Shown here: positions 1-64,000 of the stretch, in pieces
Numbering within the stretch: the first letter of the stretch is position 1
Layout of the letters: the number at the start of each line of letters is the position of its first letter
Assembly (NCBI GenBank): GCA_020630195.1
Contig: JAHDBV010000006.1
Coordinates: 1 to 64,000, forward strand
Reading direction: 5' to 3'
DNA: 64,000 bases
DNA from: Acidimicrobiales bacterium
Lineage (GTDB): Bacteria > Actinomycetota > Acidimicrobiia > Acidimicrobiales > SZUA-35
Program-made: the position numbers and the translations under genes
The notes under the pieces: generated by a model
The model's input: only the letters and a program-made list of their open reading frames with translations
Told to the model about the DNA's origin: nothing
Databases searched by the model: none

Positions 1-38
1 TCGCTCAGCAGCCAGAATTCATCAGGGAACCAACCCAT
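1..38 (-). CDS. 5' end of a gene downstream of the OmpA gene, cut by the window edge
   Basis: An ATG shares its A with the TGA of the OmpA-family gene (TGATG), and the frame runs off the window after 12 codons (MGWFPDEFWLLS). Stop-start coupling of this kind usually marks the next gene of an operon. In mycobacteria the ArfA OmpA protein is followed by the small membrane protein ArfB, so an ArfB-like partner is a reasonable guess. Twelve residues, rich in aromatic and hydrophobic ones, are not enough for a family assignment. Confidence 0.4.
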   Translation of the reverse strand, partial: MGWFPDEFWLLS

Positions 39-1429
39 CACACGCCCTCCTTGGCAACGATTTCGACTCGCCGGTTCGTCTGACGCCCTTCGGGGGTGTC
101 GTTGTCGGCGATGGGCTCGGACTCTCCGAAGCCCTGGGGGGTCAGACGATCGGCGTCGATCCCCCGTGCGATCAGTGCATTCACCACCGCGGTGGCCCGG
201 GACTCGCTCAACTCCTGGTTGAGGGCCTCGTCACCGTCGGAATCGGTGTGTCCGTTGACGTCGACGCTCACCTCGGGGAAGCGGGTGAGCACCTCGCCGA
301 TGCGGTCGATGAGTTCCTCGGTCTCGGCGGTCGGCGTGGCCGTGCCGGTGACGAACTCGATCGTGCAGCATTCGAACAGTGCGTCGAGCTCGGCCTGGGC
401 CAACTCGGTGGTGCTCGCCTCGGGAGCCTCGAGATCGAGGGTCACGTTCGGACGATCACCCAGGGCGGCGCGGATGGCGTCCGCATCCTCGGCGGAGGCG
501 GCCACACCGGTGACCGTCACCTGGTCGAAGTCGACCGAGATCGAACCCTCGTCGAGGCCGTTGCCGAAGAAGCGGCGGGCATCGGAGACGTCCCGGCCGA
601 CGTTGTCGCCGACCACGAGGTTCTCGCCGGTGGTGGCATCGACACCGAACAGCACGCTGACGTAGTCGAAGTTCTCCGGGGTGGCTCCGTCGCTCTGGCT
701 CCACCCGGCGCCGTCGTAGGCGAAGGTGAAGGCGGCCGGGTCGGGCTCGGCGGGTGCGGGCTCGCCACCGATGTCGAGGACGACATCGTCGCGGTCGCCG
801 AACTGGGCCTGGAGCCGGTTGAAGGCATCGGCGTCCGCCGGCACACCCGTGATCCGGACCCGCGCGCCGTCGATGACGGTGATGGTGCCCTCGGGCAGGT
901 CGGCGCCGATCGCCGGGATGGCGTCCTCGACCGCCGAGGCGGCGTTGGCGGTCAGTGTGTACTGCTCACCGGCGGCGTAGTCGAACCCGTCGCCCATCGC
1001 GTCGCCGATGGAGGCGCTGCGGTCGGCCGGCAACGTGCCGTTGCCGGACAAGCCCGAGGCACCCCAGGCGACGCTGAACTCCGCCGGGATCTCGGCGACC
1101 TCGGCATCGTCGGCGGCCGGCACCACGGCGGCGCCGGTGCGTTCGACCTCGACGTCACGTACACCGCGGATCGCCTCGATGTCCTCGACGAGGTCGTCGA
1201 CATCGGCGCCCTCGGGGGCGGTGAGATAGCCGTCCCGGCCGTTGAACTCGATGGAGTAGCCGTCACCGGCGGCAGCCGCCATCGGCGTCGCCTTGTCGGT
1301 CAGTTCCTGCTCCACGTCCGCGCGGACGCCTTCGGCCCCGCCGGGGAAGTAATACGCCAGCGGGGCCACCAGGGTCCCCGCCAACAGTGCGGCCGGGAGT
1401 CCTGCTCCCAGCTTCGCTCGATAGGTCAC
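38..1429 (-). CDS. ArfA-like OmpA-family envelope protein with BON-like repeats
   Basis: The product of about 463 residues has one N-terminal hydrophobic segment (about residues 6-27), a long acidic central region and a C-terminal OmpA-like peptidoglycan-binding domain over the last ~110 residues. That domain shows the typical order FVTGTATPT, VNGHTDSDGDE, LNQELSESRA, LTPQGFGESEP and QTNRRVEI. The centre contains BON-like units with ITG or VTG strands, for example DGARVRITGVPADADAF. A membrane anchor, BON-like centre and OmpA tail match the layout of mycobacterial ArfA/OmpATb (Rv0899). It probably anchors to the membrane and binds peptidoglycan. I chose the GTG at 1429 because GGGAG lies just upstream. 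An ATG at 1483 would add 18 residues without a clear ribosome binding site. It lies 284 bases after sufB and is separated from it by two hairpins. Confidence 0.8.
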   Translation of the reverse strand: MTYRAKLGAGLPAALLAGTLVAPLAYYFPGGAEGVRADVEQELTDKATPMAAAAGDGYSIEFNGRDGYLTAPEGADVDDLVEDIEAIRGVRDVEVERTGAAVVPAADDAEVAEIPAEFSVAWGASGLSGNGTLPADRSASIGDAMGDGFDYAAGEQYTLTANAASAVEDAIPAIGADLPEGTITVIDGARVRITGVPADADAFNRLQAQFGDRDDVVLDIGGEPAPAEPDPAAFTFAYDGAGWSQSDGATPENFDYVSVLFGVDATTGENLVVGDNVGRDVSDARRFFGNGLDEGSISVDFDQVTVTGVAASAEDADAIRAALGDRPNVTLDLEAPEASTTELAQAELDALFECCTIEFVTGTATPTAETEELIDRIGEVLTRFPEVSVDVNGHTDSDGDEALNQELSESRATAVVNALIARGIDADRLTPQGFGESEPIADNDTPEGRQTNRRVEIVAKEGV

Positions 1430-1631
1430 GTTCTGTGCTCCCTCGTTCGCCCAATCGCCACGTTGGTATGACGTGGCAACCATCACATGGTCGCGAAGAA
1501 AACCGCCGGATGCTGCCGAACGGAGGGAACTCTCGACCTGCAGTCGAGATTCACGTTCACGTCCCGTGATGTATCGATGACAGAGCGTGGGATTCTCGAC
1601 CATGGAGCGTGGTCGAGACCCGGAACGCGTG

Positions 1632-1662
1632 CGAGCCGCCACCCCGAAGGGTCGGCGGCTCG
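1632..1662 (-). terminator. hairpin with CGAA loop between sufB and the OmpA gene
   Basis: CGAGCCGCC (1632-1640) pairs with GGCGGCTCG (1654-1662). An inner ACCC/GGGT pairing closes a CGAA tetraloop, with one bulged C. It is the second of two strong stems downstream of sufB. No T-run follows on either strand, so terminator function is inferred from position and stability. Confidence 0.4.
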
Positions 1663-1675
1663 TACGGATCGGGTG

Positions 1676-1706
1676 GTGCTGGTGGCGGCCGGGCCGCCAC
1701 CAGCAC
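1676..1706 (-). terminator. perfect inverted repeat just downstream of sufB
   Basis: GTGCTGGTGGCGGCC (1676-1690) and its exact reverse complement (1692-1706) are separated by one base. The repeat begins eight bases after the sufB stop. A 14-15 bp GC-rich stem directly after a stop codon is typical of actinobacterial terminators lacking a U-tract. No T-run is present. Confidence 0.55.
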
Positions 1707-1713
1707 GGACGGC

Positions 1714-3117
1714 TCAGCCGACCGAGCCCTCCATCTGGAGCTCGATCAGGCGGGACCACTCCACGGCGTACTCCATCGGCAGTGTCCGGGTCACGGGCTC
1801 GATGAACCCGTTCACGACCATGCCCATCGCCTGCTCCTCGGAGAGCCCACGGCTCATGAGATAGAAGAGCTGCTCGTCGGCCACCCGGGACACGGTGGCC
1901 TCGTGGCCGATCTGTGCGTCGGCCGCACCGATCTCCATGTAGGGGTAGGTGTCCGAGATCGACTCGTCATCGAGGATGAGTGCGTCGCACTGGACGTGGC
2001 TCTTGCAGCCGTAGGCGTCGTCCTCGACCCGGACGAGGCCGCGGTACGACGAGCGCCCACCGGCCGACGAGATCGACTTCGACACGATCTTCGACGAGGT
2101 CTCGGGGGCGGCGTGCACCATCTTGGCGCCCGTGTCCTGATGCTGCCCGTTGCCGGCATAGGCGACGGAGAGCACCTCGCCGGTGGCCTTCGGGCCGGCG
2201 AGCCAGATGGCCGGGTACTTCATCGTGAGGCGGGAGCCGATGTTGCCGTCGATCCACTCCATGTGGCCGGCCTCTTCGACCCAGGCCCGCTTGGTCACGA
2301 GGTTGAACACGTTGTTCGACCAGTTCTGGATGGTCGTGTAGGTGACGTGGGCGTGGGGCTTCACCACGATCTCCACCACGGCGGAGTGCAGCGAGTCGGA
2401 GGTGTAGACCGGGGCCGAGCAGCCCTCGATGTAGTGCACCTTCGAACCCTCGTCGGCGATGATCAGGGTCCGCTCGAACTGACCCATGTTCTCCGCGTTG
2501 ATGCGGAAGTAGGCCTGGAGCGGCATCTCGACCTCGACACCCGGCGGCACGTAGATGAACGAGCCACCCGACCACACCGAGGTGTTGAGCGCCGAGAACT
2601 TGTTGTCGTTCATCGGGATGACCTTCCCGAAGTACGGCTTGACCAGCTCGGGGTACTCACGCAGCGCCGTGTCCATGTCGCAGAACACGACACCTTGGCG
2701 CTCGAGATCCTCACGGTTGCGGTGGAAGACCACCTCGGACTCGTACTGGGCCGTCACACCGGCCAGGTACTTGCGCTCCGCTTCGGGGATACCCAGCTTC
2801 TCGTAGGTGTCCTTGATGGCGTCGGGGAGGTCCTCCCAGGCGTCCACCTGCCCCTCGGTGGGCTTGATGTAGTAGTAGATGTCGTCGAAGAAGATCTCCG
2901 ACATGTCGCCACCCCAGTCGGGCATGGGCCGCTTCTCGAAGTGGCGGAGCGACTTCAGGCGACGCTCCAGCATCCAGTCGGGCTCACCCTTCATGTACGA
3001 CATCTCGCGCACGATGTCGGTGTTGATGCCCTTCTTGGGCTTGAAGACGTAGTCCTCTTCGTCACTCCAGCCGAGCTTGTACTTGCCGAGATCGAGTGAG
3101 TCGACGGTGCTGGTCAT
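1714..3117 (-). CDS. sufB: Fe-S cluster assembly scaffold protein SufB
   Basis: This 467-residue protein is full-length SufB, the beta-helical scaffold of the SufBCD complex that builds Fe-S clusters in the cytoplasm. Recognisable stretches are [43 protein letters not shown] and the C-terminal region around [14 protein letters not shown]. The Cys in that last stretch corresponds to the conserved SufB Cys. The mycobacterial homologue Rv1461 carries an intein; none is present here. The ATG start has GGAG upstream. The gene stands alone: sufC, sufD, sufS and sufU are not adjacent, the upstream neighbour is divergent, and hairpins follow the stop. In most bacteria sufB is cotranscribed with sufD and sufC, so these presumably lie elsewhere. 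Confidence 0.95.
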
Positions 3118-3194
3118 CTGATCGCTCCGAGGCGGTGGGGTGGGTGGTCACGACCGGCGGGGCAGGGCTCGCCGGTCGAATTTCTCCTACGCAG

Positions 3195-3200
3195 ATCGTA
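3195..3200 (-). promoter_or_regulatory. candidate -10 element of sufB
   Basis: On the minus strand TACGAT lies about 80 bases upstream of the sufB ATG, in the only A/T-rich part of the 182-base gap between sufB and the divergent c-di-GMP gene. It fits the actinobacterial TANNNT pattern. No clear -35 box or Fe-S-responsive operator could be identified. Confidence 0.3.
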
Positions 3201-3299
3201 ACAACCCCGGCCCGCCGGACCCCAACGGGGCGGGCGGGTTCACCCGCCGGACGAGCCTCGACCGCTATCGACGGAGCCGGAACGGCCGATGGGGCCGGT

Positions 3300-5666
3300 G
3301 TGGACTCCCCGGCCAGCCGTGACGCATTGGTGCACGCGCTCGACACCCTCGGCGTCGGGCGATTCGTCATCGACCCCGACGACATCATCGTCGACGCCAA
3401 CGAGGTGGCCGCCCGACTGCTCCACCGGGAGCTCGACGATCTGATCGGCGCCCCGTCCACGACGGTCCGCCCCCACGGCCCGCGAAGCAACCGCGCCGCC
3501 GCGGCCCGGACCCGCGCCGTCATCGGCCCCATCCCCCGCCAGTTCGAGACCGACGACGGACCGATCTCGATGAACACGATCGTGCATGCCGACGAGGCCG
3601 GCTTCACCACCGTGCTGCTCCTCGCCATCGACGACCGACGCACGCCGACCGTCGCACGCCACCACCAGGCCGCCATCGACCGCCTCCCCGTCGGGGTGCT
3701 CGAGATCGAACTGGGCGAGGACACCATCCGCACCAACCGGGCCGTCGACGACATGCTCGGGGTCCGCCTCCGCACCGTGAACGACCTCCAGACCCATCTC
3801 GTCGACCCGGACGAGTTCGAGCAGATGGTCGACGACCTCTACGACACCGTCGTGTCGGGCCACTCGGGCGAGGCGGAGTTCGAGCTGCTCGGTGGCGACG
3901 GCCGCATCATCCCCGTGCGCTCCCGCACCCATCTGATCCCGGCCAGCGCCGGGAGCAGCGCCTTTCTCGTGATCACGCTCGAGGACCTCACCGAGTCGAT
4001 CGAGCAGGCCCGGACCACCAGCCGCCTGTACGACATCGTCGACGCCACGACCGACCTGGTCGGCCTCGTCGACCCGAGCACCGGCGAGATCCTCTATCTC
4101 AACGAATCCGCACGCGAACTCACCGGCCGCGACGGCAACGGTCCGGTGTTCGCCGCCGCCCTGTTCACCGACGACAGCGTCGCTCGATTCCGCCCCGATC
4201 TGATGGCCGGGGTCGAGGCCGACGGCTCGTGGCGTGGCGACCTCGAGCTGCTCACCCCCGCCGGGGTGCGGATCCTCGACATGTCCGTGTTCCGCTCCGA
4301 GGGCGACGGCCTGCTCGCCATCCTCGGCCGCGACGTCACCGCCGCCCGGGCGAGCGCGGCCGAACTGGCCCACCGGGCCAACCACGACGAGCTCACCGGC
4401 TTGTTGAACCGCACCGGCCTGCTCGAGACGCTCGCCGACTACGGCGACCGATCGACCCGCTACGCACTCCTCTACCTCGATCTCGACCGGTTCAAGCCGG
4501 TGAACGACACCCACGGACACGCCGCCGGCGACGAACTGCTCATCGCCGTGGCCCGCCGCCTCCAGCGCGAGGTGCGCGTCGGCGACCTCGTCGCCCGGAT
4601 CGGCGGCGACGAGTTCGTCGTCGCCGCCCCCGACGTCGACGCCGACACCGCCCACGATCTCGCCGACCGGCTCCGCGCCGCCATCGCCGAGCCGTTCGGC
4701 ACGAGCGCCGGACGGCACTCCACCACCACCTCGGTCGGTGTCGCCATGTCCGCACCCGGCGAGGAGCCCGAGGCCGTGCTCCGCGACGCGGACGCCGCCC
4801 TCTACGAGGCGAAGTCGGCCGGGCGGGCGAGGGTCGAGTTCTTCTCCGCGTCGATGCGTACCGAGCGCCACACCCGCAACCAGCTCGCCGACGACCTCCG
4901 CGAGGCGATCGACCGCGACGAACTCGACGTGGCCTACCAGCCGCTCGTGTCGATGGCCGACGGTCGCATCGTCGGCGTCGAGGCACTGGCCCGCTGGACC
5001 CATCCGCTCCGCGGTGCGGTCGGCCCCGATGTGTTCATCCCGCTCGCCGAACAACGACGGTTCATCAACGAGGTGGACCGGTTCGTCTGGCACCGTGCCG
5101 TCACCGACCTCACGACCACCGCCCTGCTCGGCGTCGGCGACACCACCACCCCGCTGCGCCTCCACGCCAACCTCTCCGCCTGGCACCTGGCCCGCCGGGA
5201 GGACGTCGTGGCCTCGGTCGAAGGCCTGCTCGCCGAGACCGGCTTCGACCCGTCACGCCTGTGCCTCGAGGTCACCGAGTCCGCGCTCGTCACCGACGAG
5301 GAACGGGCGGCCCGCACGATCCGTGAGCTGCGGGAGCTCGGGATCGAGATCGCCATCGACGACTTCGGCACCGGTTACTCGGGTCTCGGCCTGCTCGCAC
5401 GATTCGATCTCGACGTGTTGAAGATCGATCGCAGCTTCGTCGACCAGATCACCGACGCCGGCCCCGGTGAGGCCATCGCCCGCACCGTCGTCGACCTCGC
5501 CCGGGCCCTCGGGCTCGGCATCGTGGCCGAGGGCGTCGAGCGCGAGGCCCAGGCCGAACGGCTGGCGGCGATGGGCTGCACCGAGGCGCAGGGCTATCTC
5601 TACGACCGTCCGATGACGATCGACGCGCTCCGGACCCGTCTCGCCGAGCCCGGCGCACGCGTCTGA
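3300..5666 (+). CDS. PAS-PAS-PAS-GGDEF-EAL cyclic-di-GMP signalling protein
   Basis: The ~788-residue protein has three PAS-like regions (roughly residues 10-115, 115-235 and 240-355), a GGDEF domain and an EAL domain. The GGDEF signature is intact at residues 435-439 in RIGGDEFVVA. The EAL domain keeps VEALARW (EAL at 561-563), HANLSAWHL, LEVTESAL, AIDDFGTGYSG, VLKIDRSF and IVAEGVE, the metal- and substrate-binding set of active phosphodiesterases. Both synthesis and hydrolysis of c-di-GMP are therefore possible. No transmembrane segment is obvious, so the PAS domains probably sense a cytoplasmic ligand, light or redox signal. The frame is open back to 3096, but that would overlap the divergent sufB start. 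The GTG at 3300, just before PAS1 and after GGGG, is the only plausible nearby start. It ends one base from the convergent carbonic-anhydrase-like gene. Confidence 0.92.
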   Translation: MDSPASRDALVHALDTLGVGRFVIDPDDIIVDANEVAARLLHRELDDLIGAPSTTVRPHGPRSNRAAAARTRAVIGPIPRQFETDDGPISMNTIVHADEAGFTTVLLLAIDDRRTPTVARHHQAAIDRLPVGVLEIELGEDTIRTNRAVDDMLGVRLRTVNDLQTHLVDPDEFEQMVDDLYDTVVSGHSGEAEFELLGGDGRIIPVRSRTHLIPASAGSSAFLVITLEDLTESIEQARTTSRLYDIVDATTDLVGLVDPSTGEILYLNESARELTGRDGNGPVFAAALFTDDSVARFRPDLMAGVEADGSWRGDLELLTPAGVRILDMSVFRSEGDGLLAILGRDVTAARASAAELAHRANHDELTGLLNRTGLLETLADYGDRSTRYALLYLDLDRFKPVNDTHGHAAGDELLIAVARRLQREVRVGDLVARIGGDEFVVAAPDVDADTAHDLADRLRAAIAEPFGTSAGRHSTTTSVGVAMSAPGEEPEAVLRDADAALYEAKSAGRARVEFFSASMRTERHTRNQLADDLREAIDRDELDVAYQPLVSMADGRIVGVEALARWTHPLRGAVGPDVFIPLAEQRRFINEVDRFVWHRAVTDLTTTALLGVGDTTTPLRLHANLSAWHLARREDVVASVEGLLAETGFDPSRLCLEVTESALVTDEERAARTIRELRELGIEIAIDDFGTGYSGLGLLARFDLDVLKIDRSFVDQITDAGPGEAIARTVVDLARALGLGIVAEGVEREAQAERLAAMGCTEAQGYLYDRPMTIDALRTRLAEPGARV

Positions 5667-5667
5667 C

Positions 5668-6186
5668 TCAGTCGATGCGTCGCAGATCGGTGCGATAGGT
5701 CGAGGCACGCTCGGCGTAGGCCGCGGCGGACAACTCGATCAACCCCGCCGGCACCGAGTCGGGCCGGATCTTCGCCGGGATCCCGAGTGCCATCGCACCG
5801 GACGGCACCTCGGTGTCGTTGGTGACGACGGCGTTCGACCCGACCAGCGCGCCCGAGCGCACGACGGCCCGGTGCAACACGATCGAACCATTGCCCACCA
5901 ACGAACCCGACTCGATCGTGCACCCCTCGAGGTGCACGATGTGGCCGATCGTGCAGTCGTCGCCGACCGTGGTCGGCCACTCCGGTGTGGTGTGCAGCAC
6001 CGACCCGTCCTGGATCGAGGTCCGCTCCCCGATCTCGATGTGGCCGCCATCACCTCGCAGCACGGCCTGGGGCCACACCGAGGAACCGGCGCCGATCCGC
6101 ACGTCGCCGATGATCGTGCAGTCCGGATGGATGAAGGCGTCGGGATGGATCGTCGGGACGAGATCGCCGAGGGCGTAGATGGCCAT
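5668..6186 (-). CDS. gamma-carbonic-anhydrase-like hexapeptide-repeat protein
   Basis: The 172-residue protein is a left-handed beta-helix of the YrdA/PaaY/CaiE gamma-carbonic anhydrase family. It has the signatures VWPQAVLRGDGG, SIQDGSVLHT, GHIVHLEGC and GNGSIVL, and hexapeptide periodicity throughout. The His of VLHT and the two of GHIVH are at the metal-ligand positions. Members are trimeric cytosolic metalloproteins; some hydrate CO2 and others hydrolyse CoA thioesters or have unknown roles. Length is normal. The ATG is preceded seven bases upstream by a TAGCCT hexamer and no Shine-Dalgarno, suggesting a leaderless transcript. Confidence 0.88.
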   Translation of the reverse strand: MAIYALGDLVPTIHPDAFIHPDCTIIGDVRIGAGSSVWPQAVLRGDGGHIEIGERTSIQDGSVLHTTPEWPTTVGDDCTIGHIVHLEGCTIESGSLVGNGSIVLHRAVVRSGALVGSNAVVTNDTEVPSGAMALGIPAKIRPDSVPAGLIELSAAAYAERASTYRTDLRRID

Positions 6187-6193
6187 GGGCCGA

Positions 6194-6199
6194 AGGCTA
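6194..6199 (-). promoter_or_regulatory. TAGCCT -10-like hexamer, leaderless start of carbonic-anhydrase-like gene
   Basis: TAGCCT lies 7 bases before the ATG at 6186 on the minus strand. This places the expected transcription start at or next to the start codon. The same arrangement recurs at ten other genes in the window. Confidence 0.45.
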
Positions 6200-6231
6200 G
6201 GAGGCCCCGCAGGCCGGGGCGAGTCCGCCCG

Positions 6232-7200
6232 TCAGCGCAGACCGATGGCCGCGAAGGCGCTGCCGACGGCGGCGAAGACGTCGATGCCCTGGTCCCGCAG
6301 GTCGATGACCAGTGCCGACAGCGACAGCAGCACGAGCAGGGTGATCGTGACGTAGGCGACGGGGACGGCGCGGGTCATGTCGAGACGGATCGAGCGATCC
6401 CGGCGGAGCAACTGGGTGAACCACTCGACGATCACGGTCACGGCGTGGCCACCGTCGAGCGGCGGGAGCGGCAGCAGGTTCACGATGCCGACGGCGGTGG
6501 CGAGGATCCCGAACCAGATCAGGATGCCGGCGCTGCCCGACTCGACGGCCACACGGGTCCACTCGACCTGGGCGACCGGGGAGAGGAACCGGACCGGCGC
6601 CTCGACGTCGGCGTCGACGACCGAGTTGGCATAGGTGGCGGGCTGGGCACCGAGGGCGGCGAACGCCTGGAACGTGCCCTTGATGATGAGCCACACGTTC
6701 TCGTAGCCGGCACGCAGCGAGACCCCCCACGAGTAGCCGTCGACCCGGGCGGCCGCGGCGAAGGCGACGACGGCCGAGACGAGGTTCACGGCGGGTCCGG
6801 CGAGGATGGCGCCGAGGCGCCCGCGGGCCGTGCCGTTGCGGTAGGTGCCGGCCTCGTCGAAGCCGAGGGGCAGCTCCGAGGACGGGGTCATGCCCTCGAT
6901 CTTGACGTAGCCGCCGAGGAAGATGGCCTTGAGCCCGAAGCGGCAGTCGCCGACGTCGACGCCGACGATCTCGGGGCCGAACCCCCAGTAGAACTCGGTG
7001 GGCCGCATCCCGGCGGCCCGGGCGGCGAGGAAGTGGCCGCCCTCGTGGGTGACGATGATGATGCCGAAGATCGCGAGCAGCACGAGCGCGGTGGGCACCC
7101 ACACGGCGAGCACCACGATCGAGGCGATCGTGGCGCCGGCCCATCCCCAGTGGACGGACGGCAGGGTGCGATGGCCGGGCGAGGCGACTGCGCTGGTCAT
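6232..7200 (-). CDS. M50 (site-2 protease/RseP-like) membrane zinc metalloprotease
   Basis: The protein of about 322 residues has several transmembrane segments, the zinc-binding HEGGH in THEGGHFLAARAAG, and a second active-site motif LLPLPPLDGGH near the C-terminus. FLGGYVKI and LAGPAVNL are also typical of the RseP/S2P family. I see no PDZ domain in the loop between the active-site helices, so this is a compact M50 protease. Such proteases cleave membrane-embedded substrates such as anti-sigma factors. The frame extends further upstream, but the ATG at 7200 directly before the first hydrophobic helix is the best start. Its substrate cannot be inferred, because no sigma/anti-sigma pair is nearby. 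Confidence 0.88.
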   Translation of the reverse strand: MTSAVASPGHRTLPSVHWGWAGATIASIVVLAVWVPTALVLLAIFGIIIVTHEGGHFLAARAAGMRPTEFYWGFGPEIVGVDVGDCRFGLKAIFLGGYVKIEGMTPSSELPLGFDEAGTYRNGTARGRLGAILAGPAVNLVSAVVAFAAAARVDGYSWGVSLRAGYENVWLIIKGTFQAFAALGAQPATYANSVVDADVEAPVRFLSPVAQVEWTRVAVESGSAGILIWFGILATAVGIVNLLPLPPLDGGHAVTVIVEWFTQLLRRDRSIRLDMTRAVPVAYVTITLLVLLSLSALVIDLRDQGIDVFAAVGSAFAAIGLR

Positions 7201-7323
7201 GGCCTCGATCACACCACACCCACCCCGCCGTTCGACAGGGGCGGACCTGAGCGGTTGCACCCAACCCCTCAAGCGGGTCGCGAGATCGGGACGGGCGGCC
7301 CGACCGGGGTCGGGCAACCGGAC

Positions 7324-7839
7324 TCAGCCGGCGTAGGTGCCGTACCCACCCTTGAAGAACACCATCGGGTCGGCGTCTTCGTTGACGGTGTCGAGCGCGA
7401 GGACCCGGCCGAGGATGATGTGGTGGTCGCCGCCGTCGAGCACCCGGTCGATCCGGCAGTCGATCCAGGCGAGGACGTCGGGCAGGATCGGCGCACCCGT
7501 GTGGGGCGCGGCGGTCACGTCGACGCCGTCGAACTTGGCGGGATCCCGCGACGCCATCTTCCCGCAGAGCTCGACCTGGTGGGAGCCGAGCACGTTCACA
7601 CAGAAGTGACCGGCGGCTTCGAGGCCGGGCCACGACGAGGAGCCGGTCCCGAGGAAGAAGCCGACGAGCGGCGGGTCGAGCGAGACCGAGGCGAAGGAGC
7701 CGATCGCCACGCCGACGGGTCCGTCGGCACCGGCGGCGGTCACGACCGTGACACCGGTGGGAAATGCGCCGAGCACCCGCCGGAAGTCGGCGGACTCGAT
7801 CACGGGATCGTCGGCGTTGGTGGTGGTGTCGTCGGTCAT
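7324..7839 (-). CDS. flavin reductase-like FMN-binding protein
   Basis: The 171-residue protein matches the flavin reductase domain family (HpaC/NtaB type). It has the N-terminal FRRVLGAFPTGVTVVTA, the flavin-binding stretch GSFASVSLDPPLVGF, and the end stretch DHHIILGRVLAL followed by FFKGGYGTY. These small cytosolic enzymes reduce FMN or FAD with NAD(P)H and often feed two-component monooxygenases. No monooxygenase partner lies adjacent. The ATG at 7839 follows a strong GAGGAGG ribosome binding site. Confidence 0.88.
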   Translation of the reverse strand: MTDDTTTNADDPVIESADFRRVLGAFPTGVTVVTAAGADGPVGVAIGSFASVSLDPPLVGFFLGTGSSSWPGLEAAGHFCVNVLGSHQVELCGKMASRDPAKFDGVDVTAAPHTGAPILPDVLAWIDCRIDRVLDGGDHHIILGRVLALDTVNEDADPMVFFKGGYGTYAG

Positions 7840-7892
7840 GCGGTCCTCCTCGATCGAGGTCGCAGAGTAACCGGTTCGACTCCGGCCGGGCG

Positions 7893-8792
7893 TCAGGAGC
7901 CCGCCACCGGCTCCCGGTCGACGACCGCCGACGGTGCCGCCGGTTCGACGAGGTCGGCCGTGCCGGAGGTGAGGACCAGCCCCTCGCGCGCCACGACGAT
8001 CTCCGGGCCGCCGTCGGGCACCGCGGCTCGCAGCTCGGCGGCCATGGCCTCGACCTGTGCGTCGTCGTGGAGCGGGTCGTGGTGGAACAGCACCAACCGG
8101 CGGGCGCCGGCGGCGAGGGCCACTTCGAGGGCGAACGCCGGGGTCGAGTGGCCCCACGTCGCCTTCTGGACGAACTCCTCGGGTGTGTACTGCGCGTCGT
8201 GGATCAACACGTCGACGTCGCGGCAGAGCTCGACGACGGCCGCGGCGGGCACGAAGTCGTCCGGCTGCTGATGGTCGGGCAGATAGGCGACCGACCCGCC
8301 GGCGTGGTCGACCCGGTACCCGTTGGTCGCGCCGACGTGGTCGACGGGCGCGACGGTCACCGTCGCCTCGCCGACCGGCATCGATCCGTCGGCGAGTTCG
8401 ACGAAAGTGACATCGGCCGGGAGCACGCTGAGTTCGATGGGGAACAGCGGCGGGCGGACGAACGACTGGATCTCCTCCGCGAGCGAGGTCTCCTGCGGGG
8501 GTCCGACGAAGGTGAGGTGGTTGCCGGCCCGCAGCACCGGGGCGAAGAACGGCAGACCCTGGATGTGGTCCCAGTGCAGGTGGCTCACGAGCGCCGTCGC
8601 CGCGGTGGGCGGCTCGTCGCGCCCACAGAGATGCTCCCCGGCGTAGCGCAGGCCCGTGCCGAGATCGAGCACGATCGGCTCGGTGCCCGGCACCTCCACG
8701 AGCACACAGCTCGTGTTGCCGCCGACGCCCGCGGTGTCCGGGCACGAACACGGCGTCGAACCCCGCACTCCGAAGAAGCTGATCTCGAGCAT
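7893..8792 (-). CDS. metallo-beta-lactamase-fold hydrolase
   Basis: The 299-residue protein begins MLEISFFGVRGSTP and has the MBL-fold metal motif HLHWDH. It also has downstream His/Asp ligands in PVDHVG, HDAQYTP, GHST and LFHHDP. This resembles the PhnP / class-II cyclic nucleotide phosphodiesterase-like branch of the superfamily. It is probably a cytosolic phosphodiesterase or hydrolase of unknown substrate. The frame extends 29 codons upstream, but the ATG at 8792 starts exactly where homologues start. It is transcribed divergently from the thioredoxin-like/UGSC pair. Confidence 0.85.
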   Translation of the reverse strand: MLEISFFGVRGSTPCSCPDTAGVGGNTSCVLVEVPGTEPIVLDLGTGLRYAGEHLCGRDEPPTAATALVSHLHWDHIQGLPFFAPVLRAGNHLTFVGPPQETSLAEEIQSFVRPPLFPIELSVLPADVTFVELADGSMPVGEATVTVAPVDHVGATNGYRVDHAGGSVAYLPDHQQPDDFVPAAAVVELCRDVDVLIHDAQYTPEEFVQKATWGHSTPAFALEVALAAGARRLVLFHHDPLHDDAQVEAMAAELRAAVPDGGPEIVVAREGLVLTSGTADLVEPAAPSAVVDREPVAGS

Positions 8793-8975
8793 CGGTCGAC
8801 GTGTCCCCCTCGTCGCCGACCGTGACGGCGGCGACGTTGCCCGACAGTAGTGAAGGGCGACGCTGCGTGAACAGGGCACGTGACGAAGGTCTCATTTCCC
8901 GGTGCAAGGAGTTGCGTCCCGGCGGGACGGGTCGGCCACTTGCATCCGACGGTGACGACGGTGGAGCCTGCACCC

Positions 8976-10430
8976 ATGACCTCCGCGACTCCCGCCGTGC
9001 CGAGCCTCCCCGACGATGGCCTGGTGGCCGTCGTCAAGCGGGACTGTGCGACGTGTGAACTCGTCGTGCCCGTACTCGGCCAACTCGTCGAGGGCGACGG
9101 CCTCACGATCTGGGTGCAGGACGATCCGCTCTTCTGTTCCGACATCGGCTCGATCCACGATGCCGATCTCTCGGTCTCGTGGCATCACGACATCGAGACC
9201 GTGCCGACGCTGATCCGCCGTGAGGGTGGTGTCGAGACCGGACGGATCGTCGGGTGGAGCCGCGACGAGTGGCAGGCCTTCACCGGGGTCGACGACCTCG
9301 GACCGGGCCTCGCGTCGTTCCGACCGGGCTGTGGATCGCTGTCGGTCGACCCCTCGATGACCGACGAGCTCACCGTCCGGTTCTCGGGATCGTCGTTGCA
9401 CGCCCGCCGGATCGAACTCGCCGAACTCGAGGACGAGATGGAGACCGCCTTCGACCGGGGCTGGACCGACGGTCTCCCCGTGGTCCCCCCGACCGAGGCT
9501 CGCGTGCTCCGCATGCTCGAGGGCACGACACGGGCCCCCGACGAGATCGTGACGACCGTGCCCCCCGACCTGGTCGACGTCACCGTCGAACAGGTCGCGA
9601 TCAACGCGGTGATGGCCGGCTGCAAACCCGAGTACCTGCCCGTCGTGCTCGCGGCGGTCGAAGCGGCCTGCACCGACGAGTTCAACATGCACGGCCTGCT
9701 CGCCACGACCTACTTCTCCGGCCCGGTCGTGATCGTCAACGGGCCGATCGCCGAGCGGATCGGCATGAACTCGGGCAACAACGTGCTCGGCCAGGGCAAT
9801 CGGGCCAACGCCACGATCGGCCGGGCCCTCCAGCTCGTGGTGCGCAACCTCGGTGGCGGCAGGCCGGGCGGCGTCGACATGGGCATGCAGGGTGCGCCGT
9901 CGAAGCTCGGTTGGTCGTTCGCCGAGCGCGAGGCCGACTCCCCGTTCGAGCCGCTGTCGGTGGCCCGGGGCCTCGACCCCGGCGTCGACGCCGTGACCCT
10001 GTTCGCCGGTCAGGGTCCGATCCCGATCATCGACCAGCTGTCACGGACCCCCGAGTCGCTCACCCGGACCATCGCGGCGCTGCTGCTGGCGTACGGGCAC
10101 CCGAAGCTGATCATCGGGTTCGACTGCATCGTCGTGCTCTCCCCCGAACACGGCCGCATCTACCGCGAGGCCGGCTGGGACCGGGCCCGGGTGATGGCCG
10201 AGATCGAACCGCTGCTGGTGCGCGGCGGCGCCGACCTCGTCCGCGGTGCGGGCGGGATCGAGGAGGGGCTGCCGGCGGCCTTCGGCGAGGCCGATCTGCC
10301 GAAGTTCCGGCCCGGTGGCCTCCAGTTCGTGCACGCCGGAGGAGACGCCGGCTTGTTCTCGTCGATCATCGGTGGTTGGGTGAGTGGCGAGAAGGGTTCG
10401 GACCCGATCACCGTCGAGGTCCGTCCATGA
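8976..10430 (+). CDS. thioredoxin-like protein paired with the UGSC selenoprotein gene
   Basis: The product has about 484 residues. The N-terminus (residues 13-120) looks like a thioredoxin fold with a CATC redox motif at Cys24-Cys27 (VVKRDCATC), followed by acidic strands and a cis-Pro-like TVPTL. The larger C-terminal part contains WTDGLPVVPPTEARV, GCKPEYLPVV, GPIAERIGMNSGNN and LVVRNLGGGRPGG. I recognise this as the protein that accompanies UGSC genes but know no assigned reaction. The ATG at 8976 has GGAG upstream. The stop overlaps a 15-codon mini-ORF that ends at the start of the UGSC gene, so the three are probably one transcriptional and translational unit. A redox relay from CATC to the UGSC centre is inference. 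Confidence 0.8.
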   Translation: MTSATPAVPSLPDDGLVAVVKRDCATCELVVPVLGQLVEGDGLTIWVQDDPLFCSDIGSIHDADLSVSWHHDIETVPTLIRREGGVETGRIVGWSRDEWQAFTGVDDLGPGLASFRPGCGSLSVDPSMTDELTVRFSGSSLHARRIELAELEDEMETAFDRGWTDGLPVVPPTEARVLRMLEGTTRAPDEIVTTVPPDLVDVTVEQVAINAVMAGCKPEYLPVVLAAVEAACTDEFNMHGLLATTYFSGPVVIVNGPIAERIGMNSGNNVLGQGNRANATIGRALQLVVRNLGGGRPGGVDMGMQGAPSKLGWSFAEREADSPFEPLSVARGLDPGVDAVTLFAGQGPIPIIDQLSRTPESLTRTIAALLLAYGHPKLIIGFDCIVVLSPEHGRIYREAGWDRARVMAEIEPLLVRGGADLVRGAGGIEEGLPAAFGEADLPKFRPGGLQFVHAGGDAGLFSSIIGGWVSGEKGSDPITVEVRP

Positions 10431-10474
10431 GCGAGACCGACATCCACTTCCCCACCGAGAGCGAGGCGACATGA
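10427..10474 (+). CDS. 15-codon coupling mini-ORF between the thioredoxin-like and UGSC genes
   Basis: ATG at 10427 overlaps the upstream TGA (ATGA) and opens MSETDIHFPTESEAT. Its TGA at 10472-10474 in turn overlaps the ATG of the UGSC gene (ATGA). A reading frame this short, fitted by four-base overlaps at both ends, could hand ribosomes from one gene to the next. It may also be chance. No homology claim is possible at this length. Confidence 0.35.
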   Translation: MSETDIHFPTESEAT

Positions 10475-10986
10475 CCGTCGTGTTGGACCCCACCGCCGGA
10501 CGCGCGGCCGAGGGACTCGAGACCGTGGCCCGCCTCGACGCGCTCGACGGCAAGACCGTCGGACTGCTCGACATCTCGAAGCCCCGGGGCGACGTCTTCC
10601 TCGGACGGCTCGAGGAGCTGCTCACCGAGCGCGGAGCCACGGTGCACCGCTACATGAAGCCGACCTTCGCCAAGCCGGCACCGGTCGACCTGCGCCACGA
10701 GATCGCCACCAACTGCGATGCCGTGATCGAGGCACTCGCCGATTGAGGCTCGTGCACGTCGTGCAGTGTGCACGACATCACGGATCTCGAGCGTCGGGGT
10801 GTGCCCGGTGTGTTCGTCGCCTCGGCGGTCTTCGTCGACGCGGCCCAGACCCAGGGCGATGCGCTCGGGTTCCAGCCGGAACGTCTCTTCGTCGAACACC
10901 CGATCCAGGATCGGACCGACGAGGAGATGCGGGTGATCGCCGAACAGGCGGTCGACGCCCTCGTCGAGCGCCTCACCGCCGGCTGA
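10471..10986 (+). CDS. UGSC-family selenoprotein, TGA codon 92 read as selenocysteine
   Basis: Translation from the ATG at 10471 (GAGG 8 bases upstream) reaches TGA at 10744-10746, then continues in the same frame to a second TGA at 10984. This gives 171 residues with Sec92. The sequence around the codon is IEALAD-U-GSCTSCSVHD, exactly the U-G-S-C motif that names this family; homologues have Cys or Sec there. Before it are KTVGLLDISKPRGD and MKPTFAKP; after it are RRGVPGVFVAS, GFQPERLFVEHPIQ and EEMRVIAEQAVDAL, all typical of the family. A stem-loop at 10750-10775 is placed like a bacterial SECIS. Neither half makes sense alone, since the second has no upstream start. The function is unknown; a redox-active Sec/Cys site is likely. 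The rest of the selenium machinery must be encoded elsewhere. Confidence 0.88.
10750..10775 (+). promoter_or_regulatory. candidate bacterial SECIS stem-loop of the UGSC gene
   Basis: TCGTGCAC (10750-10757) pairs perfectly with GTGCACGA (10768-10775). The loop GTCGTGCAGT can tighten by two G-U pairs to a six-base apical loop containing G and U. The apical loop starts about 14 bases after the UGA and lies inside the coding frame, as required of SelB-dependent SECIS elements. There is no strict sequence consensus to test by eye. Confidence 0.6.
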
Positions 10987-11011
10987 CACGTCCCAGCGAG
11001 GCCAACGGCGG

Positions 11012-11890
11012 TCAAGGCAGGCGCCAGGTCCCGCCGTCGTGCACGGCGAGACCGTCGGCCACCAGGGTCACGGCGACCCGCCGCGCCCGTTCGTGGTCGC
11101 CGGGCCAACCCATGACCATTCCGAGATCGCCGTCGGCGACCGGGCCGAGCCGGAGGGCGTCGACGAGGCGGCCCCGGCCCTGACGGTCGGATCCCTCGAA
11201 CCGGGACTGGCCCGTCGACACGGCGGCCGACCGCACCGAGGGGTCGGGTTCGGGGTGGCCGTCGAGATGCCACCGACACGCGGCCGCGAGCGCGCAGCCG
11301 TCGCAGCGCGGCGTCGGCCGGCACCGGAGGGCACCGAGCTCCATGATCGCCTGGTTCCACTCCCAGCCGCGGCCGATCGGCACCCACGCATCGGCGGTGC
11401 GTTGAGCCGCCGATGGGGTCAATCGCTGCCCCACGACCCGGGCGAGGATCCGGCCGATGTTCGTGTCGACCACGGCGTCGTCACACTCGAACGCGAACGC
11501 CCGTACCGCCCGGGCGGTGTAGGGGCCGATCCCGGGCAGTGCGAGCAACTCGGCGAGTTCGCGTGGCACCCGTCCGCCGTGGTCGTCGACCATGGCCACC
11601 GCCGCACGATGCAGATTGACCGCCCGCCGGTTGTACCCGAGGCCCTGCCACTCGTCGATCACCTCGGCCACCGACGCCGCCGCGTCGACCGGCTGCCCGA
11701 AACGCTCGAGGAATCGAGGGAGCCGGTCGACCACGCGGGCCACCTGGGTCTGCTGGAGCATCAGCTCGCTCACGAGGATCGCCCACGGGTCCCGGGTCCG
11801 GCGCCACGGCAGGTCCCGTCCGTCCTCGGCGAACCAGGCGAGGAGACGGTCGGTCGCGGCGACCGGCAGGGCGGCGACCGGTCGGGTCAC
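11012..11890 (-). CDS. mutY: A/G-specific adenine DNA glycosylase MutY
   Basis: The 292-residue protein removes adenine mispaired with 8-oxoguanine. It has RDLPWRRTRDPW, the catalytic Glu in ELMLQQTQV, the helix-hairpin-helix LPGIGPYTARAV and the catalytic Asp in VDTNIGRIL. The Fe-S cluster Cys set is CRPTPRCDGCALAAAC. Its spacing is C-x5-C-x2-C-x5-C, one residue shorter in the first gap than the usual C-x6-C-x2-C-x5-C. The C-terminus is short: there is no full NUDIX-like 8-oxoG recognition domain, only a ~60-residue tail. The GTG start overlaps the stop of the upstream exporter gene by four bases (GTGA), so the two are coupled. It converges on the UGSC gene. Confidence 0.9.
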   Translation of the reverse strand: MTRPVAALPVAATDRLLAWFAEDGRDLPWRRTRDPWAILVSELMLQQTQVARVVDRLPRFLERFGQPVDAAASVAEVIDEWQGLGYNRRAVNLHRAAVAMVDDHGGRVPRELAELLALPGIGPYTARAVRAFAFECDDAVVDTNIGRILARVVGQRLTPSAAQRTADAWVPIGRGWEWNQAIMELGALRCRPTPRCDGCALAAACRWHLDGHPEPDPSVRSAAVSTGQSRFEGSDRQGRGRLVDALRLGPVADGDLGMVMGWPGDHERARRVAVTLVADGLAVHDGGTWRLP

Positions 11891-12813
11891 GCCGGTTGGG
11901 GCTCGGGTTCCGGTTCGCTCGGCGCCGCGGCGGGTGAGGCCTGCCCGCGCACGATGACGAACAGGGCGAACAGCACGAGCGCCATGCAGGCCCCCTGGGC
12001 CCAGCTGAGCGCCTCGCCGAGGAACACCCAGGCGATGAGCGACGCGACCACGGGGATCAGCAGGGTGAAGGTCGAGCCGACCCACAACGGGATGCGGACC
12101 AACGACCAGTTCATGAGGATGTGGCCGACGACCCCGCCGAGCAGGACCGAGGCGCCGATGCCGAGCCAGTCGGCGCCGCCGGGCCACGAGAGGTCCTGGC
12201 CGAAGGCGACGGCGAGGGGGAGGTTGATCAGCACGACCCAGATCGCGGTGCCGACGGTGAACTCCATCGGCGTCATCCGCCCCTTCGACTGCTTCGAGGC
12301 GATGAAGTAGCCGCTCCAGGAGATGAGCGCACCGACCGCCAGCAGGTCGCCCGCCGCCGACCATTCCGGCGTGCCGTTCGACGCGAGGATCACCCCGAAC
12401 ACGCCGAGCAGGGCGACGAGCGACCAGGCCGCATCGCGGCCACGGATCGACTCGCCGAAGAACTTCGCCGCCACGACGCCGACGAGGATCGGCTGCAACG
12501 AGCCGATCAGCGTGGCGTTGACGACGTTCGTGAGTTTCACGGCGGAGAAGAACAACGCGATGTCGGCCCCGAGGGCCAACCCACCGAGCGCCGAGTCGCG
12601 CACGATGCCCGGCCGGAGCCGCTGGCCACGCAGCTGCATCACGACCACGGCGCCGAGCACGAACACACCGAAGCGGTAGACCCCGACGGCCAGGCCGTCG
12701 AGGGAGATCGCCTTGACCACGACGCTGCCGGCGGCCCACGCCGACACGGCGATGCCCGCGCCGAGCAGCCCCGAGGCCATCTCGGACCGCCCACGTTCGA
12801 GCGCGGCGGTCAC
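11887..12813 (-). CDS. EamA-family (drug/metabolite superfamily) transporter
   Basis: The 308-residue membrane protein has about ten hydrophobic helices arranged as two EamA repeats. The N-terminal repeat begins GLLGAGIAVSAWAAGSVVVKA; the second ends with IPVVASLIAWVFLGEALSWAQ, a typical EamA motif. The substrate cannot be predicted, since members export amino acids, nucleobases or other metabolites. The cytoplasmic C-terminus is Pro/Glu rich (PSEPEPEPQPA). I use the GTG at 12813 because GGAG lies seven bases upstream; an ATG at 12780 is possible. Its stop overlaps the mutY start. Confidence 0.85.
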   Translation of the reverse strand: MTAALERGRSEMASGLLGAGIAVSAWAAGSVVVKAISLDGLAVGVYRFGVFVLGAVVVMQLRGQRLRPGIVRDSALGGLALGADIALFFSAVKLTNVVNATLIGSLQPILVGVVAAKFFGESIRGRDAAWSLVALLGVFGVILASNGTPEWSAAGDLLAVGALISWSGYFIASKQSKGRMTPMEFTVGTAIWVVLINLPLAVAFGQDLSWPGGADWLGIGASVLLGGVVGHILMNWSLVRIPLWVGSTFTLLIPVVASLIAWVFLGEALSWAQGACMALVLFALFVIVRGQASPAAAPSEPEPEPQPA

Positions 12814-12849
12814 GGCCGTACTCCGGGCGCTCGACGGGACGGGTGGAAA

Positions 12850-12869
12850 CGGCGCCTCATCGGGCGCCG
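12850..12869 (-). terminator. hairpin after the MaoC hydratase gene
   Basis: CGGCGCC (12850-12856) and GGCGCCG (12863-12869) form a 7 bp stem with a TCATCG loop, five bases past the hydratase stop on the minus strand. The following minus-strand sequence is GTTTCC, a short T-run. This separates the hydratase from the exporter-mutY pair. Confidence 0.5.
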
Positions 12870-12873
12870 GAAC

Positions 12874-13389
12874 TCACGACTCGTCCCAGATGTCGTCGCC
12901 GTAGGGGCGCTTGCGCACCGGTGCGGCGTCGCGCTTCCAGACGAGGACCTTGCGCTTGAAGTAGCAGATCTCTTCGCCGCGCTGGTTCAGGCCCTTGGTC
13001 TCGACGGTGACGATGCCGCGGTCGCCCTTGGACGATTCACGGGTGGCGAGCACCTTGGTCTCGGCGTAGATCGTGTCGCCGTGGAACGTCGGCTTGGAGT
13101 GCCGCAACGACTCGATCTCGAGGTTGGCGATGGCGGCACCCGACACGTCGGGCACGCTCATGCCGAGCACCAAGGAGTAGACGAGGTTGCCGACCACGAC
13201 GTTCTTGCCGTGCACGGTCTCGTTCTCGGCGAACCACACGTTGGAGTGCAACGGGTGGTGGTTCATGGTGATCATGCAGAAGAGGTGGTCGTCCGCCTCC
13301 GTGATCGTCTTGCCGGGCCAGTGCCGGTAGATGTCGCCGGCCTGGAAGTCCTCCAGATACCGACCGAAGGGGCGCTCGTGGATCGTCAT
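12874..13389 (-). CDS. MaoC-family hydratase, probable mesaconyl-CoA hydratase of the ethylmalonyl-CoA pathway
   Basis: The 171-residue single hotdog-domain protein has YRHWPGKTITEADDHLFC, TMNHHPLHSN, GKNVVVGNLVYSLVLGMSVPD and KPTFHGDTIYAET. Asp/His of the MaoC-type active site lie in TEADDHLFCMITMNHHPLH. These stretches closely resemble, from memory, the MaoC protein encoded with crotonyl-CoA carboxylase/reductase, ethylmalonyl-CoA mutase and an acyl-CoA dehydrogenase in Streptomyces. I therefore favour hydration of mesaconyl-CoA to beta-methylmalyl-CoA over a general enoyl-CoA hydratase. The ATG has GAGGAG upstream. A long acyl-CoA dehydrogenase that fits the preceding pathway step lies 0.7 kb away on the other strand. 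The carboxylase/reductase and mutase are not in this window. Confidence 0.8.
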   Translation of the reverse strand: MTIHERPFGRYLEDFQAGDIYRHWPGKTITEADDHLFCMITMNHHPLHSNVWFAENETVHGKNVVVGNLVYSLVLGMSVPDVSGAAIANLEIESLRHSKPTFHGDTIYAETKVLATRESSKGDRGIVTVETKGLNQRGEEICYFKRKVLVWKRDAAPVRKRPYGDDIWDES

Positions 13390-13485
13390 CGATCTGCTCC
13401 TCGTGGGGGTGGCGAGACGGCCCCGTCGTGGTGTCGGGACCGGCGGCGACGGTACCCGGGGGCGGCCGCCGGGCGAAAGCCGGGA

Positions 13486-14082
13486 ATGCCGGGCGCCGTC
13501 GCTCCGGTTGTCCCGGCCGTGACCACCCCACTCCCCCGCCGGCTCCCCGACGTCGAACTCGTCGACGATCGCGGTCGGCCGTGGTCGCCGCCGGTGGCGC
13601 CCGGACATCCGGTGCTGCTGGTCTTCCATCGCCACCTCGCCTGACTGCCCTGTCAGGCCCACGTCGTCGACGTGGCGGAGCATCACGATCGTCTGGTGGA
13701 GGCCGCGGGCGGCGACCTCGAGGTCGTCGTCGTCACGTTCGACGCGCCCGATCGGCTCGCTGCGCATCGTGGGCACCTCGGCGTCCCCCACCGCTTCGTC
13801 GCCGACACCGAGCGGCGGCTCTATCGAGCCCTCGGCTACGGCCGGGGCCGACGCTGGCGGGTCTGGGGGTGGCGCGCCGGGCGTCGCTACCTCGAACTGC
13901 TCCGGGCGGGCGGACGCCCGCAGCGACTCGGGCGGGACGGCCCCGGGGCCGACACGCTCCAGCTCGGCGGCGACGTGGTGCTCGGCGGCGACGGCTCCGT
14001 CCGCTGGCGATTCGCCGGAGCGGGGCCCGACGACCGCCCCTCCATCGACGAGTTGGCCGAGGCCCTTGCACGAGCGCGCTAG
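13486..14082 (+). CDS. peroxiredoxin-like (PRXL2/AhpC-TSA) selenoprotein with UxxC active site
   Basis: Reading from ATG 13486, in-frame TGA at 13642-13644 interrupts the frame at codon 53, which then continues to TAG at 14080-14082 for 198 residues in all. The junction reads VLLVFHRHLA-U-LPCQAHVVDV. In PRXL2-type proteins this is FLRHFGCPFCREQ, so Sec replaces the first Cys of CxxC, giving UxxC. The part after the TGA is family-typical: VVVTFDAPDRLAAHRGHLGVPHRFVAD, LYRALGYGRGRRWRVWG, DTLQLGGDVVL and GPDDRPSIDELAEAL. Without readthrough each fragment lacks half the fold. A hairpin at 13659-13675 lies at SECIS distance. GTG 13519 is an alternative start. Animal SelL, from the same family, carries UxxU. 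It is probably a cytosolic thiol/selenol peroxidase or disulfide reductase. Confidence 0.85.
13659..13675 (+). promoter_or_regulatory. candidate SECIS stem-loop of the UxxC peroxiredoxin-like gene
   Basis: CCACGTC (13659-13665) and GACGTGG (13669-13675) form a 7 bp perfect stem with a GTC loop. The loop begins 22 bases after the UGA, inside the coding frame. This spacing and a small loop with G and U agree with bacterial SECIS elements. By eye I cannot exclude that it is a chance palindrome in GC-rich DNA. Confidence 0.5.
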
Positions 14083-14113
14083 CTGGGATGTGCGTGCCAG
14101 TTAGCACGGCCAC

Positions 14114-14119
14114 TACCGT
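14114..14119 (+). promoter_or_regulatory. TACCGT -10-like hexamer before the acyl-CoA dehydrogenase gene
   Basis: TACCGT lies 8 bases upstream of the ATG at 14128, with no Shine-Dalgarno between them. This implies leaderless initiation. Confidence 0.5.
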
Positions 14120-14127
14120 TCGCCGCC

Positions 14128-15744
14128 ATGTCAGCGTCGACACGCCCCCAACCCGACCTCACCACCGCCACCGAGGCGATCGAGCTCGCCGCCGCCGTCG
14201 TGCGATCGGCGGTGGCCCGTCTCGCCGAGACCGGCTCGGTCGACGCCGATCAGGTCCTCGCCTACGACATCGCCCACGCCGCCGCGGCGGTGGAGACCGC
14301 TCGCTCGATGCTCGACTACGGCGCCAAGGGTGACGACGAGGGCGGCCTGACCTGCCTGTTCGTGGCCGACGCCATCGCCGATCTCGGGTCGAAGCTGTGG
14401 GGTCGGGAAGCGATGTGGGGTGTTGCCGCCGACGCCCTCGACGGCGCTCGCGACTTCGTGGCCGCCTGGCGCGACCCCGCCGTGCTCGCCTCGTTCGCCG
14501 AGACCCCCGGCGACCGCCACCTCGACGACGACTTCGAGCTCGTCCAGGACACGTTCCGACGGTTCGCCGAGGACCAGGTCGTCCCGGTCGCCGAGCACAT
14601 CCACCGCGAGAACTCCGACATCCCCGAGGAGCTGATCCAGGGCCTCGCCGAGATGGGCTTGTTCGGCCTCTCGATCCCCGAGGAGTACGGCGGCTTCGCC
14701 ACCGGCGGCGAGTCGGACTACTACGGCATGGTGATCGCCACCGAGGAACTCTCCCGTGGCTCACTCGGCGCGGCGGGATCGCTGATCACCCGCCCCGAGA
14801 TCCTCGCCCGGGCCCTCGAAGCCGGTGGCACCGAGGATCAGAAGCAGGCCTGGCTCCCCCGTCTCGCGACGGGCGAGATCATGAACGCCGTCGCCGTGAC
14901 CGAGCCCGACTACGGCTCCGATGTCGCCGGGGTGAAGGTCACCGCGACCCGGACCGACGACGGCACCGGCTTCCTCGTCAACGGCACCAAGACCTGGTGC
15001 ACGTTCGGCGCCCGAGCGGACGTGCTCATGGTCCTGGCCCGGACCGACGCCGACCGGTCGAAGGGCCACCGGGGCCTGTCGATCCTGATCGTGCCGAAGG
15101 AGCGTGGCGACGGGCACGGCTTCGTCAACTCCGCCGACCACGACTTCGGCACCGGGACCATGGAAGCCCGCCCGATCGACACCATCGGCTACCGGGGCAT
15201 GCACTCCTACGAGATCGCCTTCGACAACTGGTTCGTGCCGGCCGAGAACCTGATCGGCGGCGCCGACGGTGAGGGCCGCGGGTTCTACTACCAGATGGCC
15301 GGGTTCGAGAACGGCCGACTCCAGACCGCGGCCCGTGCGGTGGGCGTGATGCAGGCCGCCTACGAGGAGGCCCTCGACTACGCCCAGAACCGCGTCGTGT
15401 TCGGCGAGAACATCGTCGAGTACCAGCTCACCCGGGCCAAGCTCGGCCGGATGGCCGCGATCATCCAGGCCAGCCGGCAGTTCGCCTATCAGGTGGGCCG
15501 GATGATGGCGAAGGGTGAAGGCAAGATGGAGGCCACGCTCATCAAGGCCTACGTCTGCAAGGCCGCCGAGTGGGTCACCCGTGAGGCGCTCCAGATCCAC
15601 GGTGGCATGGGGTACGCCGAGGAGTACACGGTCTCGCGTCTGTTCGTCGACGCCCGGGTGCTGAGCATCTTCGAGGGCGCGGACGAGACCCTGTGCCTGA
15701 AGGTGATCGCCCGCTCGATGGTCGCCGACCACAACGCCGCCTGA
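14128..15744 (+). CDS. mcd: long-form acyl-CoA dehydrogenase, probable (2S)-methylsuccinyl-CoA dehydrogenase
   Basis: The 538-residue protein has an extra helical N-terminal domain (about residues 1-135) before a standard acyl-CoA dehydrogenase core. Core motifs are LAEMGLFGLSIPEEYGG, NAVAVTEPDYGSDVA, FLVNGTKTWCTFG, QIHGGMGYAEEYTVSR and the catalytic-Glu loop IFEGADETLCLKVIAR. Ordinary acyl-CoA dehydrogenases are about 380-400 residues. An N-terminal extension of this size is known for methylsuccinyl-CoA dehydrogenase (Mcd) of the ethylmalonyl-CoA pathway, which oxidises methylsuccinyl-CoA to mesaconyl-CoA with FAD and passes electrons to ETF. The nearby mesaconyl-CoA hydratase-like gene supports this. 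The alternative is another acyl-CoA dehydrogenase with a coincidental extension. Confidence 0.8.
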   Translation: MSASTRPQPDLTTATEAIELAAAVVRSAVARLAETGSVDADQVLAYDIAHAAAAVETARSMLDYGAKGDDEGGLTCLFVADAIADLGSKLWGREAMWGVAADALDGARDFVAAWRDPAVLASFAETPGDRHLDDDFELVQDTFRRFAEDQVVPVAEHIHRENSDIPEELIQGLAEMGLFGLSIPEEYGGFATGGESDYYGMVIATEELSRGSLGAAGSLITRPEILARALEAGGTEDQKQAWLPRLATGEIMNAVAVTEPDYGSDVAGVKVTATRTDDGTGFLVNGTKTWCTFGARADVLMVLARTDADRSKGHRGLSILIVPKERGDGHGFVNSADHDFGTGTMEARPIDTIGYRGMHSYEIAFDNWFVPAENLIGGADGEGRGFYYQMAGFENGRLQTAARAVGVMQAAYEEALDYAQNRVVFGENIVEYQLTRAKLGRMAAIIQASRQFAYQVGRMMAKGEGKMEATLIKAYVCKAAEWVTREALQIHGGMGYAEEYTVSRLFVDARVLSIFEGADETLCLKVIARSMVADHNAA

Positions 15745-15898
15745 CCGCGGCCGGCGCCGACGCCCTTCCACGGGGCGGACAACCGATTCCGAGGAGTGGA
15801 AGCCCGCTGGGAACGGGGTGACGCGCGGGCCGACGCTGGGCGAACATCAGCGCCTCCGGGAACTCTCCCGACACCGGCGACGTTGCATTGGTGCTGAG

Positions 15899-17731
15899 AT
15901 GACACACCACACCCCCGGCTCCACCACCCCACCGACGCGCCGCGACACCGCCGCGGATCGACCGGTGCCCCCCGGCATCGCCGATGACGCCGTGGCGGTC
16001 CGGCCCGACGTCATCCCCGCAAGAGCGCAGGTCCGCCGCCCCGACGGTGGCTGGTTGTCGTTCACCGACGCTGCCGATCACGTGATCGCCTGGCACCTCG
16101 ACGAGGTCCAGCCGGCACTCGACCGCCTCGAGGCCGAGGTGGCCGCCGGCCGCTGGGCCGTCGGCTTCATCTCCTACGACGCCACCCCCGCGTTCGATCC
16201 CGGCCTCACGGCACGACGAGACGTTCGGGTCCCGCTCGTCGCCTTCGGCCTCTTCGAACGAGCCGACGACGGCCCGCTGCCCCGCGGCGGCGACTACCGG
16301 GTCGGCGAATGGGTCCCCCGCATCGACCGGGACCGCTACGGCCGCGACCTCACGCGGGTCCACGACGCCATCGCCGCCGGCGACACCTACCAGGTCAACC
16401 ACACGTTCCGCCTCGACGCCGACCTGTCCGGCGACGCGCTGGGCTTCTTCGAGGATCTCGTCGCCGCCCGGACCCGGGATCACGCCGTGTTCGTCGACCT
16501 CGGCGCCGCAGCGGTGGCCTCGGCCTCGCCCGAGCTCTTCCTCCGCATCGACGGCGACCGCGTGGAGACCGCACCCATGAAGGGCACCCGCCGTCGCGAC
16601 CCCGACGAGCGGATCGATGCCGCCCTCGCCGCCGAGCTCGTCGCCTCGGTCAAGGACCGGGCCGAGAACACGATGATCTGCGACATGATGCGCAACGACC
16701 TCGGGCGAGTGGCCCGGGTCGGGAGCGTGCGGGTCACGAAGCTGCACGACGTCGAGCACTATCCGACCGTCCACCAGATGGTCTCGAGGGTGGTCTGCGA
16801 CACCGACGTCGGCCTCGCCGACCTGCTGCGGGCGACGTTCCCCGCTGCCTCGATCACGGGGGCGCCGAAGTACTCGACCAGCCGGATCATCACCGAGCTC
16901 GAACCCGACGGACGCGGCATCTACTGCGGCACCGCGGGAGTGATCTCCCCCGACGGCTGGGCCGAGCTCAACGTGGCGATCCGCACCGCCTGGATCGACC
17001 ACGACCGGGGCACCGCCACCTACGGCGTCGGCGGCGGCATCGTGTGGGACTCCGACATCGACGACGAGTGGGCCGAGGCCCACACGAAGTCGCGGGTCCT
17101 CGACGCCGCGACCGGCCGCTTCGAGTTGCTCGAGACCGTGGCGGTCGCCCACGGCGACCCGATCCTGCTCCACGAACACGTCGACCGGATGTGCCACTCC
17201 GCACTCGAACTCGGCCGGCCCGCCGACCGGCTGGCCCTCACCGATCGGCTCCGGAGCGAGGCCGCCCGGCTCGGCTCCGGTGTCCTCCGTCTCCGCCTCG
17301 CGGCCGACGGCTCCGTCGCCGTCGACCACCGGACCCGCCCGGCCGCGCTCGCTCGCGGGGAACACTGGACCCTGCCGATCGACCCGGTGCCGGTGGCCTC
17401 CGACGATGGCCGGCTCCGCCACAAGACCACCGATCGGTCTCGCTACGACGCGGCCCGGGCCCGATTCCCCGAGGCTCCCGACGTCGTGCTCGTGAACGAG
17501 CGCGGTGAACTGTGCGAGACGACGATCGGCAATCTCGTGCTCGAGATCGACGGCCAACTCGTCACACCGCACCGTGGTGCCGGGCTCCTGCCGGGCACCC
17601 TCCGGGCCGAGTTGCTCGCCTACGACAAGGTGCGTGAGACCGTGCTGAGCGTGGCCGACCTGGAGCGGGCCGACGCCGTGTTCATGATCAACTCGGTCCG
17701 GGGCTGGGTCCCGATCCGGGTCGTCGCCTGA
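15899..17731 (+). CDS. pabBC: fused aminodeoxychorismate synthase component I and aminodeoxychorismate lyase (PabB-PabC)
   Basis: The ~610-residue fusion makes p-aminobenzoate for folate. Residues ~50-385 are a chorismate-binding PabB domain with AGDTYQVNHTFRL, ASASPELFL, APMKGTRRR, ENTMICDMMRNDLGRV, PAASITGAPK and GRGIYCGTAG. Residues ~390-610 are a PLP-dependent fold-type IV (PabC/aminotransferase IV) domain with HEHVDRMCHSALELG, the probable PLP lysine in LRHKTTDRSRYD and NERGELCETTIGNLVLEI. Such fusions occur across bacteria. The glutamine amidotransferase PabA is not adjacent. I chose ATG 15899; upstream frame extension to 15818 lacks support. It converges with the amidase gene. Confidence 0.9.
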   Translation: MTHHTPGSTTPPTRRDTAADRPVPPGIADDAVAVRPDVIPARAQVRRPDGGWLSFTDAADHVIAWHLDEVQPALDRLEAEVAAGRWAVGFISYDATPAFDPGLTARRDVRVPLVAFGLFERADDGPLPRGGDYRVGEWVPRIDRDRYGRDLTRVHDAIAAGDTYQVNHTFRLDADLSGDALGFFEDLVAARTRDHAVFVDLGAAAVASASPELFLRIDGDRVETAPMKGTRRRDPDERIDAALAAELVASVKDRAENTMICDMMRNDLGRVARVGSVRVTKLHDVEHYPTVHQMVSRVVCDTDVGLADLLRATFPAASITGAPKYSTSRIITELEPDGRGIYCGTAGVISPDGWAELNVAIRTAWIDHDRGTATYGVGGGIVWDSDIDDEWAEAHTKSRVLDAATGRFELLETVAVAHGDPILLHEHVDRMCHSALELGRPADRLALTDRLRSEAARLGSGVLRLRLAADGSVAVDHRTRPAALARGEHWTLPIDPVPVASDDGRLRHKTTDRSRYDAARARFPEAPDVVLVNERGELCETTIGNLVLEIDGQLVTPHRGAGLLPGTLRAELLAYDKVRETVLSVADLERADAVFMINSVRGWVPIRVVA

Positions 17732-17749
17732 GCGGACGCCGCCCGACGA

Positions 17750-19141
17750 TCAGACGCCCGGCGCCACGAGCGGCCAGGGTCGACCCCGCTCGACCAGGTG
17801 GGCGAGCTCGAGCAGCAGCGGCTCGCGGTGGTGGCCGGCGATGACCTGCATCCCGACGGGCAGTCCGTCGGAGGACACCCCGATCGGGATCGAGATCCCC
17901 GGGTTGCCGTAGATGTTCGACGGGATCGTCAGGGCGCCGTTGTTGATCGGTCGTGCCGTCTTGCCGCCGAAGTCCTCGGGCAGTCGACCCGATGCGTTGA
18001 AGGCCGTGTGCGGGTTCGTCGCGGTGACGACCAGGTCGACCTCGGCGAACATCGCCGCCATCGCCTCGTTCAGCTCGACCCGCGTGCGCTCGGCCTGCAC
18101 GGCGACATGGGCGTCGTAGTGCCTCACGGTGCCCTCGACACCGAGGCGCATCAGGGTGGTGAGCTGGTCGACGGCGTCCGGGTAGCGGTCGCCGAGGGCG
18201 CCCAGCAGGCCGAGACCGCCGGTGGCCGACCACGCACCGCCGCTGCGGGGGATCACCGGCTCGAGGTCGACGCGGGACAACCCGGCCTCGCGCACGAGCC
18301 ATGCACCGGCCTCGGCCACCAACTCGATGGTCTCGCCGGCCACGACCGACCCGGCGAACTCGTCGACGATCGCCACACGAAGGCCGCGGAGCTCGTCGCC
18401 GAGGGTGCCGAGTCCGGCCTCCCAACCGGCCACACGGGGCAGGCTCAGCGGGTCGGTGGCGTCGAACCCGTTGACGTTGTCGAACCAACGGGCGGTGTCG
18501 CGCACCGACCGGGTGAGCACGCCGGGCACGGCGGTGAGGTTGCCGGGCCCCACCACGGGACCCCGGGGGATACGACCCCAGGTGCACTTCAGGCCGACGA
18601 GGCCGCAGAAGCCGGCCGGGATCCGGATCGATCCGCCACCGTCTCCGCCCGTGCCGATCGTGAACAGTCCTCCGGCCACACCGGCGGCCGAGCCGCCGGA
18701 GGATCCCCCGGGCGTGAGGCCGTGGCGCCACGGGTTGTGGGTCGGCCCGTTGAGGCGGGTGTCGGTCTGGTTGACCCCGCCGAACTCCGAGGAGGTCGTG
18801 AGACCGAACGGCACACCCCCGGCCGCGACGAACCGGGCGATCTTGGTGTCGGTGGTCTCCGCGACCCGGTCGGCGAGTGCGAGGGAGGCACCGGTGTTCG
18901 GCCACCCCGCCACCCGATCGAGCTCCTTCACGCCGAAGGGCACTCCCCCGAACGGCGCCGACACGTCGGCTGCGGCCGCGCCGGCGAGCGCACGCTCGGG
19001 GTCGAGATGGGAGACGGCGTTGAGATCCGAGGCCTCGATGGCGGCGAGCGTCGCCGTCATCTCCTCGACGGGGCTGCGCTCCCCCGCTCGGAAGGCCTCC
19101 ACGAGGGAGACGGCATCGCCGGTCCAGGGGGTGTCGGTCAT
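17750..19141 (-). CDS. amidase-signature family hydrolase
   Basis: The 463-residue enzyme carries the Ser-Ser-Lys amidase signature. Lys is in FGVKELDR, the cis-Ser/Ser region in PGGSSGGSAAG, and the oxyanion stretch GTGGDGGGSIRIPAG is followed by FCGLVGLKCTWG. It hydrolyses an amide, most likely in the cytoplasm; the substrate is unknown. GatB and GatC are absent nearby, so it is not the transamidosome subunit. It starts 25 bases after phnE2 on the same strand. A TAGGTT hexamer six bases before its ATG suggests it also has its own leaderless promoter. The location suggests it may act on something imported by the PhnCDE-type transporter, but that is inference. Confidence 0.88.
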   Translation of the reverse strand: MTDTPWTGDAVSLVEAFRAGERSPVEEMTATLAAIEASDLNAVSHLDPERALAGAAAADVSAPFGGVPFGVKELDRVAGWPNTGASLALADRVAETTDTKIARFVAAGGVPFGLTTSSEFGGVNQTDTRLNGPTHNPWRHGLTPGGSSGGSAAGVAGGLFTIGTGGDGGGSIRIPAGFCGLVGLKCTWGRIPRGPVVGPGNLTAVPGVLTRSVRDTARWFDNVNGFDATDPLSLPRVAGWEAGLGTLGDELRGLRVAIVDEFAGSVVAGETIELVAEAGAWLVREAGLSRVDLEPVIPRSGGAWSATGGLGLLGALGDRYPDAVDQLTTLMRLGVEGTVRHYDAHVAVQAERTRVELNEAMAAMFAEVDLVVTATNPHTAFNASGRLPEDFGGKTARPINNGALTIPSNIYGNPGISIPIGVSSDGLPVGMQVIAGHHREPLLLELAHLVERGRPWPLVAPGV

Positions 19142-19147
19142 GGGCGG

Positions 19148-19153
19148 AACCTA
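19148..19153 (-). promoter_or_regulatory. TAGGTT -10-like hexamer before the amidase gene
   Basis: TAGGTT lies six bases before the ATG at 19141 on the minus strand, within the 24-base gap after phnE2. It would give leaderless transcription in addition to readthrough from the transporter operon. Confidence 0.4.
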
Positions 19154-19165
19154 GTCGCCGCCGGC

Positions 19166-19984
19166 TCAGCCTCGGGACGGTCCCCGCAGGATCCGCCGAC
19201 GGATCGCACCCGACACGATGTCGACCCCGATCGTCGCGACCACGACGATCACGAGCCCGAGACCGGCGACCTCGAACTGCTTGAACTGCAGGGTCTGGGC
19301 GATGGTGCCGCCGATGCCGCCGGCGCCGATCACCCCGAGCACGGCAGAGGCACGCACGTTGATCTCGAACCGGTAGAGCAGGAACGACGAGATCTCCGGC
19401 AGCACCTGGGGCACCACACCCCAACGCAGGCGCTGGAGCCGGGAACCCCCGACGGCGTCGACCGCCTCGACCGGAGCGTCGTCGATGGCCTCGATGACCT
19501 CGGCGAACAGCTTCCCGAGTGTGCCGATCGAGCCGACGCCGATCGCCATGACACCGGCCATCGGCGTGAGGCCCAGCAGGGGGATGAACGCGATGGCGAG
19601 GATCACCTCGGGAATCGCACGGAGCAGGTTGAGCACCTGGCGCACGACGAGCGTGGTGAACCGACCGGCGAGGTTCTCGGCGGCCAGGAACGACAACGGC
19701 AACGCCACGATCCCGGCGATGATCGTGCCGAGCCAGGCGATCGCGATCGATTCCCACATGTCGACCAGCAGGTCGCCGGTCCGCTCGAACGCCATGTCCG
19801 AGAAGAGCAGACGTCCGAGATCCCAGAGATCGGCCGGAGCGTCGAGCAGACGCTCCCACCGGGCGTCGAGGCCCCACAACGACCACGCGGCCAGGGCGAT
19901 GACGACGGCCCAGGTCACCGGCCGCCACCACTCCCGGGTGGGTTCGGGCATCCGGGTGACCGCGCCCCGGTCGACGGTCGTCAC
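19166..19984 (-). CDS. phnE: PhnE-type ABC transporter permease (second copy)
   Basis: The ~272-residue integral membrane permease belongs to the phosphonate/phosphite transporter type. Motifs include WLGTIIAGIVALPLSFLAAENL, LLRAIPEVILAIAF and the EAA-like coupling loop EAVDAVGGSRLQRLRWGVVPQVLPEI, then ASAVLGVIGAGGIGG. The GTG start overlaps the stop of the first permease by four bases (GTGA); an ATG eleven codons downstream is an alternative. Two PhnE permeases in tandem form the heterodimeric pore in several PhnCDE systems. Confidence 0.9.
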   Translation of the reverse strand: MTTVDRGAVTRMPEPTREWWRPVTWAVVIALAAWSLWGLDARWERLLDAPADLWDLGRLLFSDMAFERTGDLLVDMWESIAIAWLGTIIAGIVALPLSFLAAENLAGRFTTLVVRQVLNLLRAIPEVILAIAFIPLLGLTPMAGVMAIGVGSIGTLGKLFAEVIEAIDDAPVEAVDAVGGSRLQRLRWGVVPQVLPEISSFLLYRFEINVRASAVLGVIGAGGIGGTIAQTLQFKQFEVAGLGLVIVVVATIGVDIVSGAIRRRILRGPSRG

Positions 19985-20781
19985 ACCAACCTCCGACGGA
20001 GCACGATCGAGATGCGCTCCACGAGGAAGACCACGAGGAAGAACAGCAGCACGAGGCCCCACAACTTGTCCCACTCGCCCCGGCCCTGGAAGAACTGGAT
20101 CCGCTCGCCGATGCCGCCGGCACCGACGAGGCCGATCACCGCGGAGGCCCGCAGGTTGATCTCGAAGCCGTAGAGCACGAACGAGACGTACGACGGCAGG
20201 ATCTGGGGCAACACGGCGGTGCGCAGCATCGAGGTGTTCGAGGCCCCGGCGGCGACTCCCGCCTCGATCGGGCCCCGATCGATCCCGTCGAGCGTGTCGG
20301 CGGTGAGCTTCGAGACCACGGCGATCGAGAAGAAGAACAACGCCAGCAGGCCGGACAGCGCCCCGATGCCGACGGCGGAGACGAACAGCAGTGCCCACAA
20401 CAGATCGGGCAACGACCGGATCACGGAGTTGATCAGGCGCAGCACCACCTGCACCACCCGGTTCGGTGCGCCGTAGTCGGTGGCGTAGAGCGCGAGCGGC
20501 AGCGCGACGATCGACCCGCCGGCCGTGCCGAGGACCGCGAGTTGGAGGGTCTCGATGAACGCACGGCGGGACCGGCGCGACCAGATCTGCGACCAGTCGG
20601 GATCGAGGAGCCCCTCGACGACGCTGTTGGGTCGGGTGAGGTCGGTGACGAGGCCGGTCGGGTCGAAGTCGACGGCGCGGGCGGTGAGCACCGTGAGCAC
20701 GAGCGCGCCGAGTCCGGACAGCACCGTGAACCGGCCGGGAGCCGGGCGCGGTGGCAGGCGGTCGACGGCGGCGTCGGTCAC
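19981..20781 (-). CDS. phnE: PhnE-type ABC transporter permease (first copy)
   Basis: The ~266-residue permease has an N-terminal helix (FTVLSGLGALVLTVL) and LGTAGGSIVALPLALYATDYG. It also has VIRSLPDLLWALLFVSAVG, the coupling loop GVAAGASNTSMLRTAVLPQILPSY and ASAVIGLVGAGGIGE. This matches the PhnE family closely and is paralogous to the adjacent permease. I take GTG 20781, 19 bases after the phnC stop. It is part of the phnD-phnC-phnE1-phnE2 operon. Confidence 0.9.
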   Translation of the reverse strand: MTDAAVDRLPPRPAPGRFTVLSGLGALVLTVLTARAVDFDPTGLVTDLTRPNSVVEGLLDPDWSQIWSRRSRRAFIETLQLAVLGTAGGSIVALPLALYATDYGAPNRVVQVVLRLINSVIRSLPDLLWALLFVSAVGIGALSGLLALFFFSIAVVSKLTADTLDGIDRGPIEAGVAAGASNTSMLRTAVLPQILPSYVSFVLYGFEINLRASAVIGLVGAGGIGERIQFFQGRGEWDKLWGLVLLFFLVVFLVERISIVLRRRLV

Positions 20782-20800
20782 GAAGCGGTGGCGTGCGGCG

Positions 20801-21577
20801 TCACATCGCCGCCTGTTTGTCCATCGTGTCGTCCGCCGTGAGCGACCGCCCGTAGATCGACTCGAACACGGCGGCGTCGCAGTCTTCCCCGGGCCCGTCG
20901 AACACGAGCTCCCCGGCACGCAGCCCGATGATCCGATCGGCATAGGCCGTGGCCAGATCGAGGAAGTGGAGGTTCACGACCGTGGTGATGCCGAGCTCGT
21001 TCGAGATCTGCTTGAGATAGCGCATCACCACGTGGCTCGTGGGCGGGTCGAGACTGGCGACGGGTTCGTCCGCCAGGATGATCGACGGCTCCTGGGCGAG
21101 TGCCCGGGCGATGCCGACACGCTGGCGCTGACCGCCCGACAGGTGATTGGCCCGCACCCGGGCCTTGTCGAGGATGCCGACGCGGTCGAGTGCGGCCGCG
21201 GCCAGGGCGACGTCGTCGGCCGGGTACCGCCCGAGCAGGGTCCGCCACGTGGGGACCCGGTGCAGACGACCCATCAGCACGTTGTTCAGCACACTCGTGC
21301 GGTCGACGAGGTTGAACCCCTGGAAGACCATGCCGACCTCGGAGCGCAGCTCCCGCAGACCGGTGCGGTCGAGTCCGGGCACCTCACGGCCGTTCACCTC
21401 GAGGTGTCCGGACGTCAGGGGCACGAGACCGTTGACGGCCCGGATCAGGGTCGACTTGCCCGCACCGGACAGTCCGACCACGACGACGAACTCGCCGTCG
21501 CCGATCTCCAGGTCGAGGTTCGACAGCGCGCGGACGCCACCGTCGTAGACGACGGAGGCGTCGCGGAACCGGATCAC
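20801..21577 (-). CDS. phnC: PhnC-type ABC transporter ATPase
   Basis: The 258-residue ATPase has Walker A GLSGAGKST, Q-loop VFQGFNLVDR, signature LSGGQRQRVGIARAL and Walker B IILADEPVASLDP. The H-loop region is VVNLHFLDLA. FNLVDR and the LNNVLMGRL stretch are typical of PhnC, the ATPase of phosphonate/phosphite importers. It is cytoplasmic and pairs with the two adjacent permeases. The 66-base gap to phnD contains a strong hairpin that probably reduces its expression relative to the binding protein. Confidence 0.92.
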   Translation of the reverse strand: MIRFRDASVVYDGGVRALSNLDLEIGDGEFVVVVGLSGAGKSTLIRAVNGLVPLTSGHLEVNGREVPGLDRTGLRELRSEVGMVFQGFNLVDRTSVLNNVLMGRLHRVPTWRTLLGRYPADDVALAAAALDRVGILDKARVRANHLSGGQRQRVGIARALAQEPSIILADEPVASLDPPTSHVVMRYLKQISNELGITTVVNLHFLDLATAYADRIIGLRAGELVFDGPGEDCDAAVFESIYGRSLTADDTMDKQAAM

Positions 21578-21590
21578 CGGGCCACCACCC

Positions 21591-21618
21591 CGGCGGGGCG
21601 CACGCAGGCGCCCCGCCG
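21591..21618 (-). terminator. intercistronic hairpin between phnD and phnC
   Basis: CGGCGGGGCG (21591-21600) pairs with CGCCCCGCCG (21609-21618) around the loop CACGCAGG, and outer C/G pairs can extend the stem. It sits between the phnD stop and the phnC start. A stem here commonly stabilises the binding-protein message or partially terminates transcription, yielding more PhnD than PhnC/E. No T-run follows. Confidence 0.5.
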
Positions 21619-21643
21619 CGGGGTGATGTGTCCGGTGCTCGGA

Positions 21644-22777
21644 CTACTCGAGCAGGTCACCGAGCTCCACTTCGAGGTCACGGATGACGTCGTAGTCGCT
21701 CGAGGTGACCGGCACCAGGTCGTCGATGCTGTAGAGCTCCGACAGCAGGGCGTTGCCGTCCTCGGTGCCGGCGATGTCGACGAAGGCGTCGGTGATGGCC
21801 GACACGAGGTCGGGCGGCAGATCGCCGGCGACGGCGAACCCGTCGTTCGGGATCGGACCGGACCAACCGAACACGACGACCTTCTCACCGACGTCGGGGT
21901 TGGCCTCGGCGATGGTGCCCCGGGCGTCGTTGAACGACACACCGACGGCGGCGTCGCCGTCGTAGACGGCCTGGACCGAGTTGTCGTGTCCACCGGCGAA
22001 CAGCCCGTCGACACCGTCGAGCGGATCGACGCCGGCCTGGGCCAGCTGGAGCGCCGGGATGGCGTAGCCGGAGGTCGAGCCCTGGTCGACGAACGACACG
22101 GTCACGCCCTCGAGCTTCGGCAGCTGATCGGCACCGATCGGGCCGTCGGCGGCGGAGGCCGCATCGAGCACGCCGTTGCAGAAGAGGTACCCGTCCTCGT
22201 CCGCCACGGGAGCGTCGTCGCAGTAGGTGTCGGGGTCGTTCGTGAACCACTGGGTCACGTAGAGCAGCGAGCCGAAGCGCTCCGACTGGAGGATGAGCTC
22301 GGCGCCAGCCTGTTCCTCGGCCTGGACCATCTGACGGGGGCCGAGGCCGCCCGCGATCTGGGCCTGGCCGGACTCGAGCGCCACGATCACACCCGCGTAG
22401 TCGGTGGGCACGAGCGGCTCGACCGGGATGCCGAGGCGCTCGGACAACATCTCGGCGAGCGGGGTGGCGGTCTCGATCAGGCCACCGGTCTCCTGCGACG
22501 GGGTCAGGGTGAACACGAGCGTCTCGGGCCAGTCGTCCTGCATGGCGCCCTCGTCGTCCATGGCGTCCTCGGAGTGCTCCTCGTCGGAGTGCTCGTCGTC
22601 CTCCATGGCCTCTTCGGCCTCGTCGACGACGTCCTCGGCGGCGTCGGTCGCGGTGTCGGCCGCGTCCTCGACGGCATCGGTCGCACCGTCGACGACGTCG
22701 GCGGCGTCACTGCCGCACGCCGCGGCGACCAACGCCATGGCGAACAGCATGCTCAACAACTTCCACATGCGATGCAT
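21644..22777 (-). CDS. phnD: PhnD-type substrate-binding lipoprotein of a phosphonate/phosphite-like ABC importer
   Basis: The ~377-residue protein starts with a lipoprotein signal peptide ending in LVAAACGSD, so it is probably acylated on Cys and anchored outside the membrane. A very acidic linker of about 60 residues follows (EDAADTATDAAEDVVDEAEE, then HSDEEHSEDAMDD), then a PhnD-type periplasmic-binding fold. That fold contains the ligand-site stretches STSGYAIPALQLAQAG and VGVSFNDARG. Substrates in this family are phosphonates, phosphite or hypophosphite, but other small anions cannot be excluded. No phosphonate or phosphite catabolic gene (phnGHIJ, ptxD, phnX) is nearby; the adjacent amidase is the only candidate enzyme. 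ATG 22777 follows AGGAGG. Confidence 0.9.
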   Translation of the reverse strand: MHRMWKLLSMLFAMALVAAACGSDAADVVDGATDAVEDAADTATDAAEDVVDEAEEAMEDDEHSDEEHSEDAMDDEGAMQDDWPETLVFTLTPSQETGGLIETATPLAEMLSERLGIPVEPLVPTDYAGVIVALESGQAQIAGGLGPRQMVQAEEQAGAELILQSERFGSLLYVTQWFTNDPDTYCDDAPVADEDGYLFCNGVLDAASAADGPIGADQLPKLEGVTVSFVDQGSTSGYAIPALQLAQAGVDPLDGVDGLFAGGHDNSVQAVYDGDAAVGVSFNDARGTIAEANPDVGEKVVVFGWSGPIPNDGFAVAGDLPPDLVSAITDAFVDIAGTEDGNALLSELYSIDDLVPVTSSDYDVIRDLEVELGDLLE

Positions 22778-22826
22778 CGCATGCCTCCTCTCCCGGGCCC
22801 GCGGGTCGGGCCCCACACGGGCGAAG

Positions 22827-23420
22827 CTAACGGATCGAGAAGGGGCGGCCGCCCGGGGCGTGTGAACGGTTCATGACGGTCTGTTCGAAGGCCGGCCAGT
22901 CGACGACGTCGACCGCGCCCGACACCGGCTCGTTCCAGCCGCGCACGAAGCGGCACACGAGTGCGTCGGGATGATGGGCGACGAGCTGGGGCAGCACGAA
23001 CGGCGAGTCGTCGAGGTACACGTCGCAGTCGACACGGTGCTTCTGCTCGATGATGTGCACCTCCCGTGACGGCATGCCGACGTCGGACAGCCAGGCGAAG
23101 GTGTCGGCGACGGCCCAGTCGAACTTGTGGGTGATCACCACGATCTCGTAGCCGGCGCCGGCCAGGCGGGTGAGGGTCTCGATCGCGCCGGGGTAGGGCT
23201 CGAGATGACGGAAACAGCTGGCCCCGTCGCCGTTGCGGAACCACCGCCAGAACTCGTCCATGTCGGCGAAGCCGCCGAGACGATCGAGCCCGTCCCAGCC
23301 GTGCACCATCGACGGATCCAGTGACGAGCCGAACTCCTCGGCGTGGCGTCCCATCCATCCGCGATGGAACTGCGCCACCACACCGTCGAGGTCGATCCCG
23401 AGTCGCATCCCGACGAGCAT
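22827..23420 (-). CDS. HAD-superfamily 5' nucleotidase-like phosphatase
   Basis: The ~197-residue protein has the HAD motif I in LGIDLDGVV, motif II around VVITHKF, and the acidic motif IV YLDDSPFVLPQL. This pattern resembles the cytosolic deoxy-5'-nucleotidase (NT5C) and related small HAD phosphatases. The nucleophile is Asp10 of DLDGVV when counted from the nearer ATG at 23408. I used ATG 23420; neither start has a good ribosome binding site. It is divergent from the alpha/beta hydrolase gene and 49 bases upstream of phnD on the same strand. The substrate is not predictable. Confidence 0.78.
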   Translation of the reverse strand: MLVGMRLGIDLDGVVAQFHRGWMGRHAEEFGSSLDPSMVHGWDGLDRLGGFADMDEFWRWFRNGDGASCFRHLEPYPGAIETLTRLAGAGYEIVVITHKFDWAVADTFAWLSDVGMPSREVHIIEQKHRVDCDVYLDDSPFVLPQLVAHHPDALVCRFVRGWNEPVSGAVDVVDWPAFEQTVMNRSHAPGGRPFSIR

Positions 23421-23474
23421 GCCATCGACGAGCCACCCTGGGGCCCGGAATCCGACGGCATCGGCCCGGAGCGG

Positions 23475-23480
23475 TACCGT
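23475..23480 (+). promoter_or_regulatory. TACCGT -10-like hexamer before the alpha/beta hydrolase gene
   Basis: TACCGT lies six bases upstream of ATG 23487, with no ribosome binding site between. Leaderless initiation is expected. Confidence 0.5.
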
Positions 23481-23486
23481 CGACGC

Positions 23487-24365
23487 ATGACCGCGGTCGA
23501 CCTCAACGGCATCACCATCGAATACGAGCGGACCGGGACGGGCGAACCGCTGCTGCTCGTCATGGGACTCGCCGGGCAGCTCACCTCGTGGCCGCCGGAG
23601 TTGGTGGAGGCTCTCGTGGCCGAGGGCTTCGAGGTCATCCGGTTCGACAACCGCGACGCCGGGCTCTCGACGGAGTTCTCCACCCCGCCGATGACACCGG
23701 CGGCCCAGGCCAAGGCGATGCTCACCGGACGGGCTCCCGACCCCGGCTACACCCTGTCCGACATGGCCGACGACGCCGCCGCACTCCTCGACCACCTCGG
23801 CATCGGCTCGGCCCACGTCGTCGGTGCGTCGATGGGCGGCATGATCGCCCAACTCATGGCGATCGAGCACCCGGCGAAGGTCCGGAGCCTGTGCTCCATC
23901 ATGTCGACCACCGGCTCACGCCGCGTCGGGCGCATGTCGCCCATGCTGCTGCCCGCCTACGCCCGGATCGACCGCGACCCGGCCAAGCGGTTCGAGGCCT
24001 CGATGACGATCTGGCGGTCGATCGCCGGACCGCACTTCGACGCCGAGCGTGCCGCCGATCGCATCCGGGGCGAGCAGGCCCGGAGCTACCGACCCGCGGG
24101 CGTCTCCCGCCAGACGATGGCCATCATCAACACACCGGATCGCACCGGGGCGCTGCGGACCCTCGACGTGCCGACGCTGGTGATCCACGGCATGCGGGAT
24201 CTGCTCGTGATGCCCTCGGGTGGCATGGCCACCGCCGAGGCCGTGCCCGGCTCGCGGCTGCTCATGTTCAACGACATGGCCCACGATCTGCCGCTGCCCC
24301 GCGTGGGTGAGATCGCCTCGGCGATCGCCGAGAACTCCCGACGAGCGGTGCCGGTCGCCGCCTGA
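23487..24365 (+). CDS. alpha/beta-fold hydrolase
   Basis: The 292-residue protein has the alpha/beta hydrolase core. The oxyanion region is VMGLAGQLTSW, the FDNRDAG strand is typical of the family, and the nucleophile elbow is VVGASMGGMIAQ. The acid is Asp in VIHGMRDLLV and the base His in FNDMAHDLP. It probably hydrolyses an ester or related bond in the cytoplasm; the closest recognisable type is the 3-oxoadipate enol-lactonase-like group. The last codons form the first unit of a 21-base tandem repeat that runs on past the stop. Confidence 0.85.
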   Translation: MTAVDLNGITIEYERTGTGEPLLLVMGLAGQLTSWPPELVEALVAEGFEVIRFDNRDAGLSTEFSTPPMTPAAQAKAMLTGRAPDPGYTLSDMADDAAALLDHLGIGSAHVVGASMGGMIAQLMAIEHPAKVRSLCSIMSTTGSRRVGRMSPMLLPAYARIDRDPAKRFEASMTIWRSIAGPHFDAERAADRIRGEQARSYRPAGVSRQTMAIINTPDRTGALRTLDVPTLVIHGMRDLLVMPSGGMATAEAVPGSRLLMFNDMAHDLPLPRVGEIASAIAENSRRAVPVAA

Positions 24366-24411
24366 GCGGTGCCGGTCGCCACCTGAGCGGTGCCGGTCGC
24401 CGCCCGAGCGG
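24343..24411 (+). repeat. 21-base tandem repeat, about 3.3 copies, across the stop codon of the alpha/beta hydrolase
   Basis: The unit is GAGCGGTGCCGGTCGCCGCCT at 24343-24363, 24364-24384 (one change) and 24385-24405 (one change), followed by a six-base start of a fourth unit. The hydrolase stop TGA at 24363-24365 lies at the junction of the first two units. A later unit boundary repeats TGAGCGG. The array therefore moves with the gene's 3' end and could have duplicated the stop codon. Confidence 0.9.
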
Positions 24412-24681
24412 CCGGATCCACTCCCGAACCCGCGGGATACACGGGTGAGGCGACTCCGGTCGCGCTGGTCCTTGCGGCCCAAATGACCCCTCACGGACCG
24501 TGGGGAGAACCGCACGACCCCCCAGGTGCACCTCACCCAGGCCCGCTTCGTTCTCCCTGCGTAGATGCCGTTTTCGAAGCGTGTCCACCTCGGCGACACG
24601 GCCGGTGGCCGACCTCACGGACCGCGGCCGACTCCCGATGGAAGGGGCGACAGCATCGCCCCGATGTCGATGGAGCACCCC
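24366..24681. other. 316-base non-coding leader upstream of the glucan operon
   Basis: After the tandem repeat this stretch holds a hairpin at 24488-24505, where CCC plus CACG pair with CGTG plus GGG across a bulge. It also holds a second copy of the CTCACGGACCG sequence at about 24617. It probably contains the promoter and 5' leader of the glycan operon. I could not match it to a c-di-GMP or c-di-AMP riboswitch and see no clear -10/-35 pair. Confidence 0.4.
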
Positions 24682-25278
24682 ATGACCGACCTTCGCCTTC
24701 CCCCCGTGGACCGCACCCCCACCCCCGCACCCACCGTGCGTCTCCAGTCCCGAGACGACGAGACCGTCGATCACGACGACACCGGTGCGCTCGACGTGGT
24801 CGACGAACCGATGGACACGGCCGAGATCGACGACACGACGGCGGAGCTCGCCGACACGATCGCGGACCTCCAGGCGGAGAACGCCGAACTCCAGGCCTAC
24901 CTCGACCGGGTGCTCGAGGCGCTCGCCGCCACGGCGGCCGCCGGCTCGGAGGACATGACCGAACTGCTCGACGATCCGCTCGCGCCGACCCAGTACCACC
25001 GGGCTCCCGGCAGCAGCGCCACCACCACCGTCGAACCCTCCATCGAGCCCGTGGCCCGCTCCGTCGCCGCTCGCCCGTCGGGGCTCGACACCCCCGAGAA
25101 CGAACTCCCCCCTGTGGAACCCGGCGCCGATCCGCTCCCCCGCCGCCGGGCCACCGACCGGATCGAAGCCCGGATCGAGGCGACCCAGCAGGCACTCGGC
25201 GAGCTCATCTACCTCCTCGAGTGTGAGCAGCGGGCTCGCGACGAGTTCGAGTCCGAACCCGGCGGCGACGCCCGATGA
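24682..25278 (+). CDS. first gene of the glucan operon, acidic coiled-coil protein of unknown function
   Basis: The 198-residue protein is not recognised. It is hydrophilic, has no signal peptide or membrane segment, and contains a short coiled-coil (ELADTIADLQAENAELQAYL). A Pro/Glu/Thr-rich middle and a second helical part near the end (RIEARIEATQQALGELIYLL) follow. Starts at 24664, 24670 and 24682 are possible; ATG 24682 has GGAG six bases upstream. Its stop overlaps the ATG of the glycosyltransferase (ATGA), so the two are translationally coupled. A scaffold or assembly role for the synthase is only a guess. Confidence 0.7.
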   Translation: MTDLRLPPVDRTPTPAPTVRLQSRDDETVDHDDTGALDVVDEPMDTAEIDDTTAELADTIADLQAENAELQAYLDRVLEALAATAAAGSEDMTELLDDPLAPTQYHRAPGSSATTTVEPSIEPVARSVAARPSGLDTPENELPPVEPGADPLPRRRATDRIEARIEATQQALGELIYLLECEQRARDEFESEPGGDAR

Positions 25279-27107
25279 TCGGCAAGCGGAAGAACCGTCG
25301 CGCCGCCGACCAGCGGCCGGCCACCGAGACGGCCGAGCTCGCCACCGAGATCGACGGCGACGAGATCGAGGTCATCCGACATCCGTTCGCTCCCCCGCCC
25401 GTCGAACAGCACGACGTGCCCTGGCGTGACTTCCAGCAGTCGACCAAGTTCGCCGTCATCCTCGGCCTCGCGTGCGCCGGCTGGTACCTGACCTTCGTCT
25501 ACGACCGGGCCCACGAGAACTCGCCGCTGCTCTGGGTGCTCACCGTGATCGCCGAGTCGATCGTGGTGCTGCACACCATCGGCATCTGGTCGACCCTCGT
25601 GTCCTACCGGTCCGACATCCCCGAGCCGGAAGACCTCGCCGTCATCCGGCGCTCGCTGCTGACCGGGGAGATCCCGACCCCGGCCACCGACGTCTTCATC
25701 TGCTGCGCCGGTGAGCCGGCCCACCTCACCACCAAGACCGCCATCGCGGCGCGGGACATGCTCCTGCCCCACAACACCTGGATCCTCGACGACGGCAAGA
25801 ACCCGCTGATCCGCCAGATCGCCGACGAACTCGGCATCGGCTACCTCAAGCGCGAGACCAACGCCCATGCGAAGGCCGGCAACGTCAACGCCGCCATCCA
25901 GCGCACGACCGGACGCTTCGCGGTGGTGCTCGACGCCGACCACGTGCCGCGTCCGGACATGCTGACCCAGACGTTGCCCCATCTGATCGCCAACCCGTCG
26001 ATCGCGATGGTGCAGACCCCGCAGACCTACGACATCGCCCCGAACAACATGGTGTCCGAGGGCGCGGCCGTCTCCCAGGAGCTGTTCTACGAGGCGATCA
26101 TGCCGGCGAAGAACGCCTCGAACTCGACGTTCTGCGTGGGCACGAACGTCGTCTACCGCCGGGCGGCCCTCAAGTCGCTCACCACCCGTGAGCCGACCCG
26201 ACGGGAGCGGGCCAAGGCCGGCGCCCGCCGCGACGGGGATCCCGTCGAGCGTCCGATCACCGCACTCGGTGAGGAGTACCCCGAGGGCGGCATCTGGATC
26301 GGCTCGAACTCCGAGGACATCTGGACCTCCCTCGAGTTCCACCGCCGCGGCTGGCGCACGGTGTTCCTGCCGAAGGTGCTCACCCAGGGCCTCACGCCGG
26401 ATCGGCTCGGCGCGTTCATCAAGCAGCAGTTCCGCTGGGCGTCCGGCGGCTGGGAGATCCTGCTGTGGTCGAAGTTGCTGCGCTCTCACCGACTGACGCT
26501 CAGCCAGAAGATCCAGTACATGCTGGTCCCGAGCCACTACGCCCTGTCGGTGGCGACGATCATCTTCGCCTTCATGTCGCCGATCTACCTGTTGGCCGAC
26601 AAGTCGCCGATCTCGGCGAGTGTGTGGGACTGGGCCATCCACTACGTGCCCTTCTACTTCCTCACCGTGGCGGTGCCGTTCCTCCAGGCCGGCAAGATCC
26701 GACCGTCGGCCATCCTCGTGTCGATGGCGGCCGCACCGGCCCACGTGCGGGCGCTGCTCGCCACGGCCATGAAACAGAAGGCCAGCTGGTCGGCCACCAA
26801 CACCCGTGGCGGTCGCTTCAACCCGCGGATCATCGCCCCCCACCTGTTCGTGGCCGCCCTCGGCCTCGTCTCGTTGTTCTTCGGTTGGGCCGTGCCCGGC
26901 CGCAACCCGACCTCGACGCTCATCGCCTCGGGGTTCGTGATCCTGCAGTTCATCATCGTCATGTCGATCCTGTTCGGCGGTATCCGCTCCGAGCGCCAGG
27001 CCCGCGAGGCCGAAGAGCTCGAGCCGACCGACGAAGAGACCCTCGCCATGCTGCGCGACTACCTCGCCCACCACGAGAAAGCCCCGACCGATGCCCTCCC
27101 CGTCTGA
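25275..27107 (+). CDS. processive family-2 glycosyltransferase, candidate beta-1,3-glucan (curdlan-like) synthase
   Basis: The 610-residue membrane protein resembles BcsA and curdlan synthase CrdS. Two N-terminal hydrophobic helices precede a GT2 domain with ILDDGKNPLI, AKAGNVNAAI, VVLDADHVPRPD (the DxD type), a SED in place of TED (GSNSEDIWTSLEFHRRGW) and QQFRW of the Q(Q/R)xRW motif. Several C-terminal membrane helices would form the translocation channel. I see no PilZ domain. Activity would transfer glucose from UDP-glucose and extrude the chain. The operon ends with a GH81 endo-beta-1,3-glucanase, which argues for a beta-1,3-glucan rather than cellulose; the linkage cannot be read from the sequence itself. 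The start overlaps the previous stop; the 3' end overlaps the next gene by 17 bases. Confidence 0.85.
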   Translation: MIGKRKNRRAADQRPATETAELATEIDGDEIEVIRHPFAPPPVEQHDVPWRDFQQSTKFAVILGLACAGWYLTFVYDRAHENSPLLWVLTVIAESIVVLHTIGIWSTLVSYRSDIPEPEDLAVIRRSLLTGEIPTPATDVFICCAGEPAHLTTKTAIAARDMLLPHNTWILDDGKNPLIRQIADELGIGYLKRETNAHAKAGNVNAAIQRTTGRFAVVLDADHVPRPDMLTQTLPHLIANPSIAMVQTPQTYDIAPNNMVSEGAAVSQELFYEAIMPAKNASNSTFCVGTNVVYRRAALKSLTTREPTRRERAKAGARRDGDPVERPITALGEEYPEGGIWIGSNSEDIWTSLEFHRRGWRTVFLPKVLTQGLTPDRLGAFIKQQFRWASGGWEILLWSKLLRSHRLTLSQKIQYMLVPSHYALSVATIIFAFMSPIYLLADKSPISASVWDWAIHYVPFYFLTVAVPFLQAGKIRPSAILVSMAAAPAHVRALLATAMKQKASWSATNTRGGRFNPRIIAPHLFVAALGLVSLFFGWAVPGRNPTSTLIASGFVILQFIIVMSILFGGIRSERQAREAEELEPTDEETLAMLRDYLAHHEKAPTDALPV

Positions 27108-28077
27108 TCTCGACAAGCTCCTGGCCGAAGGGCGGGGCCTGCAGCAGCAGACCCGCACCGGCGTCCGCACGGGCCGCCGGGCCTCCGATCCGGTCGTCAC
27201 CGAGAGCGATCCCGCGATCGTGCTCGACGGCAACGGCGGCGGTGCGCCGGTGATCCAGTACGTCGCCGCGCCGGTCGAGGCCGCCCCGGCCGGGCCCCGC
27301 GCCACCACCAACCTGCAGGCGACCTGGATCGATCCCGAGGAGATGCCCTTCACCCCCGTGCCGAAACCCGGCAACACGGTGGCGTCGCGGATCTTCTCGC
27401 TGTTCGTGGCCGCCGTCTTCCTCGGTGTGCTCGGTTGGCTGATCATCCCGGAGGTCTCGTTCCGGATCCGGACGGCCGACTCGGTGACGCTGAACGACGG
27501 CATCCTCACCGCGCAGGCCGTGCCGCTGGCCCCGATCCGTCCGGCGATCGTCGACGAGGTCTACGTCTCGGCCGCCGACCTGCGCGACTCGGTGCTGCCG
27601 GCGGGCACGCCGATCGCCCGTCTCGAGTCGATGACCATCGACGGCGAAGGCATCGAGACCTACGACATCTCCGCCCCGTTCGACGCCCGCTTCGTGTCGA
27701 TCGACACCCTCGAGGGTGCCGTCACGTTGCCGGGCACCCCCGTCGCCACGGTGTTCGACCCGACCGCGATGTACGTCATCGCCGCGGTCCGTCCGGAGAC
27801 GCTCGACTCGCTGCGTCGGGGCATGCTCGTGGAGCTCCGCTCCTCCGCACTCGACGGCACCATTCCGGGCGAGTTGATCTCGGCGGTGCCGCTGCTCGGC
27901 ACCGAGCACGAACCGACCACATCCGAGCTCGTGAACGTGCGGATCCGTCCGGATGCCGACGCGATGGCCGACCTCGTCCCGGGCATCCGCTTCGAGGCCC
28001 GTATCGACCTGTCCTCCGCGCCGGAGGACGCACCGCCGATCGTGTTCACCGACGCCGACCACGTCGTCGCCGAGTGA
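27091..28077 (+). CDS. HlyD/Alg44-like membrane-fusion protein of the glucan operon
   Basis: The 328-residue protein has a ~100-residue cytoplasmic N-terminus rich in Gly, Arg and Pro, and one transmembrane helix (FSLFVAAVFLGVLGWLII). An extracytoplasmic part follows that looks like a barrel-sandwich/membrane-fusion fold. It has NDGILTAQAVPLAPIRPAIVDEVYVS, LPAGTPIARLESM and DISAPFDARFVSIDT, followed by the adaptor-like VRPETLDSLRRGM. In cellulose and alginate systems such partners (BcsB-like, Alg44) guide the polymer out. Here the same role is inferred from position. It overlaps the glycosyltransferase by 17 bases and the GH81 gene by one. Confidence 0.72.
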   Translation: MPSPSDLDKLLAEGRGLQQQTRTGVRTGRRASDPVVTESDPAIVLDGNGGGAPVIQYVAAPVEAAPAGPRATTNLQATWIDPEEMPFTPVPKPGNTVASRIFSLFVAAVFLGVLGWLIIPEVSFRIRTADSVTLNDGILTAQAVPLAPIRPAIVDEVYVSAADLRDSVLPAGTPIARLESMTIDGEGIETYDISAPFDARFVSIDTLEGAVTLPGTPVATVFDPTAMYVIAAVRPETLDSLRRGMLVELRSSALDGTIPGELISAVPLLGTEHEPTTSELVNVRIRPDADAMADLVPGIRFEARIDLSSAPEDAPPIVFTDADHVVAE

Positions 28078-30137
28078 TGATGTCCGAGGCACGCCTGGCC
28101 GCCGGCATGGGCGGGGCCGTGGTGGTCCTGGCCGCTGCCGGCTGGCTCCTCGGTCGGGCGGCCACACCCGACGTGCCACCGGCCCCGCTGCCCATGGAGA
28201 TCGTGATGGACGAGGGCACCGCCGATCGTGCCGTCGCCCCGGTGGTCCAGGGGCGCGCGCTCGCCCCCACGCCGTCGGAGAACCGCGCCCCCGAACCGAC
28301 CGCCTGGGCGGGTGGTGACGGGGGCGTGCCCACCGCCACGTGGTGGTCGGCGCTGGCCGCCCCCACCGACGACGCCACCACCGTGTGGGCCCAACCCCTG
28401 GCGTTGCGCTGGGAGGACGAGACCCTCGCCGTGTCGCTCCGGGGTCCGGAGGCCTCCGGCGAGTTCGAGGGCGTCACGTTCACGCCGTTCGTGCCGACGC
28501 TGCGGTTGACGGGAACGCTCGCCGAGCGTCCCGACGTCGTCGATGCCGGACCACTCCACGTCCGTCTCGCCACCGACGCGGCCACGCTCACCCTCGCCCA
28601 GGGCATGCCGGTCATCGAGATCGACCTCGTCGACGGCGCCGAGCCGGCGGTGATCGAGATCCCCGGGATCTCCCCCGACACCACCGCCTTCGCCGGCGGG
28701 GTGCACATCCGTGGCGCCGAGGGCACCTGGACGATCGCGGGTGCGGACGTCGCCTCGATCGACGGCGTCCGTGTCGAACTCCGACCCGAGGGCGACCGGA
28801 TCGTGCTCGCCCCCATGCCCGGCGACGCCGACCTCACCGCCTGGGAGGCCTCGCTCGCCTCCGCCGTGGCCGCACCACTGATGGGCAGCGACGAAGCCCT
28901 CTCGCTCGACCCCGACGGGGCGGCACGCCAGGTGCTGACCTGGGACCGTGGCGCCGGTGTCGGGCCGATCGCCTGGCCCGACGACCGGCTCGACGAACTC
29001 GTCGACGCACCCGAGCCGATCGGACACCTCGACTCGGCCCTCGGACGGATGACCGTGTTCGCCGCCGGCCGTCTGACGGTGCGGGCGGCGGCGGTCGACA
29101 CGTCCTTCACCCCCGACGGCATCACCGATCCCGGCGCCCTCGTCGCCGCGATCGAGACCGACCTCGAGAACGCCCCCGCCCCGACCGCCGGGTCGTACTT
29201 CGGGGGGAAGCGGCTCTGGTACCACGCCCGCCTGGCCGACCTCGCCACGGCGGCGGGCGCCCCGGAGCTGGCCGATCGGGCCCTCGAGGTCGTGCGCGAC
29301 GGCCTCGCCGACCTCGCCGACCCCACCGCCGAGCCCCGGCTCACCTGGAACGACGAGTGGGGTGCGGTGGTCATGGTGCCCGCCGAGTTCGGCTCCGACG
29401 TCGAACTCAACGACCACCAGCTGCAGTACGGCTACTGGGTCGCGGCCGCCGCCGTGCTCGCCGAACACGATCCGGTGGGCACCGACGCCTTCCGTGAACT
29501 CGTCGACGTGCTCGCCGCCGATCTCGGCGGGGCCGACGCCGCGCCGCCCGACACCTCGGCCCGGGCCGACGGTCTGGCCGACCACCGCATCTGGTCGGCC
29601 TATCACGGCCACGGCTGGGCGTCGGGCCTGGCCCGCTTCGCCGACGGCAACAACCTCGAGTCGATCTCGGAGTCGAGCTTCGCCTGGTGGGCGGTCGCCC
29701 GGTGGCGCCTCGCCACCGATCGTGACGACGCGGCGGTCGAGACACAACTCGCACGATTCACGATCGAGACCCATCGCGGCGCCGACCGGTGGTTGCCGAC
29801 CGGCCCGGTGGCCGGGCGCCCCTGGTCTGGCGTGGTGTGGGCCGCGAAGTCCGACCCCTCGACGTGGTTCCACGCGAGCCCCGAAGCCGCCCTCGGGATC
29901 CGTCTGCTGCCGCTCGGGCCGAACAGCCTCGCCCGCTACTCCACCGACGGGGCCGTGGAGGCCGCCGAACGTCGCTGGGCCTGGTGTGCGGGCCACGGCG
30001 GGTGCGCAGACCTGTGGCCGGGCCTGCTCGGCTCCGACGCCGTCGTCGCCGGCGCCCCCGAACCCGTCCTCGGTGCCGAACCGGAAACGGGCACCGGCAC
30101 GGCCGTGCTCGAGTGGTGGCGTCAGCGCTGGGGCTGA
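28077..30137 (+). CDS. membrane-anchored GH81 endo-beta-1,3-glucanase
   Basis: The ~686-residue protein has an N-terminal uncleaved-type helix (AGMGGAVVVLAAAGWLLG), a Pro-rich linker, a beta-rich region and a C-terminal catalytic region. The latter contains GH81 hallmarks: YFGGKRLWYHARLADLA, EFGSDVELNDHQLQYGYWVAAA, HGWASGLARFADGNNLESISESSFAWW and FHASPEAALGIRLLPLG. The Asp of LNDH and the Glu residues of NNLESISE match the active-site positions as I recall them. GH81 enzymes cut beta-1,3-glucan endolytically. Together with the synthase it would trim or release the product, as BcsZ does for cellulose. The start has two consecutive ATGs; the first shares its A with the preceding TGA. Confidence 0.82.
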   Translation: MMSEARLAAGMGGAVVVLAAAGWLLGRAATPDVPPAPLPMEIVMDEGTADRAVAPVVQGRALAPTPSENRAPEPTAWAGGDGGVPTATWWSALAAPTDDATTVWAQPLALRWEDETLAVSLRGPEASGEFEGVTFTPFVPTLRLTGTLAERPDVVDAGPLHVRLATDAATLTLAQGMPVIEIDLVDGAEPAVIEIPGISPDTTAFAGGVHIRGAEGTWTIAGADVASIDGVRVELRPEGDRIVLAPMPGDADLTAWEASLASAVAAPLMGSDEALSLDPDGAARQVLTWDRGAGVGPIAWPDDRLDELVDAPEPIGHLDSALGRMTVFAAGRLTVRAAAVDTSFTPDGITDPGALVAAIETDLENAPAPTAGSYFGGKRLWYHARLADLATAAGAPELADRALEVVRDGLADLADPTAEPRLTWNDEWGAVVMVPAEFGSDVELNDHQLQYGYWVAAAAVLAEHDPVGTDAFRELVDVLAADLGGADAAPPDTSARADGLADHRIWSAYHGHGWASGLARFADGNNLESISESSFAWWAVARWRLATDRDDAAVETQLARFTIETHRGADRWLPTGPVAGRPWSGVVWAAKSDPSTWFHASPEAALGIRLLPLGPNSLARYSTDGAVEAAERRWAWCAGHGGCADLWPGLLGSDAVVAGAPEPVLGAEPETGTGTAVLEWWRQRWG

Positions 30138-30140
30138 TCC

Positions 30141-31391
30141 TCAGTCGGTCGTCGGATCGGGCTCGGTGAGACCCCGGGCGACGACGATCGCCACGAGAAC
30201 GAGCGCGAGCGGCACGGCGATCACGGCCGCCTCGGCCCACCCCGCCGCATCGAGTACACCGGCGAGCGGGGGCCCGATGAGCCCGCCGACGCCGACCGAC
30301 AGGAACATGAGCCCGAGCACGCGGCCGGGAGGCCAACGCGGGAACAACACGAGCATGACCTCCGGGGCGATCGCCACGAACCCGCCGTAGGCGACACCGA
30401 GCACGACCGCGAAGACGGTGAGCAGCGCCACGTCACCTCCGGCGACCGCCCACAGGGCGAAGGCGACGACCATCGCGGCCAGGGCGCTGCGGAACACCCG
30501 GATCGCCCCGAGACGTCGCGCCAGCCCGGTGAGCCCGAGCCGCCCGACGATCGAGGCGAGCCCCACGAGGCCGAGCGTGCGGGCGGCGGTGCCACCGTCG
30601 ACGCCGTTGCGCTCGGCGAACGGGATCACGAACCCGAAGGCGATGTAGAGCCCGATCCCGAACAGCATCGAGACCACGAACACCCGCCGGAACACCGGGT
30701 CACGGGCGATCTCGACGTTGCGGATGCGGAGCGGTGCGGGCCCGGACCTCGCCGGCGGACGGGGCACGGTGGCGAGGCCGAACACGAACGCCGCCGCGGC
30801 GATCACGGCCAACCAGCGATAGGCGGTGCGCCACCCGTGGTCGGAGATGAGCGCATCGGCGAGGGGCACGAGCACGAGCGTGCCGAGCCCGTTCCCGGTG
30901 GCGACCACCCCGAGCGCAGTGACCCGCTGCCGGTCGAAGAGGCCACCGATCACGGCCGTGAGGGGAGCGACGAAGAGACCACCGCCGAGCCCCATCCCGA
31001 GTCCGACGGTGAGGTAGGCCGCCTCGATGCGGTCGACCGAGGCGGTCGCGAGCAACGAGGCGACGAACAGGGCACCACCCGCAGCGAGCAACGGGCGGGG
31101 TCCCACCCGGTCGAACCAGGCACCGGAGGCGGCGCCGAACCCGAAGAAACCGAGCAGCGTCAGGCCGAAGATCAGTGCGGTCGGGCCCGACCCGGCGTCG
31201 AACTCGGCCCGGATCTCGTCGAAGAACGCCCCGAACGTGTAGACGATCCCGAACGCCACGCCGTTGGCGATCGCCGCCCCGACACAGGCGAGCCAGGCCC
31301 TGCCCGAGTCGCGCCGCAGACCGGCCGGCGGCGATCGGGGTGTGGGGATCGAGGAGATGACCGCATTCTCCCCGATCCCCCGATCGGCCAC
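30141..31391 (-). CDS. major facilitator superfamily transporter
   Basis: The ~416-residue protein has about twelve hydrophobic helices in two halves with a central loop. The first half contains GVAFGIVYTFGAFFDEI and the MFS loop motif GAWFDRVGPRPLL; LGMGLGGGLFVAPLTAVIGGLFDRQR resembles the monocarboxylate/oxalate-formate antiporter group. The substrate is unknown. The start is uncertain: GTG 31391 is the first plausible codon after the upstream molybdoenzyme stop, while ATG 31484 would overlap that gene by 29 bases. It converges with the GH81 gene with only three bases between stops. Confidence 0.82.
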   Translation of the reverse strand: MADRGIGENAVISSIPTPRSPPAGLRRDSGRAWLACVGAAIANGVAFGIVYTFGAFFDEIRAEFDAGSGPTALIFGLTLLGFFGFGAASGAWFDRVGPRPLLAAGGALFVASLLATASVDRIEAAYLTVGLGMGLGGGLFVAPLTAVIGGLFDRQRVTALGVVATGNGLGTLVLVPLADALISDHGWRTAYRWLAVIAAAAFVFGLATVPRPPARSGPAPLRIRNVEIARDPVFRRVFVVSMLFGIGLYIAFGFVIPFAERNGVDGGTAARTLGLVGLASIVGRLGLTGLARRLGAIRVFRSALAAMVVAFALWAVAGGDVALLTVFAVVLGVAYGGFVAIAPEVMLVLFPRWPPGRVLGLMFLSVGVGGLIGPPLAGVLDAAGWAEAAVIAVPLALVLVAIVVARGLTEPDPTTD

Positions 31392-31455
31392 CAGCGGGAG
31401 CCGGGGCCGAACGATCGGTCCCGGTCCGTCCGCGACGGACCGGGTGGGACCCCGC

Positions 31456-32277
31456 CTAGAAGCCGGCGTCCCAGGTGTAGCCACGCTCGGCCCAGAAGTC
31501 CCGGGGCCGGTCGTTGGTGAAGCGGATCAGACCGATGCGCTTGATCGACTTCACGCCGTACTTGTGGGGCGTCGCGAGCCGCAGCGGGGCTCCGTGGAGC
31601 TGCGTGAGCGGCTCACCGTTGAGATGGGTCACGAGCAACGTCTGTGCGTTGAGCATCGTCTCGCGGTCCATCCCGACGTAGTAGTCCCCGTCGGGGGTCT
31701 CCATCGCCACGTACTCGTAGTCCTCGGCGACACCGAGTCGCTGGACGAAGTCGGCGAACCGCACCCCGGTCCAGCGGGGCTTGGCCGACCAGCCCTCGAT
31801 GCACTTGTGCTCGACCACGTGGTCGACCGGCTCGAGTCCGTCGAGGAGCTCGAGACCACCGGTGGTGATGGCCGCACCATCGAGCCCGACCACCCGCATC
31901 TGCCAGGCGTCGAGGTCGATCTCGTCACGGACGCCGTGGCGACCGTTGACCCGGATGTCGGTGGCTTCGTCGAGGGCGAAGGTCGGGGCGAGCTTCGAAC
32001 GGTCGCCGATCCTCGTCCAGAGGCCTTCGTTGAACTCGTACCCCCGACGGAGCACGTCGGGGATGTTGCCGTCTTCGGGGCGTCCCTGGAGCACACGCCA
32101 CCCACCGAATCCGGCGGCCGCGCCGGCGAGCCCGGTGAGGAAGGACCGCCGGCTGCGGGTGCGGTGTTCGGCGGCGGAGCGGACCACCACGGGATCACCG
32201 AGGTGGGAGGTGGGGAGCCCGTCGACGCCGTCGTCGGTGGCGGGCCCGGTCTCGTGGGTCGGGTTCGACTCGTTCAT
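31456..32277 (-). CDS. MsrP/sulfite oxidase-like molybdopterin-dependent oxidoreductase with Tat signal
   Basis: The 273-residue protein has a twin-arginine motif (SRRSFLTGLAG) about 44 residues in, so it is exported folded by Tat. The Oxidored_molyb domain follows, with the molybdenum-ligating Cys in EHKCIEGWS, then RFADFVQRLG, GDYYVGMDRETML and LHGAPLRLATPHKYGVKSIKRI. This is the MsrP (YedY)/sulfite oxidase fold without a dimerisation domain. It may reduce methionine sulfoxide or another S/N-oxide at the cell surface. Its ATG overlaps the stop of the cytochrome b gene (ATGA), which probably supplies electrons. Confidence 0.88.
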   Translation of the reverse strand: MNESNPTHETGPATDDGVDGLPTSHLGDPVVVRSAAEHRTRSRRSFLTGLAGAAAGFGGWRVLQGRPEDGNIPDVLRRGYEFNEGLWTRIGDRSKLAPTFALDEATDIRVNGRHGVRDEIDLDAWQMRVVGLDGAAITTGGLELLDGLEPVDHVVEHKCIEGWSAKPRWTGVRFADFVQRLGVAEDYEYVAMETPDGDYYVGMDRETMLNAQTLLVTHLNGEPLTQLHGAPLRLATPHKYGVKSIKRIGLIRFTNDRPRDFWAERGYTWDAGF

Positions 32278-33059
32278 CGTGCGACCTCCTCGGTCTCGGC
32301 ATCGACGCTCGGGGCGGCGTTCGCCTCCGGCCGCAGAGCGTCCCGGGTGGTGCGTTCGTAGCCCGTCACCATCGACCAGAAGTTCGCGAAGCCCGACCGC
32401 ACCACCTGGAGGATGTGGACCCCGAAGAACAACAGGAAGCCGATCGTCGAGGCGAAGTGCACGGTGCGGGCCGACTCGTAGCCGCCGAGTGCGGCGGTGA
32501 GGAACGAGAGCTGCGTCGGGGCGAAGATCGCCAAGCCGCTCACGATCACCGTGACACCGAGGAACAACACCCCGCCGTAGGCGACGCGTTGGGCCGCGTT
32601 GTAGCGGCCGAGCTGGGGCGGCGCCGTCTTGCGCAGGTGGAGGTCGTGGGCGACGACCGCGCCGACCTGGCGCAGGTCGGTCGGGGTCGGGATGACCTGA
32701 CGCCAGTCGCCGGAGCGCCAGAGATGCACGCCGTAGGCGATGCCGTTGATGGTGAACAGCCACCCGAAGGTGAAGTGGAAGGCCATGCCGCGGGCCAGCC
32801 GGCGCTCGAGCCCGAGGTTCTCGTTGAACCAGTCGGGGAAGAGGTCGAACCAGTGCCAACCGATGAGGCCGATCCCCACGCCGTAGGGGTCACGCAGGTC
32901 GGCCCAGTAGATGCGCAGGCCCGACCAGATCATGATCGTGAGCAGCGGGAAGTTGATCCAGTGCATCCAGCGGCTGGCCCGTGTGTGCTTGCGCACGAGG
33001 ACGACCTCGTCGTCCGGGGGCCGGGCCTCCGCGGGGGCGTCGGGCAGTGTGGCGGTCAT
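32274..33059 (-). CDS. membrane cytochrome b, electron donor of the adjacent molybdoenzyme
   Basis: The ~261-residue protein has four or more hydrophobic helices with His residues placed for b-type haem: RWMHWINF, IGWHWFDLF, MAFHFTFGW and HFASTIGFLLFFGVHILQVV. This fits the cytochrome b561/thiosulfate reductase cytochrome b N-terminal family. It is distinct from the six-helix MsrQ that partners E. coli MsrP. Coupling with the Tat molybdoprotein through ATGA overlap indicates a two-subunit membrane oxidoreductase oxidising quinol. ATG 33059 was chosen as the start before MTATLPD; the longer frame upstream is not convincing. Confidence 0.85.
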   Translation of the reverse strand: MTATLPDAPAEARPPDDEVVLVRKHTRASRWMHWINFPLLTIMIWSGLRIYWADLRDPYGVGIGLIGWHWFDLFPDWFNENLGLERRLARGMAFHFTFGWLFTINGIAYGVHLWRSGDWRQVIPTPTDLRQVGAVVAHDLHLRKTAPPQLGRYNAAQRVAYGGVLFLGVTVIVSGLAIFAPTQLSFLTAALGGYESARTVHFASTIGFLLFFGVHILQVVRSGFANFWSMVTGYERTTRDALRPEANAAPSVDAETEEVAR

Positions 33060-33147
33060 GTCGGTACCCAACCACACCGGGGGCGTGAGGTATTCGATGC
33101 TGTCGGGTTCGTTCCGCATTCGTTCACCGAACGCGCGCCGGGCGGGG

Positions 33148-33867
33148 TCAGCCAGGTCCGAGCACCGCCGTGACGATGGTCTGCGGGCCGTCCTCATGCG
33201 GATGGGCCGCCGGACGGCTGACGACGTCGCCGACGACGAAGCCGACCGAGGCGAGTCCGTCGGTCACGGTGTCCACCCGGTGCCGATGGGCCACGAGTGC
33301 GAGGCCGGACCCCCCGACGTCGTCTCGGCGCACCACCTCACCCCCGCCGCTGGCGAAGGCGAGCAGGACCCGACCACCGGGACGCAGGACGCGAGCCAGT
33401 TCGGCCCAGATGGCGGCGAGCCCTTCGGCCGGGGTGTGGATGATCGAGTACCAGGCCACGACGGCGTCGACGGCCGAGTCCGTGCTCGGCACGGCGTCGG
33501 CCCAGCCGACATCACAACGGAGCCAGGGATGGATCCGGCGGGCGGCCATCACCATCACCGGAGACGGCTCGATCGCCCACGGTGTGATGTCGCGCCGCCC
33601 GGCACGAGCGGCGATCCACGCGGAGGCACGGCCGACGCCGGCACCGAGGTCGACCACGGTGGCACCGTCGGCCGTCCCGTCGACGAAACGCCCCAGCGCC
33701 TCGAGGTCGGTCGAGGTCTCGACCGCCTCGGACAGGATCGTCCCGGAGAACGCCGTGTATCGGTCCACCGTCGCCCCGTAGACGTCGGGAGCACCACCGC
33801 CGGCCAGGGGCTCGTCGGTGGTGACGCGTCCGTCGGCGAGGGGCGACTCGCCATCGTGCTCGTCCAC
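33148..33867 (-). CDS. SAM-dependent class I methyltransferase
   Basis: The ~239-residue protein has the SAM-binding motif VVDLGAGVGRASAWIA, then WAIEPSPVMV, WADAVPSTDSAVDAVVAWYSIIHT and LARVLRPGGRVLLAF. This is the Methyltransf_11/25 type. The substrate is unknown. The GTG start at 33867 has CATGAT six bases upstream and no ribosome binding site; GTG 33822 is an alternative. It is divergent from the acyl-CoA ligase gene. Confidence 0.82.
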   Translation of the reverse strand: MDEHDGESPLADGRVTTDEPLAGGGAPDVYGATVDRYTAFSGTILSEAVETSTDLEALGRFVDGTADGATVVDLGAGVGRASAWIAARAGRRDITPWAIEPSPVMVMAARRIHPWLRCDVGWADAVPSTDSAVDAVVAWYSIIHTPAEGLAAIWAELARVLRPGGRVLLAFASGGGEVVRRDDVGGSGLALVAHRHRVDTVTDGLASVGFVVGDVVSRPAAHPHEDGPQTIVTAVLGPG

Positions 33868-33873
33868 GCCACG

Positions 33874-33879
33874 ATCATG
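33874..33879 (-). promoter_or_regulatory. CATGAT -10-like hexamer before the methyltransferase gene
   Basis: CATGAT on the minus strand ends six bases before GTG 33867. The identical arrangement CATGAT plus six bases plus GTG is found before the gene at 60902, supporting a promoter role. Confidence 0.4.
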
Positions 33880-33920
33880 GCCCAGACCCGATGCCCTGGG
33901 CCCGTTTCGCCTCCACGAAC

Positions 33921-33926
33921 TACGGT
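33921..33926 (+). promoter_or_regulatory. TACGGT -10-like hexamer upstream of the acyl-CoA ligase gene
   Basis: TACGGT lies about 57 bases before ATG 33984, so the transcript would have a leader of about 50 bases with GAGGGGA near the start codon. Confidence 0.35.
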
Positions 33927-33983
33927 CCGCCCGGGGCTCCGGTGGGGACCGGGAGCCCGACTCGACGACCGAGGGGACCTCCC

Positions 33984-35543
33984 ATGACCCGTTCCGCTGA
34001 CTGGATCGGCCACCACGCACTCGTCCGACCCGCCGAGATCGCCACGATCGACCAGGGCACGGGTCGGGTGACCACCTATGCCGAGCTCGACGACCGGGTG
34101 GCCCGCCTCGCCGCGGCGCTCACCCACGATCTGGGGCTCGGCGAGGGTGACCGCGTGGCGGTCCTGGCCAACAACGACGGCCGCTTCTTCGAGGTGGAGT
34201 TCGCCTGCTGGCGGCTCGGCGCGGTCATGGTGCCGCTCAACTGGCGGCTGACGATCCCGGAACTCGAGTTCATCGTGGGCGACGCCGCTCCGACCGTCAT
34301 CGTCACCGACCACGACTTCGTCGACAACGCCCTCGAGCTCGCCGCCTCGTGTGATGTCGCCCACGTCGTCGACTGGGAGGGCGGCTCCGGTCGGGTCGCC
34401 GACTACGAGGAACTGCTCGCCGCCGCCGATCCCGCCACCGCGCCACGGCCGGAGACCCACCACGACACGCTGCTCACGATCATGTACACCTCCGGCACCA
34501 CGGGCCGACCGAAGGGGGCGATGATCACCCAGGGCATGACGTTGTGGAACGCCATGAACTCGGTCGAGTACTACCGCCTGGGCAGCGACATGGTGAACCT
34601 CGTCGTGCTGCCGCTGTTCCACACCGGCGGCCTCAACTGCTACGCCAATCCGGCGCTCCACTTCGGTGGAACCAACGTGGTGATGCGCACCTTCGACCCC
34701 GCCGCGGCGTTACACAACCTCACGAGCGCCGAGGTGGCCATCACCCACACGCTCTGTGTGCCGGCGAACTTCCTCTTCATGTCCCAGGTCCCGGAGTTCG
34801 CCGATGCGGAGTTCCCGACGTTGCGGGTCGCCGCCGTCGGTGGCTCGCCGACGCCGGTGCCGCTGTTGCAGACCTGGTCGGCGAAGGGCTTCGACCTCCA
34901 GCAGGGCTTCGGCATGACCGAGACGAGCCCACTCGTGCTCGGCCAGACACCCGAGGCGGCGGCGACGAAGGTCGGCTCGGCCGGCCAGCCCTGCATGCAC
35001 ACCCAGGTCCGCATCGTCACCGAGGACGGGCGCGAGGCCGAGGTGGACGAGATGGGCGAGCTCTGGGTCCGGGGGCCGAACGTGACACCGGGCTACTGGA
35101 ACCGCCCGGATGCGACGGCCGAGGCGATCACCGACGACGGCTGGCTGAAGACCGGCGACGCCGCCCGGGTCGACGCCGACGGGCACTACTTCATCGTCGA
35201 TCGCTGGAAGGACATGTACATCTCCGGCGGCGAGAACGTGTACCCCGCCGAGGTCGAGTCGGCGATCTACGAACTCAACACCGATCCCGATCGACCGGTG
35301 ATCGGTGAGGTGTCGGTGATCGGGGTTCCCGACGAGCGTTGGGTGGAGGTCGGTCGGGCCGTCGTCGTGCGGGCCGACAACGAGGGCGGTGCGGCCCTCG
35401 ACGAGGCGACCATCATCAACCACTGCCGTGAGCGGCTCGCCCGGTTCAAGGTGCCGCAGTCGGTGGTGTTCATCGACGAGATCCCCCACAACGCCACCGG
35501 CAAGGTGCTCAAGCGGTTGCTGCGGGACACCCACGGCGGATGA
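33984..35543 (+). CDS. AMP-forming acyl-CoA synthetase (fatty-acid-CoA ligase type)
   Basis: The 519-residue enzyme activates a carboxylic acid to acyl-AMP and then acyl-CoA. It has the P-loop-like MYTSGTTGRPKGAM, QGFGMTETSPLV, the hinge WLKTGDAARVDADGHYFIVDRWKDM and the catalytic C-terminal Lys in NATGKVLKRLLR. NWRLTIPELEFIVGD is typical of long-chain and related fatty acyl ligases. The substrate is not defined. ATG 33984 follows GAGGGGACCTCCC. It overlaps the VOC protein gene by four bases (ATGA), so the two may act in one degradative pathway. Confidence 0.88.
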   Translation: MTRSADWIGHHALVRPAEIATIDQGTGRVTTYAELDDRVARLAAALTHDLGLGEGDRVAVLANNDGRFFEVEFACWRLGAVMVPLNWRLTIPELEFIVGDAAPTVIVTDHDFVDNALELAASCDVAHVVDWEGGSGRVADYEELLAAADPATAPRPETHHDTLLTIMYTSGTTGRPKGAMITQGMTLWNAMNSVEYYRLGSDMVNLVVLPLFHTGGLNCYANPALHFGGTNVVMRTFDPAAALHNLTSAEVAITHTLCVPANFLFMSQVPEFADAEFPTLRVAAVGGSPTPVPLLQTWSAKGFDLQQGFGMTETSPLVLGQTPEAAATKVGSAGQPCMHTQVRIVTEDGREAEVDEMGELWVRGPNVTPGYWNRPDATAEAITDDGWLKTGDAARVDADGHYFIVDRWKDMYISGGENVYPAEVESAIYELNTDPDRPVIGEVSVIGVPDERWVEVGRAVVVRADNEGGAALDEATIINHCRERLARFKVPQSVVFIDEIPHNATGKVLKRLLRDTHGG

Positions 35544-36244
35544 TGCGGCTGCGCCAGGTGGCGCTCGTCGCGGCCGATCTCGCCGCCTCGGAGGCCGAAC
35601 TGGCCGACCCGTTCGGCTGGTCGGCGGTCTACCGCGACCCGGGGGTGGCGGTCTTCGGACTGCACAACGTCCTGTTCCGCACCGGCGACCGCTTCGTCGA
35701 GATCGTCGCGCCGACGGCGGAGGGGACCACGGCGGGCCGTCTGCTCGAACGACGCGATGGCGACGGCGGCTACATGGTGATCGTCCAGACCGACGACCTC
35801 GACGCCGCCCGGGCACGGATCGACGAGGCGGGTGTCCGGGTCGTGTTCACCGCCGAGGGTGAGGGTGTGACCGGCCTCCATCTGCATCCGCGTGACGTCG
35901 GCGGCGCGATCCTGTCGATCGATGCCTGTGACGACCCCGACGACTGGCCCTGGGCCGGGCCGGAATGGCGCGGGGCCCCGCCGATCGATCCCGTGGTCGA
36001 CGATCTGGTCGGCGTGACCATCCAGGTCACCGAGCCGGCGGCCACGGCCGCCCGTTGGGCCGCCCTGCTCGGTGTCGGCGTACGCGACGAGACGGTCGTG
36101 GTGCTCGACGACGCGGCGCTCCGGTTCGTCCCCGTCGGCGACGGACGCGGCCCGGGTGTCGCCGGGATCGAGCTCCGTGCCGTCGATCGGGCCCGGGCCG
36201 GGGAACGTCTGCGACTCGTCGGCGTCGACGTCACGCTCGTCTGA
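35540..36244 (+). CDS. VOC-superfamily (glyoxalase-like) protein
   Basis: The 234-residue protein has two glyoxalase-like halves. The first starts MRLRQVALVAADLAASEAELADPFGW with VFGLHNVLFRTGDRFVEIVAP; the second has LVGVTIQVTEPAATAARWAALLG. VOC proteins bind a metal ion and a small ligand; the reaction is unknown. It is translationally coupled to the acyl-CoA ligase through ATGA. Confidence 0.78.
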   Translation: MMRLRQVALVAADLAASEAELADPFGWSAVYRDPGVAVFGLHNVLFRTGDRFVEIVAPTAEGTTAGRLLERRDGDGGYMVIVQTDDLDAARARIDEAGVRVVFTAEGEGVTGLHLHPRDVGGAILSIDACDDPDDWPWAGPEWRGAPPIDPVVDDLVGVTIQVTEPAATAARWAALLGVGVRDETVVVLDDAALRFVPVGDGRGPGVAGIELRAVDRARAGERLRLVGVDVTLV

Positions 36245-36301
36245 CCCGAGCCGGGCGCTTCGCCGGCGACGGCATGTCAGGATCGGGTGGAGGAGGAACG
36301 G

Positions 36302-38854
36302 ATGCCAGAGCTCCCCGGTGGGGTCGTGACCTTCGTGTTCACCGACATCGAGGGCTCGACGCGCCTGTTCCGGGCGCTCGGCGACCGCTACCCCGACCTG
36401 TTGCGCACCCACCACGACCTCGTCCGGGAGGTCTGGCGCCGACACGACGGCGTCGAGGTGAGCACCGAGGGTGATTCGTTCTTCGTGGCCTTCGCCGACG
36501 CGGGCGACGCGGTCCGAGCGGGGGTCGCCGCGGCGCGGGCGATCGACGCCCACACCTGGCCCGACGACGGTCGATTCCGCATCCGCGTGGGCATGCACAC
36601 CGGCATGGCCTTCCCACGCGACGACGCCTACATCGCGTTCCCCGTGCATCAGGCCGCCCGCATCGGTGCGCTCGGCCACGGCGGCCAGGTGGTGCTCTCA
36701 CCGACGACACGGGCGCTGCTCGACGACCGGGTGGGCTGCCGGTTGCGCTCACTCGGCCGGTACCGCGTCCGGGACTTCGACGAGGCCATCGAGATCCACC
36801 AGGCCGACGACGTCGGGAGCGGGGCCGACCATCCGCCGCTCAAGGCGCCCGCCGACGAGCGACACAACCTCCGGCCCGATCTGGGCGACCTGATCGGCCG
36901 GGACGACGACCTCGACGGGGTCGTCGACCAACTCGACCAGGCCCGGCTCGTGACGGTGGTCGGACCGGGCGGTGTGGGCAAGACGGCCTTCGCGGGTGCG
37001 GTCGCCCGTCGATGCCTCGCGTCGCACCCCGACGGGGTCTGGTTCGTCGACCTCGCCTCGGCCGGCACGGTCGCCGACGTGGAAGGCCGGCTCGCGGATG
37101 TGTTGGCCGTCTCCACCGACGACCTGGTGGCGGGGCTCACCGATCGCCGGATGCTGATCGTGCTCGACAACTGCGAACAGGCCGTGGGCGAGATCGCCGA
37201 CGTCGTCGCCCGCCTCGGCCGCGGCGCACCCGGCATCTCGTGGCTCGCGACCAGCCGCGAACCACTCGGGTTGCACGACGAACGCCTCTGGCGTCTCGGG
37301 CCGTTGTCGCCGACCGGCGGCGCCCGGGAGTTGTTCGTCGCCCGGGCCCGTGCCGTCGACCCCTCCTTCGACGCCGACCGTCACGGTGCCGACCTCGACC
37401 GCCTGTGTGAGGCACTCGACGGGCTCCCCCTCGCGCTCGAGCTCGCCGCGGCGAGGGTCTCCATGCTCTCCCCCGCCGAGATCCACGACTCGCTCGACGG
37501 CGCCCTGCGGGTCCTGCGCAGTCGGCGTCGCGACATCGACGAGCGCCAACGTTCCGCCGAGAACCTCGTGGCGTGGAGCTACCGCCTCCTCGACGACGCC
37601 GAACAGCGTCTGCTGCGCAGGGTGTCGTTGTTCGCCGACCGGTTCGACGCCGTCGCCGCGGCGGCGACCATGGCCGACGACGGGCTGGATGCGTTCGACA
37701 CCGCCGACCTGTTGTGGTCACTCGTGGAGAAGTCGCTCGTGTCCGCCGTCTCCGACGACGGACCGACCACCTACCGGTTGTTGATCACGACCAGGGCGTT
37801 CGCCGAGGAACGCTGGCGAGCCGACGACGACCTCGACGCGGCACGTCACCTCGCCACCTGGTACGTCCGGCGATTCCATCCGTGTGAACCCTGGTCGGCG
37901 GCGACCCAGACCGAGATCGACGAGCAGCGCCGCAACCTCCTCGGCCTCGTCGGCATCGTCGCCGACACCGACACCGACGCCGCCCAGTGGCTGCTGTGGA
38001 TCCTCGCCCGCTGGTTCCGGGACCAGCCGGCACGGGGTCTGGCCGAGCTCGGGCCCGTCGCCGAGCCGCTCCTCGACCACCGGGGCCCCGCGACGGTCGG
38101 CCTGCTCGCCGCACTCGGAGCCTTGTCGAACGAGGTCAACGATCCCGATGCCGCACTCCAGCGGGTCGCACGGGCCGATGCGACGCCGGGGACGGCGGAC
38201 GAGCCGGGCCGGGCGGCGGTCGAGAGCGTGCGGGTGTGGGCGGCCTACAAGCGCGGCCGGATCGAGGAGGGCCTGGCCCTCGCCGAGGCCGCCATCGACC
38301 TCCGGGGCGACGCCGCCACCGACGTCGACGCCCTGAGCCTGCTCGGCGCGGCCGCCGTGGGCGCCGCGGAGCAGGGCGACCAGGCGACCGCGGAAGCCCG
38401 CTTCGCCGCGATCGCCGCCGATGCGGAACGGATCGGTGCGGCACCACAGCACGCGATCTCGGTCGGGAACCTGGCCGAGATGGCCCATCGTCGGGGCGAC
38501 CTCGACGAGGCGTGCCGGTTGACCGCCGCGTCACTGCGCCGGGCCTCCGAGATGCAGATGGAGCGTCAGGTGGCCCTCATGCTGATCGGTGCCGCCTGGC
38601 TGCTGGTCGACCTCGAACGGTGGGACACCGCGCCGACGGCACTCGTCGCGGCCGAAGCGGTGCTCGGTGCCGTCGGCATCGAGCTGTTCGGGACGGACGT
38701 CGAACGCCACGACCGCGCACGGCGCACACTGGCCGACGCCGGGTATCCCGCGCCGGGCGACGACCCCTCGGACGACTCCGGTCCGGATGTGCTCACCATC
38801 ACCGCCGCCATGATCGAGGCCCTCGAGCAGGCGACGCGGGGTGTGGTGGCCTGA
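36302..38854 (+). CDS. class III nucleotide cyclase fused to a STAND ATPase and TPR-like region
   Basis: The ~850-residue protein has an N-terminal cyclase homology domain (residues ~5-175) with the metal Asp in VFTDIEGSTRLF and a second in TEGDSFFVAF. The transition-state Asn is replaced by His in FPVHQAARIGALGHGGQV, as in several mycobacterial STAND-linked cyclases. An NB-ARC-type ATPase follows, with Walker A VVGPGGVGKTAFA, Walker B-like RMLIVLDNCE, WLATSREPL and GLPLALELAAARV. The rest is helical and repeat-like. Related mycobacterial proteins often end in a LuxR helix-turn-helix; I see none here, so direct DNA binding is unlikely. Cyclase activity is uncertain because substrate-selecting residues are atypical. 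ATG 36302 follows GGAGGAGG. Confidence 0.88.
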   Translation: MPELPGGVVTFVFTDIEGSTRLFRALGDRYPDLLRTHHDLVREVWRRHDGVEVSTEGDSFFVAFADAGDAVRAGVAAARAIDAHTWPDDGRFRIRVGMHTGMAFPRDDAYIAFPVHQAARIGALGHGGQVVLSPTTRALLDDRVGCRLRSLGRYRVRDFDEAIEIHQADDVGSGADHPPLKAPADERHNLRPDLGDLIGRDDDLDGVVDQLDQARLVTVVGPGGVGKTAFAGAVARRCLASHPDGVWFVDLASAGTVADVEGRLADVLAVSTDDLVAGLTDRRMLIVLDNCEQAVGEIADVVARLGRGAPGISWLATSREPLGLHDERLWRLGPLSPTGGARELFVARARAVDPSFDADRHGADLDRLCEALDGLPLALELAAARVSMLSPAEIHDSLDGALRVLRSRRRDIDERQRSAENLVAWSYRLLDDAEQRLLRRVSLFADRFDAVAAAATMADDGLDAFDTADLLWSLVEKSLVSAVSDDGPTTYRLLITTRAFAEERWRADDDLDAARHLATWYVRRFHPCEPWSAATQTEIDEQRRNLLGLVGIVADTDTDAAQWLLWILARWFRDQPARGLAELGPVAEPLLDHRGPATVGLLAALGALSNEVNDPDAALQRVARADATPGTADEPGRAAVESVRVWAAYKRGRIEEGLALAEAAIDLRGDAATDVDALSLLGAAAVGAAEQGDQATAEARFAAIAADAERIGAAPQHAISVGNLAEMAHRRGDLDEACRLTAASLRRASEMQMERQVALMLIGAAWLLVDLERWDTAPTALVAAEAVLGAVGIELFGTDVERHDRARRTLADAGYPAPGDDPSDDSGPDVLTITAAMIEALEQATRGVVA

Positions 38855-38892
38855 CGGGCGGATCCGCTCTGGGGCCCACCGGTCCGCTCCCC

Positions 38893-38898
38893 TAGCGT
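38893..38898 (+). promoter_or_regulatory. TAGCGT -10-like hexamer before the acyltransferase gene
   Basis: TAGCGT lies seven bases upstream of ATG 38906, fitting a leaderless start. Confidence 0.45.
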
Positions 38899-38905
38899 CG
38901 TGGGG

Positions 38906-40819
38906 ATGTCCGTCGCCTCCGGCCATCGAGCCGACATCGATGCCCTCCGGGCGGCGGCGATCGGGCTCGTGGTCGGCTTCCACGCCCGCCTGCCCGGGTT
39001 CGACGGCGGCTACCTCGGCGTCGACGTCTTCTTCGTCGTCTCGGGGTTCCTGATCACCGGGCTGCTCCTCGCCGACATCGAGCAGCACGGCACGATCCGC
39101 CTGGCGCGGTTCTGGACCCGCCGCATCCGCCGCCTGCTCCCCGCCTCGACTCTCGTGCTCGTCGCCACGGCGGCCGCCACGGTCGTGCTGTCATCGCCGC
39201 TCGCGTGGCGGTCGACGGCGGAGGCCGGGCTGTGGGCGGCGGCCTACGCGGAGAACCTGTTCCTCGCCGCGGACGCGGCCGACTACTTCGCTCCCGAGAC
39301 CCGCAATCCGTTCGTGCACTACTGGTCGTTGGCGATCGAGGAACAGTTCTACGTGGTCTGGCCACTGCTGCTGTTGGCCGTCACCCGTCTCGTCCCCGCC
39401 CCGTCCCGCCGGCGGAGCCTCGCGGTGGTGCTCGGCCTCGTGGCGGCGGCGAGCCTCGCCCACTCGATCGCGCTGACCGCCGCCGACTCCACCTGGGCCT
39501 ACTACTCCCCGCTGTCCCGGGCGTGGGAGTTCGCCGCGGGTGGCCTGCTCGTCCTGGCGGAGCCGACGATCAACCGGTTCCGCTCACCCGCCCGCTCGAC
39601 GATGCTCGTGGCGTCGGGCGGAGCGATCCTGTGCTGGAGCCTGCTGACCCTCGACGGGTTCACGCCGTTCCCGGGGTGGCGGGCGGTGCCGCCGGTGCTC
39701 GGGACACTCGCCGTGCTGGCGGCCGCCGTCAGCCCGGCCAGCCCGTTCGGGCGTCTCGCCGGCCTCGCTCCGGTGCAGTGGCTCGGCCGGATCTCCTACG
39801 GCTGGTACCTGTGGCACGTCCCGATGCTGGTGTTGGCCGAACAGCGGCTGACGTCGTTCGGTCCGGCGATCCGGATCGCCGTCGCGCTGGGCGCGTTGGC
39901 GCCCGCGGCCGCCAGTCTGTGGTTGGTCGAGAACCCGATCCGGTTCCATCCCGGGCTGGCGAGGCGAACCGGCGCCAATGTCGTGTTGGGCGTCGGGCTC
40001 CTCGTGGTGTCGCTGACGGTCGTCGCCGTGGTCGACCGGGCCGGAACGGCCCGGATCGCCGAGCCACGGTTCGCCGAACTCGCGGCCGCCGTCGACGACC
40101 TCGAGCGGGTGGAGGACCGCGGCTGTCCGCCCGGCGCCACCGGCGACGATCTGCGCACCCGTTGTGTCTGGGGTGATCCCGCCGCCGAGCGGGTCGTGCT
40201 GGTGCTCGGCGACTCCCACGCCGACCAGTGGCTGCCCGCCCTCGACGAGATCGGCCGGGCCGAGCGACTCCGGATCCTGGTCCGCACCGTCGTGGCCTGC
40301 CCCGCGCTGCCGAGCGGCGGCGAGGGCGTGGTCACGACCGCCTGCGAACGGACCCAGGACACCCAGCTCGGGGTCATCGACGACGTCGACCCCGACCTGG
40401 TGGTCGTCACCCAGTGGACCGGCTCGTTCGCCGGCTACGACGAGGCCGTGTGGCGTACCTCGGTGTCCGACCTCGGCCGCACACTCGGTGACCGGGGCAT
40501 CGATCTCCTGTGGATCCACGATCCGCCGAGCTTCGCGGCGAACCCGATCGACTGTCTCGGGGTGCGAACCGAGGGAGCGTGCCGGCCGCCCGCCTCGGAG
40601 GCCGACACGGCCCGCTTCCACCGGGACCTGGTCCGCGACGAGCTCGACGGTGTCGCCTTCGGTGAGTTCGATCCGATCCCCCTCGTCTGCGACGACTCGC
40701 GCTGTCTCCTGCGGCGCGACGGCGTGCTGCTCTATCGGGACTCGAACCACCTCACCGCCACGGCGGCACGCACGTTCGTCGACGAGCTGGCGCCCGCCGT
40801 GCTCGGCTCGTCCGGCTGA
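38906..40819 (+). CDS. acyltransferase-3/SGNH-domain O-acyltransferase (OafA-like)
   Basis: The ~637-residue protein has an N-terminal acyltransferase-3 domain with about ten membrane helices. It begins HRADIDALRAAAIGLVVGFHA and contains FFVVSGFLITGLLL, FWTRRIRRLLPAS, HYWSLAIEEQFYVVWP, GRISYGWYLWHVPML and WLVENPIRFHP. A C-terminal extracytoplasmic SGNH hydrolase-like domain (from about residue 390) keeps the catalytic Ser in VLGDSHADQW and Asp/His in YRDSNHLTATAA. OafA-type proteins O-acetylate cell-surface polysaccharide or peptidoglycan. The target may be a surface glycan, but no glycan cluster is adjacent. It converges with the giant surface protein gene. Confidence 0.9.
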   Translation: MSVASGHRADIDALRAAAIGLVVGFHARLPGFDGGYLGVDVFFVVSGFLITGLLLADIEQHGTIRLARFWTRRIRRLLPASTLVLVATAAATVVLSSPLAWRSTAEAGLWAAAYAENLFLAADAADYFAPETRNPFVHYWSLAIEEQFYVVWPLLLLAVTRLVPAPSRRRSLAVVLGLVAAASLAHSIALTAADSTWAYYSPLSRAWEFAAGGLLVLAEPTINRFRSPARSTMLVASGGAILCWSLLTLDGFTPFPGWRAVPPVLGTLAVLAAAVSPASPFGRLAGLAPVQWLGRISYGWYLWHVPMLVLAEQRLTSFGPAIRIAVALGALAPAAASLWLVENPIRFHPGLARRTGANVVLGVGLLVVSLTVVAVVDRAGTARIAEPRFAELAAAVDDLERVEDRGCPPGATGDDLRTRCVWGDPAAERVVLVLGDSHADQWLPALDEIGRAERLRILVRTVVACPALPSGGEGVVTTACERTQDTQLGVIDDVDPDLVVVTQWTGSFAGYDEAVWRTSVSDLGRTLGDRGIDLLWIHDPPSFAANPIDCLGVRTEGACRPPASEADTARFHRDLVRDELDGVAFGEFDPIPLVCDDSRCLLRRDGVLLYRDSNHLTATAARTFVDELAPAVLGSSG

Positions 40820-40826
40820 TCCCGGT

Positions 40827-43800
40827 TCAGCGCCGCTCGTGGCGCCGGGAACGGCCCACGAGGAGGAACACGAACCCGAGGGCCAGGAGCAACACGGCCA
40901 GGCCGAGGGTCTGGCCCGTGCCCGCGCCGGTGTAGGCGAGCGGGTCCGTCGGCTCGTCGTCCCCGCCTTCACCGGCGTCGCCCTCACCGTCGGTGTCGAG
41001 CCCGTCGATGTCGGGCCCGAGCGGGCCGCCGCCACCGAGCGGGGGTCGGGTGGTCGACTCCGGCGCGTGGGTGTTGACGAGATCGAATCGCTCGACGGCG
41101 GCGTCGATCACCACCGCCGCGGAGCCCGACGGGTAGGAGGCGAGGTAGTCGCCGCCGCTGTCCTCGGACACGACACACCGTGACCCGAACGAGATGGCCG
41201 GAATCGACAAACCGTCGCTGGCCGTCACCACCCCGGTGCGGACCGACACGTCGCCCGTCGGATCGACGCAGCGCACGCTGATGTCGAACCCGCGGCCGAG
41301 ATCGATCACCGGGGCACCGCGGAGGCTCTTCACGATCACGAGCGTTCCGGCCTCACGGGTGTTGACGGTTGCCAACTCGCCCGGCTCGTCGCTCGACAGG
41401 ACACGTTCGGCCGCGCCGACGGTGGCCGCCCAGCCGGCGCCCGGGCTGAGCTCGGTCACCGAACAGCCGGTGCCGTCGGCCCGGAGCGGCAGATCGGGAT
41501 AGCCGACCGCCACGGAGGTCGTGGCGGCCCCCGGGATCTCGATGTCGAAGGTGGTGGCGTAGCCGTCGTCGCAGCGCACGGCGAAGCGGAAGGTGCCACC
41601 GAGGTCGGTCACGAGCGGGGAGTCGGCCCGGGTCGTCTTGCGCACGACGAGCTCGGCGGTGCGGTTCTCGACACCGACCACGGCGTCGTCGACGCCGTCG
41701 ACCGTGACGGTGGCGTCCACGGGTTCGTAGACGGGCAGGAACCGTTCGTCGTCGGCTTCGACGAGGGTGCAGACGGCTCCGGTGGGGAGACCCCCGACCA
41801 CCGCCGGCGAGACCGTCGACAGTTCGACCTCGACCGTGTGGCTGCCCTCGACGAAGTCGCCCTCGCACGTGAGGGTCGCGTCGAAGGTCTCACTCGCGAG
41901 ATCGTCGAGGGCGGCGTCGGGGGCGCCGACGACGGTCTTGTCGATCCGCACCTCGGCGGTGTCACGGATGTTCGTGAAGCGGGCGATCTCGGGCACGGCG
42001 GAGAACGTGACCGTGACGGGCTCGGTCGATGCCGGCGTCCAGCCCTCGGGCACGTCCACCTCGGTGACGGTGCACGACGTGCCGGCCGGGTGGTAGCCGG
42101 TCTCGGCCCAGGCGACCGACCCCTCACGACCCTCGGGCCCATCGGTGTCGGTGGTGACCTCGATGATCTCGTCGGTGCCGTCGTCGCAGACGACGTGGAA
42201 TCGGAACGAGCCGTCGAGATCGACCGGGTGGTCGGAGTCGGTCGTGGTCGCCTTGACGAGGATGAAGGTGCCGGTGGCGTTGGTGACGGTCACCTCCGCA
42301 CCGGCGTCGCTGACCAGGACGGTCCCGTCGATCGGGTCGGAGCTGGCGGCGAAGCGGGGGTCGGGCGACTCGGTCACGACACACGTGGCGCCGGTCGGCA
42401 GGTCGTCCACCGTGGCCGCGGCGATCCCCGAGATCACGGTGACGATCTCGTGGGCGCCGCCGACGAAGTCGCCGGTGCAGGCGACGGTGACCGGGAAGTC
42501 GAGGGTGCCGAAGACCTCGCCGGGACGATCGGGGTCGACGGTGTCGACGGCGACCCCGTCGAGCAGCTTGGTGATCGTCAGGGCCGCGGTGTCACGGGTC
42601 AGCTCGAACGTGGCGGTCGGGGTGTCGGCCTCCGGATCGGTCGGGTCGGGGACGACGAGGGAGACCGAGCCGGGGCTGGTGACGGTGCCGTCGTCGGCGT
42701 CGTCGAGGCCGGTGTCGGAGAGGGTCCACGCGGCCGGGGTCGACTGGACGACCTGGCAGGTGCTGCCGGGTGCGAGCAACGGCGGTGCGGCGGGGTCCCA
42801 CGGTCCGTCACCGGCGCCGTCGACGCCGATCACGACGGTGTCGGACCAGCCGGTTCCCCCCGACGGGGTGAGGCAGGTGATCGTGACGGTGACATCGACG
42901 GCGAGGTCGATCGGGTGCGTCGCCGGGGCGACCGTCGTGATGTCGAGATCGATCGTGCCGGTGCGGTTCTCGAGACCGACCTCGGCCGTGTCCTCGGCGG
43001 CCACCCGGACGGTCCCGTCGGCGGGGGTGGCGACGACACCGAAGCGGTCGTCGGGTGCTTCGGTCACGACACACGTCGCGTCCGAGGGCAGATCGGCGAT
43101 CACGAACGGCTCGTCGACCGACACGGTGCCGGTGACGGTGTGGGTGGCGTCGTCGAACCCGGAGGAGCACACGACGGTGACGTCGAACGGCTCGGCGTCG
43201 AGGTCGACCCCGGCGGGAACACCGGCGAGCGACTTGGTGATCTCGACCGCACCGGTGCGGCGTTCGTTCACGAACTCGGCGGTGACGGGGTCGGCGGCGG
43301 AGACGGTGAGGGTCACGGCCGCATCGCCCCGGAGGGTCCACGACGGGCCGGCGTCGAGCTCGGTCACGGTGCACGAGGTGCCGTCCGCGAGCAGTGGCAG
43401 TTCCGCATAGGTGAGGAAGCCGAACGAGCCGTCGGCCGTCGCGAGGCTCACGTCGAGGTCGTAGACGGCGTCGTGGGCGACACCACAATCGACCCGGAAC
43501 GAGAACGTCGCATCGGTGTCGATCGGATGCGTCGTCGGCGCCACGGTGCGCTTCGCGATGATCATCGACCCGGTGGCGTTCTCGACCGCCGCGGAGGCGC
43601 CGGCGTCACCCACGACGACCACGGCCGAACGTCCGTCCGGTGCGGGCGGGCTGTAGGTCGGGGCGAAGCGGGGATCGGCCGATTCGGTGATGTCGCACAC
43701 CGCACCGGTCGGCAGATCGTCGACGACGAGCGCCGTGTCGACCGACACCCGGGTGTCGCCGGTGACGACATGGGCGCCACTCGGATCGTTGCCCTCGAAG

Positions 43801-46800
43801 TCGCCGGCGCAGGTGATGGTGAGATCGAACCAGACGTCGTCGAGGTCGAGTGCGGCGGGCACCCCGTCGAGGGTCTTGGTGATCGTCAACGCCGCGGTGT
43901 CGCGCCGGTCGACGAACTCGGCGACGGCCGGGGTGCCGGCCACGGTCGTGAGCGGACCGCTCGGTTCGTCGACGAGGGTCCATCCGGTCGGCGGAGCGGA
44001 CTGGGTGATCGTGCACGAACTGCCCGGCGGCAGCAGCGGTGCGTCCGCGTCTCCCCAGGTGGTGCCGACCACGTGATCGTCGCCGGCCACGGCGACGGCA
44101 CCGTCGGTGGTGAGGGTGAGGGTCTCGCTGTGTCGGAGCACCGTGTCGGGGCCGACACAGCTGATCGTGATCGAGAACGTCGCCTCGAGGTCGAGGTCGT
44201 GGGTGGCCGGTCCGACGGCGTCGAGGGTCACACCGATGGTCGAGGTGGTGTTGGTGACCTCGATCGTGCCGTCGGCCTCGAGGGTGAGCTCGCCGGCGGT
44301 CCCGTCCACCGAGGCCGGGCTGTAGCTCGTCGTGAAGCGGGGATCCTGCGTCTCGACGACGGTGCAGACCGAGCCGGTGGGAAGGTCGGCCACGACGACG
44401 GGGGTGTCGGCGGTGACCGTGGTGGACACGGCGACGGCACCACCGGCGACGTCGCCGGTGCAGGTGATGTCGATGTCGAAGGCCTCGTCGTCGAGGTCGA
44501 ATGCGGCCGGGACCCCGTCGAGGGTCTTGGTGACGGTCAGGTCGGCGGTGTCACGCACGTTGGTGAACTCGAACGCGACGGGGGCGGCCTCGTCGGTGTC
44601 GATCACGACGGTGGCGTCGCCCTCGACGCTCCAGCCGGCGAGTGCGCGCTCGGTCACCGAGCAGGTCGTGCCCGGGGCGACGTGGAGGTCGTTCGGTGTG
44701 GTCACCGAGGTGGCCCCGTCGGTCGTGGTGAGGGCGATCGTCGTGGTCGTGCCGTCACAGTCGACGTCGAAGGTGAACGTGTCGTCGACCACGATCGGGT
44801 GGGTGTCGGCGGCCTCGGTGGTCTTGGTGATCGAGATCGTGGAGGTGCGATCGACGAAGGCGACCTCGGCGCCGTCGCCGGGCAGGGTGACGTCGAACGT
44901 GTCGTCGTCGACGGCGAACCCCGGCTCGGCGGCCTGTGTCACGGTGCACGAGGTCCCGACGGGGAGGTCGGCGATCACCAGGGGGGTCGTCTCGGACACC
45001 GTGAGCGGACCGGGCACGGTGTGGGTCCCGTCGACGGTGTCGAAGCCGCCGTCGCAGACGACGGTCACGTCGAAGGTGGTACCGGAGAGATCGAGACCGG
45101 GGGTGGCGCCGAGCACGTCGACGGTGATCGTCAGCTCCGCGGTGTCCCGGGTGTTCTCGAAGGCGAGGGTGGCCGTGGTGTCGGGATCGACGGTGACGGG
45201 GCCCGCCGGCGCCGAGGTCTGGCTCCAGCCGGTCGGCACGGTCTCGGTGGCCGAGCAGGTGGTGCCCGACGGCAGGAGCGGCAGGTCGTCGTAGCCGATC
45301 GATCCGACGGTGGTGGTCGCCGAGGCGGCGGTGTCGACCGGGACCACGACGCTCTCGTCGTAGCCGTTGGAGCACACGACCCGGAACGTGATGTCGAGGT
45401 CGCGGTCGACGGGGTGGGTGTCGGGAGCCCGGTTGATCTTGGTGAGCAGGACGTCGCCGGTGGCGTTGACGACGGCGACGGTCTCACCGTCATCGTCGAT
45501 CGTGACCTGCCCACCCGCGCCGCCCGCGGGGCTGTAGGAGGTCGTGAAGCGGGGGTCGGCGTCCTCGACGACGGTGCAGACCGAGCCGGTCGGGAGCCCG
45601 TCGATGGTCGCCGACGCCGAGGGCCGGATGGCGACGTCGTCGAAGCGCAGGTCGGCCCCGCCGACCCCGCCGGTGCAGGTCACGTCGACGGTGAAGGTGG
45701 TGTCGGCGACGACGGCGTCGGGCGCGCCGAGCACCGTCTTCGTGATCGTGAGCGACCCGACGTTCCGGTCGTTCGAGAACGTCAGCTCGGCGGGACCATC
45801 GCTCGAGATGGTCAGCGACCGGTCGTTGCCGCCGGTCAGGGTCCAACCGGTCGGCACGTCTTCGGTCACGGTGCACTCCATGCCGTCGGGCAGGAGGGGC
45901 AGGTCGGGGTGGCCGACCGTCGCGGCGACCCCGTCGACGATGTCGAGGGTGACCGTGAGGTCGGTGCGGCCGTCCTCGTCTCCGTCGTTGCAGACGAGCG
46001 TCAGGTCGAACGAGCCGTCGAGGTCGAGTGCGAGACCCGACGTGGTGGTCGTCGTCTTGGTCAACTCGACCACACCCGTGGCGTTGCGGACGATGATCAA
46101 CGAGTCCGAGGTGCCGACGACGGTCGACGAGCCCACGGGGTAGGTGGTCGTGAAGCGACGGTCCTGTTCCTCGGCCACGGCACAGGTCGTGCCGGTGGGG
46201 ACGTCGGTGATGACGACCGGCACGACCTCGGACACGCTGGAGGCGTCGGGCACGAGCAGCGGGCTGCCGAGCACGTCGCCGATGCAGACGACACTGATCG
46301 GGAACGCCTCGGCGCTGAGGTCGGCCGTGTCCGGAGCGCCGACGATCTGCTTGCGGATGATGACGTCACCCGTCTCACGGTGGTTGGTGAACGCCGCGGA
46401 TGCCGGGGCGTCGGTCGACGTGGTCACCTCGGCCGTCGTCGCCGAGGTCGGCGTCCAACCGGTCGGGATGGCGGTCTCGGCGATCTCGCACTCGGTGCCG
46501 GGCGGGAGCAGCGGGGCGTCGGGGGCGACGAACCGGCCGACACCGTCGGTGGCCGGGGCGACGACCTCGGTGCGCACCGCGACGGTCTCGTCGAACAGCA
46601 CACCGCCGGGCCCGGTGCAGGTCACCTCGAAGGTGAACGTCTCCGCGAGGTCGGTGAGGTCGCCGTCGGCCGTCGCGGTCTTGGTGATCTCGAACGACGA
46701 GGTCTCGGCCAGCACCGTGCGGGTGTTGGCTCCCTCGACGATGGTCACGGGCGTCGGGTCGGTGATCGTGAATCGTCCGTCGAGGTCGGTGGCGACGGTG

Positions 46801-49800
46801 CAGTCGGCCCCGGTGGGCAGGTCGTCGACGGTGACGGCGGCGTTCTCGGTGAGTGTGGTCGGGCCGACGACGATCGGACTCGTCGTGAAGTCACCCGTGC
46901 AGGTGATCGTGATCGTGAACGGTTCGTCGGTGAGGTCGACGCCGGGCGGGGCGCCGACGACGTCGAGGTCGACGACGAGCGAGCCGACCCGGCGCTCGTT
47001 GTCGAACGAGGCGGTGTTCTGGTCGCCGGCCTGGACGGTCAGGGTGACCGACGGCGCCGAGGTCAGGTTCCAGCCGGCGGGGACGACCTCGGTGATCGTG
47101 CAGCTGGTGCCGACGGGCATGACGGGGAGTTCGGTCCAGGTCAGGGCGCCGATGCCCATCCCGCCCGACACCTGGTCGACGGCGATGGTCCGCACCTCGT
47201 CGAACGCCGCACCACAGTCGATCCGGAAGTCGAACGACCCGAAGAGGTCGATGTCGTGGGTGGTCGCGGCCGAGGTGTTCTTGCGAATCACGAGCGTGCC
47301 GCCGGCGTTGATGATGCCCGCCTCGGCATCGGCGTCGAGGGTGACCGTGGCCCGATCGTCGTCGTCGGGGTTGTAGTAGGCCACGAATCGGGAGTCGGCC
47401 TGTTCGACGATGTCGCACGTCGTGCCGACCGGGAGATCGTCGATGACGAGCTCGGTCGTCGGGGTGAGCGTCCCCGTGACGACGTGGGCGGTCGGATCGG
47501 TCGTGAACCCACCGGTGCAGGTCACATCCACGGTGAAGGTCTCGGCGGTGAAGTCGAGGCCGTCGGGGATGCCGACGAGGGTCTTGTCGATGGTCAACGA
47601 GACGGTGTCGAGCTCGTTCACGAAGTCGGCCGTCTCGACCACGGCGGCGTCGGTCACGACGTCGACCGAGGCGTCGCCGACGATCGTCCAGCCGGCGGCG
47701 GCGGTCTCGGTCACGGTGCAGGTCGTCCCGGGCGGGACGAGCACGGCGGCGGTCGGGGCCCAGGCCCCGGCGTGGTCGGTGGTGGTGATCGACGGCGTGG
47801 CGGCACCGATCTCCGTGCCGGCGCCGTCGACACAGGACACGGCGAAGTCGAAGGTGCCGTCACCCTCGAGCGGGTGCGGGCCCGGGATCGTCACGGTCTT
47901 CGTGATGCCGACCGCGGAGGTGGTGTTGGTCAGGGTCGCCGAGGCGCCGCCGTCGGACACGAGCACGGGGTCGGCGGGCGCGACGGATTCGGCGAAGCGC
48001 GGATCGTCGGCCTCGGTCACCGTGCAGGTCGAACCGGTGGGGATGTCGCCGACGACGAGCGGCGTGTCCACCGAGACGGTGAGTGGGCCGGGCACGTCGA
48101 AGGTGCCGCCCTCGAACCCGCCGGTGCAGCTCACGGCGACGGTGAAGGCCTCGGCGTCGAGATCGATCCCGGCGGGGACGCCGGCGAGCACCTTCGTGAT
48201 GGTGAGTTCGGCGACGTCACGTCGGTTCACGAACCCGACGTCGACCGGGGTGTGGGCGCTCGTGGTGAACTGGACGCCGTCACCACCGACGGGTGTGCCA
48301 CCGGTGCGGGCGTCGATGGTCCAGCCCGTGGGCAGATCGGTCTCGCGGATCGTGCAGCTCGTCCCGGGGGCGACGAGGGGGAGGTCGGCCACGGCGGCCG
48401 CGCCGATCCCGTCGGTGACGTCGATCGTGACGGTCTCGCTGCCGGCGCCGCAGTCGATCCCGAACTCGAAGCCGCCGTCGAGGTCGATGCTCGCGTCGCT
48501 GGCGGTGGTGGTCTTGGTGAGGGTGAACGACGAGGTCGTGTTGGTGATCGTGACGATGCCACCGGCGTCGATGGAGATCGGACCCGCTGGCTCGTTCGTC
48601 GCCGTGAAGCGGGGGTCGGCGGTCTCGACCACGGTGCAGCTGGCACCGGTCGGGATGCCTTCGATCGTCCAGGACGTGTCGACCGAGACGGCGCCGTCGA
48701 GGCCGACCGAGCCGTCGATGAAGTCGCCGGTGCAGGTCACGTCGACGTCGAACGGCTCGGCGTCGAGATCGAGACCGGCCGGGACGCCGGCGAGCACCTT
48801 GTCGATGTCGAGGTCGGCGACCTCGCGTTCGTTGGTGAAGCCGAGTTCGGGCTCGGGGACCTCCGCGGTGATCGTGGCCGAGACGGTGGTCGCCCCGACG
48901 GGCGTCCAGCCGGCGGGCACCTGCTCGGTCGCCGTGCAGGTGGTGCCCGGCGGGAGGAGCGGGAGGTCGGTGTAGGGCACGCCGCCGGCGGCACCACCGG
49001 GCACGAGCGCATCGGTGACGACGAAGTGGGTCGCTTCGTGGATGGTCGTGGCGCCGTTGACGCAGATGATCTCGAACTCGAAGGTGTCGGTGAGATCGAC
49101 GGGCAGGGCCGAGTCGACCACGGCGTCCTTGCGCACCACGAGGGAGCCGGTCTGGTTGGTGATGTCGACCGACCCCGTGGCCTCGTCGAGGGTGATGGTG
49201 TCGGCGGGGCTGTAGCTCGCCACGAAGCCGGGCTCGGCCGTCTCGACCACGGTGCACTCGGTGCCCCGGGGCAGGTCGGCGATCACGACATCGGTGTCGG
49301 TGGCCACGGTGTGGGGGCCGGGCACCACGTGGGAGGCGACGGTGAAGCCCCCGGCACAGGTGATCGTGAGGTCGAAGTCGTAGGTGGACGGATCCTCGGC
49401 CGAGGGGAGGCCCAGGATCGACTTGGTGACGGTGAGATCCGACAGGAGCCGGGTGTTGGTGAACACGAGCTCGGGGGTCGTCGTCGAGGAGATCGTGACC
49501 GATCGGGTCGCGAGGTCGATCGACCACCCCGGCGGTGCGGTCTCGGTGACGGTGCACACCGCACCTTCCGGCAGCAGCGGCACGTCGGGGTACGACGCGG
49601 CGACGGTCTGGCCGGACGTGGTCATCGGGATCGTGACCGAGTCACCGGTGTCACACGAGATCTCGACACTGAAGGTGTCGTCGAGGTCGATCGGATGGGT
49701 CGAGGCACCGACGGTGTCGACGCGCAGGTCGATGGTGCCGGTGTGGTTCGTGAACTCGGCCGATTCGGTGCCGACGGCACCGTCGACGAGCACGGTGCCC

Positions 49801-51422
49801 CCGGTGGTCGTCGTCGACTCGACGGATCCGCCGACCTCGACGCGGTACCCGGCGGGCGCCGGACTCTCGGTCACCTCGCAGGTGGCGTCGGGCGGCAGAC
49901 CACGGAGCACGACACGTTCGCCGTCACCCAGCGCGAAGCCGTTGGCCACGGCGTCGGGCCAGGCCGCGCCACCCGGGGCGACGATGTCGGCGGCATCGAC
50001 GGTGTGGGCGGCGCCGGTGAGGGGGTCGGTGCAGGCGACGACGAAGTCGAACGTGCCGGGCGTGCCGGGGTGGCCCTCGACGGTCTTGCCCACCAGGAGA
50101 TCGGAGGCGACCCGGATGGTGGTGGGGTCCCGAGGATCGGAGGTGTCGCCGGGGTCGTCGGAGAGGAACTCGACCGTGCCGTCGCGGCCGAGGTCGAGGG
50201 TGGCCTGGTTGGCGTATTCACCGGGTGCCATCCCCGCGGGGACCGCGACCTCGATGTCGATCGTGACCGGCGGCTGGCCGGGGGTGTCGGGGTCGGTCCA
50301 GAGGCTGGACGGCACCTCGACGTCGATGCACACCGAGGTGTCGCCGGCGCTGCCGCCGCTCGCGAGCACCGCCGAGCCGTGCGAGCTCGACCACGTGCCG
50401 GTGTAGGTCCGGCCGTCGGCCGGGAGATCGTCACAGACCCGGGTGTTGAGACCCTGGGTCGGCAGCCCGTTGTTGATCACGGTGATGCGGTAGGTGACGG
50501 TGTCGCCGGGTTGGACGATGCGTGCGGCGAGCGGGACGCTCGCGCCGGCGTCGACGACGTCTTTGGTGATGTCGATCTTCGACACACACGACGTGCCGTC
50601 GGTGCCGCCGTTGGAGCCGGGGCGGCCGGCGAACCGGTAGGAGCCGTCGGTGACGTCGACACGCCAGATGTCGCCGGGGTTGTTCCGGAACAGATACAGG
50701 AAGCCCGACGGGTCGAACCACGAGGCACCGAAGTTGCCGTTCGGGAACCCGCCGTCGCTGTTGTCGACGGCGATCTGGGTGACGGCGCCGGTGTTGGGGT
50801 GCACCTTGTAGAGCACCCGATTGACCACGTGGTAGAGGTAGCCGTCGAGCGGGTTGTACGAGATGTCGGCGACGTTCGTCGGCATCGTGCCGATGTGGGT
50901 CGACGCGCCGGTCGCCGGGTCGATCGACCACATGTTGAAGCGGGCCCCGGCGTACCAGCCGTTGCCGTTGCCGGCGCCGACGGAGTGGACGATGAACCGA
51001 CCGTCACCGAGCACGGTGCCCGCGTACTGGCCGGAGTTCGACGGGTACGGGGCCTGCACGGCGACGTCACGGATGATGCCGCCGTTGGCGTCGTACATCC
51101 GGACCACGGGCACACCGCCGACCTTGACGATGCCGTAGAGCAGGTCGGTCGTCGGGTCGTAGGCGGTCGAGTTGGCGATGTTGTTCGCCATGGCCAACTC
51201 GTCGAGCACGAGTTCACCGGGGGTGGCGGGGTCGGGCACGACCTGGAACAGGCGTGACCCGCGCATCAGCAGCGGGATGCCATCGCAGTCCCAGGTCGGG
51301 TGGTCACCGCCGTGGTCGGCGGCCGCCGGAGGCGTCGGCAGGGCCACGAGCACGGACGCGAAGAGCACCAGCGAGAGCGCCGTGACGAGGGCGCGGCGGG
51401 CCGAGGTGAGCAGGTGGAACAC
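40827..51422 (-). CDS. giant secreted surface protein with about 29 DUF5979-like repeats and LAYTG anchor
   Basis: The 3531-residue protein begins with a Sec signal peptide (ALVTALSLVLFASVLVALPTPPAAADH). Residues ~45-290 form a DUF6923-like beta-propeller-like region (LLYGIVKVGG, DISYNPLDGYLYHVVN). A DUF11/isopeptide-like domain starts near KIDITKDVVDAG. From about residue 438 to 3450 come ~104-residue immunoglobulin-like units alternating between two types. Type A is like LTITKxLxGVPxGxDL; type B is like HPIDLDxTFxFxVxC ending in PGTTCTVTE and GWT. Most units have two Cys, suggesting one disulfide each. The end is a Gly/Asp-rich linker, LAYTGAGTGQ (residues ~3495-3504), a hydrophobic helix and RSRRHERR. 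LAxTG is the class E sortase type of signal. GTG 51422 has GGGAG upstream. It is probably a long cell-wall stalk or adhesin. Confidence 0.9.
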   Translation of the reverse strand: MFHLLTSARRALVTALSLVLFASVLVALPTPPAAADHGGDHPTWDCDGIPLLMRGSRLFQVVPDPATPGELVLDELAMANNIANSTAYDPTTDLLYGIVKVGGVPVVRMYDANGGIIRDVAVQAPYPSNSGQYAGTVLGDGRFIVHSVGAGNGNGWYAGARFNMWSIDPATGASTHIGTMPTNVADISYNPLDGYLYHVVNRVLYKVHPNTGAVTQIAVDNSDGGFPNGNFGASWFDPSGFLYLFRNNPGDIWRVDVTDGSYRFAGRPGSNGGTDGTSCVSKIDITKDVVDAGASVPLAARIVQPGDTVTYRITVINNGLPTQGLNTRVCDDLPADGRTYTGTWSSSHGSAVLASGGSAGDTSVCIDVEVPSSLWTDPDTPGQPPVTIDIEVAVPAGMAPGEYANQATLDLGRDGTVEFLSDDPGDTSDPRDPTTIRVASDLLVGKTVEGHPGTPGTFDFVVACTDPLTGAAHTVDAADIVAPGGAAWPDAVANGFALGDGERVVLRGLPPDATCEVTESPAPAGYRVEVGGSVESTTTTGGTVLVDGAVGTESAEFTNHTGTIDLRVDTVGASTHPIDLDDTFSVEISCDTGDSVTIPMTTSGQTVAASYPDVPLLPEGAVCTVTETAPPGWSIDLATRSVTISSTTTPELVFTNTRLLSDLTVTKSILGLPSAEDPSTYDFDLTITCAGGFTVASHVVPGPHTVATDTDVVIADLPRGTECTVVETAEPGFVASYSPADTITLDEATGSVDITNQTGSLVVRKDAVVDSALPVDLTDTFEFEIICVNGATTIHEATHFVVTDALVPGGAAGGVPYTDLPLLPPGTTCTATEQVPAGWTPVGATTVSATITAEVPEPELGFTNEREVADLDIDKVLAGVPAGLDLDAEPFDVDVTCTGDFIDGSVGLDGAVSVDTSWTIEGIPTGASCTVVETADPRFTATNEPAGPISIDAGGIVTITNTTSSFTLTKTTTASDASIDLDGGFEFGIDCGAGSETVTIDVTDGIGAAAVADLPLVAPGTSCTIRETDLPTGWTIDARTGGTPVGGDGVQFTTSAHTPVDVGFVNRRDVAELTITKVLAGVPAGIDLDAEAFTVAVSCTGGFEGGTFDVPGPLTVSVDTPLVVGDIPTGSTCTVTEADDPRFAESVAPADPVLVSDGGASATLTNTTSAVGITKTVTIPGPHPLEGDGTFDFAVSCVDGAGTEIGAATPSITTTDHAGAWAPTAAVLVPPGTTCTVTETAAAGWTIVGDASVDVVTDAAVVETADFVNELDTVSLTIDKTLVGIPDGLDFTAETFTVDVTCTGGFTTDPTAHVVTGTLTPTTELVIDDLPVGTTCDIVEQADSRFVAYYNPDDDDRATVTLDADAEAGIINAGGTLVIRKNTSAATTHDIDLFGSFDFRIDCGAAFDEVRTIAVDQVSGGMGIGALTWTELPVMPVGTSCTITEVVPAGWNLTSAPSVTLTVQAGDQNTASFDNERRVGSLVVDLDVVGAPPGVDLTDEPFTITITCTGDFTTSPIVVGPTTLTENAAVTVDDLPTGADCTVATDLDGRFTITDPTPVTIVEGANTRTVLAETSSFEITKTATADGDLTDLAETFTFEVTCTGPGGVLFDETVAVRTEVVAPATDGVGRFVAPDAPLLPPGTECEIAETAIPTGWTPTSATTAEVTTSTDAPASAAFTNHRETGDVIIRKQIVGAPDTADLSAEAFPISVVCIGDVLGSPLLVPDASSVSEVVPVVITDVPTGTTCAVAEEQDRRFTTTYPVGSSTVVGTSDSLIIVRNATGVVELTKTTTTTSGLALDLDGSFDLTLVCNDGDEDGRTDLTVTLDIVDGVAATVGHPDLPLLPDGMECTVTEDVPTGWTLTGGNDRSLTISSDGPAELTFSNDRNVGSLTITKTVLGAPDAVVADTTFTVDVTCTGGVGGADLRFDDVAIRPSASATIDGLPTGSVCTVVEDADPRFTTSYSPAGGAGGQVTIDDDGETVAVVNATGDVLLTKINRAPDTHPVDRDLDITFRVVCSNGYDESVVVPVDTAASATTTVGSIGYDDLPLLPSGTTCSATETVPTGWSQTSAPAGPVTVDPDTTATLAFENTRDTAELTITVDVLGATPGLDLSGTTFDVTVVCDGGFDTVDGTHTVPGPLTVSETTPLVIADLPVGTSCTVTQAAEPGFAVDDDTFDVTLPGDGAEVAFVDRTSTISITKTTEAADTHPIVVDDTFTFDVDCDGTTTTIALTTTDGATSVTTPNDLHVAPGTTCSVTERALAGWSVEGDATVVIDTDEAAPVAFEFTNVRDTADLTVTKTLDGVPAAFDLDDEAFDIDITCTGDVAGGAVAVSTTVTADTPVVVADLPTGSVCTVVETQDPRFTTSYSPASVDGTAGELTLEADGTIEVTNTTSTIGVTLDAVGPATHDLDLEATFSITISCVGPDTVLRHSETLTLTTDGAVAVAGDDHVVGTTWGDADAPLLPPGSSCTITQSAPPTGWTLVDEPSGPLTTVAGTPAVAEFVDRRDTAALTITKTLDGVPAALDLDDVWFDLTITCAGDFEGNDPSGAHVVTGDTRVSVDTALVVDDLPTGAVCDITESADPRFAPTYSPPAPDGRSAVVVVGDAGASAAVENATGSMIIAKRTVAPTTHPIDTDATFSFRVDCGVAHDAVYDLDVSLATADGSFGFLTYAELPLLADGTSCTVTELDAGPSWTLRGDAAVTLTVSAADPVTAEFVNERRTGAVEITKSLAGVPAGVDLDAEPFDVTVVCSSGFDDATHTVTGTVSVDEPFVIADLPSDATCVVTEAPDDRFGVVATPADGTVRVAAEDTAEVGLENRTGTIDLDITTVAPATHPIDLAVDVTVTITCLTPSGGTGWSDTVVIGVDGAGDGPWDPAAPPLLAPGSTCQVVQSTPAAWTLSDTGLDDADDGTVTSPGSVSLVVPDPTDPEADTPTATFELTRDTAALTITKLLDGVAVDTVDPDRPGEVFGTLDFPVTVACTGDFVGGAHEIVTVISGIAAATVDDLPTGATCVVTESPDPRFAASSDPIDGTVLVSDAGAEVTVTNATGTFILVKATTTDSDHPVDLDGSFRFHVVCDDGTDEIIEVTTDTDGPEGREGSVAWAETGYHPAGTSCTVTEVDVPEGWTPASTEPVTVTFSAVPEIARFTNIRDTAEVRIDKTVVGAPDAALDDLASETFDATLTCEGDFVEGSHTVEVELSTVSPAVVGGLPTGAVCTLVEADDERFLPVYEPVDATVTVDGVDDAVVGVENRTAELVVRKTTRADSPLVTDLGGTFRFAVRCDDGYATTFDIEIPGAATTSVAVGYPDLPLRADGTGCSVTELSPGAGWAATVGAAERVLSSDEPGELATVNTREAGTLVIVKSLRGAPVIDLGRGFDISVRCVDPTGDVSVRTGVVTASDGLSIPAISFGSRCVVSEDSGGDYLASYPSGSAAVVIDAAVERFDLVNTHAPESTTRPPLGGGGPLGPDIDGLDTDGEGDAGEGGDDEPTDPLAYTGAGTGQTLGLAVLLLALGFVFLLVGRSRRHERR
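41065..50112 (-). repeat. array of about 29 alternating type A / type B domain repeats within the giant gene
   Basis: By eye I count 15 type A units (the first, DLLVGKTVEG, and last, LVIVKSLRGAP, being atypical) and 14 type B units in strict A-B-A-B order, averaging about 312 bases. The units are homologous but clearly diverged; exact tandem copies are not apparent at DNA level. This points to old dyad duplication rather than recent slippage. Confidence 0.85.
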
Positions 51423-51436
51423 CGGCTCCCATCGGC

Positions 51437-51450
51437 CCGAGCGCGCTCGG
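51437..51450. promoter_or_regulatory. perfect 14-base palindrome upstream of the giant gene
   Basis: CCGAGCGCGCTCGG is self-complementary and lies 15-28 bases before the GTG of the giant gene, immediately upstream of the GGGAG ribosome binding site. It could be an operator or an mRNA hairpin that affects translation. No regulator is identified. Confidence 0.35.
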
Positions 51451-51466
51451 AATGACGGTGTGCGCC

Positions 51467-51493
51467 CGACGACCCCGATCTGGGGGATCGTCG
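51467..51493 (-). terminator. hairpin downstream of the acyl-CoA ligase gene at 51504
   Basis: CGACGA plus CCCC (51467-51476) pair with GGGG plus TCGTCG (51483-51493), with one bulged A and a six-base loop. It begins 11 bases after the stop at 51504 on the minus strand. It probably terminates the ligase transcript before the giant gene; no T-run follows. Confidence 0.55.
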
Positions 51494-51503
51494 TGCAGCG
51501 GGG

Positions 51504-53060
<1,557 letters not shown>

Positions 53061-53068
53061 GCCGGAGG

Positions 53069-53074
53069 ACGGTA
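53069..53074 (-). promoter_or_regulatory. TACCGT -10-like hexamer before the acyl-CoA ligase gene
   Basis: On the minus strand TACCGT is eight bases upstream of GTG 53060, matching the leaderless arrangement seen at 14114. Confidence 0.5.
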
Positions 53075-53127
53075 GTGCTCGGTGCTCGGCGACGACAGTC
53101 TCCGCCCGGACCGATTGCCGCGTGCGT

Positions 53128-53159
53128 GCAGCATCTTGCTGCTTTTTGCTTGCTTTTGC
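53128..53159 (+). promoter_or_regulatory. inverted repeat with T-rich direct repeats in the DeoR leader
   Basis: GCAGCA-TCT-TGCTGC (53128-53142) is followed directly by TTTTTGCTTGCTTTTGC. This is one of the most A/T-rich stretches of the window. It can be read as a small hairpin with a T-tract (an attenuator or terminator), or as repeated TTGC/TTTTGC half-sites of the kind DeoR proteins bind for autoregulation. It lies 27 bases before the regulator's GTG and within the divergent promoter region. Confidence 0.4.
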
Positions 53160-53185
53160 CGTATCAGGGCGCGAGGGTGGTCGGC

Positions 53186-53986
53186 GTGCTCACCGCCGAC
53201 CGCCATCGTCGACTCCTCCGCTGGCTGGACGAGACCGGCTCCCTCCGCACCAGCGACGTGGCCGACCACCTCGGCGTGTCGGTCGACACGGTGCGTCGCG
53301 ACCTCGAGGAGCTCGAACGGGGTGGCGCCCTCGTCCGGGTCCGTGGCGGCGCCGTTCCCGGACGCACCACCCCGGCGTCGTTCCGCGAGCGCCGATCGGA
53401 CGACGGTGACGGTCGAGCGGCCCTGGCCACCGCCGTCGTCGATCGGATCCGACCGGGGATGGCGATCGGGCTGGACGCCGGCTCGACCTCGATCGAGATC
53501 GCCCGCCGACTGCCACGCGACCACGACCTGACGATCGTGACGAATGGCCCGGCCGCCCTCGTCGAACTGCTCGACCGCACCGACGTCGTGGCCGTCGCCA
53601 TCGGCGGACGGATCGACACACGCTGGCTGGCGGCGGTGGGCGGCGAAGCCGAGCGGGCCATCGCCGAACATCGCCTCGACCTGGCCGTGGTCGGCTGCTG
53701 TGGCCTCACCTCGTCCACGGTGGCCACCGACTCCCTCGACGAGGTCGGCACGAAGCGGGCCTGGATGCACGCCGCCGCCCGCACGCTCGTCACCGCCGAG
53801 GCCGACAAGCTCGGCCTGTCGGCCCGCCACACGATCGGCCACCCGGCCGACGTCGACGAGGTGCTCACGACCGCCACGACCGACGACGACCAGGCCGCGG
53901 CCGTTCGCGCCGTCGCCGATCACACGGCGGTCACGGTCGTCCCGCCGCACTCCCCCACCGGACCCCCACAAGGAGCAACACCATGA
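53186..53986 (+). CDS. DeoR-family transcriptional regulator
   Basis: The ~266-residue protein has an N-terminal DeoR helix-turn-helix (RLLRWLDETGSLRTSDVADHLGVSVDTVRRDLEELE, then LVRVRGGA). A DeoR_C sugar-phosphate sensor follows with GLDAGSTSIEIAR, TIVTNG, GGRIDTR and TEADKLG; family repressors respond to phosphorylated sugars. GTG 53186 is preferred; GTG 53177 is also possible. Its stop overlaps the VOC protein ATG (ATGA), so regulator, VOC protein and DUF4406-like protein form one operon. Confidence 0.9.
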   Translation: MLTADRHRRLLRWLDETGSLRTSDVADHLGVSVDTVRRDLEELERGGALVRVRGGAVPGRTTPASFRERRSDDGDGRAALATAVVDRIRPGMAIGLDAGSTSIEIARRLPRDHDLTIVTNGPAALVELLDRTDVVAVAIGGRIDTRWLAAVGGEAERAIAEHRLDLAVVGCCGLTSSTVATDSLDEVGTKRAWMHAAARTLVTAEADKLGLSARHTIGHPADVDEVLTTATTDDDQAAAVRAVADHTAVTVVPPHSPTGPPQGATP

Positions 53987-54396
53987 ACCTCGGAGCATTC
54001 TCCGTCAGCCTCGCCGTCGCCGATCTCGACGCCTCCCGTGTCTTCTACGAACGACTCGGCTTCGAGGTGACCGGCGGTGACGCCGACCACGGCTACCTCA
54101 TGCTCCGCAACGGCGGCGGCACGGTGATCGGCCTGTTCCACGGGATGTTCGAGGAGAACATCCTCACCTTCAACCCCGGCATCGGCCCGGATCATCAGCC
54201 CGATCCGGACTTCACCGACGTCCGGGAGGTCCAGCGCGTCCTCGACGAGGCCGGCGTCGAGATCTCCATGCGCATCGACGACGACAACACCGAGGGCGCC
54301 GCCCACCTCGTCGTGGCCGATCCCGACGGCAACCCGGTGATGATCGACCAGTTCGACGCCGAGGTCATCGCCGCCATCACCGGGGGTGCCGAATGA
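53983..54396 (+). CDS. VOC-superfamily (glyoxalase/bleomycin resistance-like) protein
   Basis: The 137-residue single-domain VOC protein has FSVSLAVADLDASRVFYERLGFEVTGG, LMLRNGGGTVIGLFHG and the C-terminal VVADPDGNPVMIDQF with a metal-ligand-like pattern. It may be a lyase, isomerase or ligand-binding protein. It is coupled by ATGA overlaps to the DeoR regulator upstream and the DUF4406-like gene downstream. Confidence 0.85.
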   Translation: MNLGAFSVSLAVADLDASRVFYERLGFEVTGGDADHGYLMLRNGGGTVIGLFHGMFEENILTFNPGIGPDHQPDPDFTDVREVQRVLDEAGVEISMRIDDDNTEGAAHLVVADPDGNPVMIDQFDAEVIAAITGGAE

Positions 54397-54800
54397 GTGT
54401 CGGCGCGACGACGGGTGCGGGCTTGATGATCCTCGTCGCCGGCCCGCTCCGGGGCGGCACCGGAGACGACCCGGTGAAGATCGAGGCCAACATCGCCCGG
54501 ATGAACACCGCCGCACTCGAGCTGTGGCATGCCGGCCATCTGCCCGTCGTCGGCGAGTGGTTCTCCATCCCGCTCATCGCGGAAGCCGGATCGACCACGA
54601 TCGGCGACGAGATCTACGAGAGCATCCAGCATCCGATCGGGATCGAACTGATCGACCGGTGTGACGGCACCCTGCGGATCGACGGCGAGTCGTCCGGGGC
54701 CGACCTCATGGTCGACACGACCCGCGCCGCCGGCAAACCGGTCTGGTTCACCGCCGCGGAGATCCCGGCGGCATCACCCCGGGCCGACGTCGCTCAGTAG
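54393..54800 (+). CDS. DUF4406/nucleoside 2-deoxyribosyltransferase-like protein
   Basis: The 135-residue protein has a small Rossmann-like fold suggested by MILVAGPLRGG, NIARMNTAALELWHAGHLPVVGEW and IDRCDGTLRIDGESSGADLMVDTTRAAGKPVW. That is the layout of DUF4406 and nucleoside 2-deoxyribosyltransferase-related proteins. Function is unknown; binding or cleavage of a nucleoside-like ligand is possible. The start overlaps the VOC stop (ATGA), and its end overlaps the convergent aldolase gene by seven bases. Confidence 0.72.
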   Translation: MSVGATTGAGLMILVAGPLRGGTGDDPVKIEANIARMNTAALELWHAGHLPVVGEWFSIPLIAEAGSTTIGDEIYESIQHPIGIELIDRCDGTLRIDGESSGADLMVDTTRAAGKPVWFTAAEIPAASPRADVAQ

Positions 54801-55582
54801 AGGTCGCCGCCTTCGCCGTCGGTGTCGCCCGAGCGGGCGAGTTCGAGTTCGGCGGCGTAGCCGATGCGGGCCGCCACGATGTCGGTGGTGACGGTGACCA
54901 TGCCGAAGCCCTGACCGACCCGCTTCGGGGTCAGCGGGCCACTGGCGTGGATGCCCGCCACGACACCGGCCCGTCGGCACCCGTCGACGATGGTCGCCAG
55001 CGCGGAGGCGAACGCCTCCACGTCGTCGTGGTTGCCCGGCTGCAGGCCGAGCGTGAGGGAGAGGTCGGCCGGGCCGACGTAGACGGCGTCGATCCCGTCG
55101 ACGGCGAGGATGTCGTCGAGGTTCTCGACCGCGGTGGTGGTCTCGATCATCGGGATGCAGGCCACGTTCTCCGCGGCCCAGGGCACGTAGCCACCGTCGA
55201 CCCGCATGGCGGTCGTGGTCGGGCCGTAGCTGCGGGCACCGCCGTGCAGTGCGTAGCGGCAGGCCCGGGAGGCGGCTTCGGCCTCGGCGACGGTGTTGAC
55301 CATCGGGATGATGACCCCGTGCGCTCCGGCGTCGAGCATCTTGCCGATGATGCCGGGTTCGTTCCAGGGCACCCGGACGATCGGGCTCGACCCTCCGAGC
55401 AGGATCCCCTGGATCATGCCGACGGCGTCGGAGTACTCGACCGCACCGTGCTGGGTGTCGATGCAGACGTAGTCGAACCCGGCACGGGCGGTCGCCTCGG
55501 CGAGCACGGGGTTCGGGATGGCCAGCCAGGCGCCGAGGGTGGTGTCGCCGTCGGCCCAACGCTTCTTGATCGGAGTGGTCAC
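54794..55582 (-). CDS. HpcH/HpaI-family class II aldolase
   Basis: The ~262-residue enzyme has LGAWLAIPNPVLAEATARAGFDYVCIDTQHG, VRVPWNEPGIIGKMLDAGAHGVIIPMV, the metal-binding Glu in IPMIETTTAVEN and Asp in VGPADLSLTLG. Members cleave 2-keto-3-deoxy sugar acids or 4-hydroxy-2-oxo acids to pyruvate and an aldehyde using a divalent metal. GTG 55582 gives the usual family length; GTG 55609, four bases after the upstream stop, is an alternative. It follows a 2-hydroxyacid dehydrogenase gene on the same strand, suggesting an acid-sugar pathway. Confidence 0.88.
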   Translation of the reverse strand: MTTPIKKRWADGDTTLGAWLAIPNPVLAEATARAGFDYVCIDTQHGAVEYSDAVGMIQGILLGGSSPIVRVPWNEPGIIGKMLDAGAHGVIIPMVNTVAEAEAASRACRYALHGGARSYGPTTTAMRVDGGYVPWAAENVACIPMIETTTAVENLDDILAVDGIDAVYVGPADLSLTLGLQPGNHDDVEAFASALATIVDGCRRAGVVAGIHASGPLTPKRVGQGFGMVTVTTDIVAARIGYAAELELARSGDTDGEGGDLY

Positions 55583-55613
55583 GCGGCCGAGTCTGGCACG
55601 GCCACTCACCGTC

Positions 55614-56543
55614 TCACAGCTGCTCGGGAACCACCGTCGGCGTCCCGCCCGTGAGCGCGGCGAGCGCGTTGTCGAAGGCGTGCTCGAACAACCGCACCCG
55701 CCCGACCGCCGTCGAGGACGAGATGTGCGGCGTGACGATCACGTTCGGGCGCCCGAGCAGCGCATGACCGACCGGCAGCGGTTCGGGTTCGGTCACGTCG
55801 AGGCCCGCACCGGCGAGATGGCCGCGGTCGAGGGCGTCGGCGAGGGCGTCCTGATCGACCAGCGCGCCACGGGCGGTGTTGATCAGGTACGCCCCGGGCT
55901 TCATGGCCGCGAGGCGCTCGGCGTTGATCAGGTGGCGGGTGGCCGGGATGGCGGGCGCGTGCAGGGACACGACATCGGATTCGCCGAGCACCGTCGCCAG
56001 GTCGACCAGGTCGACCCCGTCGACGGGCGACTCGGCCAGCCCGGGATCGCTCGCGATCACCCGCATGCCGAGACCCTGGGCGGCCCGTGCGACCCGGCAC
56101 GCGATCCGCCCGAGGGCGACGAGGCCGAGGGTCGCCCCGTCGAGCTCGAGCGAGGTGGCCACGGCCGGCCCCTTCTCCCCCGCCTCGGCCCGGGCCTGCT
56201 GGCGCGGGAGCTCCTTCGTGATCGACAGCATCAGCGCCATGGCGTGCTCGGCGGTCGAGACCGTCGGGGAGTCCGGCGCGTTGCAGACCATCACCCCGGC
56301 GGCCGTCGCGGCGGCCACATCGATGTTGTCGTACCCGATGCCCATCCGGGAGACACAGCGCAGGTCGCCGAAGGCGGCGAAGCGTTCGGCGTCCCACCGG
56401 TGCCCGATGCCGATGACGGTCGCGGCCACGCCGGCGAGTGCGTCGTCCCCGGGCCCGACGATCACGGCGCGATCGCCGACGACGGCCCGTTCGGCCTCGG
56501 TGAGGAGTTTGTCGACGTGGATGATCGGGCGGTCGTCGGTCAT
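55614..56543 (-). CDS. D-isomer-specific 2-hydroxyacid dehydrogenase
   Basis: The 309-residue NAD(P)-dependent dehydrogenase has RMGIGYDNIDVAAATAAGVMVCNAP and STAEHAMALML. The nucleotide loop is LGLVALGRIACRVA; catalytic Arg is in LINTARGALVDQ, Glu in GLDVTEPEPLP and His in VTPHISSS. It is related to phosphoglycerate, glyoxylate and hydroxypyruvate dehydrogenases; it lacks the ACT extension of SerA. It probably reduces a 2-keto acid. It is in line with the downstream aldolase (about 30 bases). Its ATG has TAGGTT six bases upstream. Confidence 0.9.
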   Translation of the reverse strand: MTDDRPIIHVDKLLTEAERAVVGDRAVIVGPGDDALAGVAATVIGIGHRWDAERFAAFGDLRCVSRMGIGYDNIDVAAATAAGVMVCNAPDSPTVSTAEHAMALMLSITKELPRQQARAEAGEKGPAVATSLELDGATLGLVALGRIACRVARAAQGLGMRVIASDPGLAESPVDGVDLVDLATVLGESDVVSLHAPAIPATRHLINAERLAAMKPGAYLINTARGALVDQDALADALDRGHLAGAGLDVTEPEPLPVGHALLGRPNVIVTPHISSSTAVGRVRLFEHAFDNALAALTGGTPTVVPEQL

Positions 56544-56549
56544 GGCCGC

Positions 56550-56555
56550 AACCTA
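56550..56555 (-). promoter_or_regulatory. TAGGTT -10-like hexamer before the hydroxyacid dehydrogenase gene
   Basis: On the minus strand TAGGTT is six bases upstream of ATG 56543. The same hexamer and spacing occur before the amidase gene. Confidence 0.45.
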
Positions 56556-56604
56556 GCGACGCCCGGTTCGACGGGGTGCGACGACTCGTGGAGACTCGAC
56601 GGCC

Positions 56605-57255
56605 ATGACCTACACCCCGGCACAACGCGAGCTGCAGGCCCGATTCGGCACCGAGGCGCTGGCCGACCGGCTCGAGCTCGGCATCATGACGCCGACGATC
56701 GACGCCGACCAGCGCGCCTTCATCGAGGCGCAGGACTGGTTCTTCCTCGCGACCGTGGATCCCGACGGCTTCCCCTCGGTGTCGCACAAGGGCGGACCCG
56801 CCGGCTTCGTCCGTGTGCTCGACGAGACGACACTCGCGTTCCCCGACTACGACGGCAACGGCATGTTCTGGTCGACCGGCAACATCGCGGCGACCGGCAA
56901 GCTCGGCCTGTTGTTCATCAGCCAGGATCCCCCGCAGCGCCTGCGGGTGCATGCCACGGCCACGGTGTCGGCCGACGACGAGCTGCTCGAGTCGTTCCCC
57001 GGAGCGAAGCTCATCGTCCGGGCGAGCGTGCGGGAGGTGTTCCGCAACTGCGCTCGCTACATCCACAAGCGCAGCACCGTGGAGGCATCGCCGTACGTGC
57101 CCGACGACGAGGGACGCCAGCCCCATCCGTCGTGGAAGCGGATCGACCTGATGCAGGACGTGCTCGACGACAAGACCCGGGCGGCGACCGAGGCCGCCGG
57201 CGGCACGATCTCCGGCGAGGAGTACGCGGCACGCCTCGCCGACGGCACGAGCTGA
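56605..57255 (+). CDS. pyridoxamine 5'-phosphate oxidase-family flavoprotein
   Basis: The 216-residue protein has the split-barrel FMN-binding fold, with WFFLATVDPDGFPSVSHKGGPAGFVRVLDETTLAFPDYDGNGMF and LGLLFI. It ends with an extra helical tail after YIHKRSTVEAS. This is the general PNPOx-like group rather than PdxH itself. It is probably an FMN-dependent oxidoreductase of unknown substrate. It lies divergent from the hydroxyacid dehydrogenase gene, 61 bases away. Confidence 0.85.
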   Translation: MTYTPAQRELQARFGTEALADRLELGIMTPTIDADQRAFIEAQDWFFLATVDPDGFPSVSHKGGPAGFVRVLDETTLAFPDYDGNGMFWSTGNIAATGKLGLLFISQDPPQRLRVHATATVSADDELLESFPGAKLIVRASVREVFRNCARYIHKRSTVEASPYVPDDEGRQPHPSWKRIDLMQDVLDDKTRAATEAAGGTISGEEYAARLADGTS

Positions 57256-57342
57256 CGGGTTCGCAGCGCCGGCGACCGCCGTTCGTCTCCTCGGCGATCG
57301 ACCCACGTCCGCAGGGGCCGCCCACGCTGTCACACCCCGTCC

Positions 57343-57348
57343 GTACGG
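57343..57348 (+). promoter_or_regulatory. TACGGT -10-like hexamer upstream of the DUF3024 gene
   Basis: TACGGT lies 31 bases before ATG 57380, leaving a short leader with the GGAGG ribosome binding site. Confidence 0.35.
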
Positions 57349-57379
57349 TCTCCGGAGTTCGACCCCCGGAGGCGTCCCG

Positions 57380-57742
57380 ATGGTTCCCGACATGTGCATG
57401 GCCCGACTCGAGCGATTCACCCGCCAGCTCAACACCTCCGAGCCCGACGCCGTGGTCGGTCGGGTGCGGTATCGGCTCGAGCGGGACCGCAATGCCGTCA
57501 CGCTCATCGAGACACTCGTGCCGACCACCCGCCGGCCCCGTGGTGGCCGGCGCTGCATCGCGAAGTTCCGGTACACCTCGACCCGTTCGACCTGGACCCT
57601 CTACCGGCCCGACGGATCACAGCGGTGGCGGCGCTACGAGCTGGCGGCTCCGACCCCGCACATCACGGCGCTGATCGACGAGGTCGACGAAGACCGGGGC
57701 GGCATCTTCCACGCCGACGACCTCCTCGCCGTGCTCGACTGA
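57380..57742 (+). CDS. DUF3024-like small protein
   Basis: The 120-residue basic protein has RVRYRLERDRNAVTLIETL, IAKFRYTSTRSTWTLYRPDGSQRWRRYEL and LIDEVDEDRGGIF. These match the DUF3024 pattern (IAxFRY, TWTLY, WxxYE, VxxDxxGIF). The function is unknown. A GGAGG sequence precedes the ATG. Confidence 0.75.
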   Translation: MVPDMCMARLERFTRQLNTSEPDAVVGRVRYRLERDRNAVTLIETLVPTTRRPRGGRRCIAKFRYTSTRSTWTLYRPDGSQRWRRYELAAPTPHITALIDEVDEDRGGIFHADDLLAVLD

Positions 57743-57774
57743 GCCCGGGCCGGCTCGAAACCCGTCCGACGCCG

Positions 57775-57780
57775 TAGCGT
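57775..57780 (+). promoter_or_regulatory. TAGCGT -10-like hexamer before the gene at 57788
   Basis: TAGCGT is seven bases upstream of ATG 57788, without a Shine-Dalgarno, as before the acyltransferase gene at 38906. Confidence 0.45.
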
Positions 57781-57787
57781 CGCCACC

Positions 57788-58993
57788 ATGGCGAGACCGA
57801 GATCGGGCAACGGCCGAGTGACTCCGAAGGGTGGCTCGGCGCGCGCCGAGCGGACCCCCGATCTGGCCGATCGGATGCTCGACACCGCCGAGACCGTCCT
57901 GACCGAACTCCACGACGTGGTCGACGCCGAGTACTGGGCGTCGGTGATGCAACGCGAACTCGTCGCCGATCCGGCGACGGGTCGCCCGAGGGTCGGGGCC
58001 AAGCAGGTCCTCAACCGGGCCCGGCGCCGTGGTGGCGCCGGCGCCGCGACGTTGTGTCGGGCGATCGCCGTGTTCGGCCCCCTCGAGCACCGTTCGGCCG
58101 CGGCGGAGCTCGCCGACCGCCTCGCCGCCCCGCTCGACCTCCCCGCGTGGTTCGAGCGACTCGGCGAGGTCACCCCCGTGGCGGCGGCCCGCCTCGACGA
58201 CGTGTGGGGCGACGGCTTCAGCGTGCACCTCGACCTCACCCGCGACCTCGACGGCACGACCACGACCGAGGGCCTGGCCGTGCGGATCGAGCCGACGGCC
58301 GGTTGGCTCGCCGAGATCGTGGTGGGCGGCACCATCGAAGAGGTGGCCGCGTTCACCGACGGCGACCCCCACGCCCGCTTCGAGCCGATCCCCCTCGCGG
58401 ATGCCCGCACGTTGCTCGCCGAGGCCCTCGTGCTGCGCGACCCGTCGTGGGCGGCGGAGACGACCGACCCGGACGAACCACCCGCCGACGGATGGTTGGC
58501 GATGCTGCGCCAACGGGTCGAGCTGCTGCCTCCGGGCGGGGAACCGGCCGGGCTCGTCGAACCGTGGTCGCCGGCCGAGGCCGAGGCGCTCGTCGAGGAG
58601 TTCCTCGCCGCCGATGGTGGCGATCAGGGCGCCGCCCGACCCATCGCGGAACTGGTCTGCCAGTTCGTCCGGGATCTCGCCGACGGTCGACCGCTCGTGT
58701 GGTCGCCGCCGCGGGTGCGCCTCTTCGCCGGACCGTTCGTGGAGGTCGTGCCCCGGGATCGTCCCGACGCGGCGGCCATCCTCGACGCCGTGCCCGAGGT
58801 GATGGAGCGTTGGCTCCGATTCGCTGGGCGCCGTCTCGAACTGCCCGACCACGCCGTCGAGGCCAACGTGGCGATGCTCCACCAGACCCGCGAGATCATG
58901 GGGACCTGGGGGGCGGACCCGGCGATCGACGACGGGCTCGAACTGCCCGGACCCACCGCCTCGTTCGGCCCGGCGGCGGAGTGGCCACTCTGA
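57788..58993 (+). CDS. hypothetical protein, 401 residues
   Basis: I do not recognise this family. The protein starts with a basic segment (MARPRSGNGRVTPKG), is otherwise acidic and mixed helical/strand, and has no signal peptide or membrane helix. Visible blocks are YWASVMQRELV, WGDGFSVHLDLTRDLDGT, WLRFAGRRLELPDHAVEANV and a Leu/Pro-rich C-terminus. Composition and codon use match its neighbours, so it is a resident gene. It probably has its own leaderless promoter. Confidence 0.7.
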   Translation: MARPRSGNGRVTPKGGSARAERTPDLADRMLDTAETVLTELHDVVDAEYWASVMQRELVADPATGRPRVGAKQVLNRARRRGGAGAATLCRAIAVFGPLEHRSAAAELADRLAAPLDLPAWFERLGEVTPVAAARLDDVWGDGFSVHLDLTRDLDGTTTTEGLAVRIEPTAGWLAEIVVGGTIEEVAAFTDGDPHARFEPIPLADARTLLAEALVLRDPSWAAETTDPDEPPADGWLAMLRQRVELLPPGGEPAGLVEPWSPAEAEALVEEFLAADGGDQGAARPIAELVCQFVRDLADGRPLVWSPPRVRLFAGPFVEVVPRDRPDAAAILDAVPEVMERWLRFAGRRLELPDHAVEANVAMLHQTREIMGTWGADPAIDDGLELPGPTASFGPAAEWPL

Positions 58994-59067
58994 GGCCTAC
59001 CCAGCCGAGGAGGTGACGAGGGTCCCGGCGCCCGGGGTGGGACCACTCTGCGGACCGGCACCGCCGC

Positions 59068-60378
59068 ATGCCGATCACCATCGGCATGGGCGTCAACCTC
59101 GGCACCGCCATCCTCGTCTCCACCACGATCTCGGCCGCGATGACCGCCGGGCTCTTCGTGTTCGCCGCCGAGGCCGACGAACGGGCCGACCACGACGGCA
59201 CTCCGGCCCCCGAGGTGCTCGCCTTCGCGGCGCTGGCCGACGCCGAGCCGGCGATGGGAGCCGAGGCGGACGACGGCGCACTCGTCCCGCTGCCGGATCC
59301 CGGCACTCCGACCACGTCGATCGTTCCGGCCGCCCCGGCACTGGTCGAGCTCGATGCCGACGGCGAGGCCGACGCCGCGGCCATCACCCCCACGACCGTG
59401 ACCATCCCGGCCGCGGACGAGCCGGCGCCCGTGGCCACGGTGCCCGCCGCCGAGGATCCGGCGACGCCCACGACCGTGCGGACACCGACCACCGCGCCGC
59501 TCGTGACCATCGCACCGGCCACCACGCCGACGACCCGACCCGCTCCCACCACCACCCGCCCGCCCGCGACCGTGCCCGCCCCGACCACGACAGCCCCGGC
59601 GCGCCCTGCGGAACCCGCGGCGCCGACGACCACGACGACCGTGGTCGCCCCGGATGCGCCGGGCGACTTCCGCCTCGTGTGGTCGGACGAGTTCGACACC
59701 TTCGACGCCTCGTCGTGGACGAAGGAGCACTCGACCTACGGCGACGGCAACAACGAACTCCAGTGCTACCTGCCCGAGAACGTCACGGTCGTCGACGGTC
59801 ACCTGCGGCTCACCGCCACCAACGGACCCGCCGAGTGCCCGTGGGAGACCCGCGACTTCGGGTCGGGCATGGTCCGCACCAGGGACAAGGTCGACTGGAC
59901 ACGGGGCCGGTTCGAGATCCGCGCCCGGATGCCGGAGGGCCAGGGCTTCTGGCCGGCGGCGTGGATGAGCCCGACGGACGGGGTCTACGGCCGGTGGCCG
60001 AACTCGGGAGAGATCGACATCGTCGAGGCCCTCGGGCACCGGACCAACCGCATCATCGGGTCGCTCCACTGGATGAGCCCGACCGGCCACCGGGTCGACA
60101 ACCGCGAGCACTTCAGCCACGACGGGTTCACCTCGGACTGGCACGTCTACTCCCTCACCTGGGAAGAGGGCCTCTTCATCTGGGAGGTCGACGGGATCGA
60201 GTACCACCGGGTCGAGAGCTGGAACTCGACGGCCGGGGCCGGGGATGCACCGTTCGACCAGCCCTTCTACCTGAAGCTGAACCTGGCGGTCGGCGGCCGG
60301 GCCCCCGGCGCTCCGGACGCCACCACCCCGTTTCCCGCCCACTACGACATCGACTGGGTGCGCGTCTACCAGCGCTGA
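59068..60378 (+). CDS. membrane-anchored GH16 beta-glucanase (laminarinase-like)
   Basis: The 436-residue protein has an N-terminal hydrophobic segment (LGTAILVSTTISAAMTAGLFVFA) and a ~150-residue Ala/Pro/Thr-rich linker. A C-terminal GH16 domain begins near LVWSDEFDTFD. The catalytic ExDxxE motif is GEIDIVEALG; FWPAAWMSP, GSLHWMSP and FYLKLNLAVGG are typical of endo-beta-1,3(4)-glucanases. It is exported and either anchored or released to act on glucans outside the cell. It is about 30 kb from the candidate beta-1,3-glucan operon; whether it modifies self-made glucan or digests algal laminarin is open. Confidence 0.9.
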   Translation: MPITIGMGVNLGTAILVSTTISAAMTAGLFVFAAEADERADHDGTPAPEVLAFAALADAEPAMGAEADDGALVPLPDPGTPTTSIVPAAPALVELDADGEADAAAITPTTVTIPAADEPAPVATVPAAEDPATPTTVRTPTTAPLVTIAPATTPTTRPAPTTTRPPATVPAPTTTAPARPAEPAAPTTTTTVVAPDAPGDFRLVWSDEFDTFDASSWTKEHSTYGDGNNELQCYLPENVTVVDGHLRLTATNGPAECPWETRDFGSGMVRTRDKVDWTRGRFEIRARMPEGQGFWPAAWMSPTDGVYGRWPNSGEIDIVEALGHRTNRIIGSLHWMSPTGHRVDNREHFSHDGFTSDWHVYSLTWEEGLFIWEVDGIEYHRVESWNSTAGAGDAPFDQPFYLKLNLAVGGRAPGAPDATTPFPAHYDIDWVRVYQR

Positions 60379-60397
60379 GCACGCCCGTACCGGCGGG

Positions 60398-60403
60398 TAC
60401 CCT
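60398..60403 (+). promoter_or_regulatory. TACCCT -10-like hexamer before the PPOX gene
   Basis: TACCCT lies six bases upstream of ATG 60410 and is preceded by a G-rich stretch, fitting leaderless initiation. Confidence 0.45.
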
Positions 60404-60409
60404 CCACCC

Positions 60410-60805
60410 ATGGCCGGTTCGATCAGCGACGAGAAGTACGTCTCCCTCACGACCTACAAGCGCAACGGCGACCCCGTCGCCCTGCCCGTCTGGATCGCCG
60501 ACCTCGGCGACGGCACGGTCGGCTTCACCACCGCCGAGTCGAGCTACAAGGTCAAGCGGCTGCGCCGCAACGCCTCGGTCACGCTCCAGCCGTGTGACGC
60601 GAAGGGCAACGTGCGAGCGGGCACCGACGTGGTCGGCGGCACCGGCGAAGTGCACACCGGCGCCGAGTTCGACCGGATCCGGTCGATCGTGAAGAGCAAG
60701 TACGGCATCCAGTACACGGGCATCGAGCTCATGGGCAAGGTCGCCAAGCTCATCGGCAAGGGTTCGGGCACCTCCGCCGCCGTCGTCATCACCCTCGACG
60801 ACTGA
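60410..60805 (+). CDS. PPOX-class (probably F420-dependent) small flavin/deazaflavin oxidoreductase
   Basis: The 131-residue split-barrel protein has YVSLTTYKRNGDPVALPVWIADL, FTTAESSYKVKRLRRNASVTLQPCD and the family tail SKYGIQ. This matches the actinobacterial PPOX class commonly annotated as F420-dependent. The cofactor (F420 or FMN) cannot be settled from sequence alone. Confidence 0.85.
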   Translation: MAGSISDEKYVSLTTYKRNGDPVALPVWIADLGDGTVGFTTAESSYKVKRLRRNASVTLQPCDAKGNVRAGTDVVGGTGEVHTGAEFDRIRSIVKSKYGIQYTGIELMGKVAKLIGKGSGTSAAVVITLDD

Positions 60806-60889
60806 GCGTCGGCGCCGACGCCCGGTCCCGCGGATCGAGCGGCCCCGCCCGGTTGGGCGGCATCACTGCGGAGAGGTCGACCGAGGCGG

Positions 60890-60895
60890 CATGAT
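60890..60895 (+). promoter_or_regulatory. CATGAT -10-like hexamer before the gene at 60902
   Basis: CATGAT is six bases upstream of GTG 60902, the same hexamer, spacing and start codon as at the methyltransferase gene. Confidence 0.4.
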
Positions 60896-60901
60896 CTCGA
60901 C

Positions 60902-61414
60902 GTGACCGAGCCGCCTCCCCCGCCGGGGCCCGATCCGAGCTGGTTCGCCCGCGTGGCGACCGTCCGTCGTGCCGTGGCGTCACATCCCCGGATGGTCGAC
61001 GCCGTCAACGACGTCGAACGTGGTCTGCATCAGGCCGAGGCCGACCGCCGGACACTCGCCGACGGGCTGGATCGCCTGGATCCCGGCCGGATCGAGAACG
61101 AGTTGAAAGCCGCCCTGAGAGAGGCCGTCCGGTCGGGGCGCGACGAACAGACCGACCCCGTCGTGGGCAGCCTGCGCGCCCGCCATGAGCTCGCCCACGG
61201 CGTGCGCGACCAGATCGACGTGCTCGACCGCCGGATCGAGGCCACGGTCATCGACCTCGAGACCCTCGCCGCCCGCGCCGCCGGCATCGGCCGTCCCGAA
61301 CCGACCGCCGGCGTCCACGGCGAACGCGCGATGCAACGCCTCCGGGACGACCTGGACGCACTCGAGGCCGCACACGCCGAAGTCGAACGGCTGCCTCACG
61401 GCGGCCTCCGCTGA
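60902..61414 (+). CDS. hypothetical coiled-coil protein
   Basis: The 170-residue protein begins with a Pro-rich stretch (EPPPPPGPDPSW). It is otherwise almost entirely helical and charged, with heptad-like segments (DVERGLHQAEADRRTLADGLDRL, RDQIDVLDRRIEATVIDLETLAARA). No catalytic motif or membrane helix is visible. The GTG start has CATGAT six bases upstream. It lies 16 bases before the zinc-ribbon gene and may be cotranscribed with it. Confidence 0.7.
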   Translation: MTEPPPPPGPDPSWFARVATVRRAVASHPRMVDAVNDVERGLHQAEADRRTLADGLDRLDPGRIENELKAALREAVRSGRDEQTDPVVGSLRARHELAHGVRDQIDVLDRRIEATVIDLETLAARAAGIGRPEPTAGVHGERAMQRLRDDLDALEAAHAEVERLPHGGLR

Positions 61415-61430
61415 ACCGCCGGGAGTCATC

Positions 61431-61778
61431 ATGCGCTGCCCGCTCTGTGTCGACGAAGTCCTCGACGCCCACCACCGCCACGGCATCGAGATCGACATGT
61501 GTCCCCGTTGCCGCGGGATCTGGCTCGATCGCGGCGAGCTCGACAAGCTGCTCGACGATGCCGGCGAACGGGCCCCCGAACCGACGCCTCGACCCCGCGA
61601 CGGGAACGACCGCGACGGGAACGACCGCGATGAACGGCGCCGGGACGACCGCGAGCGCGACGAACGCGAGCGACGAGAACGCGAGCGGCGTGACGACGAC
61701 CGCAAGAAGAAGCGCAAGAAGAAGAAGTCGGGTGTGGCCAAGCTCGCCGACCTCCTCGACGACGTGCTCGACCTCTGA
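61431..61778 (+). CDS. TFIIB-type zinc-ribbon protein with charged tail
   Basis: The 115-residue protein has a zf-TFIIB zinc ribbon (MRCPLC, then IDMCPRCRGIWLDRGELDKL). An extremely charged tail follows, built of Arg/Asp/Glu (GNDRDGNDRDERRRDDRER) and a Lys run, ending in VAKLADLLDDVLDL. The charged part contains a duplicated 15-base unit. Zinc-ribbon proteins of this type are small cytosolic proteins of unknown role. ATG 61431 follows GGGAG. Confidence 0.8.
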   Translation: MRCPLCVDEVLDAHHRHGIEIDMCPRCRGIWLDRGELDKLLDDAGERAPEPTPRPRDGNDRDGNDRDERRRDDRERDERERRERERRDDDRKKKRKKKKSGVAKLADLLDDVLDL

Positions 61779-61820
61779 GGCGGGGCACCGAATCCCCGGG
61801 CCGACCGGCCGCCGGGGCAC

Positions 61821-61826
61821 TACGGT
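61821..61826 (+). promoter_or_regulatory. TACGGT -10-like hexamer upstream of the ABC-F gene
   Basis: TACGGT lies seven bases before a GTG that opens a four-codon mini-ORF and 60 bases before the ABC-F start, implying a leader of about 50 bases. Confidence 0.4.
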
Positions 61827-61833
61827 CGTCGGT

Positions 61834-61845
61834 GTGAGCCGCTGA
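61834..61845 (+). CDS. possible leaderless upstream mini-ORF (GTG AGC CGC TGA)
   Basis: If transcription starts at the G of this GTG, as the TACGGT hexamer predicts, ribosomes would translate three codons and stop 40 bases before the ABC-F start codon. Antibiotic-resistance ABC-F genes are often controlled by short upstream ORFs. Here the case rests only on spacing. Confidence 0.25.
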   Translation: MSR

Positions 61846-61885
61846 CACACCGAGTCCCGTCCGCCCCCGACCCGAGGATCTCCCG

Positions 61886-63565
61886 TTGTCCGCGCACCTC
61901 ACCGCCCACGACCTCCATCTGTCGTTCGCCGACCACACCGTGCTCGCCGGTGTGTCCATCACCGTCGCCCCGAGCGACCGGATCGGGGTGATCGGCCCGA
62001 ACGGCGTCGGCAAGTCGACCCTGCTCTCCGTGCTCGCCGGCCATCGCCCACCTGACCGGGGCCGGGTCACCACCCATCCCGGTGACGCGCACGTCCTGCT
62101 CGTCCCCCAGGAACTCGCCGCCGGCTCCGACGACGACGTCCGCACCGTGCTGCGTCGCCGCACCGGGGCGACCGCACTCCAGGACGAGTTCGACACCGCC
62201 ACCGCCGCTCTTGGTGCGCCCGACGCCGGGAACGACACCGCCGAGCGGTACGACCGGGCCCTCGCGAGATGGCTCGCGGGCGGGGCCGCCGACATCGACG
62301 ACCGGATCGGCCGGGTGCTCGACGAGGTCGGGCTCGGCGCCGACCGCCTCGATCAGCCCGTGTCGGCGCTGTCAGGTGGACAACGTGCCCGTGTCGGCCT
62401 GGCCGGCCTCCTCGCGGCGACCGCCGACGTGCTCCTGCTCGACGAGCCGACGAACGACCTCGACCGGGCCGGTCTCGACCTGCTCGACCGGTGGGTCGCC
62501 GACACCTCGGGCGCCCTCGTCGTCGTGTCCCACGATCGGGCCTTCCTCGAACGCACCGTCGGCGCCGTGTTCGAGCTGGACGACCACACCCGTACCGGCC
62601 ACCGGTTCAACGGTGGCTGGCGGGCCTATCTCGACGACCGGGCGACCCGGGCCCGACATGCCGAGGAAGCCTTCGGGCAGTACCAGGACGAGCGCCGGCG
62701 ACTCACCGAGCGGGCACAACGCCAGACCGAGTGGGCGTCGAAGGGCATGGGTCGACTGAAGAAGTCGGCCGAGCCCGACCGGAACATCCGGGGCCTCGTC
62801 AAGGAGTCGACCGAGCAGCAGGCGGCGAAGGCGAAACAGACCCGCAACGCGCTCGCACGACTGGAGGTCGTCGACAAGCCGTGGGTTCCGTGGGAGCTCC
62901 GGCTCGAGCTCGCCGAAGCGGACCGCCCGGGGCGAGAGGTGCTGTCGGCCCGGGACCTCGTCGTGGAACGTCGGCGCGTCGGCGACGACCCGTTCGTGCT
63001 CGGGCCGATCGACCTCGACGTGCACACCGGGGAACGGGTGCATCTCGCCGGGCCGAACGGCGCCGGCAAGACGACCTTGCTGCATGCACTCCTCGGCGAC
63101 GTCGCACCGGACGCGGGCGTGGTCCATCGCGGCCCCGCCGTCGTCGTCGGCCGCCTCGATCAGACCCGCGCCGCCCTCGACGACGATCGACCGCTCCTCG
63201 TCGTCGCCGAGGAACTCGCCGGGGTGGGCCTCCAGGAGATCCGGACCGCGTTCGCGAAGTTGGGGCTGGATCAGCGCGATGTCGACCGGCCGGCGCGCCG
63301 CCTCTCCCCCGGCGAGCGCACCCGGGCCATGTTGGGGATCTTCATGCTCCGCCCGGCCAACACCCTCGTGCTCGACGAACCGACCAACCACCTCGACCTG
63401 CCCGCGATCGAACAGCTCGAACAGGCCCTCGCCGAGTTCGGGGGCACGGTCGTCCTCGTCACCCACGACCGGGCGTTCCTCGATGCGATCGACCTCGACC
63501 GGCGCGTCACCGTCGACGGGGGGCGGGTCGTGGAGGACACCCCGCTCGAGGGTGGACGCACCTAG
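61886..63565 (+). CDS. ABC-F family ATP-binding protein
   Basis: The 559-residue protein has two ABC domains and no membrane helix. The first has Walker A GPNGVGKSTL, signature LSGGQRARVG and Walker B LLLDEPTNDLD. The second has GPNGAGKTTL, LSPGERTRA and LVLDEPTNHLD, with VVSHDRAFLE and LVTHDRAFLD as H-loops. A basic inter-domain linker (WASKGMGRLKKSAEPDRN) would reach into the ribosome. ABC-F proteins act on ribosome-bound tRNA; some give resistance to macrolides, lincosamides or pleuromutilins, and others are translation factors. Which applies here is unknown. The start is TTG with GAGGAT upstream. Its TAG stop overlaps the convergent stop of the next gene. Confidence 0.9.
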   Translation: MSAHLTAHDLHLSFADHTVLAGVSITVAPSDRIGVIGPNGVGKSTLLSVLAGHRPPDRGRVTTHPGDAHVLLVPQELAAGSDDDVRTVLRRRTGATALQDEFDTATAALGAPDAGNDTAERYDRALARWLAGGAADIDDRIGRVLDEVGLGADRLDQPVSALSGGQRARVGLAGLLAATADVLLLDEPTNDLDRAGLDLLDRWVADTSGALVVVSHDRAFLERTVGAVFELDDHTRTGHRFNGGWRAYLDDRATRARHAEEAFGQYQDERRRLTERAQRQTEWASKGMGRLKKSAEPDRNIRGLVKESTEQQAAKAKQTRNALARLEVVDKPWVPWELRLELAEADRPGREVLSARDLVVERRRVGDDPFVLGPIDLDVHTGERVHLAGPNGAGKTTLLHALLGDVAPDAGVVHRGPAVVVGRLDQTRAALDDDRPLLVVAEELAGVGLQEIRTAFAKLGLDQRDVDRPARRLSPGERTRAMLGIFMLRPANTLVLDEPTNHLDLPAIEQLEQALAEFGGTVVLVTHDRAFLDAIDLDRRVTVDGGRVVEDTPLEGGRT

Positions 63566-64000
63566 GCGACGGCGGTCCCCAACAACGAGCCGATCGCCCA
63601 GGTCAACGCACATGCGGCTGCGGCCCAGCCGACCTGCCGACCGATCGTCCGACCGACCGAGCGTTCGGTGAACCGGGCGAGGAGTGCACCCACCAGCGCG
63701 GCGGCGACGAGCCCGATCGCGACCGACGCGATGGTGGCGGTGTCGCCATCACCGAGGAACCACGGGATGAGCGGCAACAGCGCGCCCACGGCGAACGCGA
63801 GGAAGGAACTGATCGCGGCACCGATGGGGTCACCGATCGCATCGGGATCGACGCCGAGCTCCTCGCGGGCGTGCACCTCGAGCGCGACCTCGGGGTCGGC
63901 CATGACGGCGGCCGCCATCTCCTCGGCCATGCCCCGCTCGATCCCGCGCGACTCGTAGATCGTCGCCAACTCGTGGGTCTCGGCCCTCGGTCGCTCCGCC
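63562..64000 (-). CDS. VIT1/CCC1-family iron/manganese transporter, 5' part beyond the window
   Basis: The frame is open to the window edge, so only the C-terminal ~145 residues are seen. ELATIYESRGIERGMAEEMAAAVMADPEVALEVHAREELGVDP is the cytoplasmic helical metal-binding-like region typical of the VIT1/CCC1 family. It is followed by ISSFLAFAVGALLPLIPWFL and two further membrane helices. Family members move Fe(II) or Mn(II) across membranes. Its TAG stop overlaps the stop of the ABC-F gene in the shared sequence CTAG. Confidence 0.82.
   Translation of the reverse strand, partial: AERPRAETHELATIYESRGIERGMAEEMAAAVMADPEVALEVHAREELGVDPDAIGDPIGAAISSFLAFAVGALLPLIPWFLGDGDTATIASVAIGLVAAALVGALLARFTERSVGRTIGRQVGWAAAACALTWAIGSLLGTAVA

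Follow-up and report, generated by a model that had tools for sequence, protein, structure and literature searches.

Background

The UGSC family of selenoproteins has been known since about 2008 (PMC2398784). An early survey placed its members among the thiol oxidoreductases, suggested a thioredoxin-like fold for them, and reported UGSC fused to a domain named Unknown_1 (PMC2398784). According to a passage in PMC5330540, a swap of the selenocysteine (Sec) codon to UAG in the Geodermatophilaceae, UGSC proteins included, had been published earlier. A literature search found no functional study of UGSC, and the papers that it returned hold no assignment of a partner, a fold or an electron donor to the family. 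In glycine reductase, one of the enzymes with a Sec subunit, thioredoxin serves as the electron donor.

The locus described here lies in the window, the whole 64,000-nt stretch of DNA that was analysed, and pairs a UGSC gene with a second gene, called the partner below. Its features are collected in Table 1.

Table 1. Positions of the features of the UGSC locus, numbered from the first letter of the window
Feature	Position	Strand	Basis
Partner gene, 484 aa, same strand, 40 nt upstream of UGSC	8976..10430	+	ORF list, homologues
C-A-T-C motif of the partner thioredoxin domain, residues 24-27	9045..9056	+	Homologues, profile, structure
Partner C-terminal domain, outside any Pfam or NCBIfam family	9402..10427	+	Kept in paralogues and fusions
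UGSC-family selenoprotein gene, 171 residues, Sec at residue 92	10471..10986	+	Direct reading, profiles, homologues
TGA almost certainly read as Sec, in U-G-S-C-T-S-C	10744..10746	+	Codon identity in homologues, tRNA-Sec anticodons
8-bp stem first proposed, conservation not above the level set by codon choice	10750..10775	+	Pairing in homologues
Conserved SECIS hairpin, GTCGTGCA - GTG - TGCACGAC	10758..10776	+	Pairing kept in homologues

The UGSC gene and its selenocysteine codon

Read directly, the UGSC frame runs from an ATG at 10471 through an in-frame TGA at 10744-10746 and on for 79 further codons to a TGA stop at 10984-10986, just as the original prediction had it. The four codons at 10744-10755, TGA GGC TCG TGC, give Sec followed by G-S-C, so the family motif recognised in that prediction is indeed there, and GSCTSC follows the internal TGA directly. 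Against UGSC_fam (NF041046; cut-off 125) the product of read-through reaches 156.4 bits, spanning positions 1-147 of the 147 in the profile, and against PF24696 (cut-off 25) it reaches 146.2 bits, with both halves of the gene covered. Since these scores lie above both cut-offs over both halves, the read-through frame is not a matter of chance. The fit claimed for either side of the TGA holds, and the gene is a further member of a family that, as had been stated, was already known and is now represented by these two curated models.

Two parts of the earlier description need amendment, the second being the stem-loop treated below. The downstream half was said to have no start of its own, and this is not strictly so: at 10768 a GTG in the same frame begins a mechanical ORF of 72 aa in it. 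That GTG is nevertheless the variable codon 100, which is V in the window and L or M in homologues, and it sits within the SECIS hairpin. It is what speaks for taking the TGA as a true stop, whether in a pseudogene, through a sequencing error or between two genes, a reading whose probability is close to nil and which the homologues have already refuted. Among 96 distinct homologues with the motif, the Sec codon is TGA in 94 and TAG in the other two, those of Geodermatophilus obscurus and Candidatus Blastococcus massiliensis, and the tRNA-Sec family genes of both these species carry a CTA (CUA) anticodon. This amounts to a natural experiment: because the TAG codon is matched by a CUA tRNA-Sec, the UGSC position is almost certainly Sec.

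Other comparisons also argue against a stop. When the half 3' of the TGA is set beside a copy from the same genus (L038), the codon differences are 25 synonymous and 10 non-synonymous; judged from such counts, protein-level constraint acts on this half. UGSC proteins are encoded in 45 of the 61 related genomes, nearly all of the genes having exactly one internal TGA, and no relative has a decayed downstream half, the sign by which a true pseudogene was to have been recognised. Among the named loci retrieved by the partner protein, one has a Cys form and two have TAG at the Sec site; the others all have TGA there. Together with the SECIS under selection at synonymous sites and the Sec machinery of the genome (both described below), the codon conservation, the CUA tRNA-Sec and the second-half constraint bear out the central claim of a selenoprotein gene, and the TGA at 10744-10746 almost certainly encodes Sec.

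Standard annotation was expected to split such genes, and a case in point is plasmid pFER4 of Paracoccus ferrooxidans, on which a UGSC gene that contains an internal TGA has been entered as two hypothetical proteins. Annotation should join the two halves of such genes, together with the SECIS, into a single gene.

The SECIS hairpin

Two overlapping 8-bp stems are possible 3' of the TGA, 10750-10757/10768-10775 and 10758-10765/10769-10776. The former is the perfect stem-loop to which the original prediction drew attention. It does exist, and a perfect stem at this place has a probability of 0.25 given the amino-acid sequence and random synonymous codons. Its pairing in homologues is 5.77 of 8 pairs against 6.21 expected, while for the latter stem the figure is 7.66 of 8, where 5.14 +/- 0.13 would be expected (96 distinct homologues); expected values come from synonymous codons drawn at random with codon usage taken from the window only, which makes the null approximate for other species. 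The stem first proposed is thus real as a structure and fails as a conserved element, a role that falls to the overlapping hairpin at 10758-10776.

In keeping with a bacterial SECIS, this hairpin follows an in-frame TGA and has a G opening its loop. The loop begins 20 nt 3' of the TGA and reads GTN in 96 of 96 homologues, and some of the stem pairs covary (G-C, G-U, A-U). Of the homologues, 86 have serine at the top of the stem, and every one of them encodes it by AGT, a codon that is rare in the window (1 of 151 serine codons, counted over seven of its genes). These patterns indicate that selection acts on the SECIS at synonymous sites of the UGSC gene.

Selenocysteine machinery of the genome

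The host genome is a draft, 82% complete. Its selA (392 bits) and selB (250 bits) genes adjoin on one contig (C113) and selD (354 bits) lies on another (C185), all three over cut-off; the SelD protein itself contains Sec (HGAGUACK). An Rfam covariance search of the genome returned tRNA-Ser and other tRNAs only, with no tRNA-Sec. In a DNA search, the complete tRNA-Sec region of a genome from the same genus matched the first 69 bases of a further contig (C64) at 93% identity. That contig holds the 5' part of a tRNA-Sec gene, including the TCA anticodon, with the gene cut at the contig end, and the covariance search missed it because the contig begins inside the gene. The genome check proposed for selA, selB, selD and a Sec tRNA thus comes out in favour of Sec coding, the tRNA being present as its 5' part.

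UGSC and tRNA-Sec tend to occur in the same genomes: over 61 related genomes, 38 have both, 13 have neither, 7 have UGSC only and 3 tRNA only (Fisher p 4e-6), a count that leaves out a 47-bit match in one genome (G021) taken as tRNA-Ser.

The partner gene

The start codon of the partner was picked by homologue comparison. Residues 1-105 match a thioredoxin fold with CxxC (profile E 4e-4), the structure of this N-terminal domain compares well with thioredoxin (Z 9.6, rmsd 2.3, 90 residues), and C24, T26 and C27 are each at least 90% conserved among 62 homologues. The C-terminal domain of about 340 aa returned nothing in Pfam or NCBIfam scans, and it lacks both a reliable structural match and a recognised cofactor signature. 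A weak Foldseek match to class I fumarase (7xky_A, E 1.9e-3, TM 0.22) was considered, and profiles lend a fumarase-like fold no support, the profile-profile score being no better than a reversed control. This domain needs a family model of its own. The Unknown_1 domain of the published fusion may be the partner reported here.

The pairing of the two proteins is consistent. When loci are retrieved by the UGSC family alone, 49 of 50 have a partner that lies beside UGSC or is fused to it, and the one exception lies at a contig edge. The reverse search, by partner alone, finds UGSC directly downstream in 68 of 80 loci from many phyla, and 9 of the 80 are without UGSC in the available sequence, some owing to a contig end. 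Three arrangements occur: partner-UGSC, as in the window, UGSC-partner, and single-chain fusions in either order. Among the fusions, some bear Sec (L050, which is in this genome at G000:C163, L053, L054, L065 and L066) and others are without TGA (L051 and L052). At least three UGSC genes are present in the host genome, namely that of the window, a UGSC-then-partner pair on contig C151 and the Sec-bearing fusion on C163.

At L102, L115, L142, L159, L162, L163, L164 and L171 the partner gene has no UGSC gene next to it, and since such loci exist the partner may act alone. In the window, a 15-codon frame at 10427-10474 extends from the partner stop (ATGA) to over the UGSC start (ATGA); it is likely due to chance, because the copy from the same genus has another spacing, of about 31 nt.

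Annotated plasmid loci that carry the partner number 17, mostly with Cys-type and divergent UGSC copies, and seven of them also have thioredoxin-reductase-like genes. One such locus, on an Arthrobacter plasmid, reads trxB-trxA-partner-UGSC, with the thioredoxin separate there and fused to the partner in the window. The window locus has no trxB or transporter adjacent, and plasmid TrxB queries gave no match in the 80 named loci, so that trxB linkage appears confined to plasmid loci of divergent copies. Arthrobacter and Natrinema plasmids also carry genes of the ComA family (phosphosulfolactate synthase) close to the module (L209, L212).

Predicted fold and a possible distant link to GrdB and PrdB

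The AlphaFold2 model of UGSC (mean pLDDT 91.9) has five strands alternating with helices, and in it Sec92 follows strand 84-90 and precedes helix 93-108. The order of strands and helices in this predicted model departs from that of a thioredoxin fold. Contrary to the published thioredoxin-like suggestion, UGSC is thus confidently modelled as a (beta-alpha)5 protein.

Foldseek and VIA lists for the model hold common Rossmann-like arrangements and name no function; the best structural matches are scattered over receiver-like, LacI-like and cobalamin-binding folds with no shared chemistry. Such scatter would suit an accessory or regulatory protein of the partner enzyme, with Sec as a metal or thiol sensor. 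This is improbable, as Sec, the most reactive choice, is strongly retained across phyla, even with a TAG codon, which argues for catalysis.

The GrdF profile is matched by 37 and the GrdB profile by 34 of 66 UGSC proteins in the region around Sec (best E 8e-6), and when hhalign sets UGSC against GrdB-like selenoproteins from the same order, Sec falls on Sec (P 4.3e-5, prob 69%; reversed control 0.71). The similarity spans about 60 residues and is far under the curated GrdB cut-offs, at 20 bits against 602 for TIGR01917 and 16 against 65 for TIGR01918. Weak but consistent, it suggests a distant link of UGSC to GrdB/PrdB and not membership.

The host genome also has about three short GrdB/PrdB-like genes (PF07355 matches at G000:C2:48169-48549, G000:C142:65790-66221 and G000:C24:33500-33730). 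One of these, L185, reads through TGA as VPV-U-PVC and is of another known selenoprotein type, which relatives also have.

A proposed mechanism

On balance, we lean towards the view that the locus encodes a two-protein, thioredoxin-driven, GrdB-like redox or reductase module that acts on a small carboxylate. The UGSC selenoprotein would be made through SelB-dependent reading of the UGA at 10744. Electrons would pass from NADPH by way of thioredoxin reductase to the thioredoxin cysteines C24-C27 of the partner, which would in turn reduce a Sec92-Cys95 (or Cys98) bond in UGSC. The free Sec92 selenolate, at the helix start after a beta strand, would then attack a small carboxylic substrate bound where UGSC meets the partner C-terminal domain, and the selenolate would be regenerated by Cys. 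GrdB and PrdB, which are themselves Sec subunits, use chemistry of this kind. Several observations weigh against the module as proposed: the GrdB similarity is short and under the cut-offs, the window locus has no neighbouring trxB or transporter, the plasmid neighbours come mostly with Cys-type and divergent copies, some partner genes stand without UGSC, and the partner C-terminal domain resembles no known structure reliably. A carboxylate is proposed because the neighbours in plasmid loci include LysR regulators, TRAP and tripartite tricarboxylate transporters, CoA transferases and members of the PEP mutase family.

The Sec protein and its partner could instead form an antioxidant enzyme, such as a peroxidase or a disulfide or methionine-sulfoxide reductase, and not a catabolic one. 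UxxC with a thioredoxin donor is the usual build of such enzymes, and UGSC has been grouped with thiol oxidoreductases of thioredoxin-like fold (PMC2398784). We regard this as unlikely, given that the predicted fold is (beta-alpha)5 and not thioredoxin, and that genomes carry several paralogous modules whose partners differ from one module to the next, which suggests different substrates; so do the transporter, CoA transferase and LysR neighbours.

Beyond the catabolic reductase module favoured for this locus, a broader and more tentative proposal is that thioredoxin-driven reductases could include a widespread class, as yet undescribed, in which UGSC proteins are the Sec subunits. This class would be distantly akin to GrdB/PrdB, would have a partner domain outside Pfam and NCBIfam, and would serve carboxylate catabolism in bacteria and haloarchaea, with several split and fused modules per Acidimicrobiia genome. 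Given a consistent partner that brings its own electron donor, a fold, and a distant relative whose chemistry is known, a protein of 'unknown function' becomes a testable enzyme.

Comparison with known systems

The GrdB, GrdF, GrdH and PrdB-like proteins (TIGR01917, TIGR01918, PF07355) have U-x-x-C(-x-x-C) after a hydrophobic strand, as does UGSC. That said, UGSC has 171 aa and is without the remainder of GrdB. GrdB and PrdB have a pyruvoyl subunit (GrdE or PrdA), whereas the UGSC partner is without any Pfam or NCBIfam match and none of the GrdE/PrdA type was seen. A further difference is that UGSC has hosts among the Acidimicrobiia and proteobacteria that are not known to carry out Stickland fermentation.

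The Sec-UAG selenoproteins of the Geodermatophilaceae include a UGSC protein of the same type with the Sec position kept, although TAG and a CUA tRNA-Sec are used there and TGA in the window. With the published UGSC family itself (NF041046, PF24696; PMC2398784) the window gene shares a full-length match, U-G-S-C, and TGA with a SECIS; the fold was guessed to be thioredoxin-like and is (beta-alpha)5 in the present model. To this known family the analysis adds the partner, the predicted (beta-alpha)5 fold, the suggested distant link to GrdB, and the trxB-like genes of the plasmid loci.

Follow-up and report, generated by a model that had tools for sequence, protein, structure and literature searches.

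Cellulomonas flavigena has long been known to make curdlan, and its synthase has been named, in the accessible text of the source, only by weak similarity to CrdS of Agrobacterium. Much curdlan was obtained from C. flavigena and a small amount from C. fimi and other species, and two GT2 glycosyltransferases with 35-39% identity to CrdS are present in each of the species C. flavigena, C. fimi and C. gilvus, the CrdS-like genes being named as Cfla_3154 and Cfla_2615, Celf_3456 and Celf_3585, and Celgi_1506 and Celgi_0939 (PMC3544764). As for the partners of such synthases, the accessible parts of the respective sources call the functions of CrdA and CrdC unknown (PMC10819609) and already describe BgsB as HlyD-like (PMC9495663).

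An operon that invites comparison with these systems lies in the window, the stretch of 64,000 nucleotides from an Acidimicrobiales genome that was analysed here, and combines a putative synthase with a HlyD-family protein and a GH81 hydrolase. All characterised members of GH81 are, to our knowledge, beta-1,3-glucanases, and the family needs contiguous beta-1,3 bonds. Judged from sequence and gene context, it is probable that the operon makes a beta-1,3-linked, curdlan-like glucan and processes it at the cell surface. An earlier note on this DNA had put it forward as a candidate beta-1,3-glucan operon, reasoning that the specificity of GH81 and its place in a synthase operon argue for this polymer as BcsZ argues for cellulose, and the proposal has gained from the near-universal linkage of GH81 to related synthases, the presence of the core genes in a genome inferred to be C. 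flavigena and the rejection of a grouping with BcsA.

Gene layout and predicted products

As the earlier note had described, four ORFs with overlapping ends, all on the plus strand, fill positions 24682-30137, and the successive overlaps measure 4, 17 and 1 bases.

Gene 1: 24682..25278, + strand, 198 aa; coiled-coil-like segments, no transmembrane segment (translation)
GT2: 25275..27107, + strand, 610 aa; putative processive beta-glucan synthase (Pfam, motifs, own clade)
MFP: 27091..28077, + strand, 328 aa; HlyD/membrane-fusion family, one N-terminal transmembrane helix (PF13437 above cut-off)
GH81: 28077..30137, + strand, 686 aa; predicted endo-beta-1,3-glucanase homologue with an N-terminal transmembrane anchor

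The start of gene 1 at 24682 (MTDLRLPP) is matched by the start of its homologue in locus L028 (MTELRLPP), and position 24565 offers an alternative in-frame ATG further upstream. Beyond the end of the operon, the next long ORF (30141-31484) is on the opposite strand, and searches of the operon returned no sigma-70-type promoter and no Rfam family. About 270 bases before gene 1, at the end of an upstream alpha/beta-hydrolase-like ORF, there is a 21-base tandem repeat in 3.3 copies (24343-24411). Elsewhere in the window, an ORF of about 3,530 aa on the minus strand (40827-51422), with 28 DUF5979 repeats, two DUF7601 and one DUF6923, probably encodes a giant surface protein.

The glycosyltransferase (GT) matches PF13641 (GT2; 7.5e-22) and carries the motifs DDG (D172), KAGN, DAD (220-222), QTPQ (247-250), SED (346-348) and QQFRW (384-388), and Pfam found no PilZ domain in it at E up to 1. 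The third gene had been read as a one-helix, membrane-fusion-like protein, in agreement with its match to HlyD_3 (PF13437; 6.6e-8, 33.7 bits versus a cut-off of 22.2) and its single hydrophobic segment at 101-119. A membrane-anchored GH81 had likewise been recognised in the fourth gene, where we find a C-terminal GH81 domain (1.1e-29, 104.2 bits versus a cut-off of 25.6) and a hydrophobic segment near the N-terminus (7-25), the N-terminal GH81 domain being undetected by Pfam. Its acids D446, E528 and E532 align with those of solved GH81s (6FOP, BH0236 5T49 and 4K35), and we take these to be the catalytic positions. Structure models of the MFP and the GT (nine sequences each) reached pLDDT values of 54.5 and 46.8 and were too poor to be used for a fold search.

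In the mechanism that we propose, the GT2 protein would polymerise UDP-glucose in the cytosol and export the lengthening polymer by a channel that it forms itself in the membrane, with donor, linkage and path all predicted. The HlyD-family protein, held by its one-helix anchor, may take over the chain on the outer side of the membrane, the part proposed for BgsB with mixed-linkage glucan. The membrane-tethered GH81 could cut beta-1,3 bonds of chains that are emerging or have stalled, and so control chain length or remove blockages, much as has been proposed for the GH8 enzyme BcsZ with cellulose.

Gene 1 had been noted as a coiled-coil gene, and its product does have such segments, with no Pfam family above cut-off. 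Homologues lie upstream of the GT in L028 and L029, L156 gives a weak match (E 1.1e-3) and L030 has an ORF that by eye looks coil-like; none was found in L052 or in the Actinomycetia loci. We regard gene 1, from this pattern of homologues, as an accessory apparently restricted to some Acidimicrobiia, where it might act as a class-specific helper, perhaps in synthase assembly or gating on the cytosolic side.

Conservation of the three-gene core

The conserved core of the operon is a set of three genes, GT2-HlyD-GH81, hereafter the triad. A scan of named genomes gave 21 loci, in eight of which (L028-L034 and L047) a GT is followed by a HlyD-like gene and then by GH81; these belong to Acidimicrobiales MAG-142, Aquihabitans sp. 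G128, an Actinomycetes MAG, two Micropruina, Glaciihabitans, another Actinomycetota MAG and Propionibacterium. In the remaining 13 loci the GTs score lower and GH81 is absent.

The linkage was quantified with a GT profile that was built from the GTs of this operon, GH81 forming no part of the scoring. GTs and GH81s were searched in the same two genome samples. One, of 117 genomes, was drawn from the family to which a Micropruina genome belongs, and the other, of 396, from the order that includes the Glaciihabitans genome; we inferred the names Propionibacteriaceae and Actinomycetales for them, respectively. A GT and a GH81 were counted as linked when they lay on the same strand no more than 8 kb apart. 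GT scores in these samples fall into two sets, one above 600 bits and one at 200-400 bits. A linked GH81 accompanies 29/29 high-scoring GTs in the Propionibacteriaceae sample and 58/60 in the Actinomycetales sample, against 1/9 and 0/22 low-scoring ones. The single low-scoring case is one fragment of a contig-split GT, whose other fragment (437 bits) falls in neither set, and the exceptions among the high-scoring GTs are G930, with its GT near a contig end and GH81 on another contig, and G666 (L076), with a GH16 in the place of GH81. Counted from the hydrolase, 32 of the 37 GH81 places in the first sample and 52 of the 82 in the second are near GTs above 600 bits. The near-universal linkage to high-scoring GTs leads us to reject GH81 as a chance neighbour.

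Among the fetched loci with a GT above 600 bits, a count that leaves out the short loci L001-L006 (L053 repeating the region of L028), the HlyD gene is found in 36/36 and GH81 in 35/36; a second batch has all three genes in 28/28 loci, the GT of L149 being split in two frames. Gene ends in triad loci frequently overlap by four bases. Five loci (L072, L073, L077, L135 and L148) have twin tandem GT-HlyD pairs, with either a single, shared GH81 or two.

Closer to the window, GH81 is present in 5/39 genomes of its own family, four of these having it beside the GT; in one locus of this family (L052:7778-9262, G006), a gene with DUF4397 domains directly follows GH81. GTs above 600 bits are rare in a class-wide sample of Acidimicrobiia (4/375 genomes), and one of these four loci, L156, belongs to another family and has the same gene order. 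In the genus of G921, the GT is matched in 53/81 genomes at an E threshold of 1e-60, in a few of them only at low score or in two pieces. A phylum-wide search for GH81 found matches in 6/396 genomes, the window's own among them, and in two of the other five (L092 and L093) that were examined no GT of the triad clade stands beside GH81. As the same order is kept in other genera, families and classes, it is conserved far beyond chance. The triad occurs across many actinobacteria, probably including C. flavigena, and the operon in the window is a deep-branching acidimicrobial member of this family with an extra coiled-coil gene.

The linked GH81s are tethered: in calls read by eye from simple scans, 29 of the 36 inspected have a lipobox-like N-terminus, six have a transmembrane segment only and one was left unresolved. 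Five of seven stand-alone GH81s look secreted and group in a separate clade (SH-aLRT 100), and the stand-alone GH81s of L091 and L095 fall among the linked ones in the tree. The GH81 of L095 (7703-9673, G661), near the linked ones in sequence, has no clear signal segment, and no GT was found nearby. These observations bear on a possible, if rather unlikely, reading in which the product is equally a beta-1,3-glucan and GH81 serves to mobilise the completed polymer from storage, without editing its synthesis. A storage function has been proposed for the curdlan of C. flavigena (PMC3544764, accessible part), and GH81 would be an endo-hydrolase at the cell surface, as such a role requires; however, its anchoring and its close genetic association with the synthase, the gene ends overlapping in many loci, fit an editor better, and free secreted GH81s occur separately.

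Synthase phylogeny and the linkage of the product

In an 84-row tree, 39 triad GTs lie on one side of a single branch (SH-aLRT 100). In a 47-row tree, the 17 triad rows group together (99/99), and a separate group (98/96) is made up of BcsA, CrdS, BgsA and a GT from Bradyrhizobium and is nested in a broader set of 21 rows (98/99); the trees include three CrdS references (two identical in the kept columns) and two BgsA sequences and leave out hyaluronan synthases. Constrained trees uniting the triad with CrdS (p-AU 1.1e-9), with CrdS, BgsA and the Bradyrhizobium GT (p-AU 2.6e-6) or with BcsA (p-AU 1.7e-6) were all rejected. These trees place the triad GTs in a distinct clade that excludes BcsA, CrdS and BgsA. 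The second gene had been described as a BcsA/CrdS-like GT, and it does belong to the processive GT2 enzymes, with a likeness to CrdS that holds at the level of the superfamily only; the suggested phylogenetic check gave no grouping with cellulose synthases. Beta-1,3 synthesis may thus, if our reading of the product is right, have arisen more than once among GT2 synthases.

The same data speak to a very improbable alternative, namely that the product of the GT is cellulose or some other beta-1,4 polymer and that GH81 is a passenger directed against foreign fungal or algal glucan. The best solved-structure matches of the window GT are cellulose synthases, the CelA model TIGR03030 matches it at 211.5 bits, and its identity is nearly the same to BcsA (27%) and to CrdS (28%). 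Yet the cut-off of CelA is 699.1 bits, PilZ, BcsB and a GH8 partner are absent, the clade with BcsA is rejected, and the GH81s are linked across families and tethered rather than secreted; moreover, it is GTs of other clades that carry GH8 or GH6 instead of GH81.

Hydrolases indeed differ among related loci. L076 is the only intact member with a triad GT and without GH81, and directly after its HlyD gene (4480-6435) there is a GH16 domain (4.9e-11) that follows a hydrophobic segment and contains GEVDILE, an ExDxxE motif that is presumably of laminarinase type. Another Actinomycetia GT clade carries GH8 in 5/5 loci (L084-L086, L114 and L115; two confirmed by Pfam), and L069, with a GT of yet another clade, has two GH6 genes; the GH8 and GH6 beside these GTs are beta-1,4 hydrolases. 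A simple rule tying hydrolase to linkage is opposed by L157, which groups with L069 in the tree and has none of GH81, GH16, GH8 and GH6 within its 7.9 kb, and by the GH16 genes near low-scoring GTs in L051 and L116. L051 (4980-10986), on a Sphingobium plasmid, has a GT2 with STAS and SpoIIE-type regulators and BcsS, with the GH16 nearby.

A mixed-linkage (1,3;1,4)-beta-glucan like that made by BgsA of Sinorhizobium meliloti has also to be considered as the product, and we judge it improbable, GH81 then cutting only where beta-1,3 bonds are contiguous. The pairing of GT2 and HlyD is that of bgsBA (L056; PMC9495663, accessible part). A profile of the triad MFP weakly finds the BgsB-position gene (3.9e-5 and 6.9e-7) and does not match the CrdA-position gene, but the triad GTs lie outside the BgsA clade and the constraint that joins them is rejected. 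GH16 enzymes can act on mixed-linkage glucan, although the motif of the L076 enzyme is presumably that of a laminarinase, and the strictly alternating polymer of S. meliloti lacks the contiguous beta-1,3 bonds that GH81 needs.

The synthase residues themselves give little guidance. The triad GTs have conserved catalytic motifs and share QTPQ, SED and CVGT with CrdS, QTPQ being present also in the GTs of the GH8 clade. At 35 alignment columns that distinguish the reference BcsA sequences from those of CrdS, the triad GTs have a consensus that follows BcsA in 9, CrdS in 7 and neither in 11, and they have none in 8. CrdS residues tied to the beta-1,3 chain include Q237, Q259 and K270, whose equivalents are kept by the window GT and by the GH8 clade too, and H374, W422, E439 and H442, whose equivalents the window GT does not have; in the CrdS reference (L054, plasmid pAt2), the nine residues looked up from the accessible text all fall on the same numbers (PMC6821405). 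Taken alone, the GT residues seem neutral on linkage, so that the case for beta-1,3 bonds rests on gene context. At the level of predicted proteins, what the sequence establishes comprises the families, the catalytic residues, the gene order and its conservation, the separate GT clade and the anchoring of the linked GH81s. We know of no polymer, enzyme activity or mutant for any GT of the triad clade; its members offer independent sequences for locating linkage-setting residues.

Cellulomonas and the relation to known systems

The triad is present in the genomes that we take to be those of C. flavigena, C. fimi and C. gilvus. The two best CrdS-like places in each lie at positions in proportion to the published locus numbers, at about 1.1 kb per gene (for C. 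flavigena, 3.505 Mb for 3154 and 2.926 Mb for 2615), and the best place in each is the triad GT, 35-36% identical to CrdS over the aligned stretch. Since positions fit locus numbers and the best place is the triad GT, the already suspected CrdS-like gene appears to be an operon member, and Cfla_3154, Celf_3456 and Celgi_1506 appear to belong to the triad family. The second CrdS-like GT of the presumed C. flavigena (L153) is of another clade, and no GH81, GH16, GH8 or GH6 was found near it or near its counterpart in the presumed C. fimi; this GT, without a GH81, could also be the C. flavigena curdlan synthase. The operon family points to one candidate gene set, in which the synthase has a polymer-specific partner hydrolase.

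Joining these lines, we lean with modest confidence towards a second origin of curdlan, in a synthase family of Actinomycetota apart from CrdS, with a built-in editor hydrolase that follows the linkage. The synthase would nearly always be accompanied by a HlyD protein and a beta-1,3-glucanase tethered to the membrane, and beta-1,3 synthases would have GH81 or GH16 where beta-1,4 synthases have GH8 or GH6, so that the hydrolase family would read out the linkage. If true, this would explain the curdlan of C. flavigena, and many genera where beta-1,3-glucan has not been sought would be expected to contain it. We found no description of a GT2-HlyD-GH81 operon among the open-licence papers searched, which is weak evidence of absence, as only such papers were covered; the accessible text of PMC3544764 relies on GT identity for the CrdS-like GT2s of Cellulomonas and names no HlyD or GH81 neighbour.

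The likeness to crdASC of Agrobacterium lies in a GT2 with a HlyD-family partner at the CrdA position and in the QTPQ, SED and CVGT motifs common to both. The third gene had been thought unlike CrdA, a view that we reject, as the CrdA-position gene of L054 is also of the HlyD family, with PF13437 above cut-off, and so is the BgsB-position gene. The differences are the distinct GT clade, the HlyD gene, which follows the GT in the window and precedes it in crd, the GH81, absent from three crd-like loci, and the lack of a fifth gene that might play the part of CrdC, whose positional counterpart in L054 has no Pfam match. The crdASC-like operons of L054 and L099 (HlyD-GT-hypothetical) are on plasmids typed as conjugative. 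With bgsBA of Sinorhizobium and Rhizobium the operon shares the GT2 and HlyD-family pair, including the weak MFP profile match, whereas bgsBA has two genes, with HlyD first and no hydrolase, and the GT clade is distinct. Solved GH81s have the same C-terminal catalytic domain with aligned acidic residues; the window protein differs in its membrane anchor and undetected N-terminal domain. The layout of synthase, membrane-anchored partner and polymer-matched hydrolase is that of bcsABZC, with GH81 for GH8, a distinct GT clade and no BcsB, PilZ or QxPH. The operon looks like that of a beta-glucan synthase equipped with its own hydrolase, here one predicted to match beta-1,3 bonds. The rule that synthases come with a hydrolase for what they make, drawn from cellulose, would then apply to beta-1,3-glucan as well.

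Follow-up and report, generated by a model that had tools for sequence, protein, structure and literature searches.

A giant gene on the minus strand of an Acidimicrobiales MAG, at positions 40827-51422 of the window (the whole 64,000-nucleotide stretch that was analysed), encodes a protein of 3,531 aa with a GTG start. We consider it likely, at a probability of roughly 0.72, that this protein is a fibrillar adhesin-like tether, made of a single chain, anchored by a sortase and strengthened by a covalent spine; in this reading the formation of the bonds, the location at the surface, the adhesive role and the mechanics are all predicted. The protein carries a signal peptide, an N-terminal head, a repetitive stalk and a C-terminal sortase signal, which is the layout of fibrillar adhesins:

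40827..51422, minus strand: giant stalk gene, 3531 aa, GTG start (GC3; ortholog comparison)
51315..51422, minus strand: signal peptide, aa 1-36, with basic start, hydrophobic core and AAA-DHGG
50553..51287, minus strand: beta-propeller head, DUF6923, approximately aa 46-290 (Pfam DUF6923, E 2e-17; predicted model)
50112..50552, minus strand: DUF11 (CLIPPER-type) domain, approximately aa 291-437 (TIGR01451, 26.8 bits, cut-off 24)
49728..50111, minus strand: stalk domain 1, divergent A type, aa 438-565 (DUF7601 match)
41055..49727, minus strand: 28 alternating CnaB/DUF5979 domains forming 14 B-A dyads, d02-d29, aa 566-3456
40830..40940, minus strand: cell-wall sorting signal, LAYTG at aa 3495-3499, hydrophobic helix and basic tail RSRRHERR

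The full stalk thus comprises 29 domains (aa 438-3456), and an acidic Gly-rich linker lies between its end at aa 3456 and the LAYTG motif, which together with the helix and basic tail spans aa 3495-3531. A sequence-only reading of this DNA had already described such a LAYTG-helix-basic tail, and its proposal of a surface stalk is likewise supported.

Coding status and integrity of the array

The coordinates and length given in the sequence-only reading were exact, and the strand, on which it was silent, is minus. A GC3 of 0.93 supports coding, as does comparison with the ortholog in a separately assembled genome of the same genus (G014, JAHDCV010000014.1), in which differences by codon position number 625/478/1353, dN is 0.173, dS is 0.657 and amino-acid identity is 76%. 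A plus-strand open reading frame at 41838-51257 (3139 aa) was rejected as a shadow frame opposite the GC3-rich gene, since orthology and the codon-position counts favour the minus strand. The window derives from a 112 kb contig in a MAG of 4.9 Mb (200 contigs, 82% complete). The stalks of the window genome (G000) and G014 contain the same 29 domains, which are reciprocal best hits with order kept at all 29 positions, and the highest identity between any two domains inside the window protein is 54%. An origin of the copy number in misassembly was rejected on the strength of this low internal identity and the recurrence of the 29 domains in an independently assembled genome; the copy number is thus no obvious assembly artefact.

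Family and fold of the stalk domains

Each of the 29 stalk units could be assigned to the CnaB/DUF5979 type, with Pfam DUF5979 (PF19407) exceeding its curated cut-off over 28 stretches (701 bits, E 1e-215). DUF5979 is classed among the CnaB-like isopeptide families, for which a solved template is available (4BUG, Lys610/Glu680/Asn715; PMC12617251). Structure prediction, which the sequence-only reading had suggested as a check, was run on the tetrad d18-d21 and produced a confident AlphaFold model (mean pLDDT 95.6, pTM 0.84, from a 98-sequence alignment) with a CnaB/transthyretin-like fold, and CnaB structures were its best matches. The closest was an isopeptide domain from the giant adhesin of Mobiluncus mulieris (5u6f; Z 12.9, rmsd 2.3 over 101 residues), followed by the Streptococcus pyogenes pilins 3gld and 3b2m (Z ~11). 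A profile alignment with the T13 pilin places the Lys and Glu of the triad opposite LKIEK and TE of that pilin. The domains had initially been described as immunoglobulin-like. That fold is ruled out by the DUF5979 assignment together with the CnaB/transthyretin-type model and matches, and the classification in PMC12617251 agrees. The stalk contains 58 Cys, one pair in each of the 29 units, and a further 4 Cys lie in the head; the Cys pairs had been noticed before, although crediting them to "most" units was too cautious.

Alternation of A and B domains

Within the window stalk, mean identity is 37.6% among A domains, 33.4% among B domains and 22.6% between A and B. A tree of 341 domains, taken from the window protein and from 14 related genomes, is divided by a single branch (support 1.0, length 0.71) into 170 A and 171 B domains with none misplaced. 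The earlier description of about 29 units in strict A-B alternation with low mutual identity is therefore upheld by the identities and by the dyad phylogeny, a check that it had itself put forward. When 44 outgroup domains are included, B forms a clade (0.88), A forms a clade (0.82) from which a single divergent C-terminal domain is missing, and all first stalk domains join A (0.76), so that the array order is A'-B-A-B...-A. If 14 A and 14 B domains were ordered at random, strict alternation would arise with a probability of ~5e-8 (2/C(28,14)). Profiles of A and B built from the window protein were used to classify the domains of relatives, and strict alternation was found in all of them, with margins mostly of 50-120 bits. 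Apparent breaks in alternation were dismissed as low-margin fragment hits within one domain or, in L071, as a B domain split by an insertion.

The 12 C-terminally complete proteins contain 29, 29, 29, 31, 31, 25, 25, 25, 23, 23, 23 and 21 domains, all odd numbers, and recent copies are spaced 2 domains (L065), 4 domains (L063) or 6 domains (L070, G032) apart, with their blocks in register. Because of these odd counts and even spacings, the dyad is taken as the unit of change, and the two-domain duplication unit proposed earlier is supported. The alternation probably arose a single time, through duplication followed by divergence. A simple cause for growth and shrinkage by whole dyads would be that A and B are too dissimilar to recombine with one another. 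Alternation is not a general trait of DUF5979: when scored with the A and B profiles, five further large actinobacterial proteins of this family give near-equal values.

Spacing of the junctions

Measured from the triad Asn to the triad Lys of the following domain, the spacing is always 11 residues at B>A junctions (171 of 171) and always 9 residues at A>B junctions (156 of 156). Because these positions were taken from the alignment, the count was repeated for junctions with an actual N and K at both ends, which gave 11 in 159/159 B>A and 9 in 143/143 A>B cases. Domain bodies vary in length, with Lys-to-Asn distances of 80-120 residues in A. Both spacings are odd numbers, so that the residues stay on the same strand face. 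In the d18-d21 model there is hardly any interruption between the final strand of B and the A domain (89-97, 99-109), and a three-residue break lies between A and B (192-199, 203-212). Outgroups use 11 residues at nearly every junction, and for this reason the 9-residue A>B joint is probably the derived state. The fixed 11/9 spacing suggests strict selection on the distance between successive covalent bonds.

Joint loss of the Lys/Glu/Asn triad

The triad of Lys (first strand), Glu and Asn (last strand) is intact in 321 of the 339 A/B domains scored; 11 domains are without all three residues and 7 are partial, at least two of the latter (G030_d21, L071_d04) looking like alignment effects. In the window stalk the triad is intact in 24 of 29 domains, the other five being:

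49455..49721, minus strand: d02 (B), only Lys lost (to Val); Glu, Asn and Cys pair retained
46707..46967, minus strand: d11 (A), triad lost (Leu/Thr/Ala); Cys pair retained
44850..45122, minus strand: d17 (A), triad lost (Val/Gln/Asp); Cys pair retained
43908..44225, minus strand: d20 (B), triad lost (Leu/Gln/Asp); Cys pair retained
42600..42941, minus strand: d24 (B), triad lost (Ile/Gln/Leu); Cys pair retained

Among the 15 domains lacking the Lys, Glu is lost in 13 and Asn in 11, and these domains retain the core Phe, the Trp and, with the exception of one clade, mostly the Cys pair. Where the triad is lost, it mostly goes as a whole and at fixed positions, with other core residues retained. 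Fisher tests of joint loss gave values of 1e-15 to 1e-20 (K-E ~1e-20), which are uncorrected for kinship and so overstate independence; approximately six loss events can be counted, namely d11, d17, d20 and d24 within the window genus, plus losses from the penultimate B domain of two to three other groups. On comparative grounds, this joint loss argues strongly that the three residues share a single chemical role, that of the predicted isopeptide bond. In G005, G006 and G008, which are all three array-bearing genomes of their genus, the penultimate B domain, near the cell-wall end, is without the triad and both Cys.

Predicted anchoring and disulfides, and genomic setting

LAxTG is a class E sortase signal, and LAxTG-type tails (LAFTG/LARTG/LAQTG/LAATG/LALTG/LAFSG) terminate all C-terminally complete relatives. 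The window genome encodes three sortases, one of which is class E-like (153.8 bits, just under the curated cut-off of 160) and two class F-like, and sortases were found in 8 of 8 relatives tested. One class F-like sortase lies directly after a 1026-aa DUF4397 protein frame (L060 2243-5994, plus strand, contig C131), and the second lies ~11 kb from the class E-like sortase on contig C101. No VKOR was found in 9 genomes (the window genome and 8 relatives), though every stalk domain has a Cys pair, and searches for Thioredoxin_4 and DsbD found none; DSBA-family proteins were found, and the predicted stalk disulfides are likely on that account.

Relatives of the protein occur in at least 14 other Acidimicrobiales genomes, those named here all being MAGs, and the C-terminally complete ones have 21-31 domains. 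Within the taxonomic family, 10 of the 39 genomes contain DUF5979, 9 of these having at least 19 matches, and a phylum-wide sample contained any DUF5979 in 24 of 396 genomes. The only other DUF5979 domain in the window genome lies at the end of a 912-codon frame (L058 3976-6712, minus strand, contig C15). Neighbouring genes encode acyl-CoA ligases, an AT3-SGNH acyltransferase and a DeoR regulator, and are kept only in the genus mate G014; these metabolic neighbours, conserved there alone, were set aside as a clue to function. The AT3-SGNH acyltransferase gene (38900-40819, plus strand) converges on the giant gene, an arrangement likewise kept in G014 only.

Proposed function and alternative explanations

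According to the tether model, the stalk would be exported unfolded and then fold into 29 CnaB domains, in 24 of which the Lys of the first strand and the Asn of the last would join autocatalytically, with the Glu assisting, while the Cys pair would contribute a disulfide per domain. Two joint types, of 11 and 9 residues, alternate along the array. Pulling force could then pass between successive bonds with no more than 9-11 residues of each junction in its path, so that the stalk would resist stretching and proteolysis. The stalk would hold the propeller head off the cell, the LAYTG being joined to the cell wall by the class E-like sortase. At a textbook domain length of 4-5 nm, 29 domains would measure 115-145 nm, in agreement with the earlier guess of >100 nm.

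An account of earlier force spectroscopy given in PMC12617251 describes Spy0128 as inextensible, its first-to-last-strand isopeptide bond making force bypass the domain body. By the same reasoning, any give in the present stalk would be confined to the unbonded domains and to the joints of 9-11 residues. It is conceivable, albeit doubtful, that the stalk is a patterned mechanical device, in which 24 domains are locked and inextensible, d02, d11, d17, d20 and d24 alone yield under load, and the 11/9 joints set a regular twist. Bond-less domains that retain the disulfide might then permit a defined, limited extension, very roughly 85 nm (~290 residues outside disulfide loops x 0.36 nm, minus folded length).

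The AlphaFold model of the head (mean pLDDT 82.8, 15-sequence alignment) matches propellers of the six-bladed type, the best with Z 14.6 over 207 residues (rmsd 3.5), which bears out the propeller-like head recognised earlier; because sequence identity to these matches is only 10-17%, function cannot be read from them. Literature searches on DUF6923 and on Acidimicrobiales sortase adhesins returned no match. The head is under strong purifying selection (dN/dS 0.081/0.508 and 0.066/0.737).

The most serious alternative, which we nevertheless regard as unlikely, gives the protein a purely structural role, as a spacer or as an outer coat (S-layer-like, or a cell-cell spacer), with the propeller as an assembly or capping module. 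No binding function is known for the head, a single array copy is present per genome among the genomes inspected, and the head and DUF11 form the most conserved portion of the protein, as would also be expected of a structural contact. Yet a signal peptide, head, repetitive stalk and sortase tail reproduce the published layout of fibrillar adhesins (PMC12617251), and the patchy occurrence (10 of the 39 genomes in the taxonomic family) is unlike that of a required coat.

It is less probable still that the stalk is a rod displaying an enzyme, with a catalytic propeller held off the cell: the head has low-quality Foldseek matches to sialidases and propeller matches to glutaminyl cyclases, but these matches are generic to propellers, the sialidase TM is <0.3, DUF6923 is without assigned activity and no catalytic motif was recognised in the head. 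A subunit of a sortase-polymerised pilus is very improbable, for although shaft pilins contain CnaB domains and pilins are among the structure matches, no sortase, pilin gene or pilin cluster adjoins the gene, whose neighbours are metabolic, no class C sortase is among the three found in this 82% complete genome, and 29 domains lie on a single chain.

Comparison with known systems

The tether model places the stalk among a kind already known, the giant bacterial adhesins; what is new is the unusually regular A/B alternation, the two-joint spacing and the patterned triad loss. Of these the sequence-only reading had seen the alternation, but it had missed the triad, the domains without it and the junction spacing. 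The family supplies hundreds of naturally occurring versions of a single isopeptide domain pair joined at a fixed spacing, the disappearance of Lys, Glu and Asn together offers natural evidence that the triad acts as one unit, and the predicted presence of bonded and unbonded domains within one stalk is ready-made for force measurements. Proteins this large fall outside the isopeptide survey of PMC12617251, since the AlphaFold DB models used there stop at 1280 residues, and the present stalk shows that giant proteins beyond that limit conceal further predicted isopeptide architectures.

Three systems are closest. The DUF5979/CnaB family (PF19407; PMC12617251) shares the domain type and the same Lys/Glu/Asn triad, but in the DUF5979 giants of the outgroup the A/B split is absent and junctions measure 11 residues nearly throughout. 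S. pyogenes Spy0128 and the T-antigens (3b2m, 3gld, 6bbt) likewise consist of tandem beta-sandwich domains with Glu-catalysed Lys-Asn bonds, predicted in our case, and the two-domain arrangement of the pilin matches the stalk model over ~193 residues (rmsd 4.4); unlike the present protein, Spy0128 is a polymerised two-domain pilus subunit with no alternating array. The giant adhesin of Mobiluncus mulieris (7651 aa; 5u5o/5u6f; PMC10619420) is also a single-chain actinobacterial giant with an N-terminal head, a sortase tail and tens of cross-linked domains bearing isopeptide and disulfide bonds (predicted here), and it provides the best structural match to an A domain (Z 12.9). Its head is a thioester domain rather than a propeller, a text search of the paper describing it (PMC10619420) returned no word starting with "alternat", and its ester-bond and isopeptide domains are mixed in blocks, unlike the A/B array described here.
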